Of a stretch of 64,000 nt of DNA, positions 1-64,000 are shown in pieces. The DNA lies in IMG/VR virus record IMGVR_UViG_3300044627_004253, positions 1 to 64,000 of that record, one strand, 5' to 3'. Numbering within the stretch: the stretch's first letter is position 1; every line of letters starts with the position of its first letter. The position numbers were made by a program, and so were the translations under genes. The notes beneath the pieces are model-generated. The model saw nothing but the letters and a program-made list of their open reading frames with translations. It had not been told where the DNA came from and did no database searches. Source of the stretch: a virus.

Positions 1-180
1 AGAAACATGAACAGAATCACGAACAGAATCACGAACAGAAACATGAACAGAATCACGAACAGAAACATGAACAGAGGTAGCAACAGAATTATTAACAGAA
101 TCACGAACAGAGGCACGAACAGAAACATGAACAGAATTATTAACAGAAACATAAACAGAATTACAAACAGAATATCTTAA
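1..180. repeat. Degenerate 12-bp direct repeats (AACAGAAnnAnn type)
   Basis: On the plus strand the unit AACAGAA followed by variable bases recurs about every 12 bp (AACAGAATCACG, AACAGAAACATG, AACAGAATTATT). On the minus strand each unit reads as a codon quartet encoding x-S-V-x, so the repeat is protein-coding. A second patch lies at about 2970..3085. Such an array can expand or contract by slippage. Confidence 0.8.
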
Positions 181-192
181 TGTATTTTTCAT
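1..192 (-). CDS. x-S-V-x tetrapeptide-repeat protein, partial (runs off left edge)
   Basis: An open frame starts at the ATG at 192 and stays open for all 64 codons to position 1, so the stop lies outside the window. It begins MKNTLRYSV and then repeats a four-residue unit in which Ser-Val is constant and the flanking positions are mostly N, D, H, R or V. The start overlaps the stop of the next upstream gene by 4 bp (ATGA), suggesting translational coupling. It is the most regular of five paralogues in this window together with the gene starting at 3096. No known domain is recognised; function unknown. Confidence 0.6.
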   Translation of the reverse strand, partial: MKNTLRYSVCNSVYVSVNNSVHVSVRASVRDSVNNSVATSVHVSVRDSVHVSVRDSVRDSVHVS

Positions 193-410
193 TTCTTTGA
201 TTGTATGTGAAACCGAACAGAATCTCTAAAATAACGGTAAATAAAATCATTAATAGAATTATAAGCAGAGACAAAAGTAGAATGAACAGTATAAGCGTAA
301 ACAATACTATGTGTAGAATCTATAACAGAATTACGTATAGCTATACGTGCGGCGGAATTAACAGCCCTGTCTATAGAGCAATAAACAGAATCCCTTAATG
401 TCTTTTTCAT
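189..410 (-). CDS. Small repeat-family protein (MKKTLRDSV type)
   Basis: This 73-residue protein opens with MKKTLRDSVYCSIDRAV, the family signature of the tandem small genes here, but the Ser-Val repeat has decayed to scattered S-V, S-I and S-A pairs at four-residue spacing. Both ends overlap neighbours by 4 bp (ATGA), so the three genes between 1 and 640 form one coupled unit. No signal peptide or membrane segment is obvious and no function can be assigned. The repeated start motif and tight coupling argue for real genes. Confidence 0.6.
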   Translation of the reverse strand: MKKTLRDSVYCSIDRAVNSAARIAIRNSVIDSTHSIVYAYTVHSTFVSAYNSINDFIYRYFRDSVRFHIQSKK

Positions 411-640
411 ATTTTTTTTAACTGTCCTTCATAAATAAAATCCCAAATATAGTCAATAACAGGATTTCCAACAGACCTGGAAACCACTAAATAAACAGAT
501 GTATGAGTAGCATTAGACACGCAGCTATTAACATCAGGGGTAGCGCAAATATGAATAGCTTGTGCGGCATCCCTCCTAATGGCAGAATTAATAGAATAAC
601 GAAAAGACGTATAAACAGCGTCATATAATTTTTTTTTCAT
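407..640 (-). CDS. Small repeat-family protein, most diverged member
   Basis: A 77-residue protein beginning MKKKLYDAVYTSFRYSINSAI, which keeps the family start and the four-residue spacing of small residue plus aliphatic, but has lost most Ser-Val pairs. It is the first gene of a coupled run (stop overlaps the next start by 4 bp). Its ATG lies about 13 bases after a strong hairpin at 654..681, so its transcription either starts right there or reads through that hairpin. Function unknown. Confidence 0.55.
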   Translation of the reverse strand: MKKKLYDAVYTSFRYSINSAIRRDAAQAIHICATPDVNSCVSNATHTSVYLVVSRSVGNPVIDYIWDFIYEGQLKKI

Positions 641-653
641 AGTACAAAGAAAG

Positions 654-681
654 CACTGCCCCGGATTTTGCCGGGGCAGTG
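654..681 (-). terminator. Intrinsic terminator after the 109-residue gene
   Basis: A perfect 11-bp stem (CACTGCCCCGG with its complement) encloses a 6-base loop. On the minus strand it is followed by CTTTCTTTG. It sits directly after the stop at 689 and about 13 bases before the ATG at 640. Confidence 0.8.
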
Positions 682-688
682 TTGGTTT

Positions 689-1018
689 TTACTTGTCGGC
701 TGGCACCTTAGGTACCACGAGAAGTTCATTCACCAAATCCACTTCAACGTTATGCGGAAGTGGAACACCCCTCTTTTGTGCTACGCGGGTGATAAACTTT
801 TTCTTAATTTCTGACAGGCTTTTATTCTTTTCTTCAAAATCATTTTGTAACGCAACTACAGTGTTGAACACTAGGCTCTTAATATCTGTAATGTGAAAAT
901 TTATGGCATGTATAAAAGCCATTTCTGCTTTATCTAAAGCAAATGTATCTACATTATTTGCAGTTGCGGTTTTAGGTGGATTTTCACCTTGAGAGAAATA
1001 ATCTTCTATGAAGCTCAT
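689..1018 (-). CDS. Hypothetical protein, 109 residues
   Basis: The protein starts MSFIEDYFSQGENPP and has a helical middle section (roughly residues 45-75) rich in charged residues with coiled-coil-like spacing. No catalytic motif, signal peptide or membrane segment is seen. It lies 1 base after the 276-residue gene and is followed by a strong terminator, so it is the last gene of a short operon. Function not recognised. Confidence 0.65.
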   Translation of the reverse strand: MSFIEDYFSQGENPPKTATANNVDTFALDKAEMAFIHAINFHITDIKSLVFNTVVALQNDFEEKNKSLSEIKKKFITRVAQKRGVPLPHNVEVDLVNELLVVPKVPADK

Positions 1019-1019
1019 G

Positions 1020-1847
1020 TTAGTTTAACCAGGTTGGTATATCTTTTTTATGATCTGCGGATTTAATTTTAGTTTGTCCTGAATATATAGGACTGGATCT
1101 CGCAATCTTCTGTAAAGCAGTCTGAACAGTATCCAGAAAGTCTGTAGCGCGGAGGCTAAGATCATTTGTATTAATACTCTTCAGCGCTGTTATGTCAGAA
1201 GAAAAATCTTGATTGGTTATATAACCTTTATATTCTATAACTGCTGCAATTGAGCGAGCGCCGCAATCAATACAGAAACAATTACCCTTATTAGCTATCT
1301 TTAGTATCGCCTGCATCTCTTCATCAGAGAGACCCCCCGCGCCATCCACATCAGGCAGCAAACAAGGCGTACCACAGGAATGACAAGGAGCGCAGGACTC
1401 GAACGTTTCTCGTGTAACCAACTGGGCCATCTTAAGCAATGAGTCAGGATCTTTTTCTAACTTCGATTCCAACATAATGAGCTGCCGGGATAACGGCATA
1501 AACATACCCATATCTAATTTTCCTTTAAATTTAACAGCACTGCTTTCTTTGCAGATAATACTATCCTCATGAACAGGTGTTTTTCTTTCGATCAGATTAT
1601 TTACAAAAATTTTATTGTTCATGTAGAACGAAGAATAAACATGCAGCACTGTAGGTGCTTCATTAAATTTTAAGTTAAGCAACATCTTAAGGGTCTCAGT
1701 GTAACTCTCAGCCACACTGCTTACCCACGTTGGTTTGTCGCCTGCGATGTGCTTGAGACACTTTTCTTCTGGATCGATGTACAGCACAAGACCTTGACAC
1801 TTGCTTATTGTTTTGACAGATTTTAGGAATGTTTCTATTAAGTTCAT
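1020..1847 (-). CDS. Cysteine-rich putative zinc-binding protein
   Basis: The frame extends to a GTG at 1871 inside a hairpin, but the ATG at 1847 (MNLIETFLKSVK) is preferred because it leaves a CAACAACAAC leader like other genes here. The 276-residue product has a cysteine cluster around residues 152-160 (C-A-P-C-H-S-C-G-T-P-C) and a second one about 40 residues on (C-F-C-I-D-C-G). This arrangement is typical of structural zinc sites. No enzyme motif is recognised. The next gene starts 1 base after its stop. Confidence 0.65.
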   Translation of the reverse strand: MNLIETFLKSVKTISKCQGLVLYIDPEEKCLKHIAGDKPTWVSSVAESYTETLKMLLNLKFNEAPTVLHVYSSFYMNNKIFVNNLIERKTPVHEDSIICKESSAVKFKGKLDMGMFMPLSRQLIMLESKLEKDPDSLLKMAQLVTRETFESCAPCHSCGTPCLLPDVDGAGGLSDEEMQAILKIANKGNCFCIDCGARSIAAVIEYKGYITNQDFSSDITALKSINTNDLSLRATDFLDTVQTALQKIARSSPIYSGQTKIKSADHKKDIPTWLN

Positions 1848-1870
1848 GCGATATGTATGTTGTTGTTGCA

Positions 1871-1899
1871 CCCCCTGCTTATGACTTATAAGCAGGGGG
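1871..1899 (-). terminator. Hairpin after the 54-residue gene
   Basis: A perfect 12-bp stem (CCCCCTGCTTAT with its complement) has a 5-base loop. It lies 6 bases after the TGA at 1905. On the minus strand it is followed by a CAA-rich leader instead of a T run, so termination strength is uncertain; it may instead protect the 5' end of the next message. Confidence 0.6.
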
Positions 1900-1904
1900 T
1901 TGTT

Positions 1905-2069
1905 TCACTTTTCAGTAATTTTAAAATTATTGAGCAATTGCCCAACTATACGTTTAGCCACGGAGTTAGCCATGGTCGTATCAATAATACCCGGATGCGC
2001 TTTTGCGGCGCATATTATGGATCCGGAAACAGTTTTGATAAGCTTCTTATAATGCGCATCATTGCTCAT
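1905..2069 (-). CDS. Small hypothetical protein, 54 residues
   Basis: The gene starts at the ATG at 2069, overlapping the TGA of the upstream gene by 4 bp (ATGA), and ends at TGA 1905..1907 just before a strong hairpin. The product begins MSNDAHYKKLIKTVSGSII and is basic and probably helical. The coupled start and the terminator directly after the stop support a real gene despite its size. Function unknown. Confidence 0.6.
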   Translation of the reverse strand: MSNDAHYKKLIKTVSGSIICAAKAHPGIIDTTMANSVAKRIVGQLLNNFKITEK

Positions 2070-2668
2070 GGTGACATAATTGTTTTAGCTTTATTAAAAT
2101 TCTTAATGCTTAATTTGACAGCTTGTTCCACTGTCTCCTGCAGAACAGTCCATCCCTTATTCGAAGCCACGCCCTTATTGTACTCAATGAAGGATACACC
2201 GTAACAGTGCATAAACGCTATGACTCCAGAAAATGTAGTGCTCAGCACCCTGGAATAATTCTTGGCTGGTTTATCTTCCCAGACAATAAGCTCAGACAAA
2301 CTACGGCATAGCTTACTAAAGCAACAACATTCTTCCGGGGACAGGCTCATGCACCATAAGTTGCGATACATGCGCGCGCTAATATTATACACATCTTGCC
2401 TAATATTATTATAACTGGATGTGACATCCATATCTTTGTTACTGATAGTCCTGAATAGCAGCTCGCTTACGTGCTCCGCTTCCACCACTTCCATGAGTGT
2501 CTCATGAAAAATGGCTTCGTCATTACCGCTGTTTCTGCCTCGATGCGGAGCTCCAGGAGTATATACAGTGTCTAGTTGCCTCAGACAAGCCAGGGCATGC
2601 CTTTTCAATTCCTTTGCTTCTTGTTTTAGATTTATTAGAGATTCAGAAATCTCCGCGTTTAGTTTCAT
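2066..2668 (-). CDS. Hypothetical protein, 200 residues
   Basis: The product begins MKLNAEISESLINLKQEAKE, with an N-terminal helical region followed by a mixed region containing a tight cysteine group (E-E-C-C-C-F near residue 115). No known catalytic motif is visible. It is 3 bases downstream of the repeat-family gene ending at 2672 and is coupled by ATGA to the small gene at 2069. Probably an early or accessory gene; function unknown. Confidence 0.65.
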   Translation of the reverse strand: MKLNAEISESLINLKQEAKELKRHALACLRQLDTVYTPGAPHRGRNSGNDEAIFHETLMEVVEAEHVSELLFRTISNKDMDVTSSYNNIRQDVYNISARMYRNLWCMSLSPEECCCFSKLCRSLSELIVWEDKPAKNYSRVLSTTFSGVIAFMHCYGVSFIEYNKGVASNKGWTVLQETVEQAVKLSIKNFNKAKTIMSP

Positions 2669-2671
2669 ATT

Positions 2672-2863
2672 TTAAACGTAGTATGTTTTTTGAAAATAAT
2701 GACTGATGGTAACTGCCATAAAATTATCAAAGTAACTCCAAGTGCTACTGAGAACCGGAGTTTTAAAATTACCTTCAGTAGAAGTAATAACTGCGTCGTA
2801 AACAGCGCGATAAATATCATCATACTCAGAAAAAATAACAGAATGCCTTAGTGTTTTTTTCAT
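2672..2863 (-). CDS. Small repeat-family protein
   Basis: This 63-residue protein starts MKKTLRHSVIFSEYDDIYR, matching the MKxTLxxSV start of the family at 1..640 and 2860..3096, but the repeat decays after about ten residues. The ATG overlaps the stop of the preceding repeat gene by 4 bp. Function unknown; the conserved start suggests a duplicated gene in the course of diverging. Confidence 0.6.
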   Translation of the reverse strand: MKKTLRHSVIFSEYDDIYRAVYDAVITSTEGNFKTPVLSSTWSYFDNFMAVTISHYFQKTYYV

Positions 2864-3096
2864 AACTTTGATTTAACGTGGTCGCGAACAAAATCATCGA
2901 TAGAGTCAAAAGTATTTATGTAAATAGCACGAGGAGTTATATGTATACGGAGAGCGTCATAAATAGAATTATAAACACTATTCCAAATAGAAATATCAAC
3001 ACTATCCCAAACAGAATTATAAACAGAATCATCAACAGAATCATGAACAGAATCATGAACAGAATTATTAACAGAATTAAATAACGTATTTTTCAT
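2860..3096 (-). CDS. x-S-V-x tetrapeptide-repeat protein, 78 residues
   Basis: This is the best complete member of the repeat family. After MKNTLFNSVNN the protein repeats x-S-V-x about nine times (H-D-S-V, D-D-S-V, Y-N-S-V, W-D-S-V), then changes to a non-repetitive C-terminus of about 35 residues. A strict four-residue period does not fit a heptad coiled coil and places Val and Ser on a slowly rotating face of a helix, or on one face of a beta solenoid. The gene follows a hairpin plus promoter-like box at 3116..3158. Function unknown. Confidence 0.65.
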   Translation of the reverse strand: MKNTLFNSVNNSVHDSVHDSVDDSVYNSVWDSVDISIWNSVYNSIYDALRIHITPRAIYINTFDSIDDFVRDHVKSKL

Positions 3097-3115
3097 ATTT
3101 TATTAAAATAAATAA

Positions 3116-3158
3116 CAGGGCGCACAGCTATACAAGCTTATATAACACATACGCCCTG
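3116..3158 (-). terminator. Long-loop hairpin enclosing a promoter-like box
   Basis: CAGGGCG at 3116..3122 pairs with CGCCCTG at 3152..3158. The loop of about 30 bases contains the TGTGTTATATAAGCTTGT box. It lies between the stop at 3168 and the repeat-gene start at 3096. Confidence 0.5.
3132..3151 (-). promoter_or_regulatory. Promoter-like 20-bp box
   Basis: On the minus strand it reads TATGTGTTATATAAGCTTGT, matching the box found before 8094, 23908, 25150, 53777, 54201 and 54523. The repeat-family gene starts 36 bases further on. Confidence 0.5.
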
Positions 3159-3167
3159 CTTATAGCA

Positions 3168-3737
3168 TCACAAAGAAACAGCTTTTACAATAGCGACCTT
3201 CCCGGGAGATAGGGCGAATTGAGCGACATACTTAGATACAGGTAGATGCTCCCGTATCATATGCTTATACTTGGCTATATTCCCTTTAGGTATTTTATCT
3301 TCAACATCTTTTGAATGATTTGTTGAAGATAACACCTGCACATTTTTCAGTATTATTGTGCTTACAGCGCTAGCCTTAAATTCAGACTCGTAAAAATACA
3401 TTCCATCTTCTTTAATAAGAGGATTCTTAAAATTAAAACTCTTCTTTTCCTTTTCAGGATTTAAAGAATTACTAAAGCTAGATATTTGTTCCGCAGCCGC
3501 TTTAGCCCACTCTACGGCGTCAGCGTCTGAAGGGCGTATGTCTTTCAGAAACTTCTCCGCATTACTATTTAATATTTCTAGACTCTCGCGGACTAGATTT
3601 AAATAGCCATCATCAGGCAAAAGACGAACGACATAATCTTTTAAATGTCCTTCGGAATTAATATACTTCTCTAATAACAATACTTTATCGCCTGCTAATG
3701 CTTTCTTTATTTCAGTTTTGGTTTGTTCGATTTCCAT
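3168..3737 (-). CDS. Hypothetical protein, 189 residues
   Basis: The product starts MEIEQTKTEIKKALAGDKVL and is charged, with mostly helical character in the first half and a more beta-like C-terminal half (YMFYESEFKAS-type stretches). No motif is recognised. It stands alone between a terminator at 3762..3791 and a hairpin/promoter box at 3116..3158, so it is a single-gene transcription unit. Function unknown. Confidence 0.65.
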   Translation of the reverse strand: MEIEQTKTEIKKALAGDKVLLLEKYINSEGHLKDYVVRLLPDDGYLNLVRESLEILNSNAEKFLKDIRPSDADAVEWAKAAAEQISSFSNSLNPEKEKKSFNFKNPLIKEDGMYFYESEFKASAVSTIILKNVQVLSSTNHSKDVEDKIPKGNIAKYKHMIREHLPVSKYVAQFALSPGKVAIVKAVSL

Positions 3738-3761
3738 GGTAGTGAATAGGTAAATAAAATG

Positions 3762-3791
3762 AAAAGCCTACCACTTTCGTGGTAGGCTTTT
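3762..3791 (-). terminator. Intrinsic terminator after the 89-residue gene
   Basis: A perfect 13-bp stem (AAAAGCCTACCAC with its complement) with a 4-base loop is followed on the minus strand by CATTTTATTT. Confidence 0.85.
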
Positions 3792-3815
3792 CATTAACTT
3801 ATGTTTTCTCAGGGT

Positions 3816-4085
3816 TTAGGCCTGAGCGTCTTCTTCAATTTTGATAATCTGAGCAAGCACCTTAGTGCCTTCCGACTTATTGTGACGGAGGTCAAAGCCG
3901 TGCTTTTCGGCGTGGGCTTTGACTGTGTTCACTTCCAGGGCCTCGATCTCGAAGGCGTCACCGGATTCAAGCTTAGCGAAAAACTCATCCCAGAGGCTCT
4001 TGCGGGGCTTAGTGCGCACGCGCTTAACGTTAGGTTGGAGTGGTTCAAGTCCTTTGATAATTTCTGGCAGTTCTTTTCTTTTCAT
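3816..4085 (-). CDS. Small basic protein, 89 residues
   Basis: The N-terminal 30 residues are strongly basic (MKRKELPEIIKG, then R-V-R-T-K-P-R-K), followed by an acidic/amphipathic C-terminal part. This composition would suit a nucleic-acid-binding protein, but no fold is recognised. The leader holds CAAACCAAACC and TATATAAT immediately before the ATG. A strong terminator follows. Confidence 0.65.
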   Translation of the reverse strand: MKRKELPEIIKGLEPLQPNVKRVRTKPRKSLWDEFFAKLESGDAFEIEALEVNTVKAHAEKHGFDLRHNKSEGTKVLAQIIKIEEDAQA

Positions 4086-4203
4086 ATTATATACGGTTTG
4101 GTTTGTGTTTATACTGAGCTCTGGATTTGGCGTGTGCTCTATCCGAGATTATTTTGATAATGTAGAGATTTCTAAAGCGCGCAAGAAGAAAAAAAGATAT
4201 TTT

Positions 4204-4413
4204 TTAACATGCTTCCACAAAAGAAATATCCGCAGGTTCAAAGTACTTATGCTTATTTTTGTCCATTGCGTAGAACTCATTACCTACAACGGTAACTTCA
4301 TTCCGGGCGGATCCATCTTTGAGATAAAAATTAACTTGTCTCCAAGCTTCCTTCACCTCTGGAAAGTTTTGAATAGTTTCCGAAATTTCTCTGGTTAAAC
4401 AAAAATAAGTCAT
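4204..4413 (-). CDS. Small hypothetical protein, 69 residues
   Basis: The product starts MTYFCLTREISETIQNFPEV. It lies 2 bases downstream of the 95-residue gene ending at 4416, so the two are probably co-transcribed. The 118 bases between its stop and the next gene (4086..4203) contain a CAA-rich leader and no further open frame that I can support. Function unknown. Confidence 0.6.
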   Translation of the reverse strand: MTYFCLTREISETIQNFPEVKEAWRQVNFYLKDGSARNEVTVVGNEFYAMDKNKHKYFEPADISFVEAC

Positions 4414-4415
4414 GG

Positions 4416-4703
4416 CTATTTACTGATACCTTTAGACAAGGATGCAACAGGAAATTTGAAAGATACATTAGCTATGCCAGATTTGGCTTTAAGCTTTATG
4501 TCTGTGAATTCCAGTCCTTGCGTGATGGCTTCGTTAATGGTTTCTATAAGCCTGATTCCGATCTCCTGTTTTTTATCAGGATCTTTAAGATCAATTGCCA
4601 ATTGAGCTAATGTAAAATCAACTGCGGTGAGTTGATTAAAAATAGATGTTATTTCAGGAACCTTGGTGGTGCTATCTTGCTGTGTGTCTTGGTCTGATTG
4701 CAT
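4416..4703 (-). CDS. Hypothetical protein, 95 residues
   Basis: The frame extends upstream to 4736, but the ATG at 4703 (MQSDQDTQQDS) is chosen because TATAAT lies directly before it and the upstream extension crosses the region just after a terminator. The protein is acidic at the start and then amphipathic (T-I-N-E-A-I-T-Q-G-L). Function unknown. Confidence 0.6.
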   Translation of the reverse strand: MQSDQDTQQDSTTKVPEITSIFNQLTAVDFTLAQLAIDLKDPDKKQEIGIRLIETINEAITQGLEFTDIKLKAKSGIANVSFKFPVASLSKGISK

Positions 4704-4726
4704 ATTATAACTATTTGATACATAAA

Positions 4727-4748
4727 GAAATAGCACGAGTGCTATTTC
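4727..4748 (-). terminator. Terminator after tRNA-Leu
   Basis: GAAATAGCAC and GTGCTATTTC form a stem that is followed on the minus strand by TTTATG. It lies 6 bases past the 3' end of the tRNA-Leu gene. Confidence 0.75.
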
Positions 4749-4753
4749 AGCGG

Positions 4754-4836
4754 TAGCCGGTGCCGGACTCGAACCGGCAAGGGATTTCTCCCAGCAGATT
4801 TTAAGTCTGCTGTGTTTACCATTTCACCAACCGGCC
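4754..4836 (-). tRNA. tRNA-Leu (anticodon TAA)
   Basis: An 83-base class II cloverleaf. Acceptor GGCCGGT pairs with ACCGGCT (G-U first pair), the anticodon stem GCAGA/TCTGC holds loop CTTAAAA with anticodon TAA, a variable arm is present, and the T arm is GCCGG-TTCGAGT-CCGGC. The 3' CCA is not encoded. UUA is a favoured codon in AT-rich phage genes. Confidence 0.9.
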
Positions 4837-4841
4837 ATTAC

Positions 4842-5108
4842 TCACTTACAAAACTGGCTAACCTTCACTGTGATAACAAAACTTCTCAGATCGGCAGGCA
4901 GCTGCTCTTCATCGATAGCTTTTACATCATCGTAAATACTAACCAGAAACTTTTCTTTATCGACAACAGAAACATAGTCAACACTATATTTTCTGATTGA
5001 ATCGATTTTTTTAATGTCCTTGTATTCAAGCGCGGCAAACGCGACCACGATCAAACACAAGGTAATGACATAAGGTGTAACTTTTGTTTGTTGTTTGTTG
5101 TTTATCAT
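4842..5108 (-). CDS. Small membrane-anchored protein, 88 residues
   Basis: After the polar start MINNKQQTKV there is one hydrophobic helix at about residues 12-28 (Y-V-I-T-L-C-L-I-V-V-A-F-A-A-L), then a polar tail of about 60 residues. This is an N-in single-pass topology. It starts 2 bases after another small membrane protein (5111..5257), and the pair could be lysis or envelope proteins, for example holin or spanin-like, but there is no specific motif to show it. Confidence 0.6.
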   Translation of the reverse strand: MINNKQQTKVTPYVITLCLIVVAFAALEYKDIKKIDSIRKYSVDYVSVVDKEKFLVSIYDDVKAIDEEQLPADLRSFVITVKVSQFCK

Positions 5109-5110
5109 AC

Positions 5111-5257
5111 TTACGGAGTCGGTGGTGCTAGCTTGCCTTCAGTCAACTTATAAATAATAGCGTCCATAAGATCGGGATCTCCAGAAAAGATAATGATACA
5201 AATAATGATACCCGCTGCCAGTATGGTATCAGATAAGTCTATACTAAAAATTTTCAT
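5111..5257 (-). CDS. Small single-pass membrane protein, 48 residues
   Basis: An ATG at 5257 opens a 48-codon frame ending in TAA at 5111. The product has one hydrophobic helix (I-L-A-A-G-I-I-I-C-I-I-I-F) flanked by short polar ends. It lies 2 bases upstream of the next membrane protein gene with which it is surely co-transcribed. The leader is rich in ACAC. Function unknown; the size and topology are holin-like but not diagnostic. Confidence 0.55.
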   Translation of the reverse strand: MKIFSIDLSDTILAAGIIICIIIFSGDPDLMDAIIYKLTEGKLAPPTP

Positions 5258-5379
5258 TTGTGTGTCGTGTGGGTGTTATATTTAATATTGAACAGAGATT
5301 GTGCGGTCTGCTTTATCCTCTATCGAAGTCGATAATCACTTCATGGAATCGAGGGCTGACTCGCAATATCGAATTTTAA

Positions 5380-5492
5380 TGAGCGCGGCAGGATTTGAAC
5401 CTGCAATGCCGGGGCGCATGTACTTATGGGTCATCGCTGCACCCTCGAGTATCCGTCCTGTGGCTGGTGTATTTGCATTTCACAACGCGCTC
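5380..5492 (-). ncRNA. tRNA-like element with non-canonical anticodon domain
   Basis: Acceptor halves GAGCGCG and CGCGCTC pair fully, a canonical T arm is present (GCAGG-TTCAAAT-CCTGC), and the discriminator is A. Between them about 62 bases replace the normal 17-base anticodon arm and variable loop, and the D loop lacks the usual GG. No valid anticodon can be assigned. A similar element is at 7066..7185. It may be a degenerate tRNA or a tRNA-like RNA of other use. Confidence 0.5.
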
Positions 5493-5499
5493 AAATTAA

Positions 5500-5785
5500 T
5501 TGATCCATTCAGAGATTCCATGCGAACGGCAACGCACTCTGAACCTTGTGTCGCCCAGTTAAGGGTTAGAGCCGCTTTGGTGAGTAACCCGTCCGAAGAC
5601 TTGCTCTACACTCATGGATCAAATTGTTCTTACCGCTGTCAGAGTCCGGCTCAAGCGCTGGGCGCTTTTACTTCGGTTTGCATACACTCTGACACTGTCT
5701 GCTATCATCGCTAAAACACTTCTTTCGCATACTAAGCCAAGTGTTAAGCAATACCATGGTAGACTCGCAGTCGGCTTGTACAAGC
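5500..5785 (-). ncRNA. Candidate structured RNA, no supported ORF
   Basis: This non-coding stretch upstream of the tRNA-like element is packed with perfect stems: 5500..5508 with 5614..5622 (9 bp), 5508..5514 with 5537..5543 (7 bp), 5637..5645 with 5686..5694 (9 bp), 5653..5658 with 5662..5667, 5715..5721 with 5739..5745 (7 bp), and a TTCG tetraloop at 5591..5600. Helices 5563..5568/5585..5590 and 5569..5572/5603..5606 cross and could make a pseudoknot. Strand is inferred from the tRNA-like element next to it. No known RNA family was recognised. Confidence 0.45.
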
Positions 5786-5810
5786 ACGGTAAGAAAATTT
5801 ATTGACCACA

Positions 5811-6200
5811 TTACCTAACCTGAACTTCTATGTCCGGGATAATGGTTGTTGGTCTGAAAATTACACGATAGTGGAATGGGTCAGCTTTCACAGGTTCCAA
5901 CTGTTCTACAAAATATGATACATTATCAGATAACCCTAGATAATGTTTCTTGTAGTTCGAGGGGCCTGTCTTCACTGTAACTTCCAGCCTAGATTGCGAG
6001 CTACTTTCAGTTACAGAAAGTAAGCCTTCAATGGTTAGCATGTACTCCCCGGTGATTCCATTAAAGAACACTACGCGGCGATTAACTTCAAAGTTATGCG
6101 CCGCTACGGAAACATTTTGAGATGCGATATCTGCCTCTTGAAGGCAAGAAGCGATTACAAATATAAAAATAACAATGATCAAGTTTAGTGCGTATTTCAT
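5811..6200 (-). CDS. Lipoprotein, 129 residues
   Basis: A lipoprotein signal peptide is visible: MKY, a hydrophobic core of about 13 residues, then V-I-A-S-C with lipid-modified Cys at residue 19. The mature part of about 110 residues alternates hydrophobic and polar residues, as expected of a beta-sandwich. It should sit on the membrane of the infected cell. Phage lipoproteins of this size often act in superinfection exclusion or as outer-membrane spanins; neither is shown here. It follows a terminator hairpin and a promoter-like box at 6231..6270. Confidence 0.7.
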   Translation of the reverse strand: MKYALNLIIVIFIFVIASCLQEADIASQNVSVAAHNFEVNRRVVFFNGITGEYMLTIEGLLSVTESSSQSRLEVTVKTGPSNYKKHYLGLSDNVSYFVEQLEPVKADPFHYRVIFRPTTIIPDIEVQVR

Positions 6201-6230
6201 TTACGGTTTTGTGGTTATTAGTAGTCCCTT

Positions 6231-6248
6231 CATATTAGTTTATAACGC
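6231..6248 (-). promoter_or_regulatory. Promoter-like box before the lipoprotein gene
   Basis: On the minus strand it reads GCGTTATAAACTAATATG, close to the box at 25149..25168 (GTTATAAACTA shared). It starts at the 3' arm of a hairpin and lies 31 bases before the lipoprotein ATG. Confidence 0.45.
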
Positions 6249-7025
6249 TACCGGAAAAGCTTCGGTAGCGTCACCAGTTTCACGCCAGCGAAGCTGGCGA
6301 ACTTTCATTCCGTTGCGCGCGCTGTTCCATGCTTTTATACACAGCGCCATAACATAATGCTTTGTTAGTTTAGCTTTAGAAATGGAGTTCTTAAGCATAC
6401 GCTCACGAAGCATATGAAACGGATCTCCGGCTTCGAGTCCTATTCCCCGTACAACCTTGTTGACGAAGGACACAGCTAGTAGCTTATCTTTTTGGCTAAA
6501 GATATAATAGCAGGCATCCAGTACGGACGGGGGCATGATACCTTTACTAATGGCCGATACTTGCAGGGATTCGCGAATATCCGGATATTTTGCCAGCAAC
6601 TCCTCGATTGCTGTGTTGGTATAGTCCACAGTTTTATCTGCGCGTCCTGTCATATATTTATCTACCAATGCAAGCGCTGAGGCCATTCTATAAGAATTCT
6701 TTTCTCCCAGCACCCCTAGCGTGTCTCCAGGACTACGGCGCTTACCGACGTCTTTTGTATCAAAAACATCAGAGGGAAGACCTTCAATTACGAATGACTG
6801 CACGGCTATGTTCGAATGCACGATAGCCGCGAGTCTGTGCTGCCCGTCGATCAAACGGGCAGCATTAATACAGATGGTATCGCCATTTACTTTCCAGCGC
6901 CCAGATTTAATTTCGTTCGATAAAACAGCGACATGCTTAGGATTCATGGCGCGGTTTCCTACATTCTTATCATTAAGTACTTTACGTGCCCAATCGGGCG
7001 TGATTGTTCTTAGTTCAGCTTTCAT
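6240..7025 (-). CDS. ParB/sulfiredoxin-fold domain protein
   Basis: The 261-residue protein carries the ParB-superfamily motif L-I-D-G-Q-H-R-L-A-A at about residues 58-67, within an N-terminal domain of about 100 residues. This fold covers ParB CTPases, nucleases and related NTP-binding proteins. The rest (residues 110-261) is helical and rich in basic residues, with no recognised domain. In phages such proteins are often of unknown role; DNA partition, nuclease activity or nucleotide binding are all possible. It follows the tRNA cluster. Confidence 0.75.
   Translation of the reverse strand: MKAELRTITPDWARKVLNDKNVGNRAMNPKHVAVLSNEIKSGRWKVNGDTICINAARLIDGQHRLAAIVHSNIAVQSFVIEGLPSDVFDTKDVGKRRSPGDTLGVLGEKNSYRMASALALVDKYMTGRADKTVDYTNTAIEELLAKYPDIRESLQVSAISKGIMPPSVLDACYYIFSQKDKLLAVSFVNKVVRGIGLEAGDPFHMLRERMLKNSISKAKLTKHYVMALCIKAWNSARNGMKVRQLRWRETGDATEAFPVAL
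6246..6270 (-). terminator. Hairpin at the end of the ParB-like gene
   Basis: CGCTACCG and CGGTAGCG form a perfect 8-bp stem with a 9-base loop. It overlaps the last codons of the ParB-like gene and leads straight into a promoter-like box. Confidence 0.55.
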
Positions 7026-7065
7026 GTTGTTATCTGCTTAATCTGCTTTTTGTTACGGGTAATGA

Positions 7066-7185
7066 TGAGCGCGGCAGGATTCGAACCTGCGGGCAGTGGG
7101 GTAACATCGAAATGTATGGAGCACTAGCTCTCCGCACCCATCCACTCTTCCTAGTGTCAAACTTTAACCTCTCGTTCACACGCTC
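7066..7185 (-). ncRNA. Second tRNA-like element with enlarged anticodon domain
   Basis: Acceptor GAGCGTG pairs with CGCGCTC (one G-U), the D arm is canonical (AAC-GAGAGGTTAAA-GTT) and the T arm is GCAGG-TTCGAAT-CCTGC. Between D and T arms lie about 69 bases, some 30 more than a class II tRNA needs. They can fold into CACTAG/CTAGTG, GGAG/CTCC and ACAT-TTCG-ATGT stems. The D arm resembles tRNA-Ser or Leu, but no anticodon loop with U33 is clear. Confidence 0.5.
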
Positions 7186-7230
7186 AAATTTGGGCGGAAT
7201 GTTTTATCTCCTATCGATATCGAAAATTAG

Positions 7231-7303
7231 TCGGCCCGGAGGGATTCGAACCCCCAACCAAGGAATTATGAGTTCCCTGCTCTAACCATTGAGCTACAGG
7301 CCG
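7231..7303 (-). tRNA. tRNA-Met (anticodon CAT)
   Basis: A 73-base cloverleaf with acceptor CGGCCTG/CGGGCCG, D loop with GG, anticodon loop CTCATAA (CAT) and T arm GGGGG-TTCGAAT-CCCTC. The paired C1-G72 end argues against an initiator, so it is an elongator Met tRNA, or an Ile tRNA if C34 is modified to lysidine. CCA is not encoded. Confidence 0.9.
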
Positions 7304-7310
7304 AAATTGG

Positions 7311-7383
7311 CGCACGCGGCAGGGATCGAACCTGCGACCTACGGATTAGAAATCCGCTGCTCTATCCACTGAGCTACGCATGC
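7311..7383 (-). tRNA. tRNA-Arg (anticodon TCT)
   Basis: A 73-base cloverleaf with acceptor GCATGCG/CGCGTGC, anticodon stem GCGGA/TCCGT, loop TTTCTAA (anticodon TCT) and T arm GCAGG-TTCGATC-CCTGC. It reads AGA, a codon favoured in AT-rich phages. It is 7 bases upstream of tRNA-Met. Confidence 0.92.
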
Positions 7384-7404
7384 TTAAAAGTGTTATTTGA
7401 TTTA

Positions 7405-7438
7405 CAAACAAATTCATACCACGCAAGTGGTTTGTTTG
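7405..7438. other. Imperfect hairpin between tRNA-Arg and the HNH gene
   Basis: CAAACAAA pairs with TTTGTTTG and inside it CCAC-GCAA-GTGG forms a GNRA-capped stem with a 6-base bulge on one side. It lies between the divergent tRNA-Arg and HNH genes and may be a processing or regulatory element. The rest of 7384..7484 shows nothing I can name. Confidence 0.4.
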
Positions 7439-7484
7439 CGCAAAGTTGCTATGTGTGTGGATCTACATGTGCTAAGTTACTCGT

Positions 7485-7853
7485 ATGACTACCAAAGGCG
7501 CTCGAAAAAATAGAGTCAGACGTGTAGTAAGAAAACTAGAATTAATAATAGCATCTGGTGGTTCCTGTCGCCTGTGCGGATATAACAAAAACATATCTAG
7601 TTTAGTTTTTCACCACGTACGAGAAAAATTCATGAGCCTATCAGGAAGACATATCAGTGCTACTAAAATGTCAGACGCAAGAAAAGAAGCCAAACGTTGT
7701 GTACTTCTATGTCATAACTGCCACAACGAATTACATAATCCACATCTCACACTAGACAACCTTTACAAGTTAAGGGCAGGTATAAAGAGTGGAGTATTTG
7801 AATTAGAAGAGGCTTTTGATTACCTATTCATATTTAAAAATAAGAAACCATAG
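7485..7853 (+). CDS. Free-standing HNH endonuclease
   Basis: The 122-residue protein has the HNH layout: Cys28 and Cys31 (C-R-L-C-G), His43-His44 (V-F-H-H-V), then C-V-L-L-C-H-N-C-H-N-E-L-H between residues 72 and 84. These residues form the zinc-bound beta-beta-alpha-metal nuclease site. It lies on the plus strand, opposite to its neighbours, next to a tRNA gene and with its own terminator, all typical of a free-standing homing endonuclease. Its target is unknown; the tRNA region next to it is a natural candidate. Confidence 0.85.
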   Translation: MTTKGARKNRVRRVVRKLELIIASGGSCRLCGYNKNISSLVFHHVREKFMSLSGRHISATKMSDARKEAKRCVLLCHNCHNELHNPHLTLDNLYKLRAGIKSGVFELEEAFDYLFIFKNKKP

Positions 7854-7885
7854 CCCCACGCTCGTGCTAGGAACGAACGTGGGGC
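7853..7885 (+). terminator. Terminator of the HNH gene
   Basis: GCCCCACG and CGTGGGGC pair, with a further short stem inside; ATTTGG follows on the plus strand. The hairpin begins at the last base of the stop codon. Confidence 0.7.
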
Positions 7886-7953
7886 ATTTGGTTATACAAC
7901 CAGTAACAACAACAAACAACAAAACCTAGCTCGTTGTTTGCTGACCATGGATG

Positions 7954-8094
7954 CTACAGTACCCCGGGAGGGATGTGTAGCAACTTTTTCCTTCGCAACC
8001 CGGAAGGCCGGGAGGGTTTGAGCTTGAGATTAAGCTTAGCCCGTGTCAGGTCCAGAAACTGAACCTTGTCCTTAGGTAGATATGTTTTACCCAT
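7954..8094 (-). CDS. Small basic protein, 46 residues, possible leaderless gene
   Basis: ATG at 8094 follows a promoter-like box with no room for a leader. The product begins MGKTYLPKDKVQFLDL and ends in a basic stretch (K-P-S-R-P-S-G-L-R-R-K-K). The stop is TAG at 7954. The position right behind the box supports it, but the frame is short and its 3' half overlaps GC-rich hairpins, so it could be a non-coding transcript instead. The gap 7886..7953 holds CAACAACAAAC repeats and nothing else I can name. Confidence 0.4.
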   Translation of the reverse strand: MGKTYLPKDKVQFLDLTRAKLNLKLKPSRPSGLRRKKLLHIPPGVL

Positions 8095-8114
8095 ACAAAT
8101 TTATATAACACAAA
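8095..8114 (-). promoter_or_regulatory. Promoter-like 20-bp box (consensus copy)
   Basis: On the minus strand it reads TTTGTGTTATATAAATTTGT, identical to the copy at 53816..53835. It follows a GTGC/GCAC hairpin and ends one base before the ATG at 8094. Confidence 0.55.
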
Positions 8115-8122
8115 GGGTGTGC

Positions 8123-8596
8123 CTATTGCACCTTATACAAGTCCACTAAAGCAGCTACATCCTTGGCTGATTTAACCTGATGAATAATGGCTCTGTATTT
8201 ATACATGAACATCTTATTCTTAATTTTAAATATATCAGTAACGTGTCCCTTGGAATCAATTACAAAAGCATCAGCAGGAATTACATTCTCTTCCAACGCG
8301 GATTCCCGGGTAATTATGAAGTCGGCTGAATAATTAATTTCTCTTACAGCTTTATTATCCTTGGAACGAAACTTTTCCTGCAAAAGAAAATTAACCTGTC
8401 TGTGTACGTGTACATCAGAAGGTAAAAGCATTTTAAGTAATTTATACGTTTGTGCCTCCCACTTAGAATCAAAGACTATATTCTCATATGTCCTATCTTC
8501 TTTAGCAGAGACTTTATATCTCCCAAACTTAGCCTTACCCTTATTTAGTATATAGGCTAGATTATCGGCAGATACTTTGTTTTTTGGTGTGGTCAT
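8123..8596 (-). CDS. DUF1064-like phage endonuclease (PD-(D/E)xK type)
   Basis: The 157-residue protein matches the pattern of the DUF1064 phage family: basic start, then F-D-S-K-W-E-A-Q-T-Y near residue 43, V-N-F-L-L-Q, I-N-Y-S-A-D-F-I-I, and V-I-D-S-K-G near residue 112, followed by K-N-K-M-F-M-Y-K-Y. The E, D and D-x-K residues fit a PD-(D/E)xK nuclease core. Family members are proposed to cut branched DNA or to substitute for Holliday-junction resolvases. It overlaps the next gene's start by one base. Confidence 0.75.
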   Translation of the reverse strand: MTTPKNKVSADNLAYILNKGKAKFGRYKVSAKEDRTYENIVFDSKWEAQTYKLLKMLLPSDVHVHRQVNFLLQEKFRSKDNKAVREINYSADFIITRESALEENVIPADAFVIDSKGHVTDIFKIKNKMFMYKYRAIIHQVKSAKDVAALVDLYKVQ

Positions 8597-9972
8597 TATT
8601 TAGACTCAGAGGCTACAGCTTTTGCAGCAGTAATAGGCTGCGACATTGCTTCGTCAATCAAATCATCTTCGTCGCCTAATTCGTTTATGACGTCAGGTGC
8701 TATTTTGTTAGAAGACAACGGCTTTCTATCGTTAACTTCTTTTTCTTCGCCTGAGTCAATACTGTCCTCTGTTATGATGTTTTCATTCTGCTCCATGTCT
8801 TCTTCGCCTTCAAGACCTTGCGCCCCTTCACCTGCTTTAAGCGCATTGATGGCTTCTAGCACATCTGCTATGGACATCGCTGCAGATTTTTCATTCTCAC
8901 TGAAATCTATATCAGTATTGATTAAAACATCTCTACGATTAACAGCGCCAAATAAACCTGCTATTTTAAATAGCGTATGCTGCGCTTCTTCATTTTGAAG
9001 TGAAGAAATCTTAGTAAATCTAGGAGCCATATCATTATACTCAGCCGCAGCTAGAAGCGCTACAACCGGAGACAGGGCTGCACTCTTTGTACAATAAGAA
9101 ATAGCATACTGTTTACGCTCTGCGGTAATTGGTACTTCACCTGCGCCTTTTATAGTATCAAGGGCTGAGTCAAAACCGTACTCAAGTAAATGTTGAGTAA
9201 AGTCAGCGCCTCTTCCTTGCGCTACAGCATGCACGATATCTACGAGCTCCGACTGAGAAGCCGCCTTGCTTCCCATGCATATGTTAATAAGAAAATCTAA
9301 AGCGTCAGATTCTTGCTCTTCTTGCGCAATTTTATCGTACGCATTCTTTTCTTCTTCTAACTCTGGCTGTTGTTCCTGCTCTTCTGGTGTCTTACGAATA
9401 ACTATCCTTTTAGGTGCTAAATCAGTTTTCTTCTTTAATCTAGGAAAGTACTTATTAAGCGACATGTTAGTTATGGATCCTGCAGCCAGCGCACTCAATA
9501 AAGCAAAGGCTACCGGGAGAGAGACGCCGATTTCTCCTAAGCCCATCGCTGTTCCTGGCCCTGCTTGTGCTGCTCTTTTAGCTTCACCTTCAGCCTCTGC
9601 ACTCTGAATAAATTCTTGCTGCGCCTTATCGAGCTGCTCCTGCAGCTGTTTCTTTTTGATGTTCTGATAAAGTTTTCTAACTAACGCATATGTACCTAAA
9701 GTGGAAAGCAGCCCGCCTGTCATAGCCATACCACCTGCGGCAAAATCAGCGGCATGCGATTTATTTACATCTTCTGCTTTCTTGGCGTTAACATTCAAGA
9801 ACAAAGTATTATCATCTTCTTCGTCAGTATCCTTTTTAGTTTGTGACTTTAAAGTATTCAAATAATTAACTAAGGAGGTAAGCAGCGCGCCTGACCCACC
9901 CAGCGCGGCTCCGCCAACGAGGTAATTTTTGATCAGTTCTTTACTGCGAGGGGTTAAAGCTATTTTTTTCAT
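8596..9972 (-). CDS. Putative virion protein with membrane-like segments, 458 residues
   Basis: The protein begins MKKIALTPRSKELIKNYLVG and has glycine/alanine-rich hydrophobic stretches at about residues 18-37, 78-98 and 148-168. Between these come acidic and glutamine-rich linkers, and the C-terminal third is acidic and disordered. This mix of potential bilayer-inserting helices and disordered linkers is typical of internal or ejected virion proteins. It belongs to a run of similar genes from 8596 to 12351. No enzyme motif is seen. Confidence 0.6.
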   Translation of the reverse strand: MKKIALTPRSKELIKNYLVGGAALGGSGALLTSLVNYLNTLKSQTKKDTDEEDDNTLFLNVNAKKAEDVNKSHAADFAAGGMAMTGGLLSTLGTYALVRKLYQNIKKKQLQEQLDKAQQEFIQSAEAEGEAKRAAQAGPGTAMGLGEIGVSLPVAFALLSALAAGSITNMSLNKYFPRLKKKTDLAPKRIVIRKTPEEQEQQPELEEEKNAYDKIAQEEQESDALDFLINICMGSKAASQSELVDIVHAVAQGRGADFTQHLLEYGFDSALDTIKGAGEVPITAERKQYAISYCTKSAALSPVVALLAAAEYNDMAPRFTKISSLQNEEAQHTLFKIAGLFGAVNRRDVLINTDIDFSENEKSAAMSIADVLEAINALKAGEGAQGLEGEEDMEQNENIITEDSIDSGEEKEVNDRKPLSSNKIAPDVINELGDEDDLIDEAMSQPITAAKAVASESK

Positions 9973-9973
9973 C

Positions 9974-10450
9974 TTATGTTGTCGAAACGAGTTGCTTGTA
10001 TTCTACACGGAAATATTCCAAAAGCATCAACCATTTTCCTTCGTAGAAGTTTTCTTTTCGGCTCGCCAGAATAACTGACGGGGCGGACTCAGGTTGTTGT
10101 TTAGCTAGTAAATTATTTAAATCGTTTAGTTGTTCTGCTACAGCCACATCGAAGATACCAACAACGGGCCCCACTAAACGTGTTGTCTCTGGAAATCTTT
10201 TATACTGATCATCGAAGGTCGGTACAGAACTCCACACGGATATACCCTTAACATCTTTATTTTCCTTATACTCTTTCTCTTCGTCGTTTTCTTCGTTCTG
10301 CTCTTTAGGTCTAGCCTCGGAAGGCTGAACCATAGAAGGCTGCGCTTTATCTGGGGTAGGCTGGATTTTATCTGTATCTACTAATACACCCGCACCGAGA
10401 TTTAGCATTGACTCCGCTAGCTTCTGATCTGCATGACTATTTTTTCTCAT
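9974..10450 (-). CDS. Hypothetical virion-block protein, 158 residues
   Basis: Residues 1-70 are low-complexity (P, Q, E, K rich; E-E-N-D-E-E-K-E-Y-K-E-N). Residues 70-158 look folded and include W-S-S-V-P-T-F-D-D-Q-Y. It lies 1 base from each neighbour within the putative structural operon. Function unknown; perhaps a linker or minor virion protein. Confidence 0.55.
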   Translation of the reverse strand: MRKNSHADQKLAESMLNLGAGVLVDTDKIQPTPDKAQPSMVQPSEARPKEQNEENDEEKEYKENKDVKGISVWSSVPTFDDQYKRFPETTRLVGPVVGIFDVAVAEQLNDLNNLLAKQQPESAPSVILASRKENFYEGKWLMLLEYFRVEYKQLVSTT

Positions 10451-11098
10451 TTAAAATAAATTTTGATTTTCCATTATCTCTTGAACCTTACTCGCTATAG
10501 CTGCGGGAGGTAACTTCGTCTTACCTAGTTGGTTTTTAATCTCATTAGATATTCTATTATAATAATCTATCTTCGCTTTTACTTGCTCCGCCTTATCCTC
10601 ATCTTCTTCGGAATGTCTGTTGAGCAACCAATAAAGACCGCCTGTGGCGCTGCCGCCTAACGCACCCGCCATAGCCATAGTTTTTACAATATCAGGCGTA
10701 TGGCTCGCAGTTGACGAGATGAGCCCGGGCAGGAGGCCTGCGGATTTGCTGACAATATCGTTGTTTAAACTTTCATTTTTTTCTTTTTCGTATTCATACG
10801 CCAGCTTACCCAACACATTGAATACAACGTCTGAGTACTGGTCGAGTTCTGGGTACCATGTAGCTGATTTAGAAAGACTATCAAGCACGTGATATTCAAA
10901 TTCTTTTTTTCGCCCCGCCTCAGCGAAGGCCTCAGCTGCTATTTTACAGGCCATGCGTTGAATATAACCATAATTAGCTTCTTTGCTGTTGTCCACTGTA
11001 GCAACAAAACCACACAGAGCTGTCATGTCTTTAGCTGATTTGTTATTCAAAGCAGCGGCCATTTTAACGCCTAAATTAAAAAAATTTGATTTGTTCAT
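10451..11098 (-). CDS. Putative virion protein, 215 residues
   Basis: The start MNKSNFFNLGVKMAAALNNK resembles the N-terminal helix signature shared by other virion-block proteins (hydrophobic helix ending K-x-A). A hydrophobic Gly/Ala segment lies near residues 135-155 (M-A-M-A-G-A-L-G-G-S-A-T-G-G). It sits between two similar Gly/Ala-rich genes with 0-1 base gaps. An internal or ejection protein is the likeliest role, without proof. Confidence 0.58.
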   Translation of the reverse strand: MNKSNFFNLGVKMAAALNNKSAKDMTALCGFVATVDNSKEANYGYIQRMACKIAAEAFAEAGRKKEFEYHVLDSLSKSATWYPELDQYSDVVFNVLGKLAYEYEKEKNESLNNDIVSKSAGLLPGLISSTASHTPDIVKTMAMAGALGGSATGGLYWLLNRHSEEDEDKAEQVKAKIDYYNRISNEIKNQLGKTKLPPAAIASKVQEIMENQNLF

Positions 11099-11099
11099 T

Positions 11100-12080
11100 T
11101 TAAATAAATTGTCCTGTTATAGTTCTGCCTTGTAAAGAGGGCTGTCCTAAATCGTTTCTAGGTATCGATGACCCGAATATAGACTTCGCTATACTACCTC
11201 CAAAAATAGCGCCAAGCACCGTACCTAGCAAACCTTTATTAAGTAAAAATCTAGCTACTAAAGCACCAACGGCAGCGCCGCCGTAGCCAGATAAAGAAGA
11301 CGCAAGTTGGCTTAAGTCAGGACTAGAAAGTTGAGCTACCCCTGCAATCAATTGACTCTTTTCATTAAAAGATAACCCAGGAGAAGCTTGAATAGCTTGC
11401 ACGATTCTGGCTTGCGCTTCAGAGGCGGAGGGGAAAGCAGATTTAACAAAAGCACTTTTATATTTTTGTCGCGCTTTATCCTTATTCGCGCGCATTATGT
11501 CTAAAGCTTCTTCAGGACTAAGCATCTGCTGTTTCTCTGGCGCTGGAAAGTCTGGTTTATGTTTTCTAAGATAACCACTATATGCGCCAATCGATCCTGT
11601 GGCCAACGCGGCTAAAAGCGCGTTGCGCAGCATGTTATTTGAAAAATCATTACCGGTTAAAAGGTTCATGGCCCCTGTACCTAAAGCACCCAGCGCTAAT
11701 CCCGGGGCGGCTGTGACGAGACCTCCCATTAATGGACCTTGATTTAATAGACTCCCCAATTGCGGGCCGAATTTATTTCTCAAGCTACTTAATCCTGCGC
11801 CAATGCTGTGTCCGAACGTTCTATCTGACTGATCAGGATGAAAGTATGCATTCATCGCTGCTTGATTAGGATTTTTTCTTTTAAACTCCTCGTCATAGGT
11901 AGACATCCATTGTAAAGGAGACATCTGTATGGTGTCTCCTTTATATGGAGACATAGGATCCTGTGTAGTTATGGTTTCAGAATCCGGCGTAACATAGTCA
12001 TAAATAGTATTCTTTATTTTACCTTTAAATAAAGGGTTAGCCGCAGAATAAATATCTTGAAGAGATGATGCGTTAGCCAT
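11100..12080 (-). CDS. Gly/Ala-rich putative internal virion protein, 326 residues
   Basis: The frame opens at 12110, but the ATG at 12080 (MANASSLQDIYSAAN) is preferred because it lies 1 base past the upstream stop, the spacing used throughout this operon. Several hydrophobic Gly/Ala segments (about residues 120-160 and 265-300) could insert in a bilayer. A central segment reads K-S-A-F-V-K-S-A-F. This fits a DNA-ejection or internal virion protein; no enzymatic motif is seen. Confidence 0.6.
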   Translation of the reverse strand: MANASSLQDIYSAANPLFKGKIKNTIYDYVTPDSETITTQDPMSPYKGDTIQMSPLQWMSTYDEEFKRKNPNQAAMNAYFHPDQSDRTFGHSIGAGLSSLRNKFGPQLGSLLNQGPLMGGLVTAAPGLALGALGTGAMNLLTGNDFSNNMLRNALLAALATGSIGAYSGYLRKHKPDFPAPEKQQMLSPEEALDIMRANKDKARQKYKSAFVKSAFPSASEAQARIVQAIQASPGLSFNEKSQLIAGVAQLSSPDLSQLASSLSGYGGAAVGALVARFLLNKGLLGTVLGAIFGGSIAKSIFGSSIPRNDLGQPSLQGRTITGQFI

Positions 12081-12081
12081 T

Positions 12082-12351
12082 TTAGCGATCTCCGTTTCTA
12101 TAACGCCCATATATTAGCGCGCCACCGCCAGTACCTGTTACCAGTTGTTTATTATTAATTCCGATATCTATAGGCATGTCATTGGGATTAGGTCTTACAG
12201 GATCAGTATAATTTTGATTGGCTGACCCACCCGGAATACCTTTTACACTGTCCCACTTCTTAACAGAAGCGGGTTGTCCGTTATCTATATGCGCCTCCTC
12301 AGCTCTCTTAATAAGATATAAGCTTGCGGCTAATTTAACAGAAAAGTCCAT
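12082..12351 (-). CDS. Small virion-block protein with N-terminal helix signature
   Basis: ATG 12351 (MDFSVKLAASLYLIKRAEE) is chosen over the track-length start at 12372, since TATAAT lies between the two. The first 17 residues are the clearest match to the K-L-x-x-S-x-x-L-I-K-x-A signature found in the muramidase, a metallopeptidase and RNA polymerase beta fragment. The remaining 70 residues are Gly/Asn/Pro rich and probably extended. Its role is unknown. Confidence 0.6.
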   Translation of the reverse strand: MDFSVKLAASLYLIKRAEEAHIDNGQPASVKKWDSVKGIPGGSANQNYTDPVRPNPNDMPIDIGINNKQLVTGTGGGALIYGRYRNGDR

Positions 12352-12398
12352 GGCAGTATTATAACATACCATGGACTTTCGTACAAATGCAAAATATC

Positions 12399-12749
12399 TT
12401 AGAATTTTTTGCCGTGTAACCTTTCTCTCTTAGTGTTGTAAGCGATCTTAGCCGCCATCGCTTCAAACACGCGCCAATTACGTCCAGCTGCAAGATCGCA
12501 AACACGTATTACAACATCTGCTAGCTCGGCTTCAACTCCAGTAAATTCAGGAACTTTATCGTCCGGAGGATTGCCGTGACGCAAGGCTTCTAAAGCTTCT
12601 GACAACTCAGAATGGATTAAAGCAATAGCTTCACCGTCATTCCTTTCTGTGTCCCAAAAACCTTTGTTAACTGCATTCTGATAAATATCAGCAGACACAG
12701 CATTCATGTCGACTACCCAGTCTGTTTCATTATATTTTTCTTTACTCAT
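12399..12749 (-). CDS. MazG-like nucleotide pyrophosphohydrolase
   Basis: The 116-residue protein has the all-alpha NTP pyrophosphatase pattern: I-H-S-E-L-S-E-A-L-E-A-L (about residues 45-56) with the E-x-x-E metal ligands, and A-E-L-A-D-V-V-I-R-V-C-D (about residues 74-85) with E-x-x-D. Such enzymes hydrolyse (d)NTPs or ppGpp-type nucleotides and are common in phages. It lies between the portal gene and a virion protein gene. Confidence 0.85.
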   Translation of the reverse strand: MSKEKYNETDWVVDMNAVSADIYQNAVNKGFWDTERNDGEAIALIHSELSEALEALRHGNPPDDKVPEFTGVEAELADVVIRVCDLAAGRNWRVFEAMAAKIAYNTKRERLHGKKF

Positions 12750-12753
12750 TTAT

Positions 12754-15525
12754 TTAGGTTGGTTGTGATAAGGAATCTCTACCCTGACTTTCGGCTTGCG
12801 ATCTAAGTTCTTCCATCTTCTGCTTAGCCATGGCGTGAAGATTAGGATTAGAAGTTCTAACATTCGCCATTTGTTTCTGTCTTTCACCAACAGGCAATTG
12901 GAGCCACTGCTGCGCTAATTCAGTCGCTTTGTTTTGTATGTCAAGTGGATTCATTTCAGCGCCGCCGCCAACATAAGATCCTGCGGGGGAACTTCCCATA
13001 CCGCCACCACCTTGCTGCTGCTCGGCAAGAATAGTATCCATAGAACCCATTTGCTGTTGTCTTTGGAAATCAGCTTCAAGTTTTGAGCGCTCTTTCTGAA
13101 TTTCAATATCTTCCTGCGCGCGCTGTTTAGCCGCATCAATAGGATCTTTAATCCCAAAGGGACCATAAGCAACGGAGCGGGGAATCTCAGCCCCGGCGGC
13201 AAGCTGCATGTATACGCGTTGACGTTCTAGGTCATCAGCAAGTCTAGGCAACTGCAAGGACACTTCCAGGCGTTGTTGCCCTATGTAATCGCTGATTCTT
13301 CTCGCTGCCCATTTTACAATTCTATCAAAACCTTGGTGGATAAAATGAAATGAGTTTTCAAATAATCTTACAGCTGTGGGGACCTGCTGAATTTGTAATG
13401 ATCCTTTGAATAGCTCTGCCGGGTACCCCATGGCGTCGAGAAGTACATTGTTGTGATACTCGACAAGCTCCTTTGGAGCTAAAGACTTTCCTTGCGCCCC
13501 GAACTCTTGGTAGGTCACGGGGAAAGGAAGCGCATGCATAGCAAAAGGATCTGTTCGCCTTCTTCTAATAACTTCCTTTATCTCTGAACCCCAGCGATTA
13601 AGAAGCATATAATTCATAGGATCTCCCGCTTGCCCTGTACTTGTAGGGTGGAACATCCTGAATGGAAGCATGTAGTCCAAACCCACCGCCTCATCAATTT
13701 TACGTAACACCTGTAACTGATGAATATGCCTAAAGTTAGCAATTGTCTCCGGAAGACCCCAACCGTAATTAGACACACCGGAAATTGTAGGTGCTTTAAA
13801 ATGGAAAACTTGTCCTTCGTTAAACAGGAAATCTTGCTCCAACGCCACAGCCTTGAGCATGCTCATGGGTGTTTCATTCACCTGATACATAATGCTCGTT
13901 TTGATCATGGTTACCCACTCAGGCTCAAAGCGATAAATAACTTGCTGCTTCCCACTCATAAATGAGTGTTGCAACACAATCTGACGTGGGTCTATCTTCC
14001 TTAATCTAATTCTAGATTTATCCCGGGAAGGTCTGTCTATGAAGTCTAACTTTATTCTTTCTCTTTTTTCTTTAGGTTTATCGAATGTAGTTGGATCGGG
14101 CACATCGTACTTCATGGCCTTATAATCATATTTGACGTCAGCGCCAAACATAGGTAGCGCATATTCTTTGTATTTTCCGTCTCTATGATCAACGAGCACG
14201 CGGTCAAAAGGAAGGTGTAAACGAAGGAATGCATTACCGTAGCATTGATGAGACAGTATCGCATTATCAACAACGATAGTATGAGTCTCCATTTCTTCAC
14301 AACAAAACACTTCTTCCACTCTATCTGTCATTTTGACAGATTTAATAGCAACGTATTTACCATATGTAGCGGAAGTACTCTTTTTATTATTAAACTTATC
14401 TATATGTGACTTAATAATGAAATCATCTTCATTCATGAAACGCTTAAGTAGCGTCATAAAATGAATGGTGCTGTCATAAACCTTATCATTACCAAGATGC
14501 AGGCCTGGCTGTGTATCACGTCGTTGCGCACGGATAGGTCCCGCGCACATACCAATCCTAGGTAGCTGCGCCTCAATAGCCTCCAGCGTGCTTTTCTTGA
14601 TTTGAGTGAGCATTGCGCAGCCATGCGTGTCTACGGTGCCATCGGCGGCTAGGAAACCGCTGACAAAGCCATACCAATAACTAGCTGATTTAGAAACGTC
14701 AGGCAGCTCCTTATACGCAACAGGGAACCCACTAATACGTCCCACTTTGTCTCTGTCAGTACGCTGGTGATACTGATTACCATGCCCTTCAAAGAAAGGC
14801 AGTAACGCTGCGTCTTTATGCCCACAAAACATGGCCGTAGACCTATTACCGGCTCGCGTGCCATCTCCAAAAATAAATCCATGACGTACGCCTTCACGGT
14901 ATTCCTCATTCTTTTCAGGCCTAGGCGCTACTGTTCGATGCAGCCTATGTCTACGTTTAAGTTGAGATGTTGTAACAACAGTAGAATTACCTGCACAATT
15001 AATAACGGGCCACTTATGCTCAGGGGTGGCGTAAACTTTACGCCCATCACTGAATTCTATTTCCATCAATGGCTGTATACCATAAGATTTAAAGTCTGCC
15101 GGACGGTATACACCATCTTTAGACAAGACATTAACACGTTTACCTGTAAGCGTTTTAATAGGCACAGATCCATTTTCAGTTACAACACGCGTGTCTCCTT
15201 GAAAGCATGCCCACTCCTGCCCCACTTCAAGTAGAGCGCCGAACAAATCTAAATCATTTATTAGGAAGTTCTTAAATTCATCTCGTTCATCTTGATCTCC
15301 GTCTTTACCTACAAAATCAATATCTGTAACGAAGTGACTGACTACACGCGTAGATGCCCTCCTGTACAGAGGATTTAGATAATAAAGAAATAAACAAAAA
15401 TCCAAAGCTGACTGAAGTTCAGTCGGTATGGCCGTGCTACTTGGCAGTAAGAAAGGGTCGGCGAATACTCTATTCTTTCCTGTCCATACAGCGAATGCAT
15501 CATTATCTCCTGGGTAGTTAACCAT
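12754..15525 (-). CDS. Portal protein containing an intein
   Basis: The 923-residue precursor splices to about 602 residues. The exteins (1-106 and 428-923) read as a large phage portal: an N-terminal region with N-P-L-Y-R-R-A-S-T-R-V-V-S-H, a central alpha/beta body with E-P-E-W-V-T-M-I-K-T, and a Q/G-rich C-terminal tail ending in a charged helical segment. The portal is the dodecameric vertex through which DNA is packaged. The insertion sits in E-W-A|C-Y-G-N. Its start is 6 bases past the next small gene. Assignment rests on overall pattern, not on a single diagnostic motif. Confidence 0.72.
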   Translation of the reverse strand: MVNYPGDNDAFAVWTGKNRVFADPFLLPSSTAIPTELQSALDFCLFLYYLNPLYRRASTRVVSHFVTDIDFVGKDGDQDERDEFKNFLINDLDLFGALLEVGQEWACFQGDTRVVTENGSVPIKTLTGKRVNVLSKDGVYRPADFKSYGIQPLMEIEFSDGRKVYATPEHKWPVINCAGNSTVVTTSQLKRRHRLHRTVAPRPEKNEEYREGVRHGFIFGDGTRAGNRSTAMFCGHKDAALLPFFEGHGNQYHQRTDRDKVGRISGFPVAYKELPDVSKSASYWYGFVSGFLAADGTVDTHGCAMLTQIKKSTLEAIEAQLPRIGMCAGPIRAQRRDTQPGLHLGNDKVYDSTIHFMTLLKRFMNEDDFIIKSHIDKFNNKKSTSATYGKYVAIKSVKMTDRVEEVFCCEEMETHTIVVDNAILSHQCYGNAFLRLHLPFDRVLVDHRDGKYKEYALPMFGADVKYDYKAMKYDVPDPTTFDKPKEKRERIKLDFIDRPSRDKSRIRLRKIDPRQIVLQHSFMSGKQQVIYRFEPEWVTMIKTSIMYQVNETPMSMLKAVALEQDFLFNEGQVFHFKAPTISGVSNYGWGLPETIANFRHIHQLQVLRKIDEAVGLDYMLPFRMFHPTSTGQAGDPMNYMLLNRWGSEIKEVIRRRRTDPFAMHALPFPVTYQEFGAQGKSLAPKELVEYHNNVLLDAMGYPAELFKGSLQIQQVPTAVRLFENSFHFIHQGFDRIVKWAARRISDYIGQQRLEVSLQLPRLADDLERQRVYMQLAAGAEIPRSVAYGPFGIKDPIDAAKQRAQEDIEIQKERSKLEADFQRQQQMGSMDTILAEQQQGGGGMGSSPAGSYVGGGAEMNPLDIQNKATELAQQWLQLPVGERQKQMANVRTSNPNLHAMAKQKMEELRSQAESQGRDSLSQPT
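14245..15207 (-). other. Intein in the portal, with in-frame LAGLIDADG endonuclease
   Basis: Precursor residues 107-427 (321 aa). Block A is C-F-Q-G-D-T-R-V, block B contains T-P-E-H, the two dodecapeptides are H-G-F-I-F-G-D-G-T and G-F-L-A-A-D-G-T-V, and the C-terminus is V-D-N-A-I-L-S-H-Q followed by extein Cys. The last residue is Gln rather than the usual Asn, which some inteins tolerate. Confidence 0.9.
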
Positions 15526-15531
15526 GTTGTT

Positions 15532-15702
15532 TTAAATTTCAGTTTTGTCTGACTCGGAGGATAACATACTACTTAATTTTGTCATAGAAACAGATTTATT
15601 TTTCTGCTTCTCACACTCGACGTTAGGGTTATCACAATCACAAACTAAGCCTGTAATAGGACACTTAGTTTCATTAGTTATTACTACACCTTGTTTGATC
15701 AT
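15532..15702 (-). CDS. Small cysteine-rich protein, 56 residues
   Basis: ATG 15702 to TAA 15532. The product begins MIKQGVVITNETKC and has four or five cysteines within 17 residues (C-P-I-T-G-L-V-C-D-C-D-N-P-N-V-E-C), a probable metal site, followed by a polar Ser/Lys-rich tail. It lies 6 bases before the portal start and 11 bases after the next gene's stop, so it belongs to this operon. Function unknown. Confidence 0.6.
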   Translation of the reverse strand: MIKQGVVITNETKCPITGLVCDCDNPNVECEKQKNKSVSMTKLSSMLSSESDKTEI

Positions 15703-15713
15703 AATATATTTAT

Positions 15714-16280
15714 TTATTCTGCTCGTATGAAAGATACGAATGTAAAAGGTATTTTAGGAAAAGTAAAGAAACCACCAGCATAAACTACGGAATAATCTTG
15801 ACCCCTATATTGAATAATTAGATCTGTATTTATATTAGGCTCAAATTGTATTGCATCTTTTTTAATTATAACAGCAACTCCAAAGTCAGTGACACTTACA
15901 TTGATCGCCTTAAAGCCGATTTTACCAAACGGTCCTACAATTTTAATATCTTCTTTTGCTGCTGTCTGTTCTAGATATTCAACAAGAAGCTGCGCGGCGT
16001 CTTTCTTTATTAGTTCTTTTGTGTCGAACTGTTTCATGGGTCCTTGATCATCGGGATCTTGAAATTCATCCTCTGATACATCTGCCCCAATGTTTTCTTG
16101 CGTGTCCATATTTTCATCATCATCATAATTAATTACGCTCTTGGTTGTTTCTGCCGGGAGCACTATTCCAAATTGGGACGCGTTTACTTGGTGTCCTTGT
16201 AGAAGTTTGTTTTTGAAATTGCGCATAGCCGCTACAGCGGGAGGTGTTCTTTCTGAGGCAGAGTCTACAGCGTGCGACAT
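15714..16280 (-). CDS. Hypothetical protein, 188 residues
   Basis: An acidic, disordered central stretch (about residues 50-80, D-D-D-E-N-M-D-T-Q) separates a short N-terminal part from a beta-rich C-terminal domain (G-P-F-G-K-I-G-F-K-A, V-S-V-T-D-F-G-V-A-V). It sits between the HTH gene and the portal genes with short spacers. No family recognised; it might be a structural or assembly protein. Confidence 0.6.
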   Translation of the reverse strand: MSHAVDSASERTPPAVAAMRNFKNKLLQGHQVNASQFGIVLPAETTKSVINYDDDENMDTQENIGADVSEDEFQDPDDQGPMKQFDTKELIKKDAAQLLVEYLEQTAAKEDIKIVGPFGKIGFKAINVSVTDFGVAVIIKKDAIQFEPNINTDLIIQYRGQDYSVVYAGGFFTFPKIPFTFVSFIRAE

Positions 16281-16283
16281 AAA

Positions 16284-16988
16284 TTAGTGAGTAGAAAACT
16301 TTTTAGCATTGTCTTCGAATTTAGCAATGTATTTCTTTTGACTTACCTCTTTTCGTTTAAAAATATTTATTTGATTTTTAATGGCACTAACAGCGTGAAT
16401 ATCTAGATCGCCTTCCATTGTGGGAATTTCCATGCTTCCTACCTTTTTAAATATGTTAAACATCACGCACTGTTGCCCTCCGTATATGTTTATCACAAAG
16501 CACGTGATGTCATCAGGGCTGCAATGTATCTTTGCATACTCGCACACATTTTGTCTGTTAACTAATTCCAAATGCAAAGTAATGTTCTTAGGTACTAAAG
16601 TTTCAAAAACAAACAAAGCAGCCTTTCGCACAATTTGAGATGCCATGTATGCCTGCCCCTTCGAAACACATTCAGCATATACTTCTTTAAAATCAGTAAA
16701 AGAATTCCTGGCTTCTGAAAATTTACTTTTAAAATTAAATATACCGTTTATATAATGTACATCTAAATTAAGTTTTTGAGAAGAATCTCTGATTAATTGC
16801 AGCCGTGCTCTTTGGCACTTACCTCGCATCAGTCTATACCAACTAGATCTGTTGGAGTAACCTACAATATCACAAAGCTCAGCTTGCGATTTCCGGTGCG
16901 CTTTAGCCCAGTCATTTACACTTTTCGTCCACCTTTGCGTTTGGGCTGGCGTAGCTAACAATCCTTTTTTTGGTTTTCTTGTCTGCAT
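16284..16988 (-). CDS. HTH-domain DNA-binding protein
   Basis: Residues about 25-75 show a helix-turn-helix of Cro/CI type: H-R-K-S-Q-A-E-L-C-D-I-V-G-Y, then S-N-R-S-S-W-Y-R-L-M-R-G. The rest (80-234) has no recognised domain. It is likely a transcriptional regulator. The start overlaps the upstream metallopeptidase-like gene by 77 bp, unusually long for this genome; an in-frame TTG nine codons on would shorten it only slightly, so the overlap seems real. Confidence 0.65.
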   Translation of the reverse strand: MQTRKPKKGLLATPAQTQRWTKSVNDWAKAHRKSQAELCDIVGYSNRSSWYRLMRGKCQRARLQLIRDSSQKLNLDVHYINGIFNFKSKFSEARNSFTDFKEVYAECVSKGQAYMASQIVRKAALFVFETLVPKNITLHLELVNRQNVCEYAKIHCSPDDITCFVINIYGGQQCVMFNIFKKVGSMEIPTMEGDLDIHAVSAIKNQINIFKRKEVSQKKYIAKFEDNAKKFSTH

Positions 16989-17328
16989 AGGGTCTCACAA
17001 CAATTTTTCTTTTTGTTATCTTAGGCGCTGTGTAATCAGGCGTCCCAGCGCCCTCATTATCTACATTCCTATAATCGTACTTCCACAGAACACCAGCCAA
17101 AAATTCACTTACTTGCTGCACTTTTTCCTCTGTCCAGTCCCCGCATGTCTCATGTAGGCACTCATGAATAATGATCATAAGTTTTTGAAAGCCTTTTAGT
17201 CTTTCGTCTATACTTATGATAGTTTTATTTTCATTTATTTTTTCCCAAAATCCAAGCGAATTATTTCGCCCCAACTTAGTTTCTATAATCTCTATTTTTT
17301 TAGATTTGTTTTTTGGAGATAAATGCAT
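16912..17328 (-). CDS. HExxH protein, putative zinc metallopeptidase
   Basis: The frame extends to 17370 through a terminator hairpin; the ATG at 17328 (MHLSPKNKSKK) directly after that hairpin is the better start. The 138-residue product has I-I-I-H-E-C-L-H-E near residues 52-60, the HExxH zinc motif, followed by D-W-T-E-E-K-V. This resembles minimal zincin-type phage proteins of unknown substrate. The C-terminal tail is basic. Peptidase activity is inferred from the motif alone. Confidence 0.55.
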   Translation of the reverse strand: MHLSPKNKSKKIEIIETKLGRNNSLGFWEKINENKTIISIDERLKGFQKLMIIIHECLHETCGDWTEEKVQQVSEFLAGVLWKYDYRNVDNEGAGTPDYTAPKITKRKIVVRPYADKKTKKRIVSYASPNAKVDEKCK

Positions 17329-17361
17329 AAGACCCTTGCGGTAGTCTACCGCAAGGGTCTT
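17329..17361 (-). terminator. Strong hairpin abutting a start codon
   Basis: A 15-bp stem (AAGACCCTTGCGGTA with its complement) with a 3-base loop follows the stop at 17379. The ATG of the next gene begins immediately after its 3' arm (GGGTCTTATG). Confidence 0.8.
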
Positions 17362-17378
17362 AAATAGCATCCGTTAAA

Positions 17379-17567
17379 TTAGCTTTTCAGTCCCTGAAGA
17401 ATGTTGGATCGAAGATCGATGAATTTCTGTTCGCGGATGCGATCCTGCTCTACATACTGCGCAAACTTTTGCGATGTATCTTTTTCATTGTGAGTGGCGC
17501 TGGTGTGACGGATAAAACCTTCATACTTAGCTTGACGGATTAGTTCAGGTGTGATGTTGTCTTTCAT
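17379..17567 (-). CDS. Small hypothetical protein, 62 residues
   Basis: A charged, helical product (MKDNITPELIRQAKYEGFIR, then H-N-E-K-D-T-S-Q-K-F). A strong terminator hairpin lies just after the stop. Upstream, TTATAAAATATAAT is promoter-like. Function unknown. The 79 bases to the next gene (17568..17646) hold only this AT-rich stretch. Confidence 0.58.
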   Translation of the reverse strand: MKDNITPELIRQAKYEGFIRHTSATHNEKDTSQKFAQYVEQDRIREQKFIDLRSNILQGLKS

Positions 17568-17646
17568 GGGCGATGATTTAATTTATTATATTTTATAACT
17601 TAAGCAAGTAGTTTATACGTGCAGTGTATTTTAAATGGCTACACTT

Positions 17647-17778
17647 TTACTGGTTCCATGCTCCGTAACCGCTGCTAGCCGCCTGACCCATCTGACCTAG
17701 TGAGTCAGGAGCTAAAGCACTAAGGTTAGCCAGCTTAACTAAATAATTAGAAGCAATTAATTTAAGGCTATTATTCAT
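17647..17778 (-). CDS. Tiny virion-block protein with N-terminal helix signature, 43 residues
   Basis: ATG 17778 to TAA 17647. The product begins MNNSLKLIASNYLVKLAN, the same short helix as the start of the muramidase and other virion-block proteins, followed by a Gly/Ser/Gln-rich tail ending G-A-W-N-Q. It is 5 bases past the neighbouring virion-type gene. The conserved start argues that this short frame is translated. Confidence 0.5.
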   Translation of the reverse strand: MNNSLKLIASNYLVKLANLSALAPDSLGQMGQAASSGYGAWNQ

Positions 17779-17783
17779 ACAAC

Positions 17784-18887
17784 TTAAAACTTACCGTAAC
17801 CATATGCTGGGTTGTATACATTAGCCGGATTAAGCTCTATTTTTCGTGGCTTTAGACTTTTGAGATAATCCATCTTAGCTCGATCTAGTCTTGAGCCAGG
17901 TACAAAATTACTGCCCATGTATTTATTAAATTCAACATTATAGTCTGTATTATCAACATCAGCAGGAGTTGCAGGCGCTGTAACTGAATTTGCCTGAGCG
18001 GGAGCTGGTTGCGCCGCATTAGCGGGAGCTGGAGGTATAGTTGAAGGCGCTATAGCCGCCATTGCGGGAGCGGTGGGCTTCATATAACCAGTGACGGCGT
18101 TCTGGGCGACTCCTGCCGTGGGTTCTGCGGGTGCTGCTTCTACCGCGCCGGTTTCTGGTGCTGCGATGTTGGTAGGGCTTTGTTGCCCTCCGCTGAGTAG
18201 CCCATGTCCTAAGGCCGCACCAGCCAAGCCTTGCACGAAGGGATTTTTGGCTGTTGCTAAACCGGCTCTGCCAGCTGAGAGTAAACCTTGCCCCGTGGCT
18301 CTACCAGCGGTGGCTAAGCCACTTACTGCCGCGCCTGCGCCTGTTCTAGCCGCCTGACCCAGCCCGCCAAGCACATCACCCATGCCAGCCCTGGCTCTGG
18401 ATAAGCCTGACGGTACAGCTGAGGCTACGCCCGGTATATCGATAATAGGAGGAGCAGTGGCCGCACCTCCTGAAGGAATATTGCTAGGTGCCGCAGGAGC
18501 CGTTTTATTATAACTACCAGAAGATCTCTGGATTAATTTAGCATTAGGCTCCGGCATAGTGCTTCTACCAGAAGTCAGGGCTAAGGGGCGTCCGCCGCCT
18601 CCACCTGCAGGAAGCGCTAAAGGAGCTCCGCCGCCTCCACCTGCAGCGCCAGTAGAAACTAATGGCTGACGTACAGATTCTCTAGCATACTGAGGACTCA
18701 CGGCTTGTGGTTTACCTGCGCGTTGAAAACGCCCAGCCGTTCCTCTGACGAGATTTCTAGCTTTAGACGCGACTCCAGGTACGGCTTTACGTGCAGCGTG
18801 TCTGGCCATCTCAAACAGCAGCCTTCCTCCACCGGCTTGCTTTGTCAGTAAAAAATTAGAAAGCAATAATTTGTCTTGAGAATACAT
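17784..18887 (-). CDS. Ala/Gly/Pro-rich putative virion protein, 367 residues
   Basis: After the N-terminal signature MYSQDKLLLSNFLLTKQAGG comes a basic helical region (R-H-A-A-R-K-A-V), then long low-complexity Ala/Gly/Pro stretches including G-G-G-G-G runs, and a folded-looking C-terminus (Y-N-V-E-F-N-K-Y-M-G). It is likely an internal virion or DNA-associated protein. Its base composition is more GC-rich than its neighbours because of the Ala/Gly/Pro codons. No enzyme motif is seen. Confidence 0.6.
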   Translation of the reverse strand: MYSQDKLLLSNFLLTKQAGGGRLLFEMARHAARKAVPGVASKARNLVRGTAGRFQRAGKPQAVSPQYARESVRQPLVSTGAAGGGGGAPLALPAGGGGGRPLALTSGRSTMPEPNAKLIQRSSGSYNKTAPAAPSNIPSGGAATAPPIIDIPGVASAVPSGLSRARAGMGDVLGGLGQAARTGAGAAVSGLATAGRATGQGLLSAGRAGLATAKNPFVQGLAGAALGHGLLSGGQQSPTNIAAPETGAVEAAPAEPTAGVAQNAVTGYMKPTAPAMAAIAPSTIPPAPANAAQPAPAQANSVTAPATPADVDNTDYNVEFNKYMGSNFVPGSRLDRAKMDYLKSLKPRKIELNPANVYNPAYGYGKF

Positions 18888-18893
18888 ATGGTA

Positions 18894-19565
18894 CTATTTA
18901 TTAACCTGGTTCTGTAAGTACAGTTTACGCGATTGTTCTAAAGCATGCAAGAATTCTTTTTCTGAAATTCTTGCCGCATTGTTGCCAGTACCGGAGTAAT
19001 AAGATTTACCCCCCACATTTGGTAACCCGGCCCATTCCTTTGCTAAGTTAGTACGCGCGCTGCTAATGGGTAACTTGCCGCTTAAATAAGAATCAAAGCC
19101 TCGTTGTTGTAATAAATGCAAAGCCATCCTATCTTGGAGATCTTTATTATAAACATCCTTTTCTGGATTTAACTTCATCTTAGACACTAAACCTTTCATA
19201 GTCGGTGCTATGATTTGATAAGCTCCGGCGGCACTACCAGGTTTATGAGATTTTTGATAATCCATAACTTGCTTAAGAGTCATGCCTGTTAAATTATGCC
19301 TCTTATTAGACCCTACCATAGTGTCATAGTCAGCCACTCTGGACTCGGCTTTTCTTATAGCTTCCAACACAGGATTATAATAAGATTGTACTATTTGTTT
19401 ACTTGGAGCCTTGGGCTTACTTTGCGCTTTTAGTTTAGGTTGCTGTGGGGGTGAAACCCTGGCATTCAGTTTCTGTATTTCTTCGGCCGGGAGAATGACG
19501 GAGCCTTGCGCGCTGGCTCTTTTGATTATAATAGCGCTAGCCATTAACTTATTTAAATTATTCAT
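18894..19565 (-). CDS. Virion-associated muramidase (lambda-lysozyme-like)
   Basis: The 223-residue protein starts with the virion-block helix (MNNLNKLMASAIIIKRAS), has a Pro/Lys/Gln linker, then a lysozyme-like domain from about residue 65: L-E-A-I-R-K-A-E-S-R with the probable catalytic Glu, N-L-T-G-M-T-L-K-Q-V, S-A-A-G-A-Y-Q-I-I and L-A-K-E-W-A-G-L-P. This pattern is that of lambda-type transglycosylases and phage muramidases, which cut the glycan strands of peptidoglycan. The N-terminal tag and the neighbours suggest it is packaged to help genome entry rather than to lyse the cell. Confidence 0.8.
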   Translation of the reverse strand: MNNLNKLMASAIIIKRASAQGSVILPAEEIQKLNARVSPPQQPKLKAQSKPKAPSKQIVQSYYNPVLEAIRKAESRVADYDTMVGSNKRHNLTGMTLKQVMDYQKSHKPGSAAGAYQIIAPTMKGLVSKMKLNPEKDVYNKDLQDRMALHLLQQRGFDSYLSGKLPISSARTNLAKEWAGLPNVGGKSYYSGTGNNAARISEKEFLHALEQSRKLYLQNQVNK

Positions 19566-19568
19566 ATG

Positions 19569-21374
19569 TTAGTCTGGAAGTTTTATAGTTAACCCATCCA
19601 GATCCTCTGGACTCATCCAGCGATATTTACCTGATCTTCTATCGAAGAATTTCTGGTATGGTCTTCCATTAGATCCTATTTTAGACCCCCAAGCCATTCT
19701 TGTATCAATACCGATTTTTTCGCTGTTGCCGGACCAGAATGGTTGTGTCTCCATAGATCCGCGTATGAACAATTTACTGCCGGGGACAGTTGCGCAATAA
19801 ACCAAATCATCATATGGCTCTTTAGACCAGTGACTTCCGTACTCCTTGCCTGGATATTTTTTGTGTTTGTAACTTTTACCCCAAATAGATTTTTCTTTAA
19901 CTTTAAACTGACACACCGCATAATTCATCGTTTTTACATGTGGGCGCTTATCAGGCTCTAGTCTAATACGACACGGGTGTCCCAGAGAGATCATTAGCTT
20001 CTCTACTCCTTCAGCCAGTAACGGGGATGTTGTACAGTAAGTTGTATGTGTTTTATTTAATCTACCATCTCCTTGCATTAAGGCGTGTAGTAGCGCTTCG
20101 CGCGCATGGACTGGAAATTCCAAAAGCTCTGCAGGAAATCCTTTTTCATGACACAACCTTCCGTCAGGTACATAAGAAAGCAGAAAATTATACAACTGCG
20201 GATTGTAAATTAAAAACCCATTTTTTACACCTGCCTTTTCTTCTCCAGCAGAGGGTCCATATTTTCTATATGTAAACTTAATACACATAGCGTTTAACAA
20301 TTCTTCAATTTCCTGGAAACAATCAGGATTAGCCAGAGAAGACTGCGCGATACATACATGCGAATTAATCGATTCTTCAGCTGTGATATTACCTTCAGAT
20401 AAGAACCAACCCATGAAAGCCGCAAATGATTCTATCGGAACAACGCCCGCACCAGGCATATCAAAATGACTTTTGTCTTTCATAGCGCCTTCATACGGTA
20501 GGTGCCAGCAAGGTACACGAACAGTCTTACCGTATAGATTATCCGCGAAGGCAACTTTGTATTGTCGCCAATTATCAACCGGATGTGTAGAGTAGTAAAC
20601 TCTGTGTTGTGGCGTAACACGCATAAGAATATTCTTATGCTCCGCTCTAATCAAGTCACCCTTAAAATGGTACTTTTGTATAGCTGAAGCTTTATGAAAT
20701 TCTAGTTTACCATCTATGTTACAAGCAAACTCAGTGTCATAATTTACATTCTCCCACAATTGCCAACCAGTATAGGTATAAACCATAGTACCTTTACCTG
20801 CGCATTCTGGTCCTTCAAGGGTGGACAAAAACCCAAACTGGTCAGTCCTGATTGCCTGCATTTCCTCGGTTATAGCATTATCAGTACCAATACCTCCAGG
20901 CCCCATTTGGGTAGCCCTGCGCGATTGCTCCAGTAAATGCAAAGGATTAATCTCTTCCAAGGGAGAAGATAAAGGATTACCAATCAAAAATTTCTCCATG
21001 TAAGAATCAAAAGCAAAAGGACCCACTGCTTTCAAGTTTCTATGCCTCGCTATTAACGGCAGCATAGACCCTTTAACTCTATCGCTATCTAATTTAATTC
21101 TTTCTGACAGTAGCTTATCTGTAGTTAATATACGTTTGAACATGAGACTGTCGCGTTCATCAGTTTTATCTAGTCCGCGATTAACAGCTAGTAATTTCTG
21201 CGAGGCTGACACAAGTCCTTTAATACCTACAGGAACATACTCTTCCTCGTCATCAGGTATACCATTATCGTTGGTATCCACTTTACGATTTGGAAGTATG
21301 GATCTAACCTTAGCAACAGCTGAAGCTTGCTTTTTAATTTTTGAAAGGATTTCTTCTACTTGAGATTTATTCAT
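19569..21374 (-). CDS. RNA polymerase beta subunit, middle fragment, with intein
   Basis: The exteins (residues 1-190 and 551-601) match bacterial RpoB around the fork region: D-E-R-D-S-L-M-F-K-R-I, then N-P-L-H-L-L-E-Q-S-R-R, M-G-P-G-G-I, and T-L-E-G-P-E|S-E-K-I-G-I-D-T, equivalent to TPEGPNIGLI. The spliced product is about 241 residues, so only the middle of beta is encoded; the N-terminal part is at 22391..23605 and the rest is not in the window. It begins with the virion-block type helix (S-K-I-K-K-Q-A). This suggests a virion RNA polymerase of the split multisubunit type known from phiKZ-like phages. Confidence 0.85.
   Translation of the reverse strand: MNKSQVEEILSKIKKQASAVAKVRSILPNRKVDTNDNGIPDDEEEYVPVGIKGLVSASQKLLAVNRGLDKTDERDSLMFKRILTTDKLLSERIKLDSDRVKGSMLPLIARHRNLKAVGPFAFDSYMEKFLIGNPLSSPLEEINPLHLLEQSRRATQMGPGGIGTDNAITEEMQAIRTDQFGFLSTLEGPECAGKGTMVYTYTGWQLWENVNYDTEFACNIDGKLEFHKASAIQKYHFKGDLIRAEHKNILMRVTPQHRVYYSTHPVDNWRQYKVAFADNLYGKTVRVPCWHLPYEGAMKDKSHFDMPGAGVVPIESFAAFMGWFLSEGNITAEESINSHVCIAQSSLANPDCFQEIEELLNAMCIKFTYRKYGPSAGEEKAGVKNGFLIYNPQLYNFLLSYVPDGRLCHEKGFPAELLEFPVHAREALLHALMQGDGRLNKTHTTYCTTSPLLAEGVEKLMISLGHPCRIRLEPDKRPHVKTMNYAVCQFKVKEKSIWGKSYKHKKYPGKEYGSHWSKEPYDDLVYCATVPGSKLFIRGSMETQPFWSGNSEKIGIDTRMAWGSKIGSNGRPYQKFFDRRSGKYRWMSPEDLDGLTIKLPD
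19725..20804 (-). other. Intein in RNA polymerase beta, with in-frame LAGLIDADG endonuclease
   Basis: Precursor residues 191-550 (360 aa). It begins C-A-G-K-G-T-M-V-Y-T; block B has T-P-Q-H; the dodecapeptides are F-M-G-W-F-L-S-E-G-N and L-L-H-A-L-M-Q-G-D-G; it ends Q-P-F-W-S-G-N before extein Ser. The penultimate His is Gly, as in several W-x-G-N-ending phage inteins. It interrupts the invariant E-G-P motif. Confidence 0.9.
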
Positions 21375-21376
21375 TA

Positions 21377-21790
21377 TTATCTCTCTTGTGTATTATTGTA
21401 GTTATCCCAAGCCTTCTGTTTATAAGTTTCCATAGCTTCAGCTAATTGTCTACGTTGATCTTCATCCTCAATCAACTTAAGAGGGTCTATAGCCCAGTTA
21501 CGTAACATCAGGGCTCTCTTGGGTGTGGGATTTTTAATAAATTGAGGGGCATGTCTGGCCCTGAAGGCCTTCCATCTCTTGATTTGATACACATCGTCAT
21601 CGGACCTTTTACCGTTAGCATACTGGGTGTACCAGTCTAACCAGCCAAGTCCAGAAGACTCAGGAATCCATTCTTTTTTCCATTTTTTCATACCTGCCAA
21701 CCTGGGACCAATACGCCCATAAAGAGAGTTATATTCCTCTCTTAAATTGTCAGGATTTTGAATTATTGATTCATCGAATGTATCTTGCAT
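21377..21790 (-). CDS. Conserved phage-type protein with W-Y/R-W motif, 137 residues
   Basis: The centre reads G-W-L-D-W-Y-T-Q-Y-A-N-G-K-R-S-D-D-D (about residues 48-65) followed by Q-I-K-R-W-K-A-F-R-A-R-H and N-P-T-P-K-R-A-L-M-L-R-N-W. I have seen this tryptophan/arginine pattern as a recurring uncharacterised phage domain but cannot name it with certainty. It lies 2 bases before the RNA polymerase beta fragment, with which it may be co-translated. Function unknown. Confidence 0.6.
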   Translation of the reverse strand: MQDTFDESIIQNPDNLREEYNSLYGRIGPRLAGMKKWKKEWIPESSGLGWLDWYTQYANGKRSDDDVYQIKRWKAFRARHAPQFIKNPTPKRALMLRNWAIDPLKLIEDEDQRRQLAEAMETYKQKAWDNYNNTQER

Positions 21791-21792
21791 AG

Positions 21793-21885
21793 TTATTTTA
21801 ATAGTATAAAATGCCCATATATAGCATTGTAAGTATCCTGAATATCTTCAGGTTTATAGTCGGGAATGAATTCAGGATTGTTCAT
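21793..21885 (-). CDS. Tiny protein, 30 residues
   Basis: ATG 21885 to TAA 21793, filling the gap between two tightly packed genes (3 bases on one side, 2 on the other). The product is acidic with aromatic residues (P-D-Y-K-P-E-D-I-Q-D-T-Y). Exact packing supports translation; nothing can be said of function. Confidence 0.45.
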   Translation of the reverse strand: MNNPEFIPDYKPEDIQDTYNAIYGHFILLK

Positions 21886-21888
21886 AAT

Positions 21889-22401
21889 TTAAATCTGTCC
21901 TTCGCTTTTTAAGCTAGGAAATTTATCTCCTATAAATTTTAAAAGTTTAAAACCTTGCTGCTGTTTATCCCCTTCAAGCTTATTTATATAATGAGGACTA
22001 TTATAAGTCATTTTTTGCAAAGCTTGTAAAAAATTTTTATCTTTTCTTTCTCCTACTCTAGCTTCGAGTTCCAACGCAGCCATGCCTAACCTTTTACCTA
22101 AAAAAGGTAGTTTATTCAAATTACCAGCTAAAGTATTTTTTAGAACTGGTAATTGATCTTGATACGCATGTATAAGCTCATGTTTTTTAGATCTAGGTTG
22201 TCTTAAAAGTATAGATTTAGTAAGGGGGTCATAAAACGATACATTTTCGACACCAGAAGGATCCCACCCAGTATGTTCTAAAAATTTTTTATCTTCAGAA
22301 AAAATGGGCAACTTACGTCTTATTTTTAACATTGAGGCTAAACGCCCAGCCTGCTTAATTAGACCTAAAGATATATTTAATTTATCAATATTATTCATCA
22401 T
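21889..22401 (-). CDS. Putative virion-associated HExxH metallopeptidase
   Basis: The protein begins MMNNIDKLNISLGLIKQAGR, the virion-block helix signature. After it, L-L-R-Q-P-R-S-K-K-H-E-L-I-H-A-Y carries HExxH at residues 74-78, and L-E-L-E-A-R-V-G-E-R about 35 residues on could supply the third zinc ligand. The C-terminal 60 residues are basic and helical. It overlaps the RNA polymerase beta N-terminal gene by 11 bp. A role as an injected peptidase is possible; peptidase activity is inferred from the motif. Confidence 0.55.
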   Translation of the reverse strand: MMNNIDKLNISLGLIKQAGRLASMLKIRRKLPIFSEDKKFLEHTGWDPSGVENVSFYDPLTKSILLRQPRSKKHELIHAYQDQLPVLKNTLAGNLNKLPFLGKRLGMAALELEARVGERKDKNFLQALQKMTYNSPHYINKLEGDKQQQGFKLLKFIGDKFPSLKSEGQI

Positions 22402-23605
22402 CTTCTACCTCCTGGAATACGCGTTTAACATTTTTAGGAATTACTTCCCGGGGCACGTGGATTCTAAATCCTGTAGGCATATGCGTAATACCTGACATAC
22501 GCCCGTCCTGATCCACAATGAATTCATCCGGGTATCTGGCTAGAGCTGCAGCCATAATAGCCGTCTTCTTTTTGTACTCGTCTTTAGCCTGCGAACTATG
22601 TCTTCTTGCCTGCATCAATGCACGCATGTCTGCTGCGGATTTTTCATTTTCAATATCAGCAAGCACATCCTCATCAATAAAAGTTTCCGCTGCCTCCTTA
22701 GGAGTTAAATCAGGTTCAAAGGGAATACTATCAATGTTTTCTGACGCAAGCTTTTCCATGGCCTGTTTACCCTGCCATCTAGCTTCCCATTCCGAAGCTA
22801 CCTTAGGATCAAACATATTGGGAAGATTCTTCTGCGCAACTCGAGCATGAATCTGCGCAGCTTCAAAAGCACTCTTCAAAGAATTAATTTTATCTTCGCG
22901 TGTACTATCCAGTTTTTTCTGTCTGGCTGGAACAAGGCGTTCATACGCTTTATCAAACACACGCGCGTCATACCTTGCTTGGTTTGCTTTGAGAATATCA
23001 GGACCCCACGCCTTTTCTAATTCTTTATCATCAGTACCTGTATCTTTTAAAAGACTATAAAGATGTAAATTTGCTTGTGAAATCTTTACGCGATACTGCG
23101 TCGTCTCGGGTTCGAAACCAACACGGAAACCAATACCAGTTCCTGGTTTAACATTAAATTGTGTTTCTAATTCTCCATTTGCTTGCCTTCTAGTATACAC
23201 GCCGGGTAAGAGACGGGACTGCATGATCGACGCATACTCGTTGCCGCCATGAATGAAAGTTCCCCTGTTCGTGAGGTAAGGCACACGCATTAAGGATATG
23301 CGTTTCTCTTCTATTAATTCATCGTTTGTGTTATCGAGTAATTTAATTGTTCCTCTCAACTTCTTGGTTATATATTTATTTTCTAGAAGTTGTTTCTTTT
23401 GATTAGAGATGGGCACATCGTCTAACTCATCGTAGTCCACGTCATGTAGCTCCATCCTGACGTTTCCGTATTTAACAGGAAATGCTTTAGACATAGCATT
23501 TTTGACGCCATCAAATATTTGATTTCTCAGGGTAGAAAAATCGTCAAAGTCTCTTAAGATAACTCCCTTTGGAATTTCTTCTTCAATTTCATTTTGATTT
23601 TGCAT
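22391..23605 (-). CDS. RNA polymerase beta subunit, N-terminal fragment
   Basis: The 404-residue protein matches the N-terminal protrusion of RpoB: V-P-Y-L-T-N-R-G-T-F-I-H-G-G-N-E-Y (about residues 108-124, RpoB PLMTxxGTFIINGxE), S-R-L-L-P-G-V-Y (RSPGVFF), then G-T-G-I-G-F-R-V-G-F-E and R-V-K-I-S-Q. The rest covers the lobe region with phage-specific helices and an acidic end. The next part of beta is the intein-containing gene at 19569..21374, separated by three other genes. It should assemble with that piece and unseen partners into a phage multisubunit RNA polymerase. Confidence 0.85.
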   Translation of the reverse strand: MQNQNEIEEEIPKGVILRDFDDFSTLRNQIFDGVKNAMSKAFPVKYGNVRMELHDVDYDELDDVPISNQKKQLLENKYITKKLRGTIKLLDNTNDELIEEKRISLMRVPYLTNRGTFIHGGNEYASIMQSRLLPGVYTRRQANGELETQFNVKPGTGIGFRVGFEPETTQYRVKISQANLHLYSLLKDTGTDDKELEKAWGPDILKANQARYDARVFDKAYERLVPARQKKLDSTREDKINSLKSAFEAAQIHARVAQKNLPNMFDPKVASEWEARWQGKQAMEKLASENIDSIPFEPDLTPKEAAETFIDEDVLADIENEKSAADMRALMQARRHSSQAKDEYKKKTAIMAAALARYPDEFIVDQDGRMSGITHMPTGFRIHVPREVIPKNVKRVFQEVEDDE

Positions 23606-23662
23606 AGGCGGTACAGTTTACCTGATAGATAAAAAAAAGCAAAAGCTCTAATAGATAAAAAA

Positions 23663-23678
23663 GAGACCCGAAGGTCTC
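23663..23678 (-). terminator. Terminator after the 72-residue membrane protein
   Basis: GAGACC-TTCG-GGTCTC is followed on the minus strand by TTTTTT. Confidence 0.85.
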
Positions 23679-23689
23679 CTCGAAAGGCA

Positions 23690-23908
23690 TTACGCCGCCT
23701 TTTCCTTACGTGCTGCCGTGATGACAGAATACAGGATACCGCTGACAAACATTGTGCCTGCGATTCCCAGTATCCATAGCATCTGCAGCTTCCAAAACGC
23801 TACTACCTGCTCGTGGGTGATGCCGACAGTCAATGCGTTTCTGTACGTCAACGCGTACGCGCTGCCTATTAACCCCATAAATACCAGTAGTGTTGCTATT
23901 GCTTTCAT
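23690..23908 (-). CDS. Small membrane protein with two hydrophobic segments
   Basis: A 72-residue product with a first hydrophobic segment at residues 3-20 that could be a cleaved signal (G-S-A-Y-A), and a second at about 45-62 (L-W-I-L-G-I-A-G-T-M-F-V). The tail is basic (A-R-K-E-K-A-A). It has its own box (23966..23985), CAACAACAG-type leader and terminator, so it forms a single-gene cassette. Holin-like in size, but no assignment is justified. Confidence 0.6.
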   Translation of the reverse strand: MKAIATLLVFMGLIGSAYALTYRNALTVGITHEQVVAFWKLQMLWILGIAGTMFVSGILYSVITAARKEKAA

Positions 23909-23965
23909 TGTATTGTTGCTGTTGTTGTTAGTCCCTAAAGTACATACTATGTAAATCTAGGTATT

Positions 23966-23985
23966 ACAATTATATATAACACAAC
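23966..23985 (-). promoter_or_regulatory. Promoter-like 20-bp box
   Basis: On the minus strand it reads GTTGTGTTATATATAATTGT. It lies between a terminator (24018..24054) and the start at 23908, leaving a leader of about 55 bases that ends in CAACAACAGCAACAA. Confidence 0.55.
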
Positions 23986-24017
23986 AGGCCCACCTATTGC
24001 ATAAATACACGATAGGT

Positions 24018-24054
24018 AAAAAAGAGGCGCGGTATTTATCCGCGAGCTCTTTTT
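24018..24054 (-). terminator. Terminator after the 309-residue gene
   Basis: CGCGG-ATAAATA-CCGCG is extended by flanking AAAAAGAG/CTCTTTTT and followed on the minus strand by a T run. It starts at the stop codon. Confidence 0.85.
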
Positions 24055-24984
24055 CTATACTGGAATCAACTCCTCAATTATTGAGGGCCCCGCGAAGGGC
24101 ACCAGTCTCTGGACAATATCAGGATCTAAGGTTGGTATTCCTACATCCTGAGTGGTTATTGCGCCGCGCCACACTTGTTTAGGCGCGTTATCTCTGACTT
24201 CCATGGTTGGCGGCGCTGCCGCGAAGCTGTTATATGAAATACCAACTTCGGTTATACCGAAGATATCATAAAACCCAGCACGACCAAACACGGTTGTGAA
24301 CCAGCCCTTTTTGCGATTGTGCAAAAGGACTGCCTCCTCATCAGATAGGACCATAGGAATCGGCAGGTCGAACGTAAATCCGACCTGTTGTCTTGAGACA
24401 TCCCAGGTTTTATTCTTTTGGTAGTAGTCAGGCATATCGTCTTCGATATTGTCTCGCCTGACGCTGAGCTGCACGGGACACCCTTCCTGAAGCTCCTGAT
24501 CCTCGAACAGACGATTAAAGTCACTAACCGTTATATTTTGATATGAGTAACAATCAGCATTATTACTCATTATCACGGGCGTAGAACCCATCACACTCTT
24601 ACGCCTGCCTGCCCTCCCGAATAGGAAGGCGCTCTCGCCTCTGGCTGGGTGGCTCGCCACATCTGACGTTAATGGGTGTTCCTTTAGTCTTGTTGTGCCA
24701 TTGTCAATAAGATAACGTCCCCCTTTAACAAAGGCCGTCATCGTAATTATCTGACAAGGTACCGTCCTCTGCCATCCTGAACTACCCTTCACCCATAAGG
24801 GTAAATGTTGTCCAGGTTGAAGGATGTGTCTGTTTCCAGACGCATCCCACCACTGCACGGAATAAGAGGTCCATGCCTCCTGCCTGAGTTTACCATCAGA
24901 GTCCCGAAGGGACTCGTGACGGCTTGTTGTCTCAACCTCGCTGCTGGGCGAAGTTGCCTTTTTTGTTGTTGTTGTTGTTTTCAT
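24055..24984 (-). CDS. Hypothetical protein, 309 residues
   Basis: The start is MKTTTTTKKATSPSSE, where the Thr run is encoded by a CAA-type repeat like the untranslated leaders of other genes. The body is beta-rich (S-Y-S-V-Q-W-W-D-A-S-G-N, P-L-W-V-K-G) with no recognised motif. It shares 53 bp with the upstream membrane protein gene in another frame. A terminator starts at its stop. Function unknown. Confidence 0.6.
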   Translation of the reverse strand: MKTTTTTKKATSPSSEVETTSRHESLRDSDGKLRQEAWTSYSVQWWDASGNRHILQPGQHLPLWVKGSSGWQRTVPCQIITMTAFVKGGRYLIDNGTTRLKEHPLTSDVASHPARGESAFLFGRAGRRKSVMGSTPVIMSNNADCYSYQNITVSDFNRLFEDQELQEGCPVQLSVRRDNIEDDMPDYYQKNKTWDVSRQQVGFTFDLPIPMVLSDEEAVLLHNRKKGWFTTVFGRAGFYDIFGITEVGISYNSFAAAPPTMEVRDNAPKQVWRGAITTQDVGIPTLDPDIVQRLVPFAGPSIIEELIPV

Positions 24985-25150
24985 AGCTCGCGCTACTGTT
25001 GCTCCTGCTCGCAGCGGACGCCGTGAGTAGAATTGGTATAATAGGCCATATCATTTTAAACAGGCCAAAGCCTGCTACAATAATAGGCGTAGCTACCGCG
25101 ATGGTAACTACGCCTATAATCAGCCGTGCCGGAGAGTTATTATCGTCCAC
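24932..25150 (-). CDS. Small membrane protein, GTG start, possibly leaderless
   Basis: The frame starts with GTG 25150 directly behind a promoter-like box. The product (72 residues) has two hydrophobic segments (L-I-I-G-V-V-T-I-A-V-A-T-P-I-I-V and M-I-W-P-I-I-P-I-L-L) and an Asn-rich tail encoded by the ACAACAACAAC repeat that overlaps the next gene's start. The membrane segments support translation. Function unknown. Confidence 0.5.
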   Translation of the reverse strand: MDDNNSPARLIIGVVTIAVATPIIVAGFGLFKMIWPIIPILLTASAASRSNSSASYENNNNNKKGNFAQQRG

Positions 25151-25168
25151 AATAGTTTATAACACAAC
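25149..25168 (-). promoter_or_regulatory. Promoter-like 20-bp box after a hairpin
   Basis: On the minus strand it reads GTTGTGTTATAAACTATTGT. A CAACAG/CTGTTG hairpin (25165..25182) lies just before it, after the stop at 25191. GTG of the next gene overlaps its end. Confidence 0.5.
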
Positions 25169-25190
25169 AGACGTCGCTGTTGCTTATAAA

Positions 25191-25781
25191 CTAATTTCTG
25201 GAAGTAGAGATAATAGACAACTGGTTACCGGAAACATTTATAACTTCAAAACCTCCAGGTAGGGTGTCGCCAGTTTGAATAGCTTCAACCTTATCGAGGA
25301 CATCTAACAGCTTCTTAATAAAAGGTTTGCTTACGCCTGCAGGACACTGGAGTACTTCCATACCTCCTGTCTTAGCGTTTACCTTAACAATGATATCTTG
25401 TTTATTTTGCAGATGGTCTGGAAGAACGGCCTTACTTGCATAATAAGTTTTAGGGATGATATCGATATCAATAACTTTATCGTTAGCATCATGAACGATA
25501 ATAAAGTCATTATGCAATCTCGCATCTAAGCCATCGCGCACTTGCCCGGGGATTTGTCGACCTTCGCAACGCTTCCATACGTCAAATGTACATTCTTTTG
25601 TTACTTCTCTATAAGTACTAGATACATAAACACAAGCGTACTTGTGATTTTCTGTGCCGTCGTTACTGGCCTCTACAATCGGAGGTTTAATACTAAAGCT
25701 ATCTGATTTTTTAACATTCTCTCTTTTGCGTTTAATGAGCGCTGAAGAGGTAGGTATGCTAGACGTTATACTATTACTCAT
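25191..25781 (-). CDS. Hypothetical protein, 196 residues
   Basis: A Ser/Lys-rich N-terminus (about 30 residues) precedes a beta-rich domain with Y-A-C-V-Y-V-S-S-T-Y and D-F-I-I-V-H-D-A-N-D. The last 25 residues are beta-like (G-G-F-E-V-I-N-V-S-G-N). It overlaps the zinc-ribbon gene's stop by 4 bp (ATGA), indicating coupling. Not recognised. Confidence 0.6.
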   Translation of the reverse strand: MSNSITSSIPTSSALIKRKRENVKKSDSFSIKPPIVEASNDGTENHKYACVYVSSTYREVTKECTFDVWKRCEGRQIPGQVRDGLDARLHNDFIIVHDANDKVIDIDIIPKTYYASKAVLPDHLQNKQDIIVKVNAKTGGMEVLQCPAGVSKPFIKKLLDVLDKVEAIQTGDTLPGGFEVINVSGNQLSIISTSRN

Positions 25782-26188
25782 AATTGATTTTTTTGTTTAC
25801 GTTGAAGATAAATAATTTTTTCTATCAAATCAGATTTTAATATACCAGGTTCACAATTAGGGCAAGTCTTAATATGGTATGAATGTGTTTTTTCAAAAAC
25901 AAAACCATCTTTATCCTTATGTGGGTCTACCCACCCTATTACAACCCTACATGTGCAACATACAATTTTTGAACAATCAGTAAATGAACTGACGCACTGA
26001 TGACAAAGTTGTTCGGTTACATTTTTAATAACTCCAGAGTCATAGAATATAAAATCAGTCATGTGTTTCAATTTCCCGCAGCTAGCGCACAAGCCCATAG
26101 AGCTTGGCGTTAGTCCTGTTGTTGGCGGGGGTAACTGATTCAGCAATCTGAATATACCTTGCACTGATTTTGGAATTTCTTGATTCAT
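25778..26188 (-). CDS. Multi-zinc-ribbon protein, 136 residues
   Basis: Four Cys-x2-Cys pairs are spaced along the protein: C-A-S-C near residue 34, C-H-Q-C near 62, C-C-T-C near 77 and C-P-N-C near 109, with a possible His ligand before the last. This suggests two zinc-binding ribbons, as in nucleic-acid-binding or adaptor proteins. It directly follows the RecQ-like helicase (0 bp), so it may act with it. Function not known. Confidence 0.65.
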   Translation of the reverse strand: MNQEIPKSVQGIFRLLNQLPPPTTGLTPSSMGLCASCGKLKHMTDFIFYDSGVIKNVTEQLCHQCVSSFTDCSKIVCCTCRVVIGWVDPHKDKDGFVFEKTHSYHIKTCPNCEPGILKSDLIEKIIYLQRKQKNQL

Positions 26189-27859
26189 TTAATTATTGAC
26201 TTGGAAATAACTTTCCAGATAGGAATGTTTATCGGAATCTGGTGTCTTAATATAACCTACAACTTGTTCAAGCTTAGCGTGAGCTCCGGCTGCTTTTACT
26301 GCCAGCCTTTCAAAATCAATCTGTTCAATAGATCCTGTTATTTTTGTAGCAGAGCCTCGGTACGGAGGAATAAATCTTATCACAGACTGCTCATCCCATT
26401 TTTTGAAATGATTAGCAATGGTTTGATACCCCAACCCGACATGATCTGAAAACCAATTTAGATCTATCAAGAAAAAGCCATCTTCTTCCATTCCGTACTC
26501 AGTAATAATATTCCACCAGTTTTCAAACCTAGAGTCATCCTCAGGGACGTTCTCGTCTAATCTGACTTTGGCTATCTTCTCTCCGTTACGCTCGCGCTCA
26601 ACAATTTTATTAGCTTTTAAGACCTCCAAAATAGAAGGTACTTTACGACTAAATAAATTAGTTTTCTTGGCTATGTCGCTGATGGTTAACTGGGAAACAC
26701 CATTGTTATCCGCTGCTAACTGCAGGACACGTAAAACAGAATTGATTTCAGATTTAGTAGGGTGACTACTCTCAATAAAAAACTTTTGAGTATTATAACT
26801 GTCAGGAGAATAGAACGTCATGCATGTAGAATCTTTTCCGTCACGCCCTGCACGTCCTACCTCCTGCGCCAAAGATTCCAATGACCCGGGTATGTCTCTG
26901 TGGACAACGCCACGGATATTTCCCTTATCAATACCCATACCGAACGCATTAGTCGCTACCATGATACGAATTTTATCATTCATAAACATATCCTGATTAA
27001 CGCGTTTATCTGTTGGGGATAACTCGCCGTGAAAAATAATTACATCTTCTCGTAGTGCAGACATCAATTGTTTTGCGGTCTGCTCGACTTTATTAATAGT
27101 AGCACAATACACAATAGAAGGCCCGTCAACATCCAAAACAAAATCAGCTAGTTGTGTTTCGCTAATCATGTTTTCGCTCTTCAAATGCAGATTTGTCCTT
27201 CTAGGGTAATAAGACAATTTCTGTGCATTTTCTAGATGTAACACACGCCGAATATCCTGTTCAACTTCGTCCGGGCAGGTGGCTGTAAAAGCGGCGACTA
27301 CTTTAGGATTCTTTTCATTAATAAAATCTCCAACTAAACAATAGCTGGATCTGAAATTGTCAGACCACTGAGATAGGCAGTGCGCCTCATCCATAACGAC
27401 CATGTCTGGAGGTACACGGTTCATTGCGTCCTTAAACGCCTCGTTATGTAATCTTTCAGGTGCTACGTAAATAAATTGTAATTCACCTTCAGCCCATCTT
27501 TTCATAGCATTCTGATTTTCTGCTTCAGTTTGCATAGAAGATAGCGCCTGGGCTTTTATACCCTTGGCGTTTAAACTCTGCACCTGGTCACGCATGAGCG
27601 CGACCAGGGGAGAGAAAACTATGGATCGCCAACCCAGACACAACGTAGGTATAACAAAACAAGCCGTTTTACCGGTAGATGTCGGAAGTATGCATAACGT
27701 GTCTCTCTGCGCCATAATATTAACAAGCACCTGCTCTTGTCCCGCTCTGAGTTGGCTAAAACCCATAACAGACATAGCATTCGGCAGTTGCGCATACGCG
27801 CCTTTCAACATGTCTACATTGACTTTCGAAATTCTATTTTGCTTTATAACTTGTGACAT
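26189..27859 (-). CDS. RecQ-like DNA helicase
   Basis: A 556-residue SF2 helicase of RecQ type: F-S-Q-L-R-A-G-Q (RxGQ motif 0) at about 34-41, Walker A L-P-T-S-T-G-K-T at 59-66, D-E-A-H at 157-160 followed by C-L-S-Q-W-S-D-N-F-R, and motif VI Q-E-V-G-R-A-G-R-D-G. The C-terminal 180 residues look like winged-helix material (K-K-T-N-L-F-S-R-K-V) but lack the RecQ zinc cysteines. It unwinds DNA during recombination or repair. Phage RecQ genes are not common. Confidence 0.85.
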   Translation of the reverse strand: MSQVIKQNRISKVNVDMLKGAYAQLPNAMSVMGFSQLRAGQEQVLVNIMAQRDTLCILPTSTGKTACFVIPTLCLGWRSIVFSPLVALMRDQVQSLNAKGIKAQALSSMQTEAENQNAMKRWAEGELQFIYVAPERLHNEAFKDAMNRVPPDMVVMDEAHCLSQWSDNFRSSYCLVGDFINEKNPKVVAAFTATCPDEVEQDIRRVLHLENAQKLSYYPRRTNLHLKSENMISETQLADFVLDVDGPSIVYCATINKVEQTAKQLMSALREDVIIFHGELSPTDKRVNQDMFMNDKIRIMVATNAFGMGIDKGNIRGVVHRDIPGSLESLAQEVGRAGRDGKDSTCMTFYSPDSYNTQKFFIESSHPTKSEINSVLRVLQLAADNNGVSQLTISDIAKKTNLFSRKVPSILEVLKANKIVERERNGEKIAKVRLDENVPEDDSRFENWWNIITEYGMEEDGFFLIDLNWFSDHVGLGYQTIANHFKKWDEQSVIRFIPPYRGSATKITGSIEQIDFERLAVKAAGAHAKLEQVVGYIKTPDSDKHSYLESYFQVNN

Positions 27860-28404
27860 AAATATTTAATTACATTAAGACATTTTTCTTTATTGCTGGT
27901 GGATACATTTTTATCTGTGGACAACCAGAATGATATATTATCACAACTAAAAGATTGTCGTCGTTCTAGGGATAATATTGTGGGCTTGTAAAAAGCTTCA
28001 CATAAATCAACCACACGACGCGACAACTTTTGTATTGTTACATCGATATATGACGTGCTCATACCCTCCTTAATCAAGAACCATCTATACAGGGGTAGCA
28101 GAATAGAGTTAGGATGCACCGTGTATATTAATTTATCTTGCATGTCCTTAGCGTTTATAGCAGAGGCTACAATATTCATTATTTGTTCTGGACTTTTAAT
28201 TTCTATGTGGGGTACGTAAACGCACTCCGCCTCCGCATCCATTCTAGCAATATCTGCGCAAGGCTCATTAATATAATTTATAAAATTAAATGAGTAACCA
28301 TCATTCCATATTTCTTCAGGAGTAAAAGGAAAATCACTAGAGTTAGGAGATGGCGAAATACCATCTTTTAAAAATAAAATTATCGCATGTTTATTGTTCG
28401 TCAT
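27844..28404 (-). CDS. Hypothetical protein, 186 residues
   Basis: The product starts MTNNKHAIILFLKDGISPSP and has no recognised motif. It overlaps both neighbours (16 bp with RecQ, 14 bp upstream), so it is translated from one message with the recombination genes. Function unknown. Confidence 0.58.
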   Translation of the reverse strand: MTNNKHAIILFLKDGISPSPNSSDFPFTPEEIWNDGYSFNFINYINEPCADIARMDAEAECVYVPHIEIKSPEQIMNIVASAINAKDMQDKLIYTVHPNSILLPLYRWFLIKEGMSTSYIDVTIQKLSRRVVDLCEAFYKPTILSLERRQSFSCDNISFWLSTDKNVSTSNKEKCLNVIKYLCHKL

Positions 28405-28849
28405 CTTGTCTCATTTTAGGTAAAAAAGCGCGAAACGGTTTCTTTCTCATAACCAAACAGTGAGGAAAGTCAGGATGGTACTGCGGGCTACCACCCTTAT
28501 AAACTAAACGATGTCTAGCCTCTTTTGGATAAACTAACAAAGTAGTGACTTTACGCCCGTGCTTTGGATCGTTCATACATAAGTTAATAGCATCGTATTT
28601 TTTAAATGACCTAGGTATATTAAACTCAGGGTCCACAGGTACAGCAAATTGCTGATACAATTCAAAAGCAGAATAATATTCACACAGAGGGACTGGACTT
28701 CCAACTACTTCGTAATGCTCCTCTTTAAAACCTTGAAGAGAATTATCAGTATTTAATATAGGATAAGCGCTATCTAGGTCATCCCACTTAAAATGCAAGA
28801 TCTCAATCCAACCGTTAATACATTCTGTGTTTGAAGGCATATGCGGCAT
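28391..28849 (-). CDS. Hypothetical protein, 152 residues
   Basis: The product (MPHMPSNTECINGWIEILHF) contains several aromatic residues and a basic C-terminal third (R-H-R-L-V-Y-K-G, R-K-K-P-F-R-A-F). It overlaps the upstream gene by one base and the downstream one by 14. No motif recognised. Confidence 0.58.
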   Translation of the reverse strand: MPHMPSNTECINGWIEILHFKWDDLDSAYPILNTDNSLQGFKEEHYEVVGSPVPLCEYYSAFELYQQFAVPVDPEFNIPRSFKKYDAINLCMNDPKHGRKVTTLLVYPKEARHRLVYKGGSPQYHPDFPHCLVMRKKPFRAFLPKMRQDDEQ

Positions 28850-29274
28850 TATAGTGATACTACCGGGTAAATCAAGGCTGCTAATCCGTTGTGGTGATTA
28901 ACACACAAAGAAGGCATCCTTAGCTTGTTTAATATATTACCGGCATCTGTATTTACAGAATTTATAGAACTCGGCTGACAAACAAATAAACTTTCTTTGC
29001 CTGTTACCATACCATCAGTTAACAACATCGGTGCGTCTGTAGATTCAATAAGCTGCCATAGATAACTATTGCGCTTAGGGAACATAAACTCACCAAAAAC
29101 AGGGAACGTCTCGTAGACGACCAAAACTTCTTGAAATCGCAATGGGAGATTAGCAACGACCAAATCCACTTCGTAAAACAACTCCTGCAATGTATTAGCA
29201 GGAGTTGTTTTGAAATGTTTAGCCAAGTGCCCTATCAACCTATGGTCATTCGTTTTGGGATACGAACTCTTCAT
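28849..29274 (-). CDS. Hypothetical protein, 141 residues
   Basis: The product starts MKSSYPKTNDHRLIGHLAKH and looks like a compact alpha/beta protein. Its start overlaps the RecA-like gene by 29 bp. The gene order suggests an accessory recombination role, but the sequence does not show it. Confidence 0.58.
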   Translation of the reverse strand: MKSSYPKTNDHRLIGHLAKHFKTTPANTLQELFYEVDLVVANLPLRFQEVLVVYETFPVFGEFMFPKRNSYLWQLIESTDAPMLLTDGMVTGKESLFVCQPSSINSVNTDAGNILNKLRMPSLCVNHHNGLAALIYPVVSL

Positions 29275-30895
29275 CGGACTTTTCTGGTTCTTTACTATCT
29301 ATATCTTCAATAACTGACATAATATGCTGTTCGTCTTCAGCACTAATATGGGACGTGGCAGTATCTTCAGGCGCATCAGTGTCAGGTACATTAAATGGAA
29401 TATTCGCTTCCATTTTATTTCTGAGCTGCTGTAGCGCTTCTTGATCTAGCTCTTCATTATCTTCTACTTCATGTTCAATGGATGCTTCGTAGTCAGCATG
29501 ATAATTTTTATCTATCGTAATCTTGATGTTATCCACAACATCAATATATCCGTTGATGCCTAATTGTTTACCAAGATTAAATTTAATTTCTGGATTAGCT
29601 TCGAAGGCTGCATAAAATTCATCAGCTGAAACTTCAGTTACACCCAAAACAGGACTAGAAAAACGAGACCCTTTTACAGATGTACTCAACCATTTCTGTT
29701 CTGCACATGTGTTAGCAAAACCTAGATTGTAATTTATAGCTGGGTCCCAGTGTGTGAGCGAGTCATTATAATAACCCGTTCTTAATTCGTAAAAGAATTT
29801 AACATTATCGTGACCTAGTGAGTTCTTAGCCACACGACAACTGATAAGATTGCCAGTGATATCACCTGACCCATTCTTAGCTAAACCTCGTCTAGAAAGA
29901 ATTAAAGTCAAAGCTGTGTTCTGGTGCAGAGCTTTACCGCCGATGCGTGTTTTATTATACAGGGCGCTGTTCTCTGGTGACATGTAAGACACGCCGCCAC
30001 TACCGCTCATATCGATCTTGTCATTTTGATGATGTACAATAATAAGTACAACATTAAATTGTTTTAGGAACGCAGGAAGAAGGCGGCACCATCTATGTGC
30101 CCACTTAGCATGACCAAGATTAGAACCTTCGTTTACTTCCTTAAACTTCTTCTTTTTGGCGTCAGACATGTTATCGCCATAATTGTAGAAACCAGCTGCC
30201 TCATCAGGATTTAAAAGCTTAGACCAGGGGTCGACTGCAATAACGATAGGTACATGTATAGGAACACGTGGAGTATCTTTATTACCCCTTGTGCCTCTGG
30301 CAATGTACACAAAATCCTTCATCACTTGCCACATGTGATCAAGTGAATTAACAGGCTCAACGCGTAGTCTGTTTAACATTTTATAGGCGCGAAGAACATT
30401 AGGATGCAACGCCCGCATAGCTCGCGCCGGGGGAATCTGCTTAGACTCGCACTCTATGTATAATGCAGGGCACCCCACATCCATAGCATTGCCAAGCAAG
30501 TCCATAACAAAAGTTGTTTTGCCTATACCTTCAGCGCCAATAATATCTATAATTTTTTGAGGTGGTATACCAAACTGACCTACAGCATACTGCAAAAGAA
30601 AATGACGAAATGGGAAAGCAAAGCCTTCTTGCACTTCTGACATTTTTTTAAAGCCTACAGTCTGATTCTTTCTAGCTGAAACTGCAGAATCAAGAGCCTG
30701 TTTAAATTTATCACCGTAATCTTCTTCATTATCTAAAAAATGAAATCCGTAATCAATCGACACCCCGGGAGTCTCTGGGGCTGGATTAAGTACGACGTCC
30801 TTATCAATATCATATGCCGGTTCCGTGGAACTCGGTTGTGCTTTTTTAGCGGAGCCCGCTGGGCGTCCTCTTCGCTTTTTAATAACTTCTTGCAT
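29246..30895 (-). CDS. RecA/UvsX-like recombinase
   Basis: A 549-residue ATPase with a long N-terminal extension (K-K-R-R-G-R-P-A-G-S, an AT-hook-like start), Walker A G-A-E-G-I-G-K-T-T at 120-128, E-C-E-S-K near 150, Walker B I-V-I-A-V-D-P-W-S and the RecA-type L-I-I-V-H-H-Q-N. The C-terminal 150 residues are acidic, as in RecA tails. It would form filaments on ssDNA and pair homologous strands. A putative ssDNA-binding protein gene lies directly upstream. Confidence 0.85.
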   Translation of the reverse strand: MQEVIKKRRGRPAGSAKKAQPSSTEPAYDIDKDVVLNPAPETPGVSIDYGFHFLDNEEDYGDKFKQALDSAVSARKNQTVGFKKMSEVQEGFAFPFRHFLLQYAVGQFGIPPQKIIDIIGAEGIGKTTFVMDLLGNAMDVGCPALYIECESKQIPPARAMRALHPNVLRAYKMLNRLRVEPVNSLDHMWQVMKDFVYIARGTRGNKDTPRVPIHVPIVIAVDPWSKLLNPDEAAGFYNYGDNMSDAKKKKFKEVNEGSNLGHAKWAHRWCRLLPAFLKQFNVVLIIVHHQNDKIDMSGSGGVSYMSPENSALYNKTRIGGKALHQNTALTLILSRRGLAKNGSGDITGNLISCRVAKNSLGHDNVKFFYELRTGYYNDSLTHWDPAINYNLGFANTCAEQKWLSTSVKGSRFSSPVLGVTEVSADEFYAAFEANPEIKFNLGKQLGINGYIDVVDNIKITIDKNYHADYEASIEHEVEDNEELDQEALQQLRNKMEANIPFNVPDTDAPEDTATSHISAEDEQHIMSVIEDIDSKEPEKSDEEFVSQNE

Positions 30896-30916
30896 AATAA
30901 ATTCTAATATAATGAA

Positions 30917-30945
30917 TGCGCCTGTAATATATTATTACAGGCGCA
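30917..30945 (-). terminator. Hairpin between ssDNA-binding and RecA-like genes
   Basis: A perfect 11-bp stem (TGCGCCTGTAA with its complement) with a 7-base loop. The T run behind it is weak (TTCATTATATT), so it may attenuate rather than fully stop transcription. Confidence 0.65.
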
Positions 30946-30958
30946 TATTAATCATTAA

Positions 30959-32497
30959 TTACTTAGCGCTGGCGACACGCTGAATGTACTGCATGTATTT
31001 TGAAATCTCTTGGGTGGTGGCCGTATTAGATTCAAATTTAATGCGAATAGCATTCATCTCCGCTTCCTCTTCAGCATTAACAACAACCTTGGTTTCTTCA
31101 GTTGCTTGCTTTTGCTGAATAACAGGAGCAGCCGTGGGCTGTATGCTAGGCAGCGTAAACGCTGGAGGAGTTGGAGTTGGGAGCGGTGGAGGCGGAGGAG
31201 GCATTGGTGGCGGTGCGCTTGGTTTAGGCGGAACACTAAATCCCGCTTCAATAGCATCCTGCCATGTGTTTGTACCCTCAAGACTAACCATGAAAACATT
31301 AGCTGGATTACTCATAATAATATTTTGCGCCTCATGGAAGGAGATCAAAGTATTACCAAAAATGCTACCATCCATTGTCATCCAATACTTTTTAGCAGGC
31401 GCGCCCACTGCTGCTTGCGGTGGAGGCGCTGCAATAACAGGCGGTGGAGCTGGAGCCTTGTTGCTCACAGGCATAGCAAAAGGAGGGATGTCATCATCTT
31501 CTAAGCCTTCGTCTTGCGTACCAGGGAACACCTTGGCTCTGCTAGGCGGAGCAGGAACATTACAGTAATGGCTGCAAACCTCTTGAATCAGATGATAAGG
31601 AATAGCCCCATCTTCTACCAAGAAATCAACGATTTCCTGTGGTTGCATAATTTTAAAAGCGGATTGATCTCCGTACAACTGATAGCGCCCAGTTAGAGCC
31701 TCCGGCGGTACAGGATACTGGCGCACACCCTTAGTGGATTTATGCGACCCAGATGTAAAAATAAAACCATTGAATGGTTGAGGATTAGAAGGGATAGAAA
31801 CAGTGTCAACCATGATACCATTATTGGGATCAGTAATGTCACCATACAAATAATTAGTCCAGTTATTATCTAACGGTGGTTCGTGCGCGGGACGCCACTC
31901 GGAGAGCTTACCTGCCAAATCCTCAAAGGCCTTTTGTGAGACATCAATGAGATAATTTCTTTGGGTGCGATCCGAACCTGCGGTACCATAGAAATTAAAT
32001 ACATAACGACGATTCGCATAAGGAATTATTATTTTAGCCTCCTTCACGTTCGCCGGTCTTTCTGTTAAGGCGCGGATAGCTGGATCTTCGTGTTTGCGCG
32101 CGAAGTTACGGATATCCTGCACTGGATCAATTAGCTCAGGTCCTCTAGAAATACTATGCGTAAACCGCAGAGTAGACGGACTCAAAAACGATACTTGTTT
32201 ATTACCGAACCAAGAATAAGCCGACACAACTGCAAAGAAAGCGTTGAGCACCGGCTGGTTTGTTTCAGTGTCTACATTGTTAATATTACGATACGGAATC
32301 CAAGAGGAAGAAAATGTACTATCAGCTTGAGAAAGCTCATAGTTAAAAGCAGGCAGAATACGACCTGAATACATTTTTTTCTGTGTAGGAGTGCCACCAT
32401 AGACACCTTGTTTGTAATAACCTCCCCAATAATGATTTTCTTTTTCGGCTTTAATTTGTTTTTGAATCTGTGAGTAGTCGGTAGGAATGAATGTCAT
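30959..32497 (-). CDS. Putative ssDNA-binding protein with Pro-rich linker and GYF-like domain
   Basis: The N-terminal 270 residues look like a beta-rich DNA-binding body (S-S-S-W-I-P-Y-R-N-I-N-N-V, S-W-F-G-N-K-Q-V-S-F), similar in layout to large phage ssDNA-binding proteins. Residues about 340-400 include Y-W-M-T-M-D-G-S-I-F-G and T-W-Q-D-A-I, a GYF-2-like domain, between two Pro-rich linkers (P-P-P-P-P-P-L-P). The C-terminus is charged and helical. Its place directly before the recombinase supports the role; there is no decisive motif. Confidence 0.5.
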   Translation of the reverse strand: MTFIPTDYSQIQKQIKAEKENHYWGGYYKQGVYGGTPTQKKMYSGRILPAFNYELSQADSTFSSSWIPYRNINNVDTETNQPVLNAFFAVVSAYSWFGNKQVSFLSPSTLRFTHSISRGPELIDPVQDIRNFARKHEDPAIRALTERPANVKEAKIIIPYANRRYVFNFYGTAGSDRTQRNYLIDVSQKAFEDLAGKLSEWRPAHEPPLDNNWTNYLYGDITDPNNGIMVDTVSIPSNPQPFNGFIFTSGSHKSTKGVRQYPVPPEALTGRYQLYGDQSAFKIMQPQEIVDFLVEDGAIPYHLIQEVCSHYCNVPAPPSRAKVFPGTQDEGLEDDDIPPFAMPVSNKAPAPPPVIAAPPPQAAVGAPAKKYWMTMDGSIFGNTLISFHEAQNIIMSNPANVFMVSLEGTNTWQDAIEAGFSVPPKPSAPPPMPPPPPPLPTPTPPAFTLPSIQPTAAPVIQQKQATEETKVVVNAEEEAEMNAIRIKFESNTATTQEISKYMQYIQRVASAK

Positions 32498-32508
32498 TTT
32501 ATTTAGTT

Positions 32509-33119
32509 TTATAAGTTGGGTCTTCTAACAGTTTTTTTTGATTTAATTAAATTATCTTTAGCCCACAAAGGTTGTAGATTTTTGTAATTAAAACACTTCT
32601 TCAATTGATTTTCGTCAGTTAAATTAAAAGTACAGCAAGGTATGATATGATCAACATGACACGCGCCATAGTGCTCCCAAGTCATACCAGACTTAAATAG
32701 ACTTTCAAGATAACTTTTTAAAAAGGCGTAGTCGCAACCTAAAATATCTTGAGTTTTATACTCTATTGTATTTTTGAATTTTTTTAACGCAGAATAAACA
32801 CGCTTACGGTAGTAAGCTGCAAGCTTAGCACTAGGGTTGTACCTATGCAGTTTTCGTTTATAGCCTGCTTTTAAAGTTCTCACATGTTTCAAATTATTAT
32901 AATAATAATTTTTATAATTTAATCTAGCTCTTTCTGGGTTTTTTTCTCTATACTCTGCTGCCTTTTAGCCTTATAACCCGAAGCAGATTGCTTTTTATTC
33001 TGTATTATACAGTTTTTAAAAACTTTGTCAGGATTCAAAGAAGCCCATTTACGTTTATAATTACGTATACGCTCAGCTTTTTCATCCGCTGTTTCAGGTT
33101 TTCCAGTTTGTGTCTTCAA
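32509..33119 (-). pseudogene. HNH endonuclease broken by a frameshift
   Basis: The N-terminal part (33119 to 32919, 66 codons) has the basic N-P-D-K-type repeats of phage HNH proteins. The rest continues in the other frame, read as E-Y-R-E-K-N-P-E-R-A-R-L-N-Y-K, then W-E-H-Y-G-A-C-H-V-D-H-I-I-P-C, N-L-Q-P-L-W-A and K-D-N-L-I-K, a typical HNH core. The shift lies near an A run at about 32967..32976. One base restores a single protein, so this is a recently broken endonuclease. It overlaps the polymerase stop by 26 bp. Confidence 0.7.
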
Positions 33120-36100
33120 GTAATTCAGATTCAGCTTTAGAAGGTTTAGCAGACCAGCGATAACAAAAAAGTTGATCGATGGGGTAGTTCATAGTTTTAC
33201 CATGATACTCCCAAGTGTTCAGCTCTGTCATATAGAGTTTATGCAGTTGCGCAACCTTAAATCGCTCCTCAAGAGGACAAAGTGTAACAACGGAATCATA
33301 CAAAATAATCAATGGTCTGGCTTGTAAATTTAATTTAATGTAGGCGTCTAGCAACCACTTACCGGCTCTGGCGGCGGTAGCGGCTACACTTTCCTGCATA
33401 GGAAAATTACGAGCTTCTCGACCCATAGACTTGAATAAGCCCAGAGTCAAATGCTCATCAATGTCATCTAAGTACTTTGGATCATGGGATTCAAAGTGAC
33501 GGATACGCCCAGAAGCTGCGCGGTAATAACCGGGCTTAGCTGGTACGCGCTCCATCTTTAATAAGAAATCTTGAGCTACAGGTTGACGTTTTTCCAGAGC
33601 TTTCAACAGTCTTTCTCCTGTTCCTTCCTCTGGTTTTTTGCGTGTGTCTTGCTCGATCTTTCTTTCCAATGTAGACGGGGCCGCACCATACGCCGAGCTG
33701 TTAGAAACTAAGACACCTTGACAAGTGAATCTGTTTCTAGGTCCCGCGTTAATTATGTCGTAGACTTTCGCCAGCCTGCTTTCTGGCTGCGCATATGCCT
33801 GTTCAATATTTCCTCCGTAGTTAATCCGCATCGAATTAAACCTAAAACAGTTCTTTCTGTGTAAGTTATATCTGGGTGCTGCGCCATAAATTTTCGCGCG
33901 TGCCCTATATGAATTTCCGGCATGCAATCTCTGTTCAACAAATTCGTCGTGCGATCTACCACCCTCAAATTTGTTTTGGAATAATTGCCTGCATTGTCTA
34001 TACGGTCGAAGTCTTTCTTTTCGAAAGACTCTTCCGGCCAAGTTCGAACTGCCCACAGACAAAATTCTCTGCGTGAAGAAAACTCGACTTTTATACCGCG
34101 CAGCTTGTACCTCGCTGAGGACACATGCGTGTCTTTGTAACAACGCTGCACCATAGCCTGGTAACGCGATCCTAGTGTTTGGCGTACTTTTTTTGATACG
34201 CCTGGTATTACAGAAGTTATACGTTGAGGGTTTTGACATTGGCACTTGCCTGAAAACCCCTTTTCTATATTTCTTAAATCTTTCCGCTTTTCCGCACCGC
34301 ACAGTTTGCAGAGAGTCCATACGGAAAAATAGCCGCCGCCTCTCTTCTCGACTGTATCGGCTAATATCTGCAAGCCTGGTATGTTCAAAGCCGCAGCACG
34401 TTTTTTCAGATCGGATAAGCTCAAGCTGTTTCTGCTTCGCTTCTCCAAACTTAACTTTACCGTATTGTTTTGACCACACGTCGTGGAGCTCTGTGGCTCT
34501 AAGACCTTGGTATTCGATAACTTCTTTTTCGCCTGAGTATACGACGCCTTCATGAGATACCCACTCTACACCATCCCATAACAAGTCGCAATCAGAAACA
34601 TGCTGAATAGGTTTTAAGCCCTTATGGGTTAAAACTAGTTCGTCTTCAGCTATACAGAAATTACCCACTTTGGCTGCGCCTCGATCTTTCTTTTCGTCCA
34701 ATACTTCTCTAGGTTTGATATGCACCATCTCAGCCAGAGACCAGTGCAAATCTTGTTTTGGATGTTTTAAACTTCCATCTTCATTTTTAGCTAAAATAGG
34801 GTCGTTAATATCAAACAGTAAATGCTTGTATGTTTCCTGCGCTGTAGCCGGAAAAACGTCAGGAGGAAATGAAAGCCTGACTTTCTTACCTTCTTTAGTA
34901 ACAGCAAAATTCAAGTCTGGATTACAGACAATATCTATAAGATTACGGTCACCAGAAATAAAAGCCAAGCCTCTGATTTCAGCTGTCTGATAATCCGACT
35001 CTACAAAGCACCAACCGTCCGGAGCTTTTACGCAGCTACGCACAGAAGGTACTTCGACTTCATATTCGCCTTCAGCGTTCAGCGTAACGAACTTCTCAAA
35101 TTCAGACGGAAGCTCATTCCTGGCTTTAAGCTTACCAAACAAATCAGCTATACCCTTGGAAATCATGTCATTTACGTAGCTAGGCCAATTCAAAGAATTC
35201 GGTTTCCAACTGCGCGGGCGTCCTGTTTCTGTGGTGCTCATCTGTCCGTGTACGCGGTTATCGCTACATAGATAAAAATGAAGACCATTCTCTTTTACTA
35301 CGTTACCGTCAGCATCTATATCGGCTTCTTTTAAAAAAGCTTTACATATATTACCTACAGCATTTAGTTGTAGTAATCTTCTCAAAATTATATCATTATT
35401 CTTTTCAGATAAGATTTGAATAGTTTGTTTATCCGCTGCCGGATTATAATTCTTTTGCGCTTCGGGAGGCATACTTTTTACCTTCTCCCAGCTAGTGGAA
35501 GGTAAACCCTTTTCCTTATTGCCTGTGCTTTTGATGGGCTCGTAGCCTTTAACATTAAACAACCAACGCTTTAACTGCGCGGAGGATCTAATATTAAAAT
35601 CTGCGCTTTCAATATAATGATCGAATATACCTTTCAACTTAGGTACGTCATCCGGTTTGCGTGCTGTACTTTTAAACAGCACCCACGCTTTCTCGTGTTC
35701 CCCATTTACTATAGACGAAGCAAACTCGGAATAAATTTCGGGCGCTACGTCTATAGGCATTCTATCAATAATGGCTTTGAGAACAATATGTTTAGCCTCC
35801 AAATGAATTTCTTCACGCAGAATAACTTCCATCTTGTCGCGTGCAAAAGTATATAGCACGCGAAGTTCATCCATCATTGATACATCCATAGGTAGCCCTA
35901 TTAATGCAAAGCTGACAAAAACGTCAGTTACAAAAGGATGAAATATTTTTTCGTAATAATCAGTTAAGTCTTGATACTGCAAACTTTTATATATGGCAGG
36001 CCATGCGCGATAAACAGTATCTACGTCTTTACATGCATAAGGAATAAGTATCTCATCTGGGATGGCACCATAGCCCCCATCGGCCATTAACGCTTTGTTG

Positions 36101-37233
36101 TGTTTAACCCATATAACTAAATCTAGGTCGTACCGCCCTAGATCTGTGTATTTCAAAGCCAGACGCTCCAAGGATAAATCCTCGGCTTCATTAGCAGTCT
36201 GTAATGCAAACTCTGTATCAAAAATACATTTCTCGTACCAATCTAAACCCAGCACATGATGCAACCACGGCGCGTCTGCAGCAAAATGATGTCCTATATA
36301 TTTAACATTGGGATTATCTAACCACGTAGATAATATTTTACCTGCCGAAGCATAATCTATATCAAATACATAATTACCTTTATCATCCATCCAGCGAACG
36401 TAGCACGCCTGCCCTGGAGCCCAGCAGAACTGCGTGCTTCTTAATTTACCATCAATGTGATTATTTCCCGCCCACTCACAGTCCACACTTAAAACATTTA
36501 AATTATTATCTTTCCACGTTTTAACTATATTCTTTAAGTCGTTAGAGTTTGAAATCACAGTGTAATTTAACTCTACTTTATTAACATTTATATTATTCAA
36601 ATCTTGATACATCCTATGTATCTCGCGTGCCTCAACCCTGAACTTCTCTATGTACTCCGGGTTTGTGACGAGCTTGTAGGAATCATCGATCAAATACAAT
36701 TTAACATTATACTTACTACAAAAAAACCATCCGCTCTTAGCATCACTGAGAGACAGTTTTATATCTGATAACAAATCAAAAATAACCTTACCTACGCATA
36801 CAATTATTTTAGGATTAACTTCTTTTATTTCCTGCTCTAGAGAAGGCAGAGCCCAATGGACAATATCCTTTGGAATTTTAATTCTTTCGTTTTTAGGTAA
36901 TAACCATTTAACAAGCGCGGTATAGTAGCACTTATAGAGATCTATACCTTCTTGCGCAAATATATCCGAAAATATTACACCTGAGTCAGAACGTAGATAC
37001 CTGGGCTGTACGCGTACGCCCTCATCATCGTCTCTTCTTTTTATAAATTTACTAGCCTCCTGCGGAGATACGCAGGAGGCTATAAACATTATGTCCGCAG
37101 GTCTAATTCCTTCACCCGCAATAAAAGTGACACCTTTATGTTCTTTAAAGCTGCCGGTTTTTTCTATGTACGGAACAGGAGGTAAAGAATAATCAGGTAC
37201 AGGAATTACTTTTTCTTTTTTCGGATAGTCCAT
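33094..37233 (-). CDS. Family A DNA polymerase with N-terminal UDG-like domain and intein
   Basis: The 1379-residue precursor splices to about 1060. Residues 35-160 resemble a family 4-type uracil-DNA glycosylase fold (I-F-A-Q-E-G-I-D-L-Y, Y-Y-T-A-L-V-K-W-L-L-P, I-I-V-C-V-G-K), an arrangement reported for SPO1-like phage polymerases. A 3'-5' exonuclease follows (V-L-S-V-D-C-E-W near 247; Y-A-C-K-D-V-D near 399). Polymerase motif A is V-E-S-D-Y-Q-T-A-E-I-R (744-754), motif B R-G-A-A-K-V-G-N-F|S-S-A-Y-G is split by the intein, and motif C is L-Y-D-S instead of V-H-D-E. The catalytic aspartates are kept. This is the likely replicative polymerase. Confidence 0.9.
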   Translation of the reverse strand: MDYPKKEKVIPVPDYSLPPVPYIEKTGSFKEHKGVTFIAGEGIRPADIMFIASCVSPQEASKFIKRRDDDEGVRVQPRYLRSDSGVIFSDIFAQEGIDLYKCYYTALVKWLLPKNERIKIPKDIVHWALPSLEQEIKEVNPKIIVCVGKVIFDLLSDIKLSLSDAKSGWFFCSKYNVKLYLIDDSYKLVTNPEYIEKFRVEAREIHRMYQDLNNINVNKVELNYTVISNSNDLKNIVKTWKDNNLNVLSVDCEWAGNNHIDGKLRSTQFCWAPGQACYVRWMDDKGNYVFDIDYASAGKILSTWLDNPNVKYIGHHFAADAPWLHHVLGLDWYEKCIFDTEFALQTANEAEDLSLERLALKYTDLGRYDLDLVIWVKHNKALMADGGYGAIPDEILIPYACKDVDTVYRAWPAIYKSLQYQDLTDYYEKIFHPFVTDVFVSFALIGLPMDVSMMDELRVLYTFARDKMEVILREEIHLEAKHIVLKAIIDRMPIDVAPEIYSEFASSIVNGEHEKAWVLFKSTARKPDDVPKLKGIFDHYIESADFNIRSSAQLKRWLFNVKGYEPIKSTGNKEKGLPSTSWEKVKSMPPEAQKNYNPAADKQTIQILSEKNNDIILRRLLQLNAVGNICKAFLKEADIDADGNVVKENGLHFYLCSDNRVHGQMSTTETGRPRSWKPNSLNWPSYVNDMISKGIADLFGKLKARNELPSEFEKFVTLNAEGEYEVEVPSVRSCVKAPDGWCFVESDYQTAEIRGLAFISGDRNLIDIVCNPDLNFAVTKEGKKVRLSFPPDVFPATAQETYKHLLFDINDPILAKNEDGSLKHPKQDLHWSLAEMVHIKPREVLDEKKDRGAAKVGNFCIAEDELVLTHKGLKPIQHVSDCDLLWDGVEWVSHEGVVYSGEKEVIEYQGLRATELHDVWSKQYGKVKFGEAKQKQLELIRSEKTCCGFEHTRLADISRYSREERRRLFFRMDSLQTVRCGKAERFKKYRKGVFRQVPMSKPSTYNFCNTRRIKKSTPNTRIALPGYGAALLQRHACVLSEVQAARYKSRVFFTQRILSVGSSNLAGRVFRKERLRPYRQCRQLFQNKFEGGRSHDEFVEQRLHAGNSYRARAKIYGAAPRYNLHRKNCFRFNSMRINYGGNIEQAYAQPESRLAKVYDIINAGPRNRFTCQGVLVSNSSAYGAAPSTLERKIEQDTRKKPEEGTGERLLKALEKRQPVAQDFLLKMERVPAKPGYYRAASGRIRHFESHDPKYLDDIDEHLTLGLFKSMGREARNFPMQESVAATAARAGKWLLDAYIKLNLQARPLIILYDSVVTLCPLEERFKVAQLHKLYMTELNTWEYHGKTMNYPIDQLFCYRWSAKPSKAESELLEDTNWKT
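33700..34656 (-). other. Intein in DNA polymerase motif B; endonuclease not in frame
   Basis: Precursor residues 860-1178 (319 aa). It begins C-I-A-E-D-E-L-V-L-T, block B contains A-T-E-L-H-D, and it ends V-Y-D-I-I-N-A-G-P-R-N-R-F-T then G-V-L-V-S-N before extein Ser. The 220 residues between the splicing blocks are Arg-rich and match no endonuclease; the endonuclease lies in the +1 frame of the same DNA (33753..34553). Confidence 0.88.
33753..34553 (-). CDS. HNH homing endonuclease nested in the +1 frame of the polymerase intein
   Basis: A 266-codon frame, +1 relative to the polymerase. From about residue 45 it reads as a phage HNH-type endonuclease: a zinc-ribbon-like part (C-K-L-C-G then C-Q-C), then S-R-Y-Q-A-M-V-Q-R-C-Y, Y-K-L-R-G-I-K-V, D-F-D-R-I-D-N-A-G-N-Y-S and N-L-R-V-V-D. 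No stop interrupts it. The first 45 codons overlap intein block B and may not be part of the enzyme. Both frames are open across about 800 bp. It is either separately translated or the relic of paired compensating frameshifts. Confidence 0.7.
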   Translation of the reverse strand: MKASYTQAKKKLSNTKVLEPQSSTTCGQNNTVKLSLEKRSRNSLSLSDLKKRAAALNIPGLQILADTVEKRGGGYFSVWTLCKLCGAEKRKDLRNIEKGFSGKCQCQNPQRITSVIPGVSKKVRQTLGSRYQAMVQRCYKDTHVSSARYKLRGIKVEFSSRREFCLWAVRTWPEESFEKKDFDRIDNAGNYSKTNLRVVDRTTNLLNRDCMPEIHIGHARKFMAQHPDITYTERTVLGLIRCGLTTEEILNRHMRSQKAGWRKSTT

Positions 37234-37378
37234 AAGTATTCAGTAATTCAGTTAAAAACTTAAGCTCGTCTCTCACGGCTTCACAGTACCCGGCATCTTC
37301 GTCATCCATTATAGGACACTTAAGTTTTTTACGCAGTGCGTATTTTCTTTTTAGTATAAAAGACGGAGAGACATGCAT
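37193..37378 (-). CDS. Small hypothetical protein, 61 residues
   Basis: A basic N-terminal half (L-K-R-K-Y-A-L-R-K-K-L-K) and an acidic helical second half (D-D-E-D-A-G-Y-C-E-A-V-R-D-E-L). It overlaps the polymerase start by 41 bp and lies 5 bases past the upstream gene. Packing supports it; function unknown. Confidence 0.5.
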   Translation of the reverse strand: MHVSPSFILKRKYALRKKLKCPIMDDEDAGYCEAVRDELKFLTELLNTYGLSEKRKSNSCT

Positions 37379-37383
37379 AATAA

Positions 37384-38514
37384 TTAATCTTTAAAAAGAT
37401 GATTAACATATGACTTCCACCGGGAAATCAAGAGGTGAATGGCGTTTGATGTATAGCGCGCTTGCAGCCGCACGCAAGGATGTTTGTTAGACAAGTACGC
37501 GGGATTTTCCAAGTCTAGCGCATTACCTTCGGCGTCAAGCGGGTTGGATTTCTTTTTGCAGAATATCTGACAAACAAGAGCATAATTTTCTCTGATGGCG
37601 CTAGCCTTTAATACGGGAGCGCGATGCGAAGAATTGCTCTTGTGAAAAACGTATCTTAATATAGCGTAAAACTTATTTTTATTAATTAATTTTTTAGTTT
37701 TAGGGTCTATCCATTCGTGTGCGAATGTGCTATAAATTTGATCACTATTAAATAAGCCAACCTTAGTAAATCTGTCTGTATCCGTTACGCTCACAGATTT
37801 TGAAAGTAACTCAGAAAGACTATCAACTTTATCGGTATAAGGCTTTACTCCGCCGGTAAGATGAGCGCTAGGCGTCACGACTGGAGAGCTAGCACGAGGC
37901 TTTGAAGTTAATGCTTCTATATCAGCTTTCAGCTTTTTAACTTCTTTTTGAAGAAGGTCATGCCTGATAGTTGTTTTCTTTAATTGATTTATAATCTGAG
38001 TAATATAATTAACAGCTTTGTTAGTTTCTATTACATCGCACGAAGATACGGTAGGCTGATTTTCTGGGCTGGGTTGTTTTCTTTCGAATTCTTTTCTGTG
38101 TTCCCACAGCCAAGCTCGAATAGCGTCATCTACTTCCACTCCTTTAATTTTTAGAACGTCTAAAATACTATGCATCCCATCCAATGTCCACATAAGCTGT
38201 CTAGTCTTATGTACGCCTTTTCCAGAAGTACCAGGAGGCACGAAACTAGTTGGGGCGTCGTCATGATAAACACCATGTTGCGTCATACCGCAATATAATT
38301 TAGACAACCGTTTAGTATCAATTTTAAGCAAAGACGCGAAACATTTATTTGGCATCAAAACATACCGCTCGACGTCATATACATTTTTAGATTCGTTAAT
38401 AAGATACCAAGTAGCATCATCTATTTTAATTTGCGTCCACTGGTAGCCACCACAATTAACATAATTTTTAATATTCAAATTCATTTCAAGTTGTTCTTTA
38501 GATTGTGTAGTCAT
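37384..38514 (-). CDS. Hypothetical protein with central coiled coil, 376 residues
   Basis: Residues about 170-210 have heptad-like spacing (Q-I-I-N-Q-L-K-K-T-T, L-L-Q-K-E-V-K-K-L-K-A-D-I). Before it lies a folded domain with W-T-L-D-G-M-H-S-I-L-D-V-L and W-L-W-E-H-R-K-E-F; after it, a basic domain ending R-W-K-S-Y-V-N-H-L-F. The layout recalls phage regulatory proteins with an N-terminal binding domain, coiled coil and C-terminal domain, but no family is certain. It overlaps the primase stop by 4 bp. Confidence 0.6.
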   Translation of the reverse strand: MTTQSKEQLEMNLNIKNYVNCGGYQWTQIKIDDATWYLINESKNVYDVERYVLMPNKCFASLLKIDTKRLSKLYCGMTQHGVYHDDAPTSFVPPGTSGKGVHKTRQLMWTLDGMHSILDVLKIKGVEVDDAIRAWLWEHRKEFERKQPSPENQPTVSSCDVIETNKAVNYITQIINQLKKTTIRHDLLQKEVKKLKADIEALTSKPRASSPVVTPSAHLTGGVKPYTDKVDSLSELLSKSVSVTDTDRFTKVGLFNSDQIYSTFAHEWIDPKTKKLINKNKFYAILRYVFHKSNSSHRAPVLKASAIRENYALVCQIFCKKKSNPLDAEGNALDLENPAYLSNKHPCVRLQARYTSNAIHLLISRWKSYVNHLFKD

Positions 38515-39740
38515 TTTAGATATTTAACAATAAGTCCCATAGCTTCTTCTGTCGGCATGTCGCCTATGTCTTTATATTGCTTCGGGGGAGCAATAAATTC
38601 AACGGCGGACAATCTGTCTTGCATGACCTGCATGGCTCCAATTTTGAATTCTGTACCTGCTGTGTCATTATCGGATATAAATACTAACTTTTTAAATTTG
38701 TTACCAAGTATATCCGCGTGTTTTTCGCTGAAGTATTTTCCGAGTAGTGCGACACCCCCGGGGCCTATCCTACCAGCGTCGAGTGGGCCTTCCGTAACAA
38801 AAACAACAGGGCGGGCTAAACCCATGTTTTTATTAAATTCAACTGCAGCGTCTATGCCCATAATTGTTTCATTACGAAGCATACCAAATGCAGTTTTATA
38901 CTTGGAAGGCTTCCAAAGTATCTCATAGTTTTCTAGCTTAATTTCTATCCCAGGGATAGCTGTCCATTTACCTGTTTTTTCATTCTTCTGCTCTGCCAGT
39001 GTCCAAGTATTTTTGTATGGATGCCAATAGTATTTATTCGCACCTTCAACATTTTCAATAATTCTCGCTTGCCACCCTACCTGAACACCATTGATAAAAG
39101 AATAAAATATAATCCTACCTTGAGGTGTGTCCCGAAAATCTAATGGCAACTTTTTATAAAAGATTCCCTTGGCGGGTAATTCAGGATGCTCCGCGTAGCA
39201 GTACGAGCATTTGAATTGCCTATATAAGGATTTTAAATTGTAACCTCTATTTACTAGATAGGCCACAGCGGGATGCGCTGGAGGTAAATCAGTGATAGGT
39301 GTTACCATCCCTGGATCTCTAGGAATCAAGTTACCCTTACCATCCTCTACTAAGCTGGCAGCTTTTAGAGTGGCAGCGTAAATAATATTTGAAGATATAT
39401 TAGGGAGTCCTCTTTTTTCTAAAGGAGGATATTTTTTCTCATTTAACAAATCAGAAACTTTATATCGTGTAGATGTCTTGTGACATATAGCGCTAAAATC
39501 TCGCGCCATATCATCGATCAAAGCACCATGCTTGATAAGCCAATCATCTGTTTGTTTATACCTAGAAGCATTGACGGTTAAATGTTTACTATATACTTCT
39601 TTCTTGCCGTCAGTTTTAATACATTCAGGAGAAGGTAAATAAATATGATAACCGTTGGCTTCATTCCGAATAACAGACGGACCATGGATCCGACTTAAGG
39701 CCTCTGCTAATATTCTCACTTCCCGGGGAATTGTCGACAT
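38511..39740 (-). CDS. DNA primase with TOPRIM domain
   Basis: The frame opens at 39776; ATG 39740 (MSTIPREVRILAEALSRIHG) is taken because the shorter form begins at the conserved N-terminal helix of phage primases. The TOPRIM domain shows V-V-F-V-T-E-G-P-L-D-A near residue 310 and L-V-F-I-S-D-N-D-T-A-G about 45 residues later, giving Glu and D-x-D metal ligands. The N-terminal part reads N-G-Y-H-I-Y-L-P-S-P-E-C, where many relatives have a full zinc finger. It makes RNA primers for lagging-strand synthesis with the DnaB-like helicase. Confidence 0.8.
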   Translation of the reverse strand: MSTIPREVRILAEALSRIHGPSVIRNEANGYHIYLPSPECIKTDGKKEVYSKHLTVNASRYKQTDDWLIKHGALIDDMARDFSAICHKTSTRYKVSDLLNEKKYPPLEKRGLPNISSNIIYAATLKAASLVEDGKGNLIPRDPGMVTPITDLPPAHPAVAYLVNRGYNLKSLYRQFKCSYCYAEHPELPAKGIFYKKLPLDFRDTPQGRIIFYSFINGVQVGWQARIIENVEGANKYYWHPYKNTWTLAEQKNEKTGKWTAIPGIEIKLENYEILWKPSKYKTAFGMLRNETIMGIDAAVEFNKNMGLARPVVFVTEGPLDAGRIGPGGVALLGKYFSEKHADILGNKFKKLVFISDNDTAGTEFKIGAMQVMQDRLSAVEFIAPPKQYKDIGDMPTEEAMGLIVKYLK

Positions 39741-41154
39741 CGATAACCCCTGTGTGCTGCCTACTTCCATTTGCATACAATCTATCTAAAAAGTTTAATT
39801 GGTTAAAGAACCTATCCAGTTTTCTGTTGCTCAGCTTATTAACAAATAACATACAGCGCAAAGCTCCAGCTGTCTTGAAGCGATGTTTATCAACTTCTTT
39901 CCAATTAATAAATTTAAGATTGTTAAACTTTTTTATAAAGTCATATACAGTCAAATCAGTGGATAATTCTTTATAAAATCTTTCTTTAAATTTAGAGACA
40001 ATAGAAGGTAGCAAGTCTTTATCAAAATTAGGCATTAGGCTTAAAATAATCAATGTAGCATATACAGGCAAAGAAGGATGTCCGTTTATTTCATTACATA
40101 TGGAATCAAAAGATAAATATTTATGCTTATTGGGGAGATTCAAAAATTTACCATAATGTTTATAAACTAAATGAATTGTGTTGTTCAAATATTTTTCAGT
40201 ACTTCCTTCAGCCATTTCATTTATTTGATCCGCAATGCAGTCCAGTTCTTCTTTTCTTACTACGCTAGTGTGTTCATTTAGAATGTCTTCAAAGTTACGA
40301 ATTATATCAATCAGGTTATAGGCGAGCTTTTTTTCAATAATAATTTTACAAATAGCATCGACGCTTTCAGGCGTAATGACCAAAGAGTCAATTCGCCGGG
40401 AAGCGCTTCTAGCTGCGGCAGGTATAAGCATACCGTCGCTAGAGACAGCGCTAAGCTTCTCGATCATTTCGTACTCCCGGGGATTAGAATCCTGATCCGT
40501 GAGACGATCATAGCAGCCCTTGGAGGTGTAGAACGTATGCTCTGTACCATCACCGGGAGCTCCGTCTTCGTGGTTTCTTAAAAATCTTTGGTGCCGGAGG
40601 GATATTCTGTCCTCCGGACCAAATTCATTTTTTATATCATCCCCGGAAGAATTAGAAATGGTTTGGTTCTCTTCTCTGGTTTCAACCAGAGAACCTTTAG
40701 GAGAGTTATTAAACTCTCTAAATTGAGCGCGCAAATTACGTCTCATTGTAGCATGAGCGATCTGCATCTTACGTTTCATCTCTTTTGTATTGATACGGTA
40801 GAATGTGCCCATCCTTCTACCGTGTCTAATAGCATTTAATTCGAGTATTACTCCGTCGCGTTTTAATGCGGTAAAATACATATCACCTTTGCGTTCTTTA
40901 AAGTTAAGCTTCTCGCATACCCAAGTTTTGGAAGCAAATTTACCCTGATCATTCATGCACTTAATCAGCGCCGTAACTTCCGCTTTGGTTCTTTCCTCTG
41001 TGTCCGTGAAATTAAATTTTATAGTAATTTCAGGTACGTCGTCATTCATGGCCATTACCATGGTGTCAGGAATGCTAACGGTGTTATGAGCTACGTATGT
41101 GCGGCTCTTTCTAAACGTGATCGAGTCCAAGGCAGGGGATGCTTTCCAAATCAT
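39661..41154 (-). CDS. Large replication-region protein with winged-helix-like part, 497 residues
   Basis: Residues about 55-120 (E-V-T-A-L-I-K-C-M-N-D-Q-G-K-F, then F-T-A-L-K-R-D-G-V-I-L-E-L) look like a winged helix. The middle (150-230) is polar and probably disordered; the last 250 residues are helical. It lies between the helicase and primase genes and overlaps the primase start by 80 bp. An initiator or helicase-loader role would fit the place but is not shown. ATG 41052 is an alternative start. Confidence 0.55.
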   Translation of the reverse strand: MIWKASPALDSITFRKSRTYVAHNTVSIPDTMVMAMNDDVPEITIKFNFTDTEERTKAEVTALIKCMNDQGKFASKTWVCEKLNFKERKGDMYFTALKRDGVILELNAIRHGRRMGTFYRINTKEMKRKMQIAHATMRRNLRAQFREFNNSPKGSLVETREENQTISNSSGDDIKNEFGPEDRISLRHQRFLRNHEDGAPGDGTEHTFYTSKGCYDRLTDQDSNPREYEMIEKLSAVSSDGMLIPAAARSASRRIDSLVITPESVDAICKIIIEKKLAYNLIDIIRNFEDILNEHTSVVRKEELDCIADQINEMAEGSTEKYLNNTIHLVYKHYGKFLNLPNKHKYLSFDSICNEINGHPSLPVYATLIILSLMPNFDKDLLPSIVSKFKERFYKELSTDLTVYDFIKKFNNLKFINWKEVDKHRFKTAGALRCMLFVNKLSNRKLDRFFNQLNFLDRLYANGSRQHTGVIDVDNSPGSENISRGLKSDPWSVCYSE

Positions 41155-41209
41155 AAGGGCGCGGATTTTAAACAGGATTGCCTACACGGCAAGAAGAAAA
41201 ATGCAAAAT

Positions 41210-42724
41210 TTACGTCCAGGGCATTATCCTTTGATACTCATATTCTCGCTTCACCGGAATAGCTTTGGCCTCTGCAAATCTGGACTTAGATATAAATAGG
41301 AATTGCTTGATCGCGTACGTAGCCGCGTCTTCCAAATCAATTCCTCCTCTATGATCTTTTCTTTTTTTACTTTTATCTTGATCTAGCTGTCTTGCGTACT
41401 CTTCAGAATAAAGACTGGAGATGCCTACGATAGCCGAATAATTTCGACCCATTGTTTTACACTCAGATAAATCCATTGAATCTATTTTGACTTTATTAAC
41501 AGAAGACGGGACAGCCTGGGCGAAGGCTATAGCTACAAAGTTTCTTTTGCGACATAGCTCTTCTAACGCATCCGCAGCGGCCTGATAAATATGGCGCGTT
41601 TTGTCCCCCGCTTCAGCCATGGAACCGAGAGCGCCACCGATCCAGTCTAGAATAACGTAATCTACCTTACGTCCTGCGTCGGCTTCATATGTATCTATCT
41701 CATCTTCTATTTTCCTTATAAAATTAATATCAGCTTGCTTCTGAAAGTTACCCCAGTTAATAAACTGAGCTGACCCGGAATTAAGCAGCATAACTTTTTG
41801 GCGAAACTCTAAATATCTTATTTTCTCCCCTGCTGTTAACTTGTCTTTAAATATACCTTGGCTAATGCTGCGGTGAGGAATACTGCAGCGGCTAGATATT
41901 ATTCTCCGATAAAGTTCATCGTGTTTTTGCTCTGTGGATATATAAAGGCCAAACGCATTATTACTATATGAAAATGCGCAAGCAAGCTGACAAGCAATAA
42001 TAGTTTTACCGGACCCTGTACCGCCTATGAAAAGATAAGCGTGCCCTTTGCGGAATGAAGATATTGCTTCATTCAACCTGGGGATATCGCAATCTAAGGC
42101 TTCAACAATTATTTTGTTAGGGTCATCAAATTCATCTATTTCAGACAATTTAATTCTATCGGGTACATCCTTTAGAATTTTACTCCCGTTATCTAGGGAA
42201 TTAATTAATTCAACATCCTTGTCACAAAGAAGAGAAAGGTCATCGAGATTTACACCCAGCAGAGAAGCGCTGTTTATAATTTTCTTAGCTCGGACGGTCT
42301 TTAAATAATACGTAATACCTGTGTTGACAAGATATACTATATTAGAATCGCACTCTAAATTAGCTATACTATTTTCAAAATAACTGACAAGCTCCTCAAC
42401 TTCAGACAGCATTACAGACTCGCCTTTACTGGCTTTTTCTGTTAAGAATATTCGAAGTTGATTTACTGCTACAGGTTTAAAAACTTTTTCTCCGGCACCT
42501 TCAAATAAACTATTGTATGATTTAATTACCTCATACAATATATTATTATAGGTGTTTTCAAAGTCATCTGTATGTTTGTCTTTAGTTCCTGATTTTAAAC
42601 AGAGAACCAATTTAAACTTTTTAAAACTTTGCATGTCATTGCGACACACAGCTAGAATAGCTTTCTCGAACCACTCTTTATTTTTATCTATGTATACTTC
42701 TAATTCTTTTGGGCATGCAGCCAT
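41210..42724 (-). CDS. DnaB-like replicative helicase
   Basis: A 504-residue protein with an N-terminal helical domain and a RecA-type core: Walker A F-I-G-G-T-G-S-G-K-T at 232-241, L-Y-I-S-T-E-Q near 260, Walker B V-D-Y-V-I-L-D-W-I at about 354-362, and a DnaB-type I-A-F-A-Q-A-V-P. It would form the hexameric replicative helicase working with the TOPRIM primase downstream. Its start overlaps the 215-residue gene, a possible loader, by 25 bp. Confidence 0.85.
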   Translation of the reverse strand: MAACPKELEVYIDKNKEWFEKAILAVCRNDMQSFKKFKLVLCLKSGTKDKHTDDFENTYNNILYEVIKSYNSLFEGAGEKVFKPVAVNQLRIFLTEKASKGESVMLSEVEELVSYFENSIANLECDSNIVYLVNTGITYYLKTVRAKKIINSASLLGVNLDDLSLLCDKDVELINSLDNGSKILKDVPDRIKLSEIDEFDDPNKIIVEALDCDIPRLNEAISSFRKGHAYLFIGGTGSGKTIIACQLACAFSYSNNAFGLYISTEQKHDELYRRIISSRCSIPHRSISQGIFKDKLTAGEKIRYLEFRQKVMLLNSGSAQFINWGNFQKQADINFIRKIEDEIDTYEADAGRKVDYVILDWIGGALGSMAEAGDKTRHIYQAAADALEELCRKRNFVAIAFAQAVPSSVNKVKIDSMDLSECKTMGRNYSAIVGISSLYSEEYARQLDQDKSKKRKDHRGGIDLEDAATYAIKQFLFISKSRFAEAKAIPVKREYEYQRIMPWT

Positions 42725-43347
42725 ATCAAAATATTTTTTATTGGATACCCTAGTAGCTCCGCTGCGCGGTACATATGCGGGCGACTGTTGTAAAAGTTCA
42801 AGGCTTCTTCACCAAAAAATAGTTTAACTTTTTCGTTACCGAAACCTAGAAGCACACGGATGTGTGCCGGGTAGCTGGTGGTTAAGCTGTTAATATATTC
42901 AATAGTTGTAGCATTGATTTCAGACTCTCCAGTTAAACGTATCAAAGATCTAGTCGTTAATTCAATATCGTATTTTAAATTATAAACATGTTCATTAGCT
43001 GCTTCATCGCCAAACATAACATCTTTACCTTGAGCCTCTGCGTCACGCACCGTCTGCTTAAACTTAACCCTTGAGGCTGTGTAATCTGTGTACCATTTTC
43101 TACATGCCTGTCCGTACATGGCATTAGGAAAAGGACCCAAGTTATTTTTACAGTTAGCAAAGGCCGCATCAACAAAAACCTCCGGCGTAGCATTTAGCTC
43201 TAAACAAAGTAGAGCTGCTTTCTGCCAGTGTACAAACTCAGCGTTGTTACCTCTAAGTTTAAACTTACTGGAAAACGCAGAATTTTTTCTTTCTAAATAA
43301 TATTTTCTTATTTCTCGAGCTACAGCGTCAATGTGGTCTGCGTTCAT
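42700..43347 (-). CDS. Hypothetical protein, 215 residues, possible helicase partner
   Basis: The product (MNADHIDAVAREIRKYYLER) is mostly helical, with F-V-H-W-Q-K-A-A-L-L-C-L and N-A-M-Y-G-Q-A-C-R-K-W. No ATPase motif is present. It precedes and overlaps the replicative helicase gene, the usual place of a helicase loader or assembly factor; this is context only. Confidence 0.6.
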   Translation of the reverse strand: MNADHIDAVAREIRKYYLERKNSAFSSKFKLRGNNAEFVHWQKAALLCLELNATPEVFVDAAFANCKNNLGPFPNAMYGQACRKWYTDYTASRVKFKQTVRDAEAQGKDVMFGDEAANEHVYNLKYDIELTTRSLIRLTGESEINATTIEYINSLTTSYPAHIRVLLGFGNEKVKLFFGEEALNFYNSRPHMYRAAELLGYPIKNILIWLHAQKN

Positions 43348-43589
43348 TATTTTCTTAACACAGCTATATAATTTCTATCTATGTCCAGTTTACGTCTATA
43401 TATACGTAATGGGTAGCGGAATTCTAAGTCAGCTAGGTTGTCTGGGTTACTCACCCAAACAGCCATTGCTGTCTTAGTCTTAAACTTATTAAGTATGATC
43501 CAGCCTTGCTCGGCATCTAAATCTTCAACTGTTTTGAAGATTTTTTCTGCTCTAGCTTTATCCTGATAATATTTAGTTCTCGCTCCCAT
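43347..43589 (-). CDS. Small hypothetical protein, 80 residues
   Basis: The product (MGARTKYYQDKARAEKIFKT) has a basic helical start followed by a beta-rich part with W-I-I-L-N-K-F-K-T-K-T-A-M-A-V-W. It overlaps the upstream gene by 73 bp in a different frame and the next gene's start by one base. Function unknown. Confidence 0.55.
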   Translation of the reverse strand: MGARTKYYQDKARAEKIFKTVEDLDAEQGWIILNKFKTKTAMAVWVSNPDNLADLEFRYPLRIYRRKLDIDRNYIAVLRK

Positions 43590-43849
43590 TTTGGTATTTC
43601 ATCTGGTTTCAAAGGTTCACCTATTTCCCACGGATGTCTGCCTCCGTCAAGATAATCATTGGCCAACCAAATGGCCACGCACCCACTATAATTTATTTCT
43701 TTATTATTTTTATTTCTAACTTTACCGTCTGCCCATTCTATGCCTTTTATTTCGGCTATGGTTAGCGTAAGATCGTCTACAACCATATCGCCTACTTTCC
43801 ATGGTATAGGTAAAGTGTAATTAACAAATCGTTTAAAAAAGTTTTTCAT
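43517..43849 (-). CDS. Small hypothetical protein, 110 residues
   Basis: The product (MKNFFKRFVNYTLPIPWKVG) is beta-rich in the middle (L-T-L-T-I-A-E-I-K-G-I-E-W-A-D-G-K-V) and basic at the end. The pattern resembles a small SH3-like barrel but is not diagnostic. It starts 2 bases past the 56-residue gene. Confidence 0.55.
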   Translation of the reverse strand: MKNFFKRFVNYTLPIPWKVGDMVVDDLTLTIAEIKGIEWADGKVRNKNNKEINYSGCVAIWLANDYLDGGRHPWEIGEPLKPDEIPKWERELNIIRIKLEQKKSSKQLKI

Positions 43850-43851
43850 AT

Positions 43852-44022
43852 TTACTTCGTTTTTAAAATTCTAGATATCCTTCGTGCAAGCAACGCTGCG
43901 CCCTTACGTTCTGAGCGCTGCCACACTGTAAAATTTTCAAAACCTACTTTTTTATAATTTCTATTGTCACGTAAAGCTTTAGCGCACTGCGCACGGATAA
44001 GGTCAATAATTTTTTTATTCAT
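43852..44022 (-). CDS. Small basic protein, 56 residues
   Basis: ATG 44022 overlaps the TGA of the SF2 helicase by 4 bp and the stop is TAA 43852. The product is strongly basic (A-K-A-L-R-D-N-R-N-Y-K-K, A-R-R-I-S-R-I-L-K-T-K). The coupled start and exact packing support it. A nucleic-acid-binding role would suit the composition; nothing more can be said. Confidence 0.55.
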   Translation of the reverse strand: MNKKIIDLIRAQCAKALRDNRNYKKVGFENFTVWQRSERKGAALLARRISRILKTK

Positions 44023-46493
44023 AAAGCCTTTTCTTTAAAAGATTGTTCAAGTTCATTATAGCTATCTACAATTATAATTTCATAACCTTTTTCCATATAA
44101 GTTTTTACACGAGCCATGGACTCGCGATTTAAAGCCATAGCCCCAGCTCCCCTGGCCTGTCCCATACTAAACATGAAATCGAATACGACGCCACATTTTT
44201 TATCAGGTCTGACCTCAGCAAGTCTCCCGGGTTTCTGGATAGTAGATGTGTTTGCTCCTCCTCCACTTAGATTTATTAGAGCTCTAACATGATTGAAGGT
44301 CACGCCCTGCGCATAAATTTCGCTAGCTAAACAACGTTTAATCTCGTCGCCTCGCATACGCTCCATCAATGCTTCTCGTTCCTTCTTTGTCATACGCTTG
44401 GCCATTGCAATTGTTCCGTCTTGGCCTATCCAGTCTAGATAATACTCTGCTTGGTCTTCATTTTTAATGAATAGCAAAGTTTGCCATTCTTGCGGTAGCA
44501 GTTCATGACAAATCCATTTAACGGCTTTTGCTACACGCTCCCCTTGAAACAACTGACTTTTATACGCGCGGTCTCTGTCATCTAATTGTCCGTTCAATGG
44601 TACTACAATCATGTAAACTATTAAAGGGCAAACCGCTCCCTCGGCTACCGCTTCTTTAAAAGTTCTTTCTGCCAGCACGGGCCCTATCAAAGCTTCAATC
44701 AGAATATCGCGTTGATCAAACCTGCCTTTTAAAGTAGCACCATAACCAAATCTACGCGCCTTATCGAATTTAGCTAATTCAGGTAAGCGGCTATTTGTAA
44801 CGCAAGCATGTGGTTCATCTATTAATAATAATTTACAAGCGCTAGCATCGCATTTATGCAAACTATCCATACTAGCAACATTAATATCATCACCGGGCGC
44901 TTGAGTGGATCCTGCGCCTATAAGTTTCACTTCTCTATGAGGTAAAGATTCTTTTAGATCTTCGTATAATTGCTTTACCAAATCTGCACCTGGGGCCGTG
45001 ACCACAGTATTGACGTTTGGAAATGCACGTAGCGTATTTTTAATGAGCGTTGTATTATGCGTGATTGTGCAGTCACCTAGAAGGAACAATTTATCAGGCC
45101 CTTCTAACTCAAACCCGTAATAATTATCGTATCCTATAAATTCAACTTTAAAACCTACGTTTAAACAATTAAATTTATTTTTACGTATTCTCTTTTTACG
45201 ATGTACCCTAAATGGTATTTCATTAGTAGCGCCTCTAATCATAACACGCCAGTAAATACCTTCAGTTCCATTCTGAGAATGTTTAGTGACTTCTTTACAT
45301 GTAGCGCCAAATCCTAAGCTGTTACATAAGAACGCAACATCCTCTGCTAGCTTTTTATGTTTAGATATAAAACCGCAATTACTTATACCGTTGCTTTCAC
45401 CGTCAGTATCCAGTAATCCTGCCAACAACTCCAACCGCTGTTTTCTATCTGCTAGTAAGTATTCTTTTCTTATGCCTTCGTGTTTACTCCTATAAACAAA
45501 ACATTGGCTTATAAAGTTTGTATCTCTGCACGTATTTCCCGTGCCTTTATTCAGCACATAGCGCTTAGTAGTTGCCAAACCTGCTTGTGTGATATTATCA
45601 GATAATAGCAAAGAACTCTGCGAGGCCCACCGATCTATTTCTTCCCAGACTTCAGGCTCAGCGTTGGTAAAAGTAATTCCATCGCTGTGCCCAGCGCCTA
45701 GCCAAGCACCGTAAATATAAGCAGGGATGAAGTGTTCTTGCGTACTAAATACCAATTCAGCACGTCGCATTTTTCGAACATGCTTAAACCATTTAGTATT
45801 TTTGATCCACTCTTTAACCGATATATTTTCAGTTTCACCTGCCCGATTCCATTTATTATTCTTAGACTCATTTGTACGCTGCACATGTAGAATATGATCT
45901 TCATTGCATGTCCATGTCATTCCTTTATAATTTGGAATAACTTTATACATTTTACCGTAGCCCACGATACAGCCTGTTACTTTACGTGGTTTAGAATCAG
46001 GCCCCATTACAAAATCACCATCTTTTATGTCTTGAACAAATTTAATTGTCCCATCAAACATTAAAACTGGCGTATTTAAACCCAAACATTTTCCGTACCT
46101 TGTTGGTGCGCCCAGTAAACCGCTGCAATTAGTATTAAGAAAAGCAGTAAGAAGTTCCTGCTGCCTAAATCTAAACCCACACATAAGATCCAATCTAGGT
46201 TTTGGAAAAGGTACGCGTAAATCATAAAAATTAATTTTAAAACCTTCTTGTTCTAGAAAGGTTTTAACTTTAGACCACATACCCTGCATAGTCTGAATAA
46301 CATTATAACCGTCAGTATTTTTTATTACTGTATACAATTTATTAACAGATACCTTGGTTATTTTTTTCCAAGGATTGTTAGGATCTTGAATTAAAGATTT
46401 TTCTTTATAGGTTAGAAATTTTTCTAACTTCGCGTTTGAGGGGGCCAACGTTAATACGGAGTCATCCCACATTAAATGAATTTCTTTGCTCAT
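44019..46493 (-). CDS. UvsW-like SF2 DNA helicase containing an intein
   Basis: The 824-residue precursor splices to about 479. The N-terminal extein (1-135) has a beta-rich domain and R-F-R-Q-Q-E-L-L-T-A-F, then Walker A G-A-P-T-R-Y-G-K|T split by the intein. After it come the DExH-type box L-L-L-I-D-E-P-H, G-Y-G-A-T-L (motif III) and the helicase C domain with Q-K-P-G-R-L-A-E-V-R (motif VI). Phage helicases of this class remodel forks and recombination intermediates. Without splicing it would have no complete ATP site. Confidence 0.85.
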   Translation of the reverse strand: MSKEIHLMWDDSVLTLAPSNAKLEKFLTYKEKSLIQDPNNPWKKITKVSVNKLYTVIKNTDGYNVIQTMQGMWSKVKTFLEQEGFKINFYDLRVPFPKPRLDLMCGFRFRQQELLTAFLNTNCSGLLGAPTRYGKCLGLNTPVLMFDGTIKFVQDIKDGDFVMGPDSKPRKVTGCIVGYGKMYKVIPNYKGMTWTCNEDHILHVQRTNESKNNKWNRAGETENISVKEWIKNTKWFKHVRKMRRAELVFSTQEHFIPAYIYGAWLGAGHSDGITFTNAEPEVWEEIDRWASQSSLLLSDNITQAGLATTKRYVLNKGTGNTCRDTNFISQCFVYRSKHEGIRKEYLLADRKQRLELLAGLLDTDGESNGISNCGFISKHKKLAEDVAFLCNSLGFGATCKEVTKHSQNGTEGIYWRVMIRGATNEIPFRVHRKKRIRKNKFNCLNVGFKVEFIGYDNYYGFELEGPDKLFLLGDCTITHNTTLIKNTLRAFPNVNTVVTAPGADLVKQLYEDLKESLPHREVKLIGAGSTQAPGDDINVASMDSLHKCDASACKLLLIDEPHACVTNSRLPELAKFDKARRFGYGATLKGRFDQRDILIEALIGPVLAERTFKEAVAEGAVCPLIVYMIVVPLNGQLDDRDRAYKSQLFQGERVAKAVKWICHELLPQEWQTLLFIKNEDQAEYYLDWIGQDGTIAMAKRMTKKEREALMERMRGDEIKRCLASEIYAQGVTFNHVRALINLSGGGANTSTIQKPGRLAEVRPDKKCGVVFDFMFSMGQARGAGAMALNRESMARVKTYMEKGYEIIIVDSYNELEQSFKEKAL
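45054..46088 (-). other. Intein in helicase Walker A, with in-frame LAGLIDADG endonuclease
   Basis: Precursor residues 136-480 (345 aa). It starts C-L-G-L-N-T-P-V-L-M, block B has N-E-D-H, dodecapeptide-like motifs are I-Y-G-A-W-L-G-A-G and L-L-A-G-L-L-D-T-D-G, and it ends D-C-T-I-T-H-N before extein Thr. All splicing residues are present. Confidence 0.93.
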
Positions 46494-46520
46494 AACAATA
46501 GTACCTACTGCAGTATAAAA

Positions 46521-47003
46521 TTAAAGAGGAATCAGTTCCTCTACATCAAATCTACCATAGCCGTACTGCCCGCCCCAAGGGCTAAGACCTAAAAACATAC
46601 CAGTGAACCTGAATATGTCTGAAAGCCTAGCCACATCTGGAGCGAACAATGTTTCTTTATCTGTTCTCGTAACTAATATTTTAATATTCAATACCGTATT
46701 TTCGCGAATAGCTTCAAACATCTCAAACTGCTGTTTGCCTTTGTTTGTGTAATTGCGTCGGTATAAAACTAATTTAGGCGGATCTATATTCATCTGAGGA
46801 CGAATAGTATCCGTGTCAATATCATCCATATGTAAAGCTTCCGCTGCTTGCTTAAAAGTCCACCCCCACTGAGCTAGATCCACAGCTAGTTTGCTGTCAC
46901 TGTCCCGGCGGAATCTTCGTACATTTTCACGTGTTCGTTGATTGCCTAGCCAGGAGGCTGTTAGTTTAATTTTAAGATTGTACAGCGTAGCTAAATCACT
47001 CAT
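46521..47003 (-). CDS. Conserved phage-type protein, 160 residues
   Basis: The product begins MSDLATLYNLKIKLTASWLG and ends W-G-G-Q-Y-G-Y-G-R-F-D-V-E-E-L, an ending I associate with a recurring uncharacterised phage protein. It overlaps the SbcC-like gene by 4 bp. Between them runs a basic, beta-rich body (P-P-K-L-V-L-Y-R-R-N). Function unknown; the place suggests DNA metabolism. Confidence 0.6.
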   Translation of the reverse strand: MSDLATLYNLKIKLTASWLGNQRTRENVRRFRRDSDSKLAVDLAQWGWTFKQAAEALHMDDIDTDTIRPQMNIDPPKLVLYRRNYTNKGKQQFEMFEAIRENTVLNIKILVTRTDKETLFAPDVARLSDIFRFTGMFLGLSPWGGQYGYGRFDVEELIPL

Positions 47004-49540
47004 AGTTGTATTAGATTAACAAGTGCAGGTTCCAGTTCTTTCGCATGATCGCAAACCAGAATCTGCGTATCACTAGCTTCTAACTGCTGACCAAGATTTA
47101 TCAACAATTCTTTTAGATTTTCTCTGGCTTCTTCATCTAAATGAGTTGACGGCTCATCCAACACAAGGAAACCCAAATCAGGTATGACCAATTGTTGCAC
47201 AGCTAAAAGAAAGGCAATTGACAATCTTACCTTTTGTCCGCCGGATAACTTATCATGGTCAAACAGCACTTGTCCAGGTTCATCTATACGATAAAACATT
47301 AAGCTAACAGGCTTTTCAGAATTTGGAATAATGGCGAAGTTAGCATCCATAATTTCTAAATTTTCTTGAGTCATAGCGACAAGGCTGTCAAACTTATGTT
47401 GTACATAAGCCATTGGAATACCTTGCCTTGAGAACGCAGAAACTATTTTCTGTAATTCGGTTATTACAGTCCTTTTGTCCTCATCAAGTTTAATCTTATT
47501 TTCAATTTCAAGAAGCCGCTTCTTAACACCGTCCGCCTGCGCTTTCAGTTGTTTAGTCTTAGCTTGTAATTCTGTGAATGCTTTATTCTTTTCTCTTAAG
47601 AATTCAATAGTATTTACATTCGTGTCTTCTACGACTGTTTTTAAATGCAGAGGAAACTGAGTATATAACTCATCTGCTTTACTCCGGCTGTCTGATATTA
47701 TTTTTGTCAGAAAAGCTATAGAAGTTTGATCTGCCGCTATAGCAGCTAAAAATCTATTGCATTTTACATTAGTGTCATTTGCAATATTGAAAGCATTTAA
47801 AAGAATACTTAAATTCGCTTCTATGAATTTTATATCATCATTAAGTTTATTTGTGTCATAAAGTAAGAATTCTTTCTTTTCAGCCTCAGAAAACTTATTT
47901 ACAATAGAGTTAACATAATCATAGTCTGCTGCTATCTTAATTATTCTACCATTAAGTTCGTTTCTTTTTGCTTGTTGCGCAGTCAAAGAGGACAACTGAC
48001 TTTGCAGCTGCGTTACATCTTCGTCTACGCCTGCCTTAAGCAACGCTATATTGGTTTTATATTGTTTAATGTAAAAATCTAACAGCGTCTGTCTTTGTGT
48101 AAGCTCATGCTGTGTAATACGGGCGGAGTTAGATAAAGCTGTATGTCTATCCTGCAACTCTTTTAACTGCTGTGTAGCTGCTGCTAATTTTTTATCATAT
48201 ACGGCAAATCTCTCTTTTAATTTTTCATGAGAAACATTTTCTCCGCATACAGGGCAATCGGCCGAGCACTGATTAGCTAGAGCAATCTTACAAGTGTCTG
48301 TAATAGTTTTAAATAAAGAAGCTTCGTTTGAAACCCCATGCATGTAAATTTCAATCTCTTCTAAGCTCTTTGTTAAGCTGTTAACTTGAGCAACAAGCTT
48401 GTCTGCCAGTTCACGATTTTTCTTACCTTCTTCAGTGGCCTGATTCAGATCCTGTTTGTATTTTAATCTATCTTGCTGGGATTTAATCCTAGCATTGAGA
48501 TCGCTTATAACTTCCGCAGAAACTTCATCTGGGCACTCAACACGGGCTTTTTGCAATTCCAGCTTATTATTATATAGTCTCTCAATCAAGCTAGTATACT
48601 CTGTATGCCGGGAGACCATGGTATGTTTCTCGGATAAAGCCAATCTTGCTTTACTGATATTAGCGTTAACATCGGAAATGTATGCTTCTAAAGAAGAAAC
48701 AGAATCAAATTTATGTTTCAGCTCGCCAGAAATATTATTTAACGTATCGGTTAATCCTGCGTCATGCCCTCGCACGGAATTCGTATTCCCGTGCATTATA
48801 GATGCGCTTGAATTAATAGTATCAATGAGTTTAGTCCACTCGTTAAATAAATTAATTTCAGACTCGTAGTTTCTGGTACGCATCAACGTATTCTCTGAAG
48901 CGGCTAACTCAGATTCAGCTATATTTCTACTACTCTGTAACTCATCGTGTAGCGTGGAGAAATCTTGAATCTCAGCCGATAACATCTTTATCTTACCAGC
49001 AGCTACATCTGCAACTTTTTGCATATGGCCTAACAATAATAATTTAACCAGCAACTCCTCTCTTTCTGCCTGGGAACCAAAAAGGATTTTATCGAGTTGT
49101 CCTTGCTCTGGGAACACTGCGTTGTCCATGGCATATTTATCCACACCAAGAACATCGTTTAATGTCGCCTGAATTTCATCCGCACGCGTGAACGTCTCGC
49201 TTTTTATTTCATTTCCATTCTCGTCCAGTTTACATAGCTTTCTAGAAGACGGTGACCCTACTTTTCTAGACAAGCGGTATACGCTACCTTGCGCATAGAA
49301 TTCAATCTCAGCAAACCCCTGGGTAGGAAGTTGCTCAATTGTAGGATCTACTTTTCTAATAAAAGATTCTTGTGTTTCCTTAGCAGGAGTCCACCCGGTG
49401 AATAAGAAATGAATAATTTTTAGAATAGTAGACTTGCCTGCGCCGTTTGGGCCCATCAATCCGATCACAGCGCCATCTAGAGTTTCTTCCAGATGTCTGT
49501 GCCTACCCAAATTTTTTATTAACAGTTTTTTGATTCTCAT
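47000..49540 (-). CDS. SbcC/gp46-type recombination nuclease ATPase subunit
   Basis: An 846-residue SMC-like ATPase: Walker A G-P-N-G-A-G-K-S-T at 30-38, long coiled-coil arms, a zinc hook C-P-V-C at 429-432, ABC signature L-S-G-G-Q at about 765-769 and Walker B F-L-V-L-D-E-P-S-T at about 791-799. With the SbcD-like nuclease it processes DNA ends for recombination-dependent replication, as T4 gp46/gp47. Its start overlaps the nuclease gene by 38 bp, supporting complex formation. Confidence 0.92.
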   Translation of the reverse strand: MRIKKLLIKNLGRHRHLEETLDGAVIGLMGPNGAGKSTILKIIHFLFTGWTPAKETQESFIRKVDPTIEQLPTQGFAEIEFYAQGSVYRLSRKVGSPSSRKLCKLDENGNEIKSETFTRADEIQATLNDVLGVDKYAMDNAVFPEQGQLDKILFGSQAEREELLVKLLLLGHMQKVADVAAGKIKMLSAEIQDFSTLHDELQSSRNIAESELAASENTLMRTRNYESEINLFNEWTKLIDTINSSASIMHGNTNSVRGHDAGLTDTLNNISGELKHKFDSVSSLEAYISDVNANISKARLALSEKHTMVSRHTEYTSLIERLYNNKLELQKARVECPDEVSAEVISDLNARIKSQQDRLKYKQDLNQATEEGKKNRELADKLVAQVNSLTKSLEEIEIYMHGVSNEASLFKTITDTCKIALANQCSADCPVCGENVSHEKLKERFAVYDKKLAAATQQLKELQDRHTALSNSARITQHELTQRQTLLDFYIKQYKTNIALLKAGVDEDVTQLQSQLSSLTAQQAKRNELNGRIIKIAADYDYVNSIVNKFSEAEKKEFLLYDTNKLNDDIKFIEANLSILLNAFNIANDTNVKCNRFLAAIAADQTSIAFLTKIISDSRSKADELYTQFPLHLKTVVEDTNVNTIEFLREKNKAFTELQAKTKQLKAQADGVKKRLLEIENKIKLDEDKRTVITELQKIVSAFSRQGIPMAYVQHKFDSLVAMTQENLEIMDANFAIIPNSEKPVSLMFYRIDEPGQVLFDHDKLSGGQKVRLSIAFLLAVQQLVIPDLGFLVLDEPSTHLDEEARENLKELLINLGQQLEASDTQILVCDHAKELEPALVNLIQL

Positions 49541-50645
49541 AAAGTCGTTTGTCGATGAAGGTTTCTATTAAGCTGGCAACTGAGGCGGATGGGTCACATA
49601 AAGAGTGAGCTAAAGCAAAAGAGTCAGATTCGTTTGGGAAGTAATCCCCAATAAAGTCTTCTGGCTTTTTATCAAAGGGATTACTAACTTTTCTTTTTGC
49701 TAAATTCAATAATTTGAATCCGGCTTGCTGTAAGTTAGATATACGAATAATGCATTTATTAGTATCTAGAATGCGAGCAACCCGCATATATAAATCTGTG
49801 AACTTTGGATCCTTCCTCACTAATACCGTGGGATTTTGATTTTTCAAAGCATCGATCTTTAATAGTAGATTATTAGCTTCTTCATTAGTACGAATATCTT
49901 CTGCTATGATCGGCTTATTCAACTGCAGCGGAATAGAGTCAAACATGACTCGCCCCGTGTCCTCGATTGTTATTAATGAAACAAACTTTTCTACACTCTC
50001 ATTCCGGGAGCATAGCTCTGTAGAGCCAGGGTATCCGATCAGACAGTTATCCTTTCGTATATACTTATGTGTGTGGATGTCACCAAGCAGAATACAACTA
50101 TATTTATCGTAGGGTAGATCAGATATTTGAAGAACTTTATCTCCAGCATCAAAGGAAGCAAAGTCTTTAACCAATGTGTGGAACATCATTATATCTGCGT
50201 GAGGAAAAGTGTCTTTCCTGGCCCTAAAATCGTCTGGAGCCATATCAGGGACCCCGTAGACTGTGTACTCTTTTCCGTTATTCCCTTTCATTGTCACTAA
50301 CTGAAAGTCAATATCATAAATAGCACATTGTCCATTTTCTTGCATCTCTTCTTGCAGGACCTTAATCCAGGAAGGATGGCACTTATCGTGATTTCCGGTA
50401 ATGATAAATAACTTAATACCGTTGTTAAGAAGCTTTTGATTTAAATGTAAAAGATCCGCAATGTTTTTACTGCTAGGTCTCTTAGAATTTAAAACATCAC
50501 CAGCGCAGAGGATGTACTCAGCCCCATTTTGTTTTGCTAAATCTACAATTCTAAACACTGAATCTGTAAAGTCCTGCGCGCGAGAAGCCTTACCGAATTG
50601 CATATCTCTAAGGTGCCAGTCTGCTGTATGTATAATTTTAATCAT
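49503..50645 (-). CDS. SbcD/gp47-type nuclease subunit
   Basis: A 380-residue Mre11-family phosphoesterase: H-T-A-D-W-H-L at 6-12, C-A-G-D-V at 47-51, I-T-G-N-H-D-K at 82-88, F-H-T-L near 150 and G-D-I-H-T-H near 185, which supply the two-metal site. It is the nuclease partner of the SbcC-like protein directly downstream. The start overlaps the small upstream gene by 4 bp. Confidence 0.92.
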   Translation of the reverse strand: MIKIIHTADWHLRDMQFGKASRAQDFTDSVFRIVDLAKQNGAEYILCAGDVLNSKRPSSKNIADLLHLNQKLLNNGIKLFIITGNHDKCHPSWIKVLQEEMQENGQCAIYDIDFQLVTMKGNNGKEYTVYGVPDMAPDDFRARKDTFPHADIMMFHTLVKDFASFDAGDKVLQISDLPYDKYSCILLGDIHTHKYIRKDNCLIGYPGSTELCSRNESVEKFVSLITIEDTGRVMFDSIPLQLNKPIIAEDIRTNEEANNLLLKIDALKNQNPTVLVRKDPKFTDLYMRVARILDTNKCIIRISNLQQAGFKLLNLAKRKVSNPFDKKPEDFIGDYFPNESDSFALAHSLCDPSASVASLIETFIDKRLYENQKTVNKKFG

Positions 50646-50839
50646 ATATGTCTGCTAGATTTTCTACATTTATCTTTGTCTATTTTATTTTTTAACAACC
50701 TACCATATTCTTTGGACACTTCGTTATATGGTAAGGCGTCCCACACGCTAAGTTTTTTTCTGTCTCTAACATTACATTCAGCCTGTATAGCCATACCCGC
50801 CTGTTCTCTACGGCAGTGTGCTTTATCGTATGAACTCAT
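50642..50839 (-). CDS. Small basic protein, 65 residues
   Basis: The product (MSSYDKAHCRREQAGMAIQA) is basic, with K-N-K-I-D-K-D-K-C-R-K-S-S-R at the end. It is coupled by 4-bp overlaps on both sides (upstream 74-residue gene, downstream SbcD). Function unknown. Confidence 0.58.
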   Translation of the reverse strand: MSSYDKAHCRREQAGMAIQAECNVRDRKKLSVWDALPYNEVSKEYGRLLKNKIDKDKCRKSSRHI

Positions 50840-51060
50840 GATCTTAAATATGCTACGTCTTTCTGCCGTCTCAGCCTTAGGGCTTGATCCCTTGTTAGTC
50901 CAACAAATTCTCCCGGGTGGAAGGAGGTCTCGTCTGGATAATATTCAAAGAGCATTTCTTCTTCTTCTTCTGCATCTTCATATGTTACCCACACCTGAGG
51001 CATAGGGTCAAATAAACTTTTTGGTTGTTCTGTGATTCGTGCTTTTGTTACTCTTATCAT
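50836..51060 (-). CDS. Small hypothetical protein, 74 residues
   Basis: The product (MIRVTKARITEQPKSLFDPM) is beta-rich, with P-Q-V-W-V-T-Y-E-D-A followed by an acidic run and G-E-F-V-G-L-T. It heads the transcription unit leading to SbcD/SbcC. Its leader is ATTAAACAACAACAAGCAT directly behind a terminator, another CAA leader. Function unknown. Confidence 0.6.
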   Translation of the reverse strand: MIRVTKARITEQPKSLFDPMPQVWVTYEDAEEEEEMLFEYYPDETSFHPGEFVGLTRDQALRLRRQKDVAYLRS

Positions 51061-51088
51061 ATGCTTGTTGTTGTTTAATAGATAAAAG

Positions 51089-51114
51089 AAAAGCGCGTGT
51101 AAACACGCGCTTTT
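51089..51114 (-). terminator. Terminator after the 133-residue gene
   Basis: AAAAGCGCGTGT and ACACGCGCTTTT form a 12-bp stem followed on the minus strand by CTTTTAT. Confidence 0.88.
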
Positions 51115-51138
51115 CTACAACTCATCCGCGTTTATACG

Positions 51139-51540
51139 CTATTCGCCATCAGACCCTAGAGCAGCAAGCTGCGCTTCGATTTCCTCTGGTGTCAGTTTTT
51201 CCAGAGAAGCGATACGCTGCCGCTGCAGAAGGTCCTGAAGGAACGCTTTCTGCGAGGCCTTAGCTGCGCGAGCCTTGGATGTTTCAATTTCAAGCATCTT
51301 TGTTTCAATGACATAGGACACAAGCTCAAATAAGCCCTGTTCCTCTGCCGTACTTTCCGTGCGTTTAGCGATGAAGGACTTACGTCCTCCTTTTTGAATT
51401 TTCTCATCAAGAGCCACAGCGATCTTATCGAGATCTTCAAGCTTAAGGTGCCAGAGATCCTCAAAGGTCAGGTGTCCCTTAGTGGATGCGAAGCGCCACT
51501 GCTTACGAGCGGCGGTTACTAATAGTGTTTCGAGTGACAT
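51139..51540 (-). CDS. Conserved phage-type coiled-coil protein, 133 residues
   Basis: The first half reads A-R-K-Q-W-R-F-A-S-T-K-G-H-L-T-F-E-D-L-W-H-L, a pattern I recognise from many phage proteins of unknown function. The second half is a long charged helix (about residues 75-130) with coiled-coil spacing. Its leader is a run of AAACC units before the ATG. A terminator follows, so it is a single-gene unit or ends one. Confidence 0.7.
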   Translation of the reverse strand: MSLETLLVTAARKQWRFASTKGHLTFEDLWHLKLEDLDKIAVALDEKIQKGGRKSFIAKRTESTAEEQGLFELVSYVIETKMLEIETSKARAAKASQKAFLQDLLQRQRIASLEKLTPEEIEAQLAALGSDGE

Positions 51541-51571
51541 TGTGTTTTACGTTTTGGTTTGGTTTGGTTTG

Positions 51572-51769
51572 TTAATCTATTTTATTCTCTGGGGTTATCC
51601 AAAGTTTAATTCCTAATATTGAAGCCATGATAGCATACACCCACAAACCTGTAAGGATAAGCGGCTGCGTCTTATATGCTACCCATTCCCTGCCGCTATC
51701 AATACACGTAATGTATACCATAGCGCCCGGATAAAGGATCCAAATAAGAATGACTATAAATTTTTTCAT
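51572..51769 (-). CDS. Small membrane protein with two helices, 65 residues
   Basis: Two hydrophobic segments, residues 4-22 (F-I-V-I-L-I-W-I-L-Y-P-G-A-M-V-Y-I) and about 35-57 (P-L-I-L-T-G-L-W-V-Y-A-I-M), with a short polar turn between. It lies 1 base past the YfaP-like gene. Size and topology fit a holin or an envelope-modifying early protein; not assignable. Confidence 0.6.
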   Translation of the reverse strand: MKKFIVILIWILYPGAMVYITCIDSGREWVAYKTQPLILTGLWVYAIMASILGIKLWITPENKID

Positions 51770-51770
51770 A

Positions 51771-53777
51771 TTAGAACTTAACTTTTAGGACACGCTTAAA
51801 CGTGCCCTCTGCTTCTACAAAAAGATGATTTCGCATGGTATCAGAAAATCCAATACCAGACAGCTCATCTTCAGCTTTGTCCACGTTTACCTTACTGCCC
51901 AGAATCTCAAAGACCTTGCGATCAGCGTTAAGCTCAGGCTTTAGGAATTCATTAAAGAACGGACGAGTTTTCTCATCCGACTTACAACCTTCCAGGAAAA
52001 AGAAGAAATGTTTATTACCGACAGCATCATTCCAGTAGTTAGGCGAGGCGGTGACCGCGCGGACAGGAACAAACTGCCCAGTTTTAACACCCCACTTCTC
52101 CCGGCTATTATACTTGGACACATTTGAAGTTCCGGTGGAACCTTTAAATTTAATACCATCTTTCTTGGTATAATCAAATTCCACAATATTGAAATTTTTA
52201 CCGGTAGCCGCGTTTGTGGCCGAAGTAAAAATTTCTGTCTCGCCGTTGTATTCAATTTCCAATTCAAACCCGCCATCCCCGTTATCCCGGCGACAGTAGT
52301 TATTAACAACTACTCTATATGTGCCTTCAATTTTTGGTTCTTTCCCCCAAAAGATATTTTCAACTGGCTCTCTGCTAGCTCCGCCGCCAGCATTCATATC
52401 TACATCTAGCATACCGCCAGAAGGGGAGATAGAACGTTTATTAGCGAAATAAATGCGATACCCCGCGCCAGCTGGAGGCTCGAAAACATGAAGGTCCAAA
52501 TCATCGTAATTGTGCCACGCTAAGCTGATGCGCAGAACACCTGTAACGTTACCACCCACAGCTTTTACACGCTCTTTAATAGAATCAGTAACATCGCCAG
52601 TATAAGCCCAAGAGAAGTTATTTCCCCACTTAAACATAGTCGGGTCGTTCGGATTCTTACCGCCTACAAGACTTACGAAATTAGGCATGTGGCTATTCTC
52701 CAATAAAACTTTAACAGACTTGCAGGTAGGGAGTACCTTGTCTACAAAGTCTTGAATACTAATTTCTTCAACCTTATTGAGGCTCTTAGGATTAATGATC
52801 GAGTCCTTCTTCAGTTCAGAGAAGACATCAGAAGGAGTTGCCGCAGATGCTCTGTGAACAAATAATGTATTATCCACTGTCAGATCCCTTCCATCAAGAA
52901 GCCGACGCTCCAGAGAACCCAGCATACCAAGTTCAGTAAGGCGTTGCTGGGCTTGCTCCACCATTCTAGGCGTTACCAATGAAGTTGGGCGTTTGTAGTT
53001 AGCCGGAGCTACTACGCGCTCAAATGCAGTAACGGCGCTGTCCAAATCTCTGCCTTCTGAAAGGTCATTAAGCAGAGTACCAATAGACGTATTACGAATA
53101 CGACAGACAGACGCTGAAGTGGTTGTGGCTTTAGTCCAGCAGAAGTTATCGCGCAGCGCTACTGGCACTTTCTTAAACTCTTTTTGGATTACACTAAAAG
53201 CATCAACACTAGCTTTGTGCTCTGCTCCGCGATACAGCGAATTTTGAGATATCAATTCTAAAACAGTAGCTACTGCCTCATCCGTGATTTCTTCCAAGGA
53301 TCTTTTAAGAACGCTCTTATCGTCCCGGAAAGCGCCCTGAGCAGGCCCAATTTGCGGCTCGCTCTTAACAGCAGAAGAAGGAAGTGTGACAAAATAATGT
53401 TCCCAGACAATAGACCTTTTCACATCTGGCGTCTTGTCCGTACCTAATTTTGGAAATGAATTTAAAAATTTATTTTCAATAGGTAAAGAAACAATATAAT
53501 TCCTTAGTGCTTTAACAGAGGCACTGTATTCCGGGTCATCGCATTCAAAATCCCACAGAGTAAGAATTTTGTTGTCTTTGATTCCCACGATACACGCGAA
53601 CTGTCTTATGAATGACTTACAACAGTTACAGGTGTTTTCCTGTTTGTGCTGCGCAGGGAAGGCATTCAGGTAGATGTCCCATATTTTTTCTTTATCAACA
53701 CCCACATAAAAAAGAGGGCCGTTTTCTTGAAGCTCATTGAAGCGCTTCTGTACTTTGTTTTTGATGTCTTTGAACAT
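51771..53777 (-). CDS. YfaP-like beta-sandwich protein, 668 residues
   Basis: The frame extends to a TTG at 53834, but that part is the promoter-like box; ATG 53777 (MFKDIKNKVQKRFNELQ) is the start. Residues about 20-60 hold cysteines (C-N-C-C). Near residue 420 it reads V-L-R-I-S-L-A-W-H-N-Y-D-D-L-D-L-H-V-F-E-P, then G-G-M-L-D-V-D-M-N-A, N-I-F-W and G-T-Y-R-V-V-V-N-N-Y, a DUF2135/YfaP-type domain. I recall similar large phage proteins of unknown role. It heads a unit with its own box. Confidence 0.7.
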   Translation of the reverse strand: MFKDIKNKVQKRFNELQENGPLFYVGVDKEKIWDIYLNAFPAQHKQENTCNCCKSFIRQFACIVGIKDNKILTLWDFECDDPEYSASVKALRNYIVSLPIENKFLNSFPKLGTDKTPDVKRSIVWEHYFVTLPSSAVKSEPQIGPAQGAFRDDKSVLKRSLEEITDEAVATVLELISQNSLYRGAEHKASVDAFSVIQKEFKKVPVALRDNFCWTKATTTSASVCRIRNTSIGTLLNDLSEGRDLDSAVTAFERVVAPANYKRPTSLVTPRMVEQAQQRLTELGMLGSLERRLLDGRDLTVDNTLFVHRASAATPSDVFSELKKDSIINPKSLNKVEEISIQDFVDKVLPTCKSVKVLLENSHMPNFVSLVGGKNPNDPTMFKWGNNFSWAYTGDVTDSIKERVKAVGGNVTGVLRISLAWHNYDDLDLHVFEPPAGAGYRIYFANKRSISPSGGMLDVDMNAGGGASREPVENIFWGKEPKIEGTYRVVVNNYCRRDNGDGGFELEIEYNGETEIFTSATNAATGKNFNIVEFDYTKKDGIKFKGSTGTSNVSKYNSREKWGVKTGQFVPVRAVTASPNYWNDAVGNKHFFFFLEGCKSDEKTRPFFNEFLKPELNADRKVFEILGSKVNVDKAEDELSGIGFSDTMRNHLFVEAEGTFKRVLKVKF

Positions 53778-53815
53778 ATGCTGTCTTAAGTACGTCCTAG
53801 ATAATTCCGGTGCGT

Positions 53816-53835
53816 ACAAATTTATATAACACAAA
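53816..53835 (-). promoter_or_regulatory. Promoter-like 20-bp box (consensus copy)
   Basis: On the minus strand it reads TTTGTGTTATATAAATTTGT, identical to 8095..8114. It is preceded by a terminator and followed after 38 bases by the ATG at 53777. Confidence 0.58.
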
Positions 53836-53865
53836 CAGGATATCTATTACGTATACGATAAATAA

Positions 53866-53893
53866 AAAGAAGAGACCCGAGAGTCTCTTCTTT
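53866..53893 (-). terminator. Terminator after the 100-residue gene
   Basis: GAAGAGAC and GTCTCTTC form the stem, extended by A/T pairs, with TTTTTATTT following on the minus strand. Confidence 0.85.
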
Positions 53894-53898
53894 ATAGT

Positions 53899-54201
53899 TT
53901 AACCATCAATGATGCGGAACTTAGAACTTCCGTTCACTAACAGTTTAAGGCGACCCCAAAACTCTTTACCCGTTTTAATCGGGGTATACTTTGCCGCGTG
54001 AGCGCAAAGCATAGCCCTTTGTTTTGGCGAGCAGCGGCGAACCCATTGCGGGCACATCGCTTCCAAGTTCTTGCACACGGCGAGCTTTATGAACATGCTC
54101 ACCTCCTTTTTTGTGGTGACTGGTTTCACCAGTTCCAGCGCTAACTCTGGACGGCATCCGCGTATCTCTGATGCCAGAATTGTTTGCCTAGCTAGTTTCA
54201 T
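53899..54201 (-). CDS. Small basic protein, 100 residues
   Basis: The product (MKLARQTILASEIRGCRPEL) is basic, with C-P-Q-W-V-R-R-C-S-P-K-Q-R in the middle. It forms a single-gene cassette with its own box (54250..54269), a CAATAACAACAACAT leader and a terminator. Such cassettes usually hold early host-takeover genes. Function unknown. Confidence 0.62.
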   Translation of the reverse strand: MKLARQTILASEIRGCRPELALELVKPVTTKKEVSMFIKLAVCKNLEAMCPQWVRRCSPKQRAMLCAHAAKYTPIKTGKEFWGRLKLLVNGSSKFRIIDG

Positions 54202-54249
54202 TTGATGTTGTTGTTATTGAATTTGACATAAGAGTTTGCTGACTCCACA

Positions 54250-54269
54250 TCAAATTTATATAACACAAA
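54250..54269 (-). promoter_or_regulatory. Promoter-like 20-bp box with adjoining leader ORF
   Basis: On the minus strand it reads TTTGTGTTATATAAATTTGA. The ATG at 54250 starts a 20-codon leader frame (ending TAG 54188) that overlaps the start of the 100-residue gene. Confidence 0.55.
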
Positions 54270-54298
54270 TTATATAGCTATATCGGATAAATAAAAAA

Positions 54299-54313
54299 AG
54301 GACTCGCGGTCCT
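54299..54313 (-). terminator. Terminator after the 57-residue gene
   Basis: AGGAC-CGCGA-GTCCT is followed on the minus strand by TTTTTTT. Confidence 0.82.
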
Positions 54314-54349
54314 ATCTCACAACTTCAAGGCATGTGACGCCTGCGGGGA

Positions 54350-54523
54350 TTACTCCTCCATTATCACAATGCCATGCACTGCGCTGATGGAGAAGTCCTC
54401 TTCCAAACTACGAAGGGCTTCCTCTGGCTTTGTGCCCGAGCGGTGGGAGCACCAGCAACCGTCCTGGGCTGATTGCATTGCGTAAAGACTGTGCCCAGTG
54501 AACCGTATTTCAAACATGTACAT
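54350..54523 (-). CDS. Small hypothetical protein, 57 residues
   Basis: ATG 54523 to TAA 54350. The product (MYMFEIRFTGHSLYAMQSAQ) has C-W-C-S-H in the middle and an acidic helix after it. Box upstream, terminator downstream: a complete one-gene cassette, which is the main support for this short frame. Function unknown. Confidence 0.6.
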   Translation of the reverse strand: MYMFEIRFTGHSLYAMQSAQDGCWCSHRSGTKPEEALRSLEEDFSISAVHGIVIMEE

Positions 54524-54581
54524 ATTTTTTAAATTTTAAATTAACATTTGAGTATTCCGCACACAATTATTGCGTAGGCAT

Positions 54582-54601
54582 ACAATTATATATAGCACAA
54601 A
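54582..54601 (-). promoter_or_regulatory. Promoter-like 20-bp box
   Basis: On the minus strand it reads TTTGTGCTATATATAATTGT. It begins at the 3' arm of the terminator at 54599..54628 and lies 59 bases before the ATG at 54523. Confidence 0.55.
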
Positions 54602-54628
54602 GGGGTACTCTATTGCGAGTACCCCTTT
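54599..54628 (-). terminator. Terminator after the thymidylate synthase C-terminal gene
   Basis: A perfect 12-bp stem (AAAGGGGTACTC with its complement) with a 6-base loop, ending in TTTG. Confidence 0.88.
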
Positions 54629-54647
54629 GGTAAATATGTTAGGTTAA

Positions 54648-55841
54648 TTAAATAGAAATCTCCGCTTTAATAGCTGGATAAAACTCATACCCTTTAAGAA
54701 TGAAATCTTCAAACTTAAAGTCATCAATATTTTTTATAGCAGCATTGATATCCATGATTGGACTTTCAAGAGGTTCTCTAGAGAGTTGGAGTTTAGCCTG
54801 CTCAATATGATTTGCGTACAGATGGGCATCACCGATTGTGTGAATAAATTCGTACGGCTTATATCCGGTAACTTGCGCTACCATCATGAGTAGTAAGGCA
54901 TAACTGGAAATATTGACTGGAACTCCTATAAATAAATCTGCGCTGCGCTGATACATATGCAGACTTAATCTTTTTTCGTCATCCGTATAAAACTGTATTA
55001 TGTTGCCATGGCAAGGAGGAAGATTCATTTTGTCCACCTCATGCGGGTTATACAAGCTTATCAGGAGCCTACGACTTTGAGGGTTGTGTTTTATTTCTGC
55101 AATAACTTCTTTGAGTTGGTCGATTACGCGTGTACGACAAACTTTACCAGCTTCATGCACGTATTCAAAAGCAGACCATCCGTGATGCGTATGTAACTCT
55201 CCGTTTAAACAGCGGTGTACGGCAGAAATATTTAAATCAAATTTTCTTTTAGCTTCGCCTATAGACCGTAAGAAAACTTCTTCTCCTTCGGTATTAATAC
55301 ATTTAAAAGGTCTATTAGTGGAAGTGTTGTACCCTTGCTCGAGTTTAGAAGACCACATGCACGTTTCCTTGCTATAGTAGTTAGCTGCGAAGCGGACATC
55401 TTTATCTAACTCATATTCGGCCCCATACTCAACACGACAAGCCCAGTTCGTGAGCGTACGGGCATCCTTGTTGAAATTAGAGAAGCAAAGCCACGAGGGG
55501 TGTACATGCACTCCCTTAGCGCCATAGCTTGCGTAAGAATCACTTGCTACATTGTAGCAGCGGCGAAGCATTTCTCGCCATACAGTTTTAAGAAGAGTAG
55601 TGTGCTCGTCCTCTTCAAACTCACCGTAATAGCCTACTCCGTAGACTGATTGGCAATAAGGGTCTTTTATAGAGTCGTGTTGTACGGTCGCGTAATCTAC
55701 TCTTTTAGTGTACCCAGTATTATGGAATTTTACATCAAATTGGTTTCTACCAGCAGGATCAATAATTTCTTTTACTACAGTACATAAACCGCATTCTTTT
55801 GTTTCTATAATTTTACCTAGATAAACAGACTCACCACACAA
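54648..55841 (-). CDS. thyA: HNH endonuclease fused to the C-terminal half of thymidylate synthase
   Basis: Residues about 2-232 read as a phage HNH homing endonuclease: V-K-F-H-N-T-G-Y, D-P-Y-C-Q-S-V-Y-G-V-G-Y, W-R-E-M-L-R-R-C-Y, Y-G-A-K-G-V-H-V, and a C-terminal DNA-binding repeat (I-G-E-A-K-R-K-F, A-V-H-R-C-L-N-G). From about 238 it is ThyA: V-I-D-Q-L-K-E-V-I, R-R-L-L-I-S-L-Y-N-P, catalytic Cys277 in L-P-P-C-H, and the dUMP-binding L-F-I-G-V-P-V-N. The start is uncertain: TTG 55841 with no early ATG. It is in the -1 frame relative to the N-terminal half. Confidence 0.78.
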   Translation of the reverse strand: MCGESVYLGKIIETKECGLCTVVKEIIDPAGRNQFDVKFHNTGYTKRVDYATVQHDSIKDPYCQSVYGVGYYGEFEEDEHTTLLKTVWREMLRRCYNVASDSYASYGAKGVHVHPSWLCFSNFNKDARTLTNWACRVEYGAEYELDKDVRFAANYYSKETCMWSSKLEQGYNTSTNRPFKCINTEGEEVFLRSIGEAKRKFDLNISAVHRCLNGELHTHHGWSAFEYVHEAGKVCRTRVIDQLKEVIAEIKHNPQSRRLLISLYNPHEVDKMNLPPCHGNIIQFYTDDEKRLSLHMYQRSADLFIGVPVNISSYALLLMMVAQVTGYKPYEFIHTIGDAHLYANHIEQAKLQLSREPLESPIMDINAAIKNIDDFKFEDFILKGYEFYPAIKAEISI

Positions 55842-56233
55842 ATGGTCTTATCAAAAGTATTTTTTAGTATTAATTCTGAAGCGTCTTGTACCCTTGTTTT
55901 AGGCTCAACCCAATAAGAGTGTTCAATATTTCTGAGTTGTTTACCGTAAATTGGCCCTAATTCGCCAGTGTCTGGATCCGCCCAATCTCGCCAGAAACTG
56001 ACCTTATACTTTTCCTCCAGATAATGAGCGTTTGTATTACCTTCTATAAACCATAGAAGTTCACCAATTACTCCCCGGGTGAAGAGTTTCTTAGTAGTAA
56101 CAATTGGAAACCCTTCAGTCAGGTTGTATCTACTCTGCGTACCAAACACAGAGATAGTTCCAGTACCCGTCCTGTCCATTCGGTAGATACCGTTTTCCAG
56201 AACATTTCTCAGTAGCTTATGATATTCTAACAT
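55817..56233 (-). CDS. thyA: Thymidylate synthase, N-terminal half
   Basis: The 138-residue product matches ThyA up to about residue 114: D-R-T-G-T-G-T-I-S-V-F-G (folate/dUMP region), F-P-I-V-T-T-K-K-L, E-L-L-W-F-I-E-G-N-T-N, W-R-D-W-A-D and L-G-P-I-Y-G-K-Q. It then diverges (V-Q-D-A-S-E-L-I-L) and stops at TAG 55817, overlapping the next gene by 25 bp. The catalytic Cys is in the second half. The halves may assemble in trans, as for split NrdA of phage Aeh1, or be joined by an intron. Confidence 0.82.
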   Translation of the reverse strand: MLEYHKLLRNVLENGIYRMDRTGTGTISVFGTQSRYNLTEGFPIVTTKKLFTRGVIGELLWFIEGNTNAHYLEEKYKVSFWRDWADPDTGELGPIYGKQLRNIEHSYWVEPKTRVQDASELILKNTFDKTICVVSLFI

Positions 56234-56237
56234 AACT

Positions 56238-56693
56238 TTAATCAGAGATAAACTCTTGTGTGTCGATTTGTGTATTAGGCTGTAACGTTAACTGAGCAGG
56301 AGAAGGGAAAGAAGCCTTTTTATAATCTTCAATCTTGTCTCGTGTATACTTCATAAAAGCGTTTAATACGGGGCGAATGATACTGGAATTAAACGCCTGT
56401 TCAAAATTATTAGGCGCTTCAGGTAGCATAGACTCATCAAACAAACGAGGAAGGTTATTCACACCTTCTATATTAAATATCTCTCCTTCTTTAGTATGTG
56501 CTATTATTTTATAACTGAGTAAAACGTCTGCAGGTTTAAGCGCTTTAGCTAGATATGTTACAGCGTCAAATTCCTTTTCTTTATCTGGTAGCTTTTTAGA
56601 TATGTCTATAAGCGAAGATAAAATTTTATCAAACGAGACCGCAAGCTTATCATTATCCGTTGTATCTGTTTCTGATTTTTTCGAGCTTTGCAT
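56238..56693 (-). CDS. Hypothetical protein, 151 residues
   Basis: The product (MQSSKKSETDTTDNDKLAVS) is acidic to neutral and largely helical, with L-L-S-Y-K-I-I-A-H-T. It lies between thyA and the gene next to the terminase and overlaps the latter by 41 bp. No motif recognised; perhaps a packaging-related small subunit, by place only. Confidence 0.55.
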   Translation of the reverse strand: MQSSKKSETDTTDNDKLAVSFDKILSSLIDISKKLPDKEKEFDAVTYLAKALKPADVLLSYKIIAHTKEGEIFNIEGVNNLPRLFDESMLPEAPNNFEQAFNSSIIRPVLNAFMKYTRDKIEDYKKASFPSPAQLTLQPNTQIDTQEFISD

Positions 56694-56889
56694 CTGTGTT
56701 ATTTAATACCTTATTTAATTCTTGACTTTGAGCTTCGTAGTTCTGCGGAATGAACTTATTATCATTGACAGGCGCGCTGTCAACAATAATAGTGTCATCT
56801 CTGTTCCATCTAATATTTCTAAACCTAGCTTTTAGAAATCTGTTCGGTCTTATGTGCCGTAAAGAGTTTGCAGTGTAAGAATAAGCCAT
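56653..56889 (-). CDS. Small hypothetical protein, 78 residues, back-to-back with terminase
   Basis: The product starts MAYSYTANSLRHIRPNRFLK, basic and then helical. Its ATG (56889) touches the terminase ATG (56890) on the other strand, so CATATG holds both starts. Any promoter for either must lie inside the other's coding region. Function unknown. Confidence 0.52.
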   Translation of the reverse strand: MAYSYTANSLRHIRPNRFLKARFRNIRWNRDDTIIVDSAPVNDNKFIPQNYEAQSQELNKVLNNTDAKLEKIRNRYNG

Positions 56890-59553
56890 ATGTATATAGA
56901 TTTAAATTGGGAAGTCAAAACCAATGCAGAGTTCGCACACAAACTGCGCGTGTTGAATAAAGATATCGCAAGATTAGAAAAAGAAAACCAAGGAGATCCC
57001 CATGTAAACGATAAAATCGCAGAAAGAATAATAGATATTTATAGACTTTGCAAATACAATGCGGGTTTATTAGTTCCTTACTTTTTTCCTAATTATCCTT
57101 ACGATAAGCCGCTGTCATGCTCGGCGAGACCATATTCTTTTTCTATGTTCCATATGCAGTTAGGGGGGTTCCTAGCTATAAGAGCGGGGCGTCAAATAGG
57201 AAAAAGCACAAGCCTAGCGGCTAGACAATTGATGTACGCGCACATCATGAAAAAGAGGCGGAGTATGTACATTGTTCCTCATCAATCATTCTTGGATACA
57301 TACGCCAACCGTGTCAGAGAAATGGAACGCTCCTTTAGATTCTACCAGCAACATAAAGACTACAGACAAAATTTAAAATATAAAGAGTATCCGAATGAGT
57401 CTATTATCATGATGGTGAAATGCCTGACTGACACACAAGAAGCCCGGTCCAAAACTACAGACGAGGCCCTTTTTGACGAATCTGTTCACCCGAACACTAA
57501 AGTAGCGGTATATGAAGGTAATGCAATCAAATTGAAAAAAATTTCTGACATTCTTGTCGGCGAAAAAGTACTTACCTATAATGCAGAAGGAAGTATAAAA
57601 GCAGCCTATGTGCGCTACAATAAGAACAAAGGAATAAAACATACTTGGAAACTTAAATTCTCAAATGGAGCTGAACTTATCTGCACCGGAAACACTCGTT
57701 TCTGGACAAGCAGAGGTTGGATGTTCCTTAGCGAGTTCTTGTCTTGGGAAGAGGCAGCTAGAGGAGATAACCTTGTCAAAGCTAAAACCCTGCTCACCAT
57801 CAGAGAAGCAGCTACTCCTGGGGACTCTTCTTGGAGACGGCAGCATGCAATGGGGATCGAAATTACACGGACGAATTCGATTCACTCACGGAAAGGTACA
57901 GGAAACCTATTGTCGGTACAAAGCACAAGCGCTGAAAAGTTATGTAAAAACGCAACCGCAAATTGTGGAGAACAGAGGCTAGGGCAAGGAGAATTGCGTA
58001 TTCTCGACTGTGCTGCCCCCAGCGTTCAGTTTTATGTATGCCCTGGCCTACCGCCCGGATTCTACCAATACTCAGAAACTGGTCAAGACGGTTACGCAGG
58101 ACCCTACCAAAAGAGCAAGGAAATTAGAACTGCAGAGAATTCGCCGCACGGCGACCTTTACCCAGTCACGTTAGATAGTATTGAATACGCAGGAAAAGAA
58201 GAAGTATGGGATATTGATGTAGAGGAGCATCATACATTCTTTGCTAATGGTATTGCTATACATAACTGCCAGCTACTAGACCCAGACTTCCTACCGGATA
58301 TTGAACAGTGTCAAAAAGCTTCGCGTATGGCGAGCACTATATACGCCGGGACATCCACGACTACAGATTCATTATTAGAAACAAAGTTTTTGGAATCCAG
58401 TCAAGCGGCCTGGGTTCTTCGCGCTCCCGGCTACCATTCAAATAGCGTAGGCGCGGGGTGGTTGAATTGTTCTGATAAAGAAGATATTTTAAAAGCTATT
58501 CAACCGCAGGGTATTACAAACCCAGCCACAGGAAAAATTATTGATGCTACTGATGGTCACTTTGTTCACCAGATTCAATCTAATTTCGAGCAGGGTTATT
58601 TAGGATTTCATATTCCGCAGATAATCATTCCTGACTACGCTAACGCACCGCACAAATGGATGGAAATATGGAATGCGTTCCAGAGTTACGACATTAAAAA
58701 GTTTTTACAGGAAATTCTAGGTATCCCCACGGAAGAGGGGATGAGAGAAATCACACTGCAAGATCTCAAAAATATATGCATAATACCTGACTCGCCTGAA
58801 ACTTTAAAACAACAAGTAAGTAAATATAAGTACACTGTATCAGGTTGTGACTGGGGTGGTTCCGACTATAACCCAGCTACCAGGACAAAGGTATCATTTA
58901 CGGTGCATGTCATTCTTGGTATATGCTGGGATGGATCTATTGAAATTATTCATATTCGTCAGTACTCCGGTATGGACTATCGTAGTATTTCAAATCAAAT
59001 CTGCGATGACCATAAAGCATACAACTGTATCGGTATAGCTTCTGACTTTGGCGTTGGCGCTGCTTATAACATGTTGCTGCGCGAGAACCCTATTATTCGT
59101 CCAGAGAGGCATTTTATCTTTGGCTACGTAGGTCCTCAATCTGCGCTTATTAAAGCACCTAGTAGTGGTCCGGGGTGGTTTAATCAGTATTCGCTGAATA
59201 GAACCGAGTCTATTACCAGTCTGTATCAAGCTATTAAAAGTAGAAGATTTAGATGTTACTCCTGGGATCTGGCGCAGGAAAGACTCAGTGAATTACTGAA
59301 CCTATACCGCGTACCTACAGAAACAATGGGAGGTAACTCAAGCTTCCGTTATCAACGCCATGGATCTAAAGCGGATGACACGCTGCACGCCATTAATTTC
59401 GCGTTCTGCCTCGCGCGTATCGTTCTGAATGAGCCCATCCTGGAAGACCCAGCACTAAGTCATCTATTTAGAGAAACATTTAACTCGGCGCAGCCAGCTC
59501 AATTCTTTAACCCTCATGGAGGATTTGATTTAGGCGGCGCTATCTCTGGTTAA
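56890..59553 (+). CDS. Terminase large subunit containing an intein
   Basis: The 887-residue precursor splices to about 625. Walker A is G-R-Q-I-G-K-S-T at 100-107; Walker B reads A-L-F-D-E|C-Q-L-L and is interrupted by the intein after the catalytic Glu. The nuclease domain has V-S-G-C-D-W-G-G, I-A-S-D-F-G-V-G and K-A-D-D-T-L-H-A, giving the acidic residues of an RNase H-like fold. It pumps DNA into the capsid through the portal. It lies on the plus strand, alone among minus-strand genes. Confidence 0.92.
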   Translation: MYIDLNWEVKTNAEFAHKLRVLNKDIARLEKENQGDPHVNDKIAERIIDIYRLCKYNAGLLVPYFFPNYPYDKPLSCSARPYSFSMFHMQLGGFLAIRAGRQIGKSTSLAARQLMYAHIMKKRRSMYIVPHQSFLDTYANRVREMERSFRFYQQHKDYRQNLKYKEYPNESIIMMVKCLTDTQEARSKTTDEALFDESVHPNTKVAVYEGNAIKLKKISDILVGEKVLTYNAEGSIKAAYVRYNKNKGIKHTWKLKFSNGAELICTGNTRFWTSRGWMFLSEFLSWEEAARGDNLVKAKTLLTIREAATPGDSSWRRQHAMGIEITRTNSIHSRKGTGNLLSVQSTSAEKLCKNATANCGEQRLGQGELRILDCAAPSVQFYVCPGLPPGFYQYSETGQDGYAGPYQKSKEIRTAENSPHGDLYPVTLDSIEYAGKEEVWDIDVEEHHTFFANGIAIHNCQLLDPDFLPDIEQCQKASRMASTIYAGTSTTTDSLLETKFLESSQAAWVLRAPGYHSNSVGAGWLNCSDKEDILKAIQPQGITNPATGKIIDATDGHFVHQIQSNFEQGYLGFHIPQIIIPDYANAPHKWMEIWNAFQSYDIKKFLQEILGIPTEEGMREITLQDLKNICIIPDSPETLKQQVSKYKYTVSGCDWGGSDYNPATRTKVSFTVHVILGICWDGSIEIIHIRQYSGMDYRSISNQICDDHKAYNCIGIASDFGVGAAYNMLLRENPIIRPERHFIFGYVGPQSALIKAPSSGPGWFNQYSLNRTESITSLYQAIKSRRFRCYSWDLAQERLSELLNLYRVPTETMGGNSSFRYQRHGSKADDTLHAINFAFCLARIVLNEPILEDPALSHLFRETFNSAQPAQFFNPHGGFDLGGAISG
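57481..58266 (+). other. Intein in terminase Walker B; endonuclease not in frame
   Basis: Precursor residues 198-459 (262 aa). It begins with Ser (S-V-H-P-N-T-K-V-A-V-Y), block B-like C-T-G-N-T-R-F, and ends V-E-E-H-H-T-F-F-A-N-G-I-A-I-H-N before extein Cys. The middle, about 110 residues, matches no endonuclease in this frame. Confidence 0.88.
57665..57982 (+). pseudogene. LAGLIDADG endonuclease remnant in the +1 frame of the terminase intein
   Basis: In the +1 frame the DNA reads S-P-S-E-K-Q-L-L-L-G-T-L-L-G-D-G-S-M, a clear LAGLIDADG motif, then R-I-R-F-T-H-G-K-V-Q-E-T-Y and K-A-Q-A-L-K-S-Y-V. A TAG stops it at 57980, after which G-K-E-N-C-V-F-S-T and P-P-A-F-S-F-M-Y continue the family pattern to about 58160. 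No second dodecapeptide follows. This looks like a frameshifted, stop-interrupted and shortened endonuclease, left inside an intein that still reads through. Confidence 0.7.
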
Positions 59554-60476
59554 GGTAAATATGGGTTAGGATTAAAAAGCTCTGGATATTTATATTTACG
59601 CGGTATGTCTACTAAGTAATTTTTATGAAGCTGAGTTAAAGTAGCTCCCATTCTGCCGCTAGGATCAGTTTTTAAAGATTCAGAAACAAGGCTATTTATA
59701 GTTGCATTTTCGCTTAAATTAGCGGGATTGTATGCAAGATTTTGCTGTATAAATCGCCTAGCCCCGGCAGAAGGTCCTCTGCTAGCTATTGTATGCGCAA
59801 AAGCTTCGCTAGATAATGAGCGTTCTAACAATTTATTTCCAATAGCATGTGGGTAGGTTCTCATTAACCTCGCAACTTGTTTTACTGCGTCACGTCTAAA
59901 TACTTCAGGTGCCAAGGCATGAAAAGCGTGACCAATTTCATGCCTTGGTATAAAAGGTGCAATTTCTTTCACGCCTCTATTTAAATATATACCACGAACT
60001 TCAGGTAAAAAATATGAATCTATACCTGTAGCGCTATCTCCGCCATAAGCACCCCATATTTTATGCGTTTTACTTTTTGGGTTTTCTAAAAAATCAGGCA
60101 TCCAAGGATGTTGTTTAAAAAGACGTCTGTTTTGTTCGCCACTCCTAGTAATGCTGTCAGACATTTCTTTATAATTATCAGAATATAATCCATTGACTTT
60201 ATTTTTTAAATCAGGAGTTTTTAAAAATTTATAATTAGGATCTAATTTAGAAACGTTACTTTTTAAACCTTCTCTTATACCTCCTAACCGCCCTGGTAAA
60301 TCAGCAGGTAACGCTGCGCGCATTTCAGTATTAGCGCCATACCACAACGGACCTCTATTCGCATGCTGATTAATTCTATTAAGGTTCTGTATGCTAAGTT
60401 TACCCTGCCTCAATAATTGCAACCACTTAGATGCAATCTTTAACATTCCTGTATTTGAAAGTTTATTGTTGTTCAT
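59550..60476 (-). CDS. Putative virion-associated HExxH metallopeptidase, 308 residues
   Basis: The start MNNNKLSNTGMLKIASKWLQ resembles the virion-block helix signature. Residues 179-183 are H-E-I-G-H in R-H-E-I-G-H-A-F-H-A-L, the zinc motif, with S-S-E-A-F-A-H about 45 residues later as a possible third ligand (gluzincin-like). The N-terminal 120 residues are basic. It ends 4 bases inside the terminase stop on the opposite strand, so the genes converge. Peptidase activity is inferred. Confidence 0.62.
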   Translation of the reverse strand: MNNNKLSNTGMLKIASKWLQLLRQGKLSIQNLNRINQHANRGPLWYGANTEMRAALPADLPGRLGGIREGLKSNVSKLDPNYKFLKTPDLKNKVNGLYSDNYKEMSDSITRSGEQNRRLFKQHPWMPDFLENPKSKTHKIWGAYGGDSATGIDSYFLPEVRGIYLNRGVKEIAPFIPRHEIGHAFHALAPEVFRRDAVKQVARLMRTYPHAIGNKLLERSLSSEAFAHTIASRGPSAGARRFIQQNLAYNPANLSENATINSLVSESLKTDPSGRMGATLTQLHKNYLVDIPRKYKYPELFNPNPYLP

Positions 60477-61095
60477 TTTGGGCAGGAGTGAGATCTTCCT
60501 TTAGAATCTTTTTAATGACCATCTCATCCACACCAATCATACGCATCTGAATGAGCATATCATCACGCATTTCAGCTACGAACCTCTCATAGTAAGGTAC
60601 CACCTCTTCCTCTTCTAATTCCTCACTATCCTCTGCTTCATTATTAATGATCTCGTCAATAAGGCGATCTATAGACGGAGCAAAACCTTCTGAGTCGCCA
60701 CGGTTAAGTTCCACTTCGTAAATACCCCAGAGCATTTCAGGCACAGTCAAATCTTCTAAAGCGCCATCCACTAAATCTCCCAAATCCCCGGAATACAAAG
60801 CATTGGCTATGCTTACAAAGGCTAAAGGGTCTTCATAAAAAGCGTCGGTGGATAAAGCCAACATCAACGCGTTGATTTTGTTCTCGTTTGATTCAGGTAC
60901 AGTAACCGAAAAATCTTCTTTAATTCGAAGCCAGAATTCCACCGGGTCCATTGCCTCAATACCTTTTTCAGGATCACCGTAGGCCTCATCCCCGTACGCA
61001 GCTAGGATTATTATATGCAATACCGTTGCAGTCGTTTCGGTATCCGCAAGGAAATCGGCAGCTGTGCGCTTATCAAATGGGAATGTGTCTAGCAT
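60463..61095 (-). CDS. Acidic hypothetical protein, 210 residues
   Basis: The product (MLDTFPFDKRTAADFLADTE) is strongly acidic throughout, with an E/D run near residue 155 (E-A-E-D-S-E-E-L-E-E-E-E), and appears helical. It overlaps the metallopeptidase start by 14 bp. Acidic helical proteins near portal/terminase genes can be scaffolding or tail-assembly chaperones; the sequence does not decide. Confidence 0.58.
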   Translation of the reverse strand: MLDTFPFDKRTAADFLADTETTATVLHIIILAAYGDEAYGDPEKGIEAMDPVEFWLRIKEDFSVTVPESNENKINALMLALSTDAFYEDPLAFVSIANALYSGDLGDLVDGALEDLTVPEMLWGIYEVELNRGDSEGFAPSIDRLIDEIINNEAEDSEELEEEEVVPYYERFVAEMRDDMLIQMRMIGVDEMVIKKILKEDLTPAQNEQQ

Positions 61096-61101
61096 ACCGC
61101 A

Positions 61102-62175
61102 TTATGCTACTTTTAGTAAAAGGTTCAACAGTTCTTTCTGCTGCGTCTTTTCTAAAGTAGAAATGCCGTTAGTTACTTCTGCTGCAGATTTTGTATTTCC
61201 ACCAGTCAGAGTAGAAACAAGACTAATAATTTTATCAGCGGTTTCTTTTCTGAACGCGCGTTTAATATGCTTACTATCATTTTCCAGAAGTTTAGTGACA
61301 TCCTTGGCAGGCACCATAATATCAGAAATAAACACGTTGTTTTCTGATAAGGCTTCCACATGTGCGAGTTTTACGCCGGAATAGAAACATTCGTGCGGCG
61401 AAGAAGTACGTATGTGGCTGACGTTATTCACAGCGTCGAGACCCATCCAAATGTCTGTAGCTTCCTCCACAGTAATTTTTCCTTCCGAGGCTTGCTTTAA
61501 TGCGACAGTGTAATCCTGAGTGTCTATGCCCAGTCTGGCTCTTTCGTTAACGCCAACCTCAGCGGTATCGAAATCCACCAGCCTTTCCTCCCCTAAATTC
61601 CAGACACGCTCAGGAATCTCATTTCTGTGTAGTTTTAACTCGTTAGCCTTTTTAACGATATTCTTTGCCGCGTGGTAAAACCAATCTGTTGGAATATGAC
61701 CATCAAGCCAGTCTCTAACAACGTCTGTTGCTGACTTGGTAACTTCAACGGAATTACCAATAGGATACGACTTCCAAGAATCGTCTTCTTCTATATTGAA
61801 AGTTAAAGCGTATTGATTTTCTACATTATTATAATCAAATGCAGATTTTTCTGTTTGAGGCAGTAAATCTAAAGCAGCGTCAATATCCTTTTCAATTTCA
61901 AAAAGGGCGGCAGCAGATTTAACGACTTCAAATTCTTTGCTATCGCGCATACCATTACCGGCCAAATAAACGGCGCTCATGTAAGTGGCTGCTTTTGTGT
62001 GAATGGGGTGCAGGCGCTTTACCGGATCGGCGAAAGCGCAATCGTTTAAAGATACCACATCTTCTTCTTGAAGAAGAGTTGCTTCCTTGACATAGTGGGG
62101 CAAGCTTTCGCCTGCTTTGATGCCGACTTCGTAGAGAGCTGTGGGGTTATTATCTTTAGTAAAGTCCATAGTCAT
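61102..62175 (-). CDS. Putative structural protein, 357 residues
   Basis: The product contains L-N-D-C-A-F-A-D-P-V-K-R-L-H-P-I-H-T-K-A-A-T near residue 45, a pattern (A-F-A-D-P..R-L-x-P-I-H/N) I recall from virion-related phage proteins. The rest is helical with no enzyme motif; it ends L-L-N-L-L-L-K-V-A. ATG 62175 or the second Met (62169) may be the start. It is the first gene of the minus-strand run at this end. Confidence 0.58.
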   Translation of the reverse strand: MTMDFTKDNNPTALYEVGIKAGESLPHYVKEATLLQEEDVVSLNDCAFADPVKRLHPIHTKAATYMSAVYLAGNGMRDSKEFEVVKSAAALFEIEKDIDAALDLLPQTEKSAFDYNNVENQYALTFNIEEDDSWKSYPIGNSVEVTKSATDVVRDWLDGHIPTDWFYHAAKNIVKKANELKLHRNEIPERVWNLGEERLVDFDTAEVGVNERARLGIDTQDYTVALKQASEGKITVEEATDIWMGLDAVNNVSHIRTSSPHECFYSGVKLAHVEALSENNVFISDIMVPAKDVTKLLENDSKHIKRAFRKETADKIISLVSTLTGGNTKSAAEVTNGISTLEKTQQKELLNLLLKVA

Positions 62176-62266
62176 AAGTAATTATCGTCGTAATTCTAAA
62201 TGGGTCAAGTAAATCTAAATTCTTTGTCGCTTAAACAAGTATCGATGCTATACTAAAAATTACGTT
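62176..62266. promoter_or_regulatory. Divergent intergenic region
   Basis: These 91 bp separate the minus-strand structural gene from the plus-strand primase-like gene and must hold promoters for both. On the plus strand TATACT (62250..62255) is -10-like with a weak TTGTCG 19 bases before it. No hairpin or 20-bp box is seen. Confidence 0.4.
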
Positions 62267-64000
62267 ATGGAACTCGGGCTGCATGCTATAGAGCAAATTG
62301 TAAATCCTATTGAGCTGGTACACTTACTGTCTGACGATCTACAGTTAAGTGGCGCTGGCCAATATACTACAAAATGTCCTAAATGCGAAAGCAAATTGTA
62401 CATATTAGATAAAGAATTTGTTTGTGAGAATAGTCTCTGTTTCTTCAGAGCGGGCAGCGTGGTGGATTATCTAGTAGTTCGGGGTATATGCACCTGGGAC
62501 GAGTCTATAGAAACACTGAATCGTATCCTAGATAATAGAATTAAAAATTCTTATTTATATAAAAATCAAAAGAGCATAACGGCGCAATTAAAAAATAAGA
62601 GAAAAATATTTGATTTGTTTCTGAAAAAAATACTATCTACGTCGCAAGATAATATAAAAATAATTCAATACAGAAGTGCTTTACGCTCGCAAGGGTTGGA
62701 TCCAGAGATTTTAAAACATTCTGTTTTCGTTTTGAATGAAGCAGAGACAGAGCAATTAAAAAGTACTATTGAATCTTTGAATCCTGATAAGACTATAAAT
62801 ATAAGTGGTATAAATATTGTGTTACCTTACTTTTCAAGTTATCATAATATAGCGCATTTGATTGTTCTGAAATCTCCAGATGCTAAACCGGATAAAGTAC
62901 CTGTGAACACATCCAGGACCTCTTTCTTTGGTTTACTACAAAGACACCCGGGATGTAAGGACACGCATTTAGGTTTTACCTACGCAGTGGCTAGCAAATT
63001 AAATACTCAATACGGGCTAGTCAATCCTGAGACTGTGTGTCTGCATATGATGCATGATCCTACGTCCGAGGGGCAGGCTATAGTGTTACCTCAAGCGAAG
63101 TATATCGCCACGGGAGTTAATAACGCTGACTTACGGAGTGTAAGCACTATTCAAAGATATATACCCAAGTTGGAAGTTATAACGAGTAAAATATTTTTAC
63201 ACAAAGAGCAAGAGACAGTACCATCTGATGAATTTGTTCTACAATGTGTAATTAAAGAACTTCAGAATAAAATATCTATTAATAATATATTGTCTTTAGT
63301 GGATCTAACGCCTAAAAGCAGGCAAGGCTTGCTGGAGCGACTTCACGCTAATAGATATTTTAATGAAGCGGAAGAGGTTAGAAACTTCTTTAAAACTCTA
63401 CCTATATACAAAGATGATAAAGTCACGTTGTTTAGTAATCCTCACGGATATACGCTGCGTAAACATAACAGCGAAAACTTTAATAATCATGTCAGTAACT
63501 TTACTATAGAGCTAGAAAAGAATATTGTTTTTTCCGAATCCACGGACATTTTTCATGCGGGTCAACTTCATTTTAATAATGAAAGCTTTAACATAGTATT
63601 CAAACAAGAAGAACTAGATAAAGTAACAGAGCTAGAGAAAGTAACAAGAAGAGCTACCTTGGGGAGTGTCAGTAGTGAAATAAATATTCCAACAATTAAA
63701 GACAGGTCTGCAGGCAAATATCTGACTACTTATTTCAGAGAGCAAATTGCCCAGTTACCCCGGGTAGAGGGTGTGCCTATGCTGGGGTGGTCTCCTAGAC
63801 GCACTTCTTTCTATTCACCGTACTTCATCGCAGATAAAAAAAGTGTGCGGGCAGGTAAAAAATATCTACACCCGTCTCTAGTTACGCTTACTAATTATAC
63901 TAATGATGTAGAGGACACAGCACGACTTTACTATGACTTACCTGACTGTATTGTTAATATACTAAATCAATCAGCGTCTTTTATCGCGCGGAGTTTTTTA
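62267..64000 (+). CDS. Zinc-binding primase-like protein, partial (runs off right edge)
   Basis: ATG 62267 opens 578 codons to the window end without a stop. Residues about 40-70 form a DnaG-like zinc module: Y-T-T-K-C-P-K-C, then F-V-C-E-N-S-L-C-F-F-R-A-G-S-V-V-D-Y-L. The middle is helical. Near 500 it reads V-P-M-L-G-W-S-P-R-R-T-S-F-Y-S-P, similar to the start of DUF927-type primase-helicase regions. A helicase domain could follow outside the window. A TOPRIM primase is already present at 38511..39740, so this may have another role. Confidence 0.6.
   Translation, partial: MELGLHAIEQIVNPIELVHLLSDDLQLSGAGQYTTKCPKCESKLYILDKEFVCENSLCFFRAGSVVDYLVVRGICTWDESIETLNRILDNRIKNSYLYKNQKSITAQLKNKRKIFDLFLKKILSTSQDNIKIIQYRSALRSQGLDPEILKHSVFVLNEAETEQLKSTIESLNPDKTINISGINIVLPYFSSYHNIAHLIVLKSPDAKPDKVPVNTSRTSFFGLLQRHPGCKDTHLGFTYAVASKLNTQYGLVNPETVCLHMMHDPTSEGQAIVLPQAKYIATGVNNADLRSVSTIQRYIPKLEVITSKIFLHKEQETVPSDEFVLQCVIKELQNKISINNILSLVDLTPKSRQGLLERLHANRYFNEAEEVRNFFKTLPIYKDDKVTLFSNPHGYTLRKHNSENFNNHVSNFTIELEKNIVFSESTDIFHAGQLHFNNESFNIVFKQEELDKVTELEKVTRRATLGSVSSEINIPTIKDRSAGKYLTTYFREQIAQLPRVEGVPMLGWSPRRTSFYSPYFIADKKSVRAGKKYLHPSLVTLTNYTNDVEDTARLYYDLPDCIVNILNQSASFIARSFL

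Follow-up and report, generated by a model that had tools for sequence, protein, structure and literature searches.

Two fragments of RNA polymerase beta

The window, a 64,000-nucleotide stretch of a 66.5-kb virus record (positions 1 to 64,000 of IMGVR_UViG_3300044627_004253), carries two genes on its minus strand for separate parts of the beta subunit of a multisubunit RNA polymerase (RNAP). The first, which we refer to as bN (22391..23605, minus strand), is an open-reading frame for a 404-aa N-terminal part of RpoB, with an RpoB core at residues ~10-269 followed by a lineage-specific tail; the second, bM (19569..21374, minus strand), is an open-reading frame whose profile match places it in the central part of beta (E. 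coli ~421-597), and bM includes the Rif region; an in-frame intein interrupts it, the precursor being 601 aa and 241 aa once spliced. Scanned against Pfam by themselves, bN and bM matched no RNAP family, and their homology to RpoB needed phmmer and profiles against the PDB. With phmmer, bN hit RpoB chains only (best 2.4e-4) and bM reached 2.1e-5 at best, a 34-sequence bN profile matched RpoB at 1.5e-13 and an intein-free bM profile matched E. coli beta 421-597 at 8.5e-20. The AlphaFold model of bN (pLDDT 70, core about 80-94) matched the B1-B2 domains of RpoB (best E 2e-11, probability 1.0), and the predicted structure of bM (pLDDT 49) was too low in confidence for fold comparison. These profile matches and the fit of the bN model bear out an earlier note on this DNA, which had read both genes as RpoB parts, and bN is confirmed as the N-terminal part of beta. 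Strong purifying selection acts on both genes: bN shares 81-82% identity in L002-L007 with a dN/dS of about 0.05, the bM exteins show 0.02-0.04 (where dS was not saturated), and the RpoB parts overall about 0.02-0.06. Relatives conserve the end of the bM gene, which is therefore genuine and not produced by a frameshift.

Only two open-reading frames lie between bN and bM, where the earlier note had counted three. The first (21377..21790, minus strand) encodes a conserved 137-aa protein, LGWLDWY...QIKRWKAFRARH...NWAIDP, found at 60-89% identity in all six close relatives; judged by eye, L034 and L007 have this domain fused to bN, and G007 has it fused to b'N, a beta-prime piece described below, so the gene is probably polymerase-linked. 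The second (21889..22401, minus strand) encodes a 170-aa HELIH peptidase-like protein with an N-terminal leader, MMNNIDKLNISLGLIKQA, which matched no Pfam family above the cut-off and is swapped for other genes in most relatives. Directly downstream of bM is a lysozyme-like protein with the shared N-terminal leader (18894..19565, minus strand; phrog_90 endolysin, 4.9e-20), and a portal-like protein lies further along (12754..15525, minus strand). The TerL of the window scored 17 bits against PF03237, the TerL family of the mReC phages discussed below, under the cut-off of 22.

An intein in the middle piece

The intein of bM (residues 191-550, 360 aa, LAGLIDADG type; 19725..20804, minus strand) separates an N-extein of residues 1-190 ending in LEGPE (20805..21374, minus strand) from a C-extein running from SEKIGI to KLPD plus the stop (19569..19724, minus strand). 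The earlier note had placed it in the EGP motif; the intein is real, and its site is LEGPE/C...N/S (slashes mark junctions), directly behind the final E of LEGPE, which in bacteria corresponds to ETPE/G. We call the insert an intein because the alleles of L002, L004 and L007 lack it at exact boundaries, encoding a bM joined at LEGPE/SEKIGI; these intein-free alleles are also 241 aa, and the spliced length given in the earlier note was exact. Of the six close relatives, three have an intein-free site, one has an unrelated intein inserted there and another has two inteins. Read in the sequence, the insert has C1, a TPQH block B, a LAGLIDADG endonuclease and a WSGN/S end; the LAGLIDADG_3 match was weak (0.0093, below the cut-off) and phrog_85 (thymidylate synthase family) matched within the insert at 2e-6. 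The penultimate His of block G, common though not universal among inteins, is replaced here by Gly, a residue that several related inteins in the polymerase family have in this position. Its absence lowers our confidence in bM splicing and leaves the intein call unaffected.

As the intein interrupts a conserved motif, it is plausible that bM is functional only after splicing. Inteins occupy nearly every catalytic motif across this polymerase family. The inteins of eukaryotic and viral RPB2 likewise sit close to the active site, in the best conserved positions of the RNAP, the fork among them (PMC1635734), but they lie outside phages, in a gene that is not also split. With inteins so abundant, split inteins might be thought to rejoin the pieces covalently by trans-splicing, but neither the bN C-terminus nor either end of bM shows a HINT half and the bN and bM termini are ordinary and conserved, and we give this reading almost no credence.

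The remaining pieces in related phages

The earlier note had expected the beta C-terminus and beta-prime outside the window. Searches with Pfam models, tblastn and a motif scan matched neither in the 66.5-kb record, which also lacks a gene with the NADFDGD motif, nor in G000, G001, G002 and G004, and none of the four closest-clade contigs (66.5, 74, 101 and 121 kb) has either. They are present, as expected, in near-complete relatives of 160-212 kb, which carry five genes, bN, bM, bC, b'N and b'C, spread over 26-112 kb; the earlier reading of a beta divided into three or more parts is supported. The missing pieces were located in G006, G007, G012 and further large contigs (Rpb2_6, taken here for the double-psi barrel of beta with its catalytic lysines, which lies outside the window, at 1e-55 in G012), and the gene with the catalytic motif was found in G006, G007, G012 and G015, reading DHDGD in G007 and G012. 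Each piece occurs once in the large relatives, counted as homologues of the piece queries, save for two short partial matches to the bN tail. In seven of the eight near-complete genomes all five genes lie on the same strand in ancestral protein order, for which the chance is about 1/384 per genome, the genomes being related to one another; in G022 and its close relative G026, b'N is inverted and the colinearity broken. The 17 best PDB matches to the terminal segment of bC were all RpoC N-termini, weak but uniform (E 0.2-0.45), and the beta/beta-prime junction probably still lies within bC.

Closer to the window, the contig G015 shares its IMG metagenome number with the relative G002 and carries bC, b'C and a b'N whose NADFDGD motif is intact, with Pfam matches to Rpb2_6 (3.1e-51), Rpb1_2 (2.4e-24) and Rpb1_5 (4.5e-16). 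It is probably the companion contig of G002, a link drawn from metagenome number, composition and tree position between sequences that are not joined. Extension of G002 beyond its right end via its last gene matched only G002 itself, and a search for b'N relatives of G015 in other metagenomes returned G015 alone under strict patterns. The putative head protein of G015 matched phrog_2522 (1e-5) and no Pfam family, PF07068 being the capsid family of the mReC phages. L239/G027, sharing a metagenome number with L035, was rejected as its companion, having a bN of its own. The absence of bC and beta-prime from all four window-clade contigs of 66-121 kb would suit a reading in which bN and bM no longer belong to a phage polymerase and survive as remnants or decoys acting on the host RNAP by binding or modifying it, the rest having been lost in this clade. 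Against it, all five pieces are present in near-complete relatives that share the split, G015 has the remaining ones in the same metagenome as G002, and both bN and bM are under strong purifying selection, and we regard it as quite improbable.

Origin and use of the split polymerase

The bN/bM split is kept in the six close relatives and occurs in 13 distinct tree rows, more than chance would give, which group together as a single clade (support 100); 13 rows with conserved gene ends rule out a frameshift or assembly artefact. The b'N and bN trees give the same bipartition, with G015 at the position of the window clade. Beside the split clade stand two sister groups, one with a two-gene and one with a single-ORF form of the enzyme. 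Salmonella phage Arash (gp206/gp216) and Vibrio phage D69 have beta fused to the N-terminal part of beta-prime and a separate beta-prime C-terminal part, thus two proteins against five in the split clade; their polymerase, homologous to bN (27-31%) and bM (24-27%), is encoded without an intein and, like bN and bM, near the portal gene (a portal-like homologue just upstream of the fused gene in D69, an annotated portal gene in the equivalent place in Arash). The single-ORF uncultured phages (L054, L063, L084), the most distant half of the tree, encode one ~2,080-aa beta-beta' chain in one gene with the same domain order, and in some of them inteins occupy sites also used in the split-clade polymerase (NADFDGD).

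The support of 100 for the split clade and a bC that probably spans the junction point to a fused polymerase that was cut again, and very probably two of the five genes for a single multisubunit RNAP, re-cut from a fused ancestor, lie in the window. That ancestor would have had beta joined to beta-prime, the nearest sister group already having the C-terminal part of beta-prime as a protein of its own; in the window clade the fused gene would have broken into the five pieces, gathering unrelated genes between them whilst keeping order and strand, with bC retaining the start of beta-prime and b'N the NADFDGD active site. The five chains may then assemble non-covalently into a normal core, bN contributing the B1/B2 lobe of beta, bM the fork region, bC the barrel and flap of beta, b'N the catalytic Mg site and b'C the bridge helix and trigger loop; the window phage would itself have bC, b'N and b'C, and its bM intein would splice. 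Alternatively, the split form could have come first and the fused ones arisen from it, an order proposed for the enzymes of the phiKZ group (PMC7824862): the tree is unrooted, and colinearity alone is also compatible with later fusion. However, bC seems to keep the end of beta and the start of beta-prime in one chain, parts that cellular RNAPs have in separate genes, and the split clade adjoins the two-gene form, so we hold this order of events to be improbable, though less so than the remnant reading.

This is a variant among phage multisubunit RNAPs, distinct from the phiKZ-type enzyme to which the earlier note had compared it, as genome size and nearest relatives (Arash, D69 and phages with fused polymerases) point to a different lineage. 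The polymerases of the phiKZ/AR9 group, virion (vRNAP) and non-virion (nvRNAP), likewise divide beta and beta-prime among several polypeptides (PMC7598289), at least five in the vRNAPs, where beta can be in three (PMC7598289, PMC7824862), and beta-prime is similarly split after the catalytic barrel. Yet those phages have genomes >200 kb, two enzyme sets each and far more diverged sequences (PMC7598289), whereas the large relatives of the window phage are 160-212 kb with one RNAP set, no second set being seen in the near-complete ones. PF00562 and PF00623 are strong in the relatives' pieces, where phiKZ-group RNAPs are reported as too diverged for trees, and bC appears to span the junction; a jumbo-phage virion polymerase of that type is thus very improbable. 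The uncultured tailed mReC phages (Weinheimer and Aylward 2020, PMC7481178) resemble the window clade in having beta and beta-prime still recognisable by cellular profiles; the text of that paper makes no mention of inteins or of split genes in mReC. In the crAss-like Zeta group, mobile-element-rich phages, the RNAP genes are broken up even at DxDxD (PMC7886860), but there a highly diverged single chain is disrupted by stops and frameshifts. To explain split polymerases of the phiKZ type, intron mobility followed by rearrangement and, alternatively, a pre-cellular origin have been proposed. In the present family a single tree carries the enzyme as one chain, as two chains and as five genes, and colinear pieces, domain insertions at the break and many inteins make the route from fused to split reconstructable and testable. 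If our reading is correct, it is a demanding case of an RNAP core built from five non-covalent parts, of which one (more in some relatives) needs protein splicing at a catalytic motif, and, set beside cousin phages that make it as one fused chain or as two proteins, it offers a natural test of how viral polymerases become split.

Gene neighbourhood, cargo fusions and the leader motif make it likely that the polymerase is packaged in the virion, where it would serve early transcription. In relatives, lysozyme, NUDIX, pyrophosphatase and 2H-phosphoesterase domains are fused to bN or beta, resembling the packaged N4 vRNAP with its lysozyme/ART fusions (PMC5512222); bN and bM adjoin portal and lysozyme-like genes, and neighbouring genes share the N-terminal IK-x-A leader. 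These observations count against a polymerase that stays out of the virion and is produced after infection to transcribe middle or late genes, a reading that would fit the absence of the strict leader motif from the polymerase pieces and to which we assign a lesser but still appreciable chance. A bolder and rather doubtful extension is that the bN/bM break acts as a cargo port for host-takeover domains (lysozyme, pyrophosphatase, NUDIX, an anti-CBASS-like 2H phosphoesterase, SET and GNAT), the polymerase doubling as an injected carrier, and that the fused polymerase was torn into five genes, their order kept, as cargo and mobile inteins inserted again and again; several obligatory protein-splicing steps would then gate enzyme assembly. 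The portal-like gene of the window has an intein of its own, and its counterparts in L002, L004, L006 and L007 are intein-free.

The two beta pieces and their intein

The window, bases 1-64000 of a 66,512-bp record of an uncultured virus, contains two minus-strand genes for RNA polymerase: bN, for the N-terminal part of RNA polymerase beta (22391-23605, 404 aa), and bM, for the middle of beta (19569-21374, a 601-aa precursor). In phmmer searches of the PDB both matched only beta chains (best 2.4e-4 for bN and 2.1e-5 for bM, with E. coli beta 425-609 against bM at 0.0047), and profiles built from relatives lifted the bN match to 1.5e-13 and that of bM to E. coli beta 421-597 to 8.5e-20, which bears out the RpoB identity that the earlier note gave to both. 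The predicted fold agrees for bN, whose model (mean pLDDT 70, core about 80-94) matches the RpoB B1-B2 domains (E 2e-11, probability 1.0), with low TM-scores probably because the subdomains differ in placement; the bM precursor model (pLDDT 49) gave no usable structure. Strong purifying selection acts on bN and the bM extein (dN/dS 0.02-0.06 where measurable), and no isolates with DNA similarity to the bN/bM region were found.

The split is real and conserved: bN and bM stay separate genes in six close relatives (81-82% in bN), and bM ends in the same KLPD in relatives. A 137-aa domain between them is kept in all six, sometimes fused to a neighbour, and the remaining intervening genes vary; in the window we count two genes in all between bN and bM, not the three first reported. 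In contig G007 (85879-88461; L138 5879-8461), judging by eye, b'N (the N-terminal part of beta-prime) begins with a fused copy of the 137-aa domain.

The bM precursor has an in-frame insert at residues 191-550 (19725-20804, minus strand) with Cys at its start, a TPQH block, two LAGLIDADG motifs and WSGN/S at its end. Its reading as an intein in a conserved motif is upheld by 241-aa intein-free alleles in relatives L002, L004 and L007, joined as LEGPE/SEKIGI at a site aligning with bacterial ETPE/GPNIG. The same site holds an unrelated intein (38% aa) in L003, whilst bM of L006 has two, one at the window's site and another about 17 residues upstream. Window and L006 intein DNA are 92.7% identical (dS 0.29) vs dS above 2 for the exteins and bN, indicating that the intein moved horizontally well after its hosts had separated. 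Next to last in the window's intein stands Gly in place of His, as in several related inteins across the phage polymerase family. Splicing is predicted from sequence, and would have to precede polymerase assembly. Inteins at RNAP active-site motifs are known from eukaryotes and their viruses (PMC1635734).

Location of the remaining pieces

Pfam models, tblastn and motif searches found neither the beta C-terminus nor beta-prime in the window-clade contigs G000 (the window's record, 66.5 kb), G001 (101 kb), G002 (121 kb) and G004 (74 kb); they were found in larger split-clade members, in keeping with their earlier placement outside the window. G006 has bN at 5.3k, bM at 7.6k, bC (beta C-terminal) at 20.7k, b'N at 80.1k and b'C (beta-prime C-terminal) at 95.7k, and between three and five of the pieces occur in G007, G012 and other contigs. 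The five genes are same-strand and in fused-protein order in seven of eight near-complete genomes, spread over 26-112 kb with bM within 5 kb of bN (in G025 only with the ends joined); colinearity is broken only in G022 and its near-copy G026, where b'N is inverted and moved behind b'C. The chance of such an order is about 1/384 per genome, a figure not to be freely multiplied because the genomes are related.

A 48,868-bp contig (L202, record G015), sharing IMG metagenome number 3300023174 with G002, probably holds the part of a G002-like genome that G002 is missing. On it lie bC, interrupted by two inteins, b'N, whose NADFDGD motif is intact, and b'C, with a single intein, all confirmed by Pfam (Rpb2_6 3.1e-51, Rpb1_2 2.4e-24, Rpb1_5 4.5e-16). 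Apart from intein matches it has no genes in common with window-clade contigs, so that it complements G002. G+C is 0.434 vs 0.424 and tetranucleotide make-up correlates at r 0.955; the two sum to 170 kb, like G006, in which a gene close to the G002 right end has its homologue 4 kb ahead of bC. The bN and b'N trees each put the window clade and G015 in the same half (98/95 and 94/94).

Polymerase architectures and proposed origin of the split

Most of the 80 contigs in a wider homologue search hold all five homologues within one or two ORFs. The one-ORF form is about 2,050-2,100 aa where intein-free, and Pfam recognises Rpb2_3, Rpb2_6, Rpb1_1, 1_2, 1_3 and 1_5 in the single chain of L054; in 27 tree rows, including L054, L063 and L084, a single protein of ~2,080 aa comprises both beta and beta-prime. 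The two-gene form, found in Salmonella phage Arash (gp206/gp216) and Vibrio phage D69 in contrast to the five genes of the split clade, fuses beta to the first half of beta-prime and leaves a C-terminal protein of about 610 aa apart. In a 62-row bN+bM tree, contigs with bN and bM apart form one clade (support 100) beside the two-gene form, and the architectures require 4 changes vs 28 in shuffles.

The last about 100 aa of bC in G006, G007, G012 and G015 align with the beta-prime start in fused L044. In the PDB the 17 best matches to this stretch are without exception RpoC N-termini (residues about 8-56), each weak (E 0.2-0.45). If this is rightly read as a beta/beta-prime junction surviving inside bC, the split clade would descend from a fused chain. 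The point where bN and bM part is also a point of entry for foreign domains. At the tail of bN, L039 has a 2H phosphoesterase/Acb1-like domain, L041 an inorganic pyrophosphatase, L037 (6954-9656) a GH108 lysozyme together with peptidoglycan-binding and NUDIX domains, and L034 a weak GNAT match; SET/HAD/2H-type domains lie in frame at this point inside the unbroken polymerases of L042 and L051. Big in-frame inserts, mostly with intein ends, occupy about 11 sites across the family, among them NADFDGD (G006, G012, L060, L059), the trigger-loop region (G006, G007), the bridge-helix region (G007, G015) and the GxKG lysine loop (L048, L057, L092). Together these offer a concrete route to splitting, in which insertion would be followed by fission; for phiKZ-type enzymes, intron mobility was proposed earlier (PMC7598289).

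Two lineages have the pyrophosphatase domain (PF18823) attached to a polymerase subunit (L041 bN; L044 9038-9600), where it could clear PPi produced by transcription. The beta-prime inteins of G006 (80002-82701) and G012 (23712-26816) directly follow NADFDGD/AADHDGD and end in Asp (VQD/T), not Asn.

Multisubunit RNAPs in five pieces, with beta in three, are known from phiKZ-group phages (PMC7598289, PMC7824862), fused double-barrel RNAPs from crAss-like phages, one group of which has its RNAP genes heavily disrupted (PMC7886860), and cellular-like beta and beta-prime from the mReC clade, in a paper that makes no mention of inteins or of split genes in mReC (PMC7481178). We found no open-access paper describing a fused phage polymerase secondarily split into dispersed, colinear, intein-bearing genes.

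Proposed assembly and packaging, and other inteins

The RNAP core would consist of five chains assembled non-covalently. Covalent rejoining by split inteins is unlikely, as neither end of the window's bN or bM shows a split-intein half. Packaging of the polymerase in the virion is plausible: bN and bM are surrounded by portal, lysozyme-like and leader-bearing genes, lysozyme is fused to bN in one relative, and the packaged N4 RNAP carries similar fusions (PMC5512222). Across about 114,000 aa of window-clade ORFs, together with G015, the motif M-x3-x-KL-xx-S/A-xx-hydrophobic-K-x-A/S occurs 15 times, every one just after Met (window 18894-19565, 21889-22401, 12082-12372 and 59550-60476; G015 5482-5904 among the ORFs bearing it), and may be a capsid-targeting or packaging leader.

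The phage is intein-rich in general. A portal-like gene (12754-15525) has an intein and is intein-free in four relatives, the terminase large subunit (56890-59553) has another (Intein_splicing 2.6e-8), and DNA polymerase I-like (33094-37233) and helicase-like (44019-46493) genes also look intein-bearing, the helicase-like insert starting at the GKC P-loop. Thymidylate synthase (54648-56233) seems interrupted by a homing-endonuclease-like insert, giving two ORFs; G002 has one 532-aa ORF at this position.
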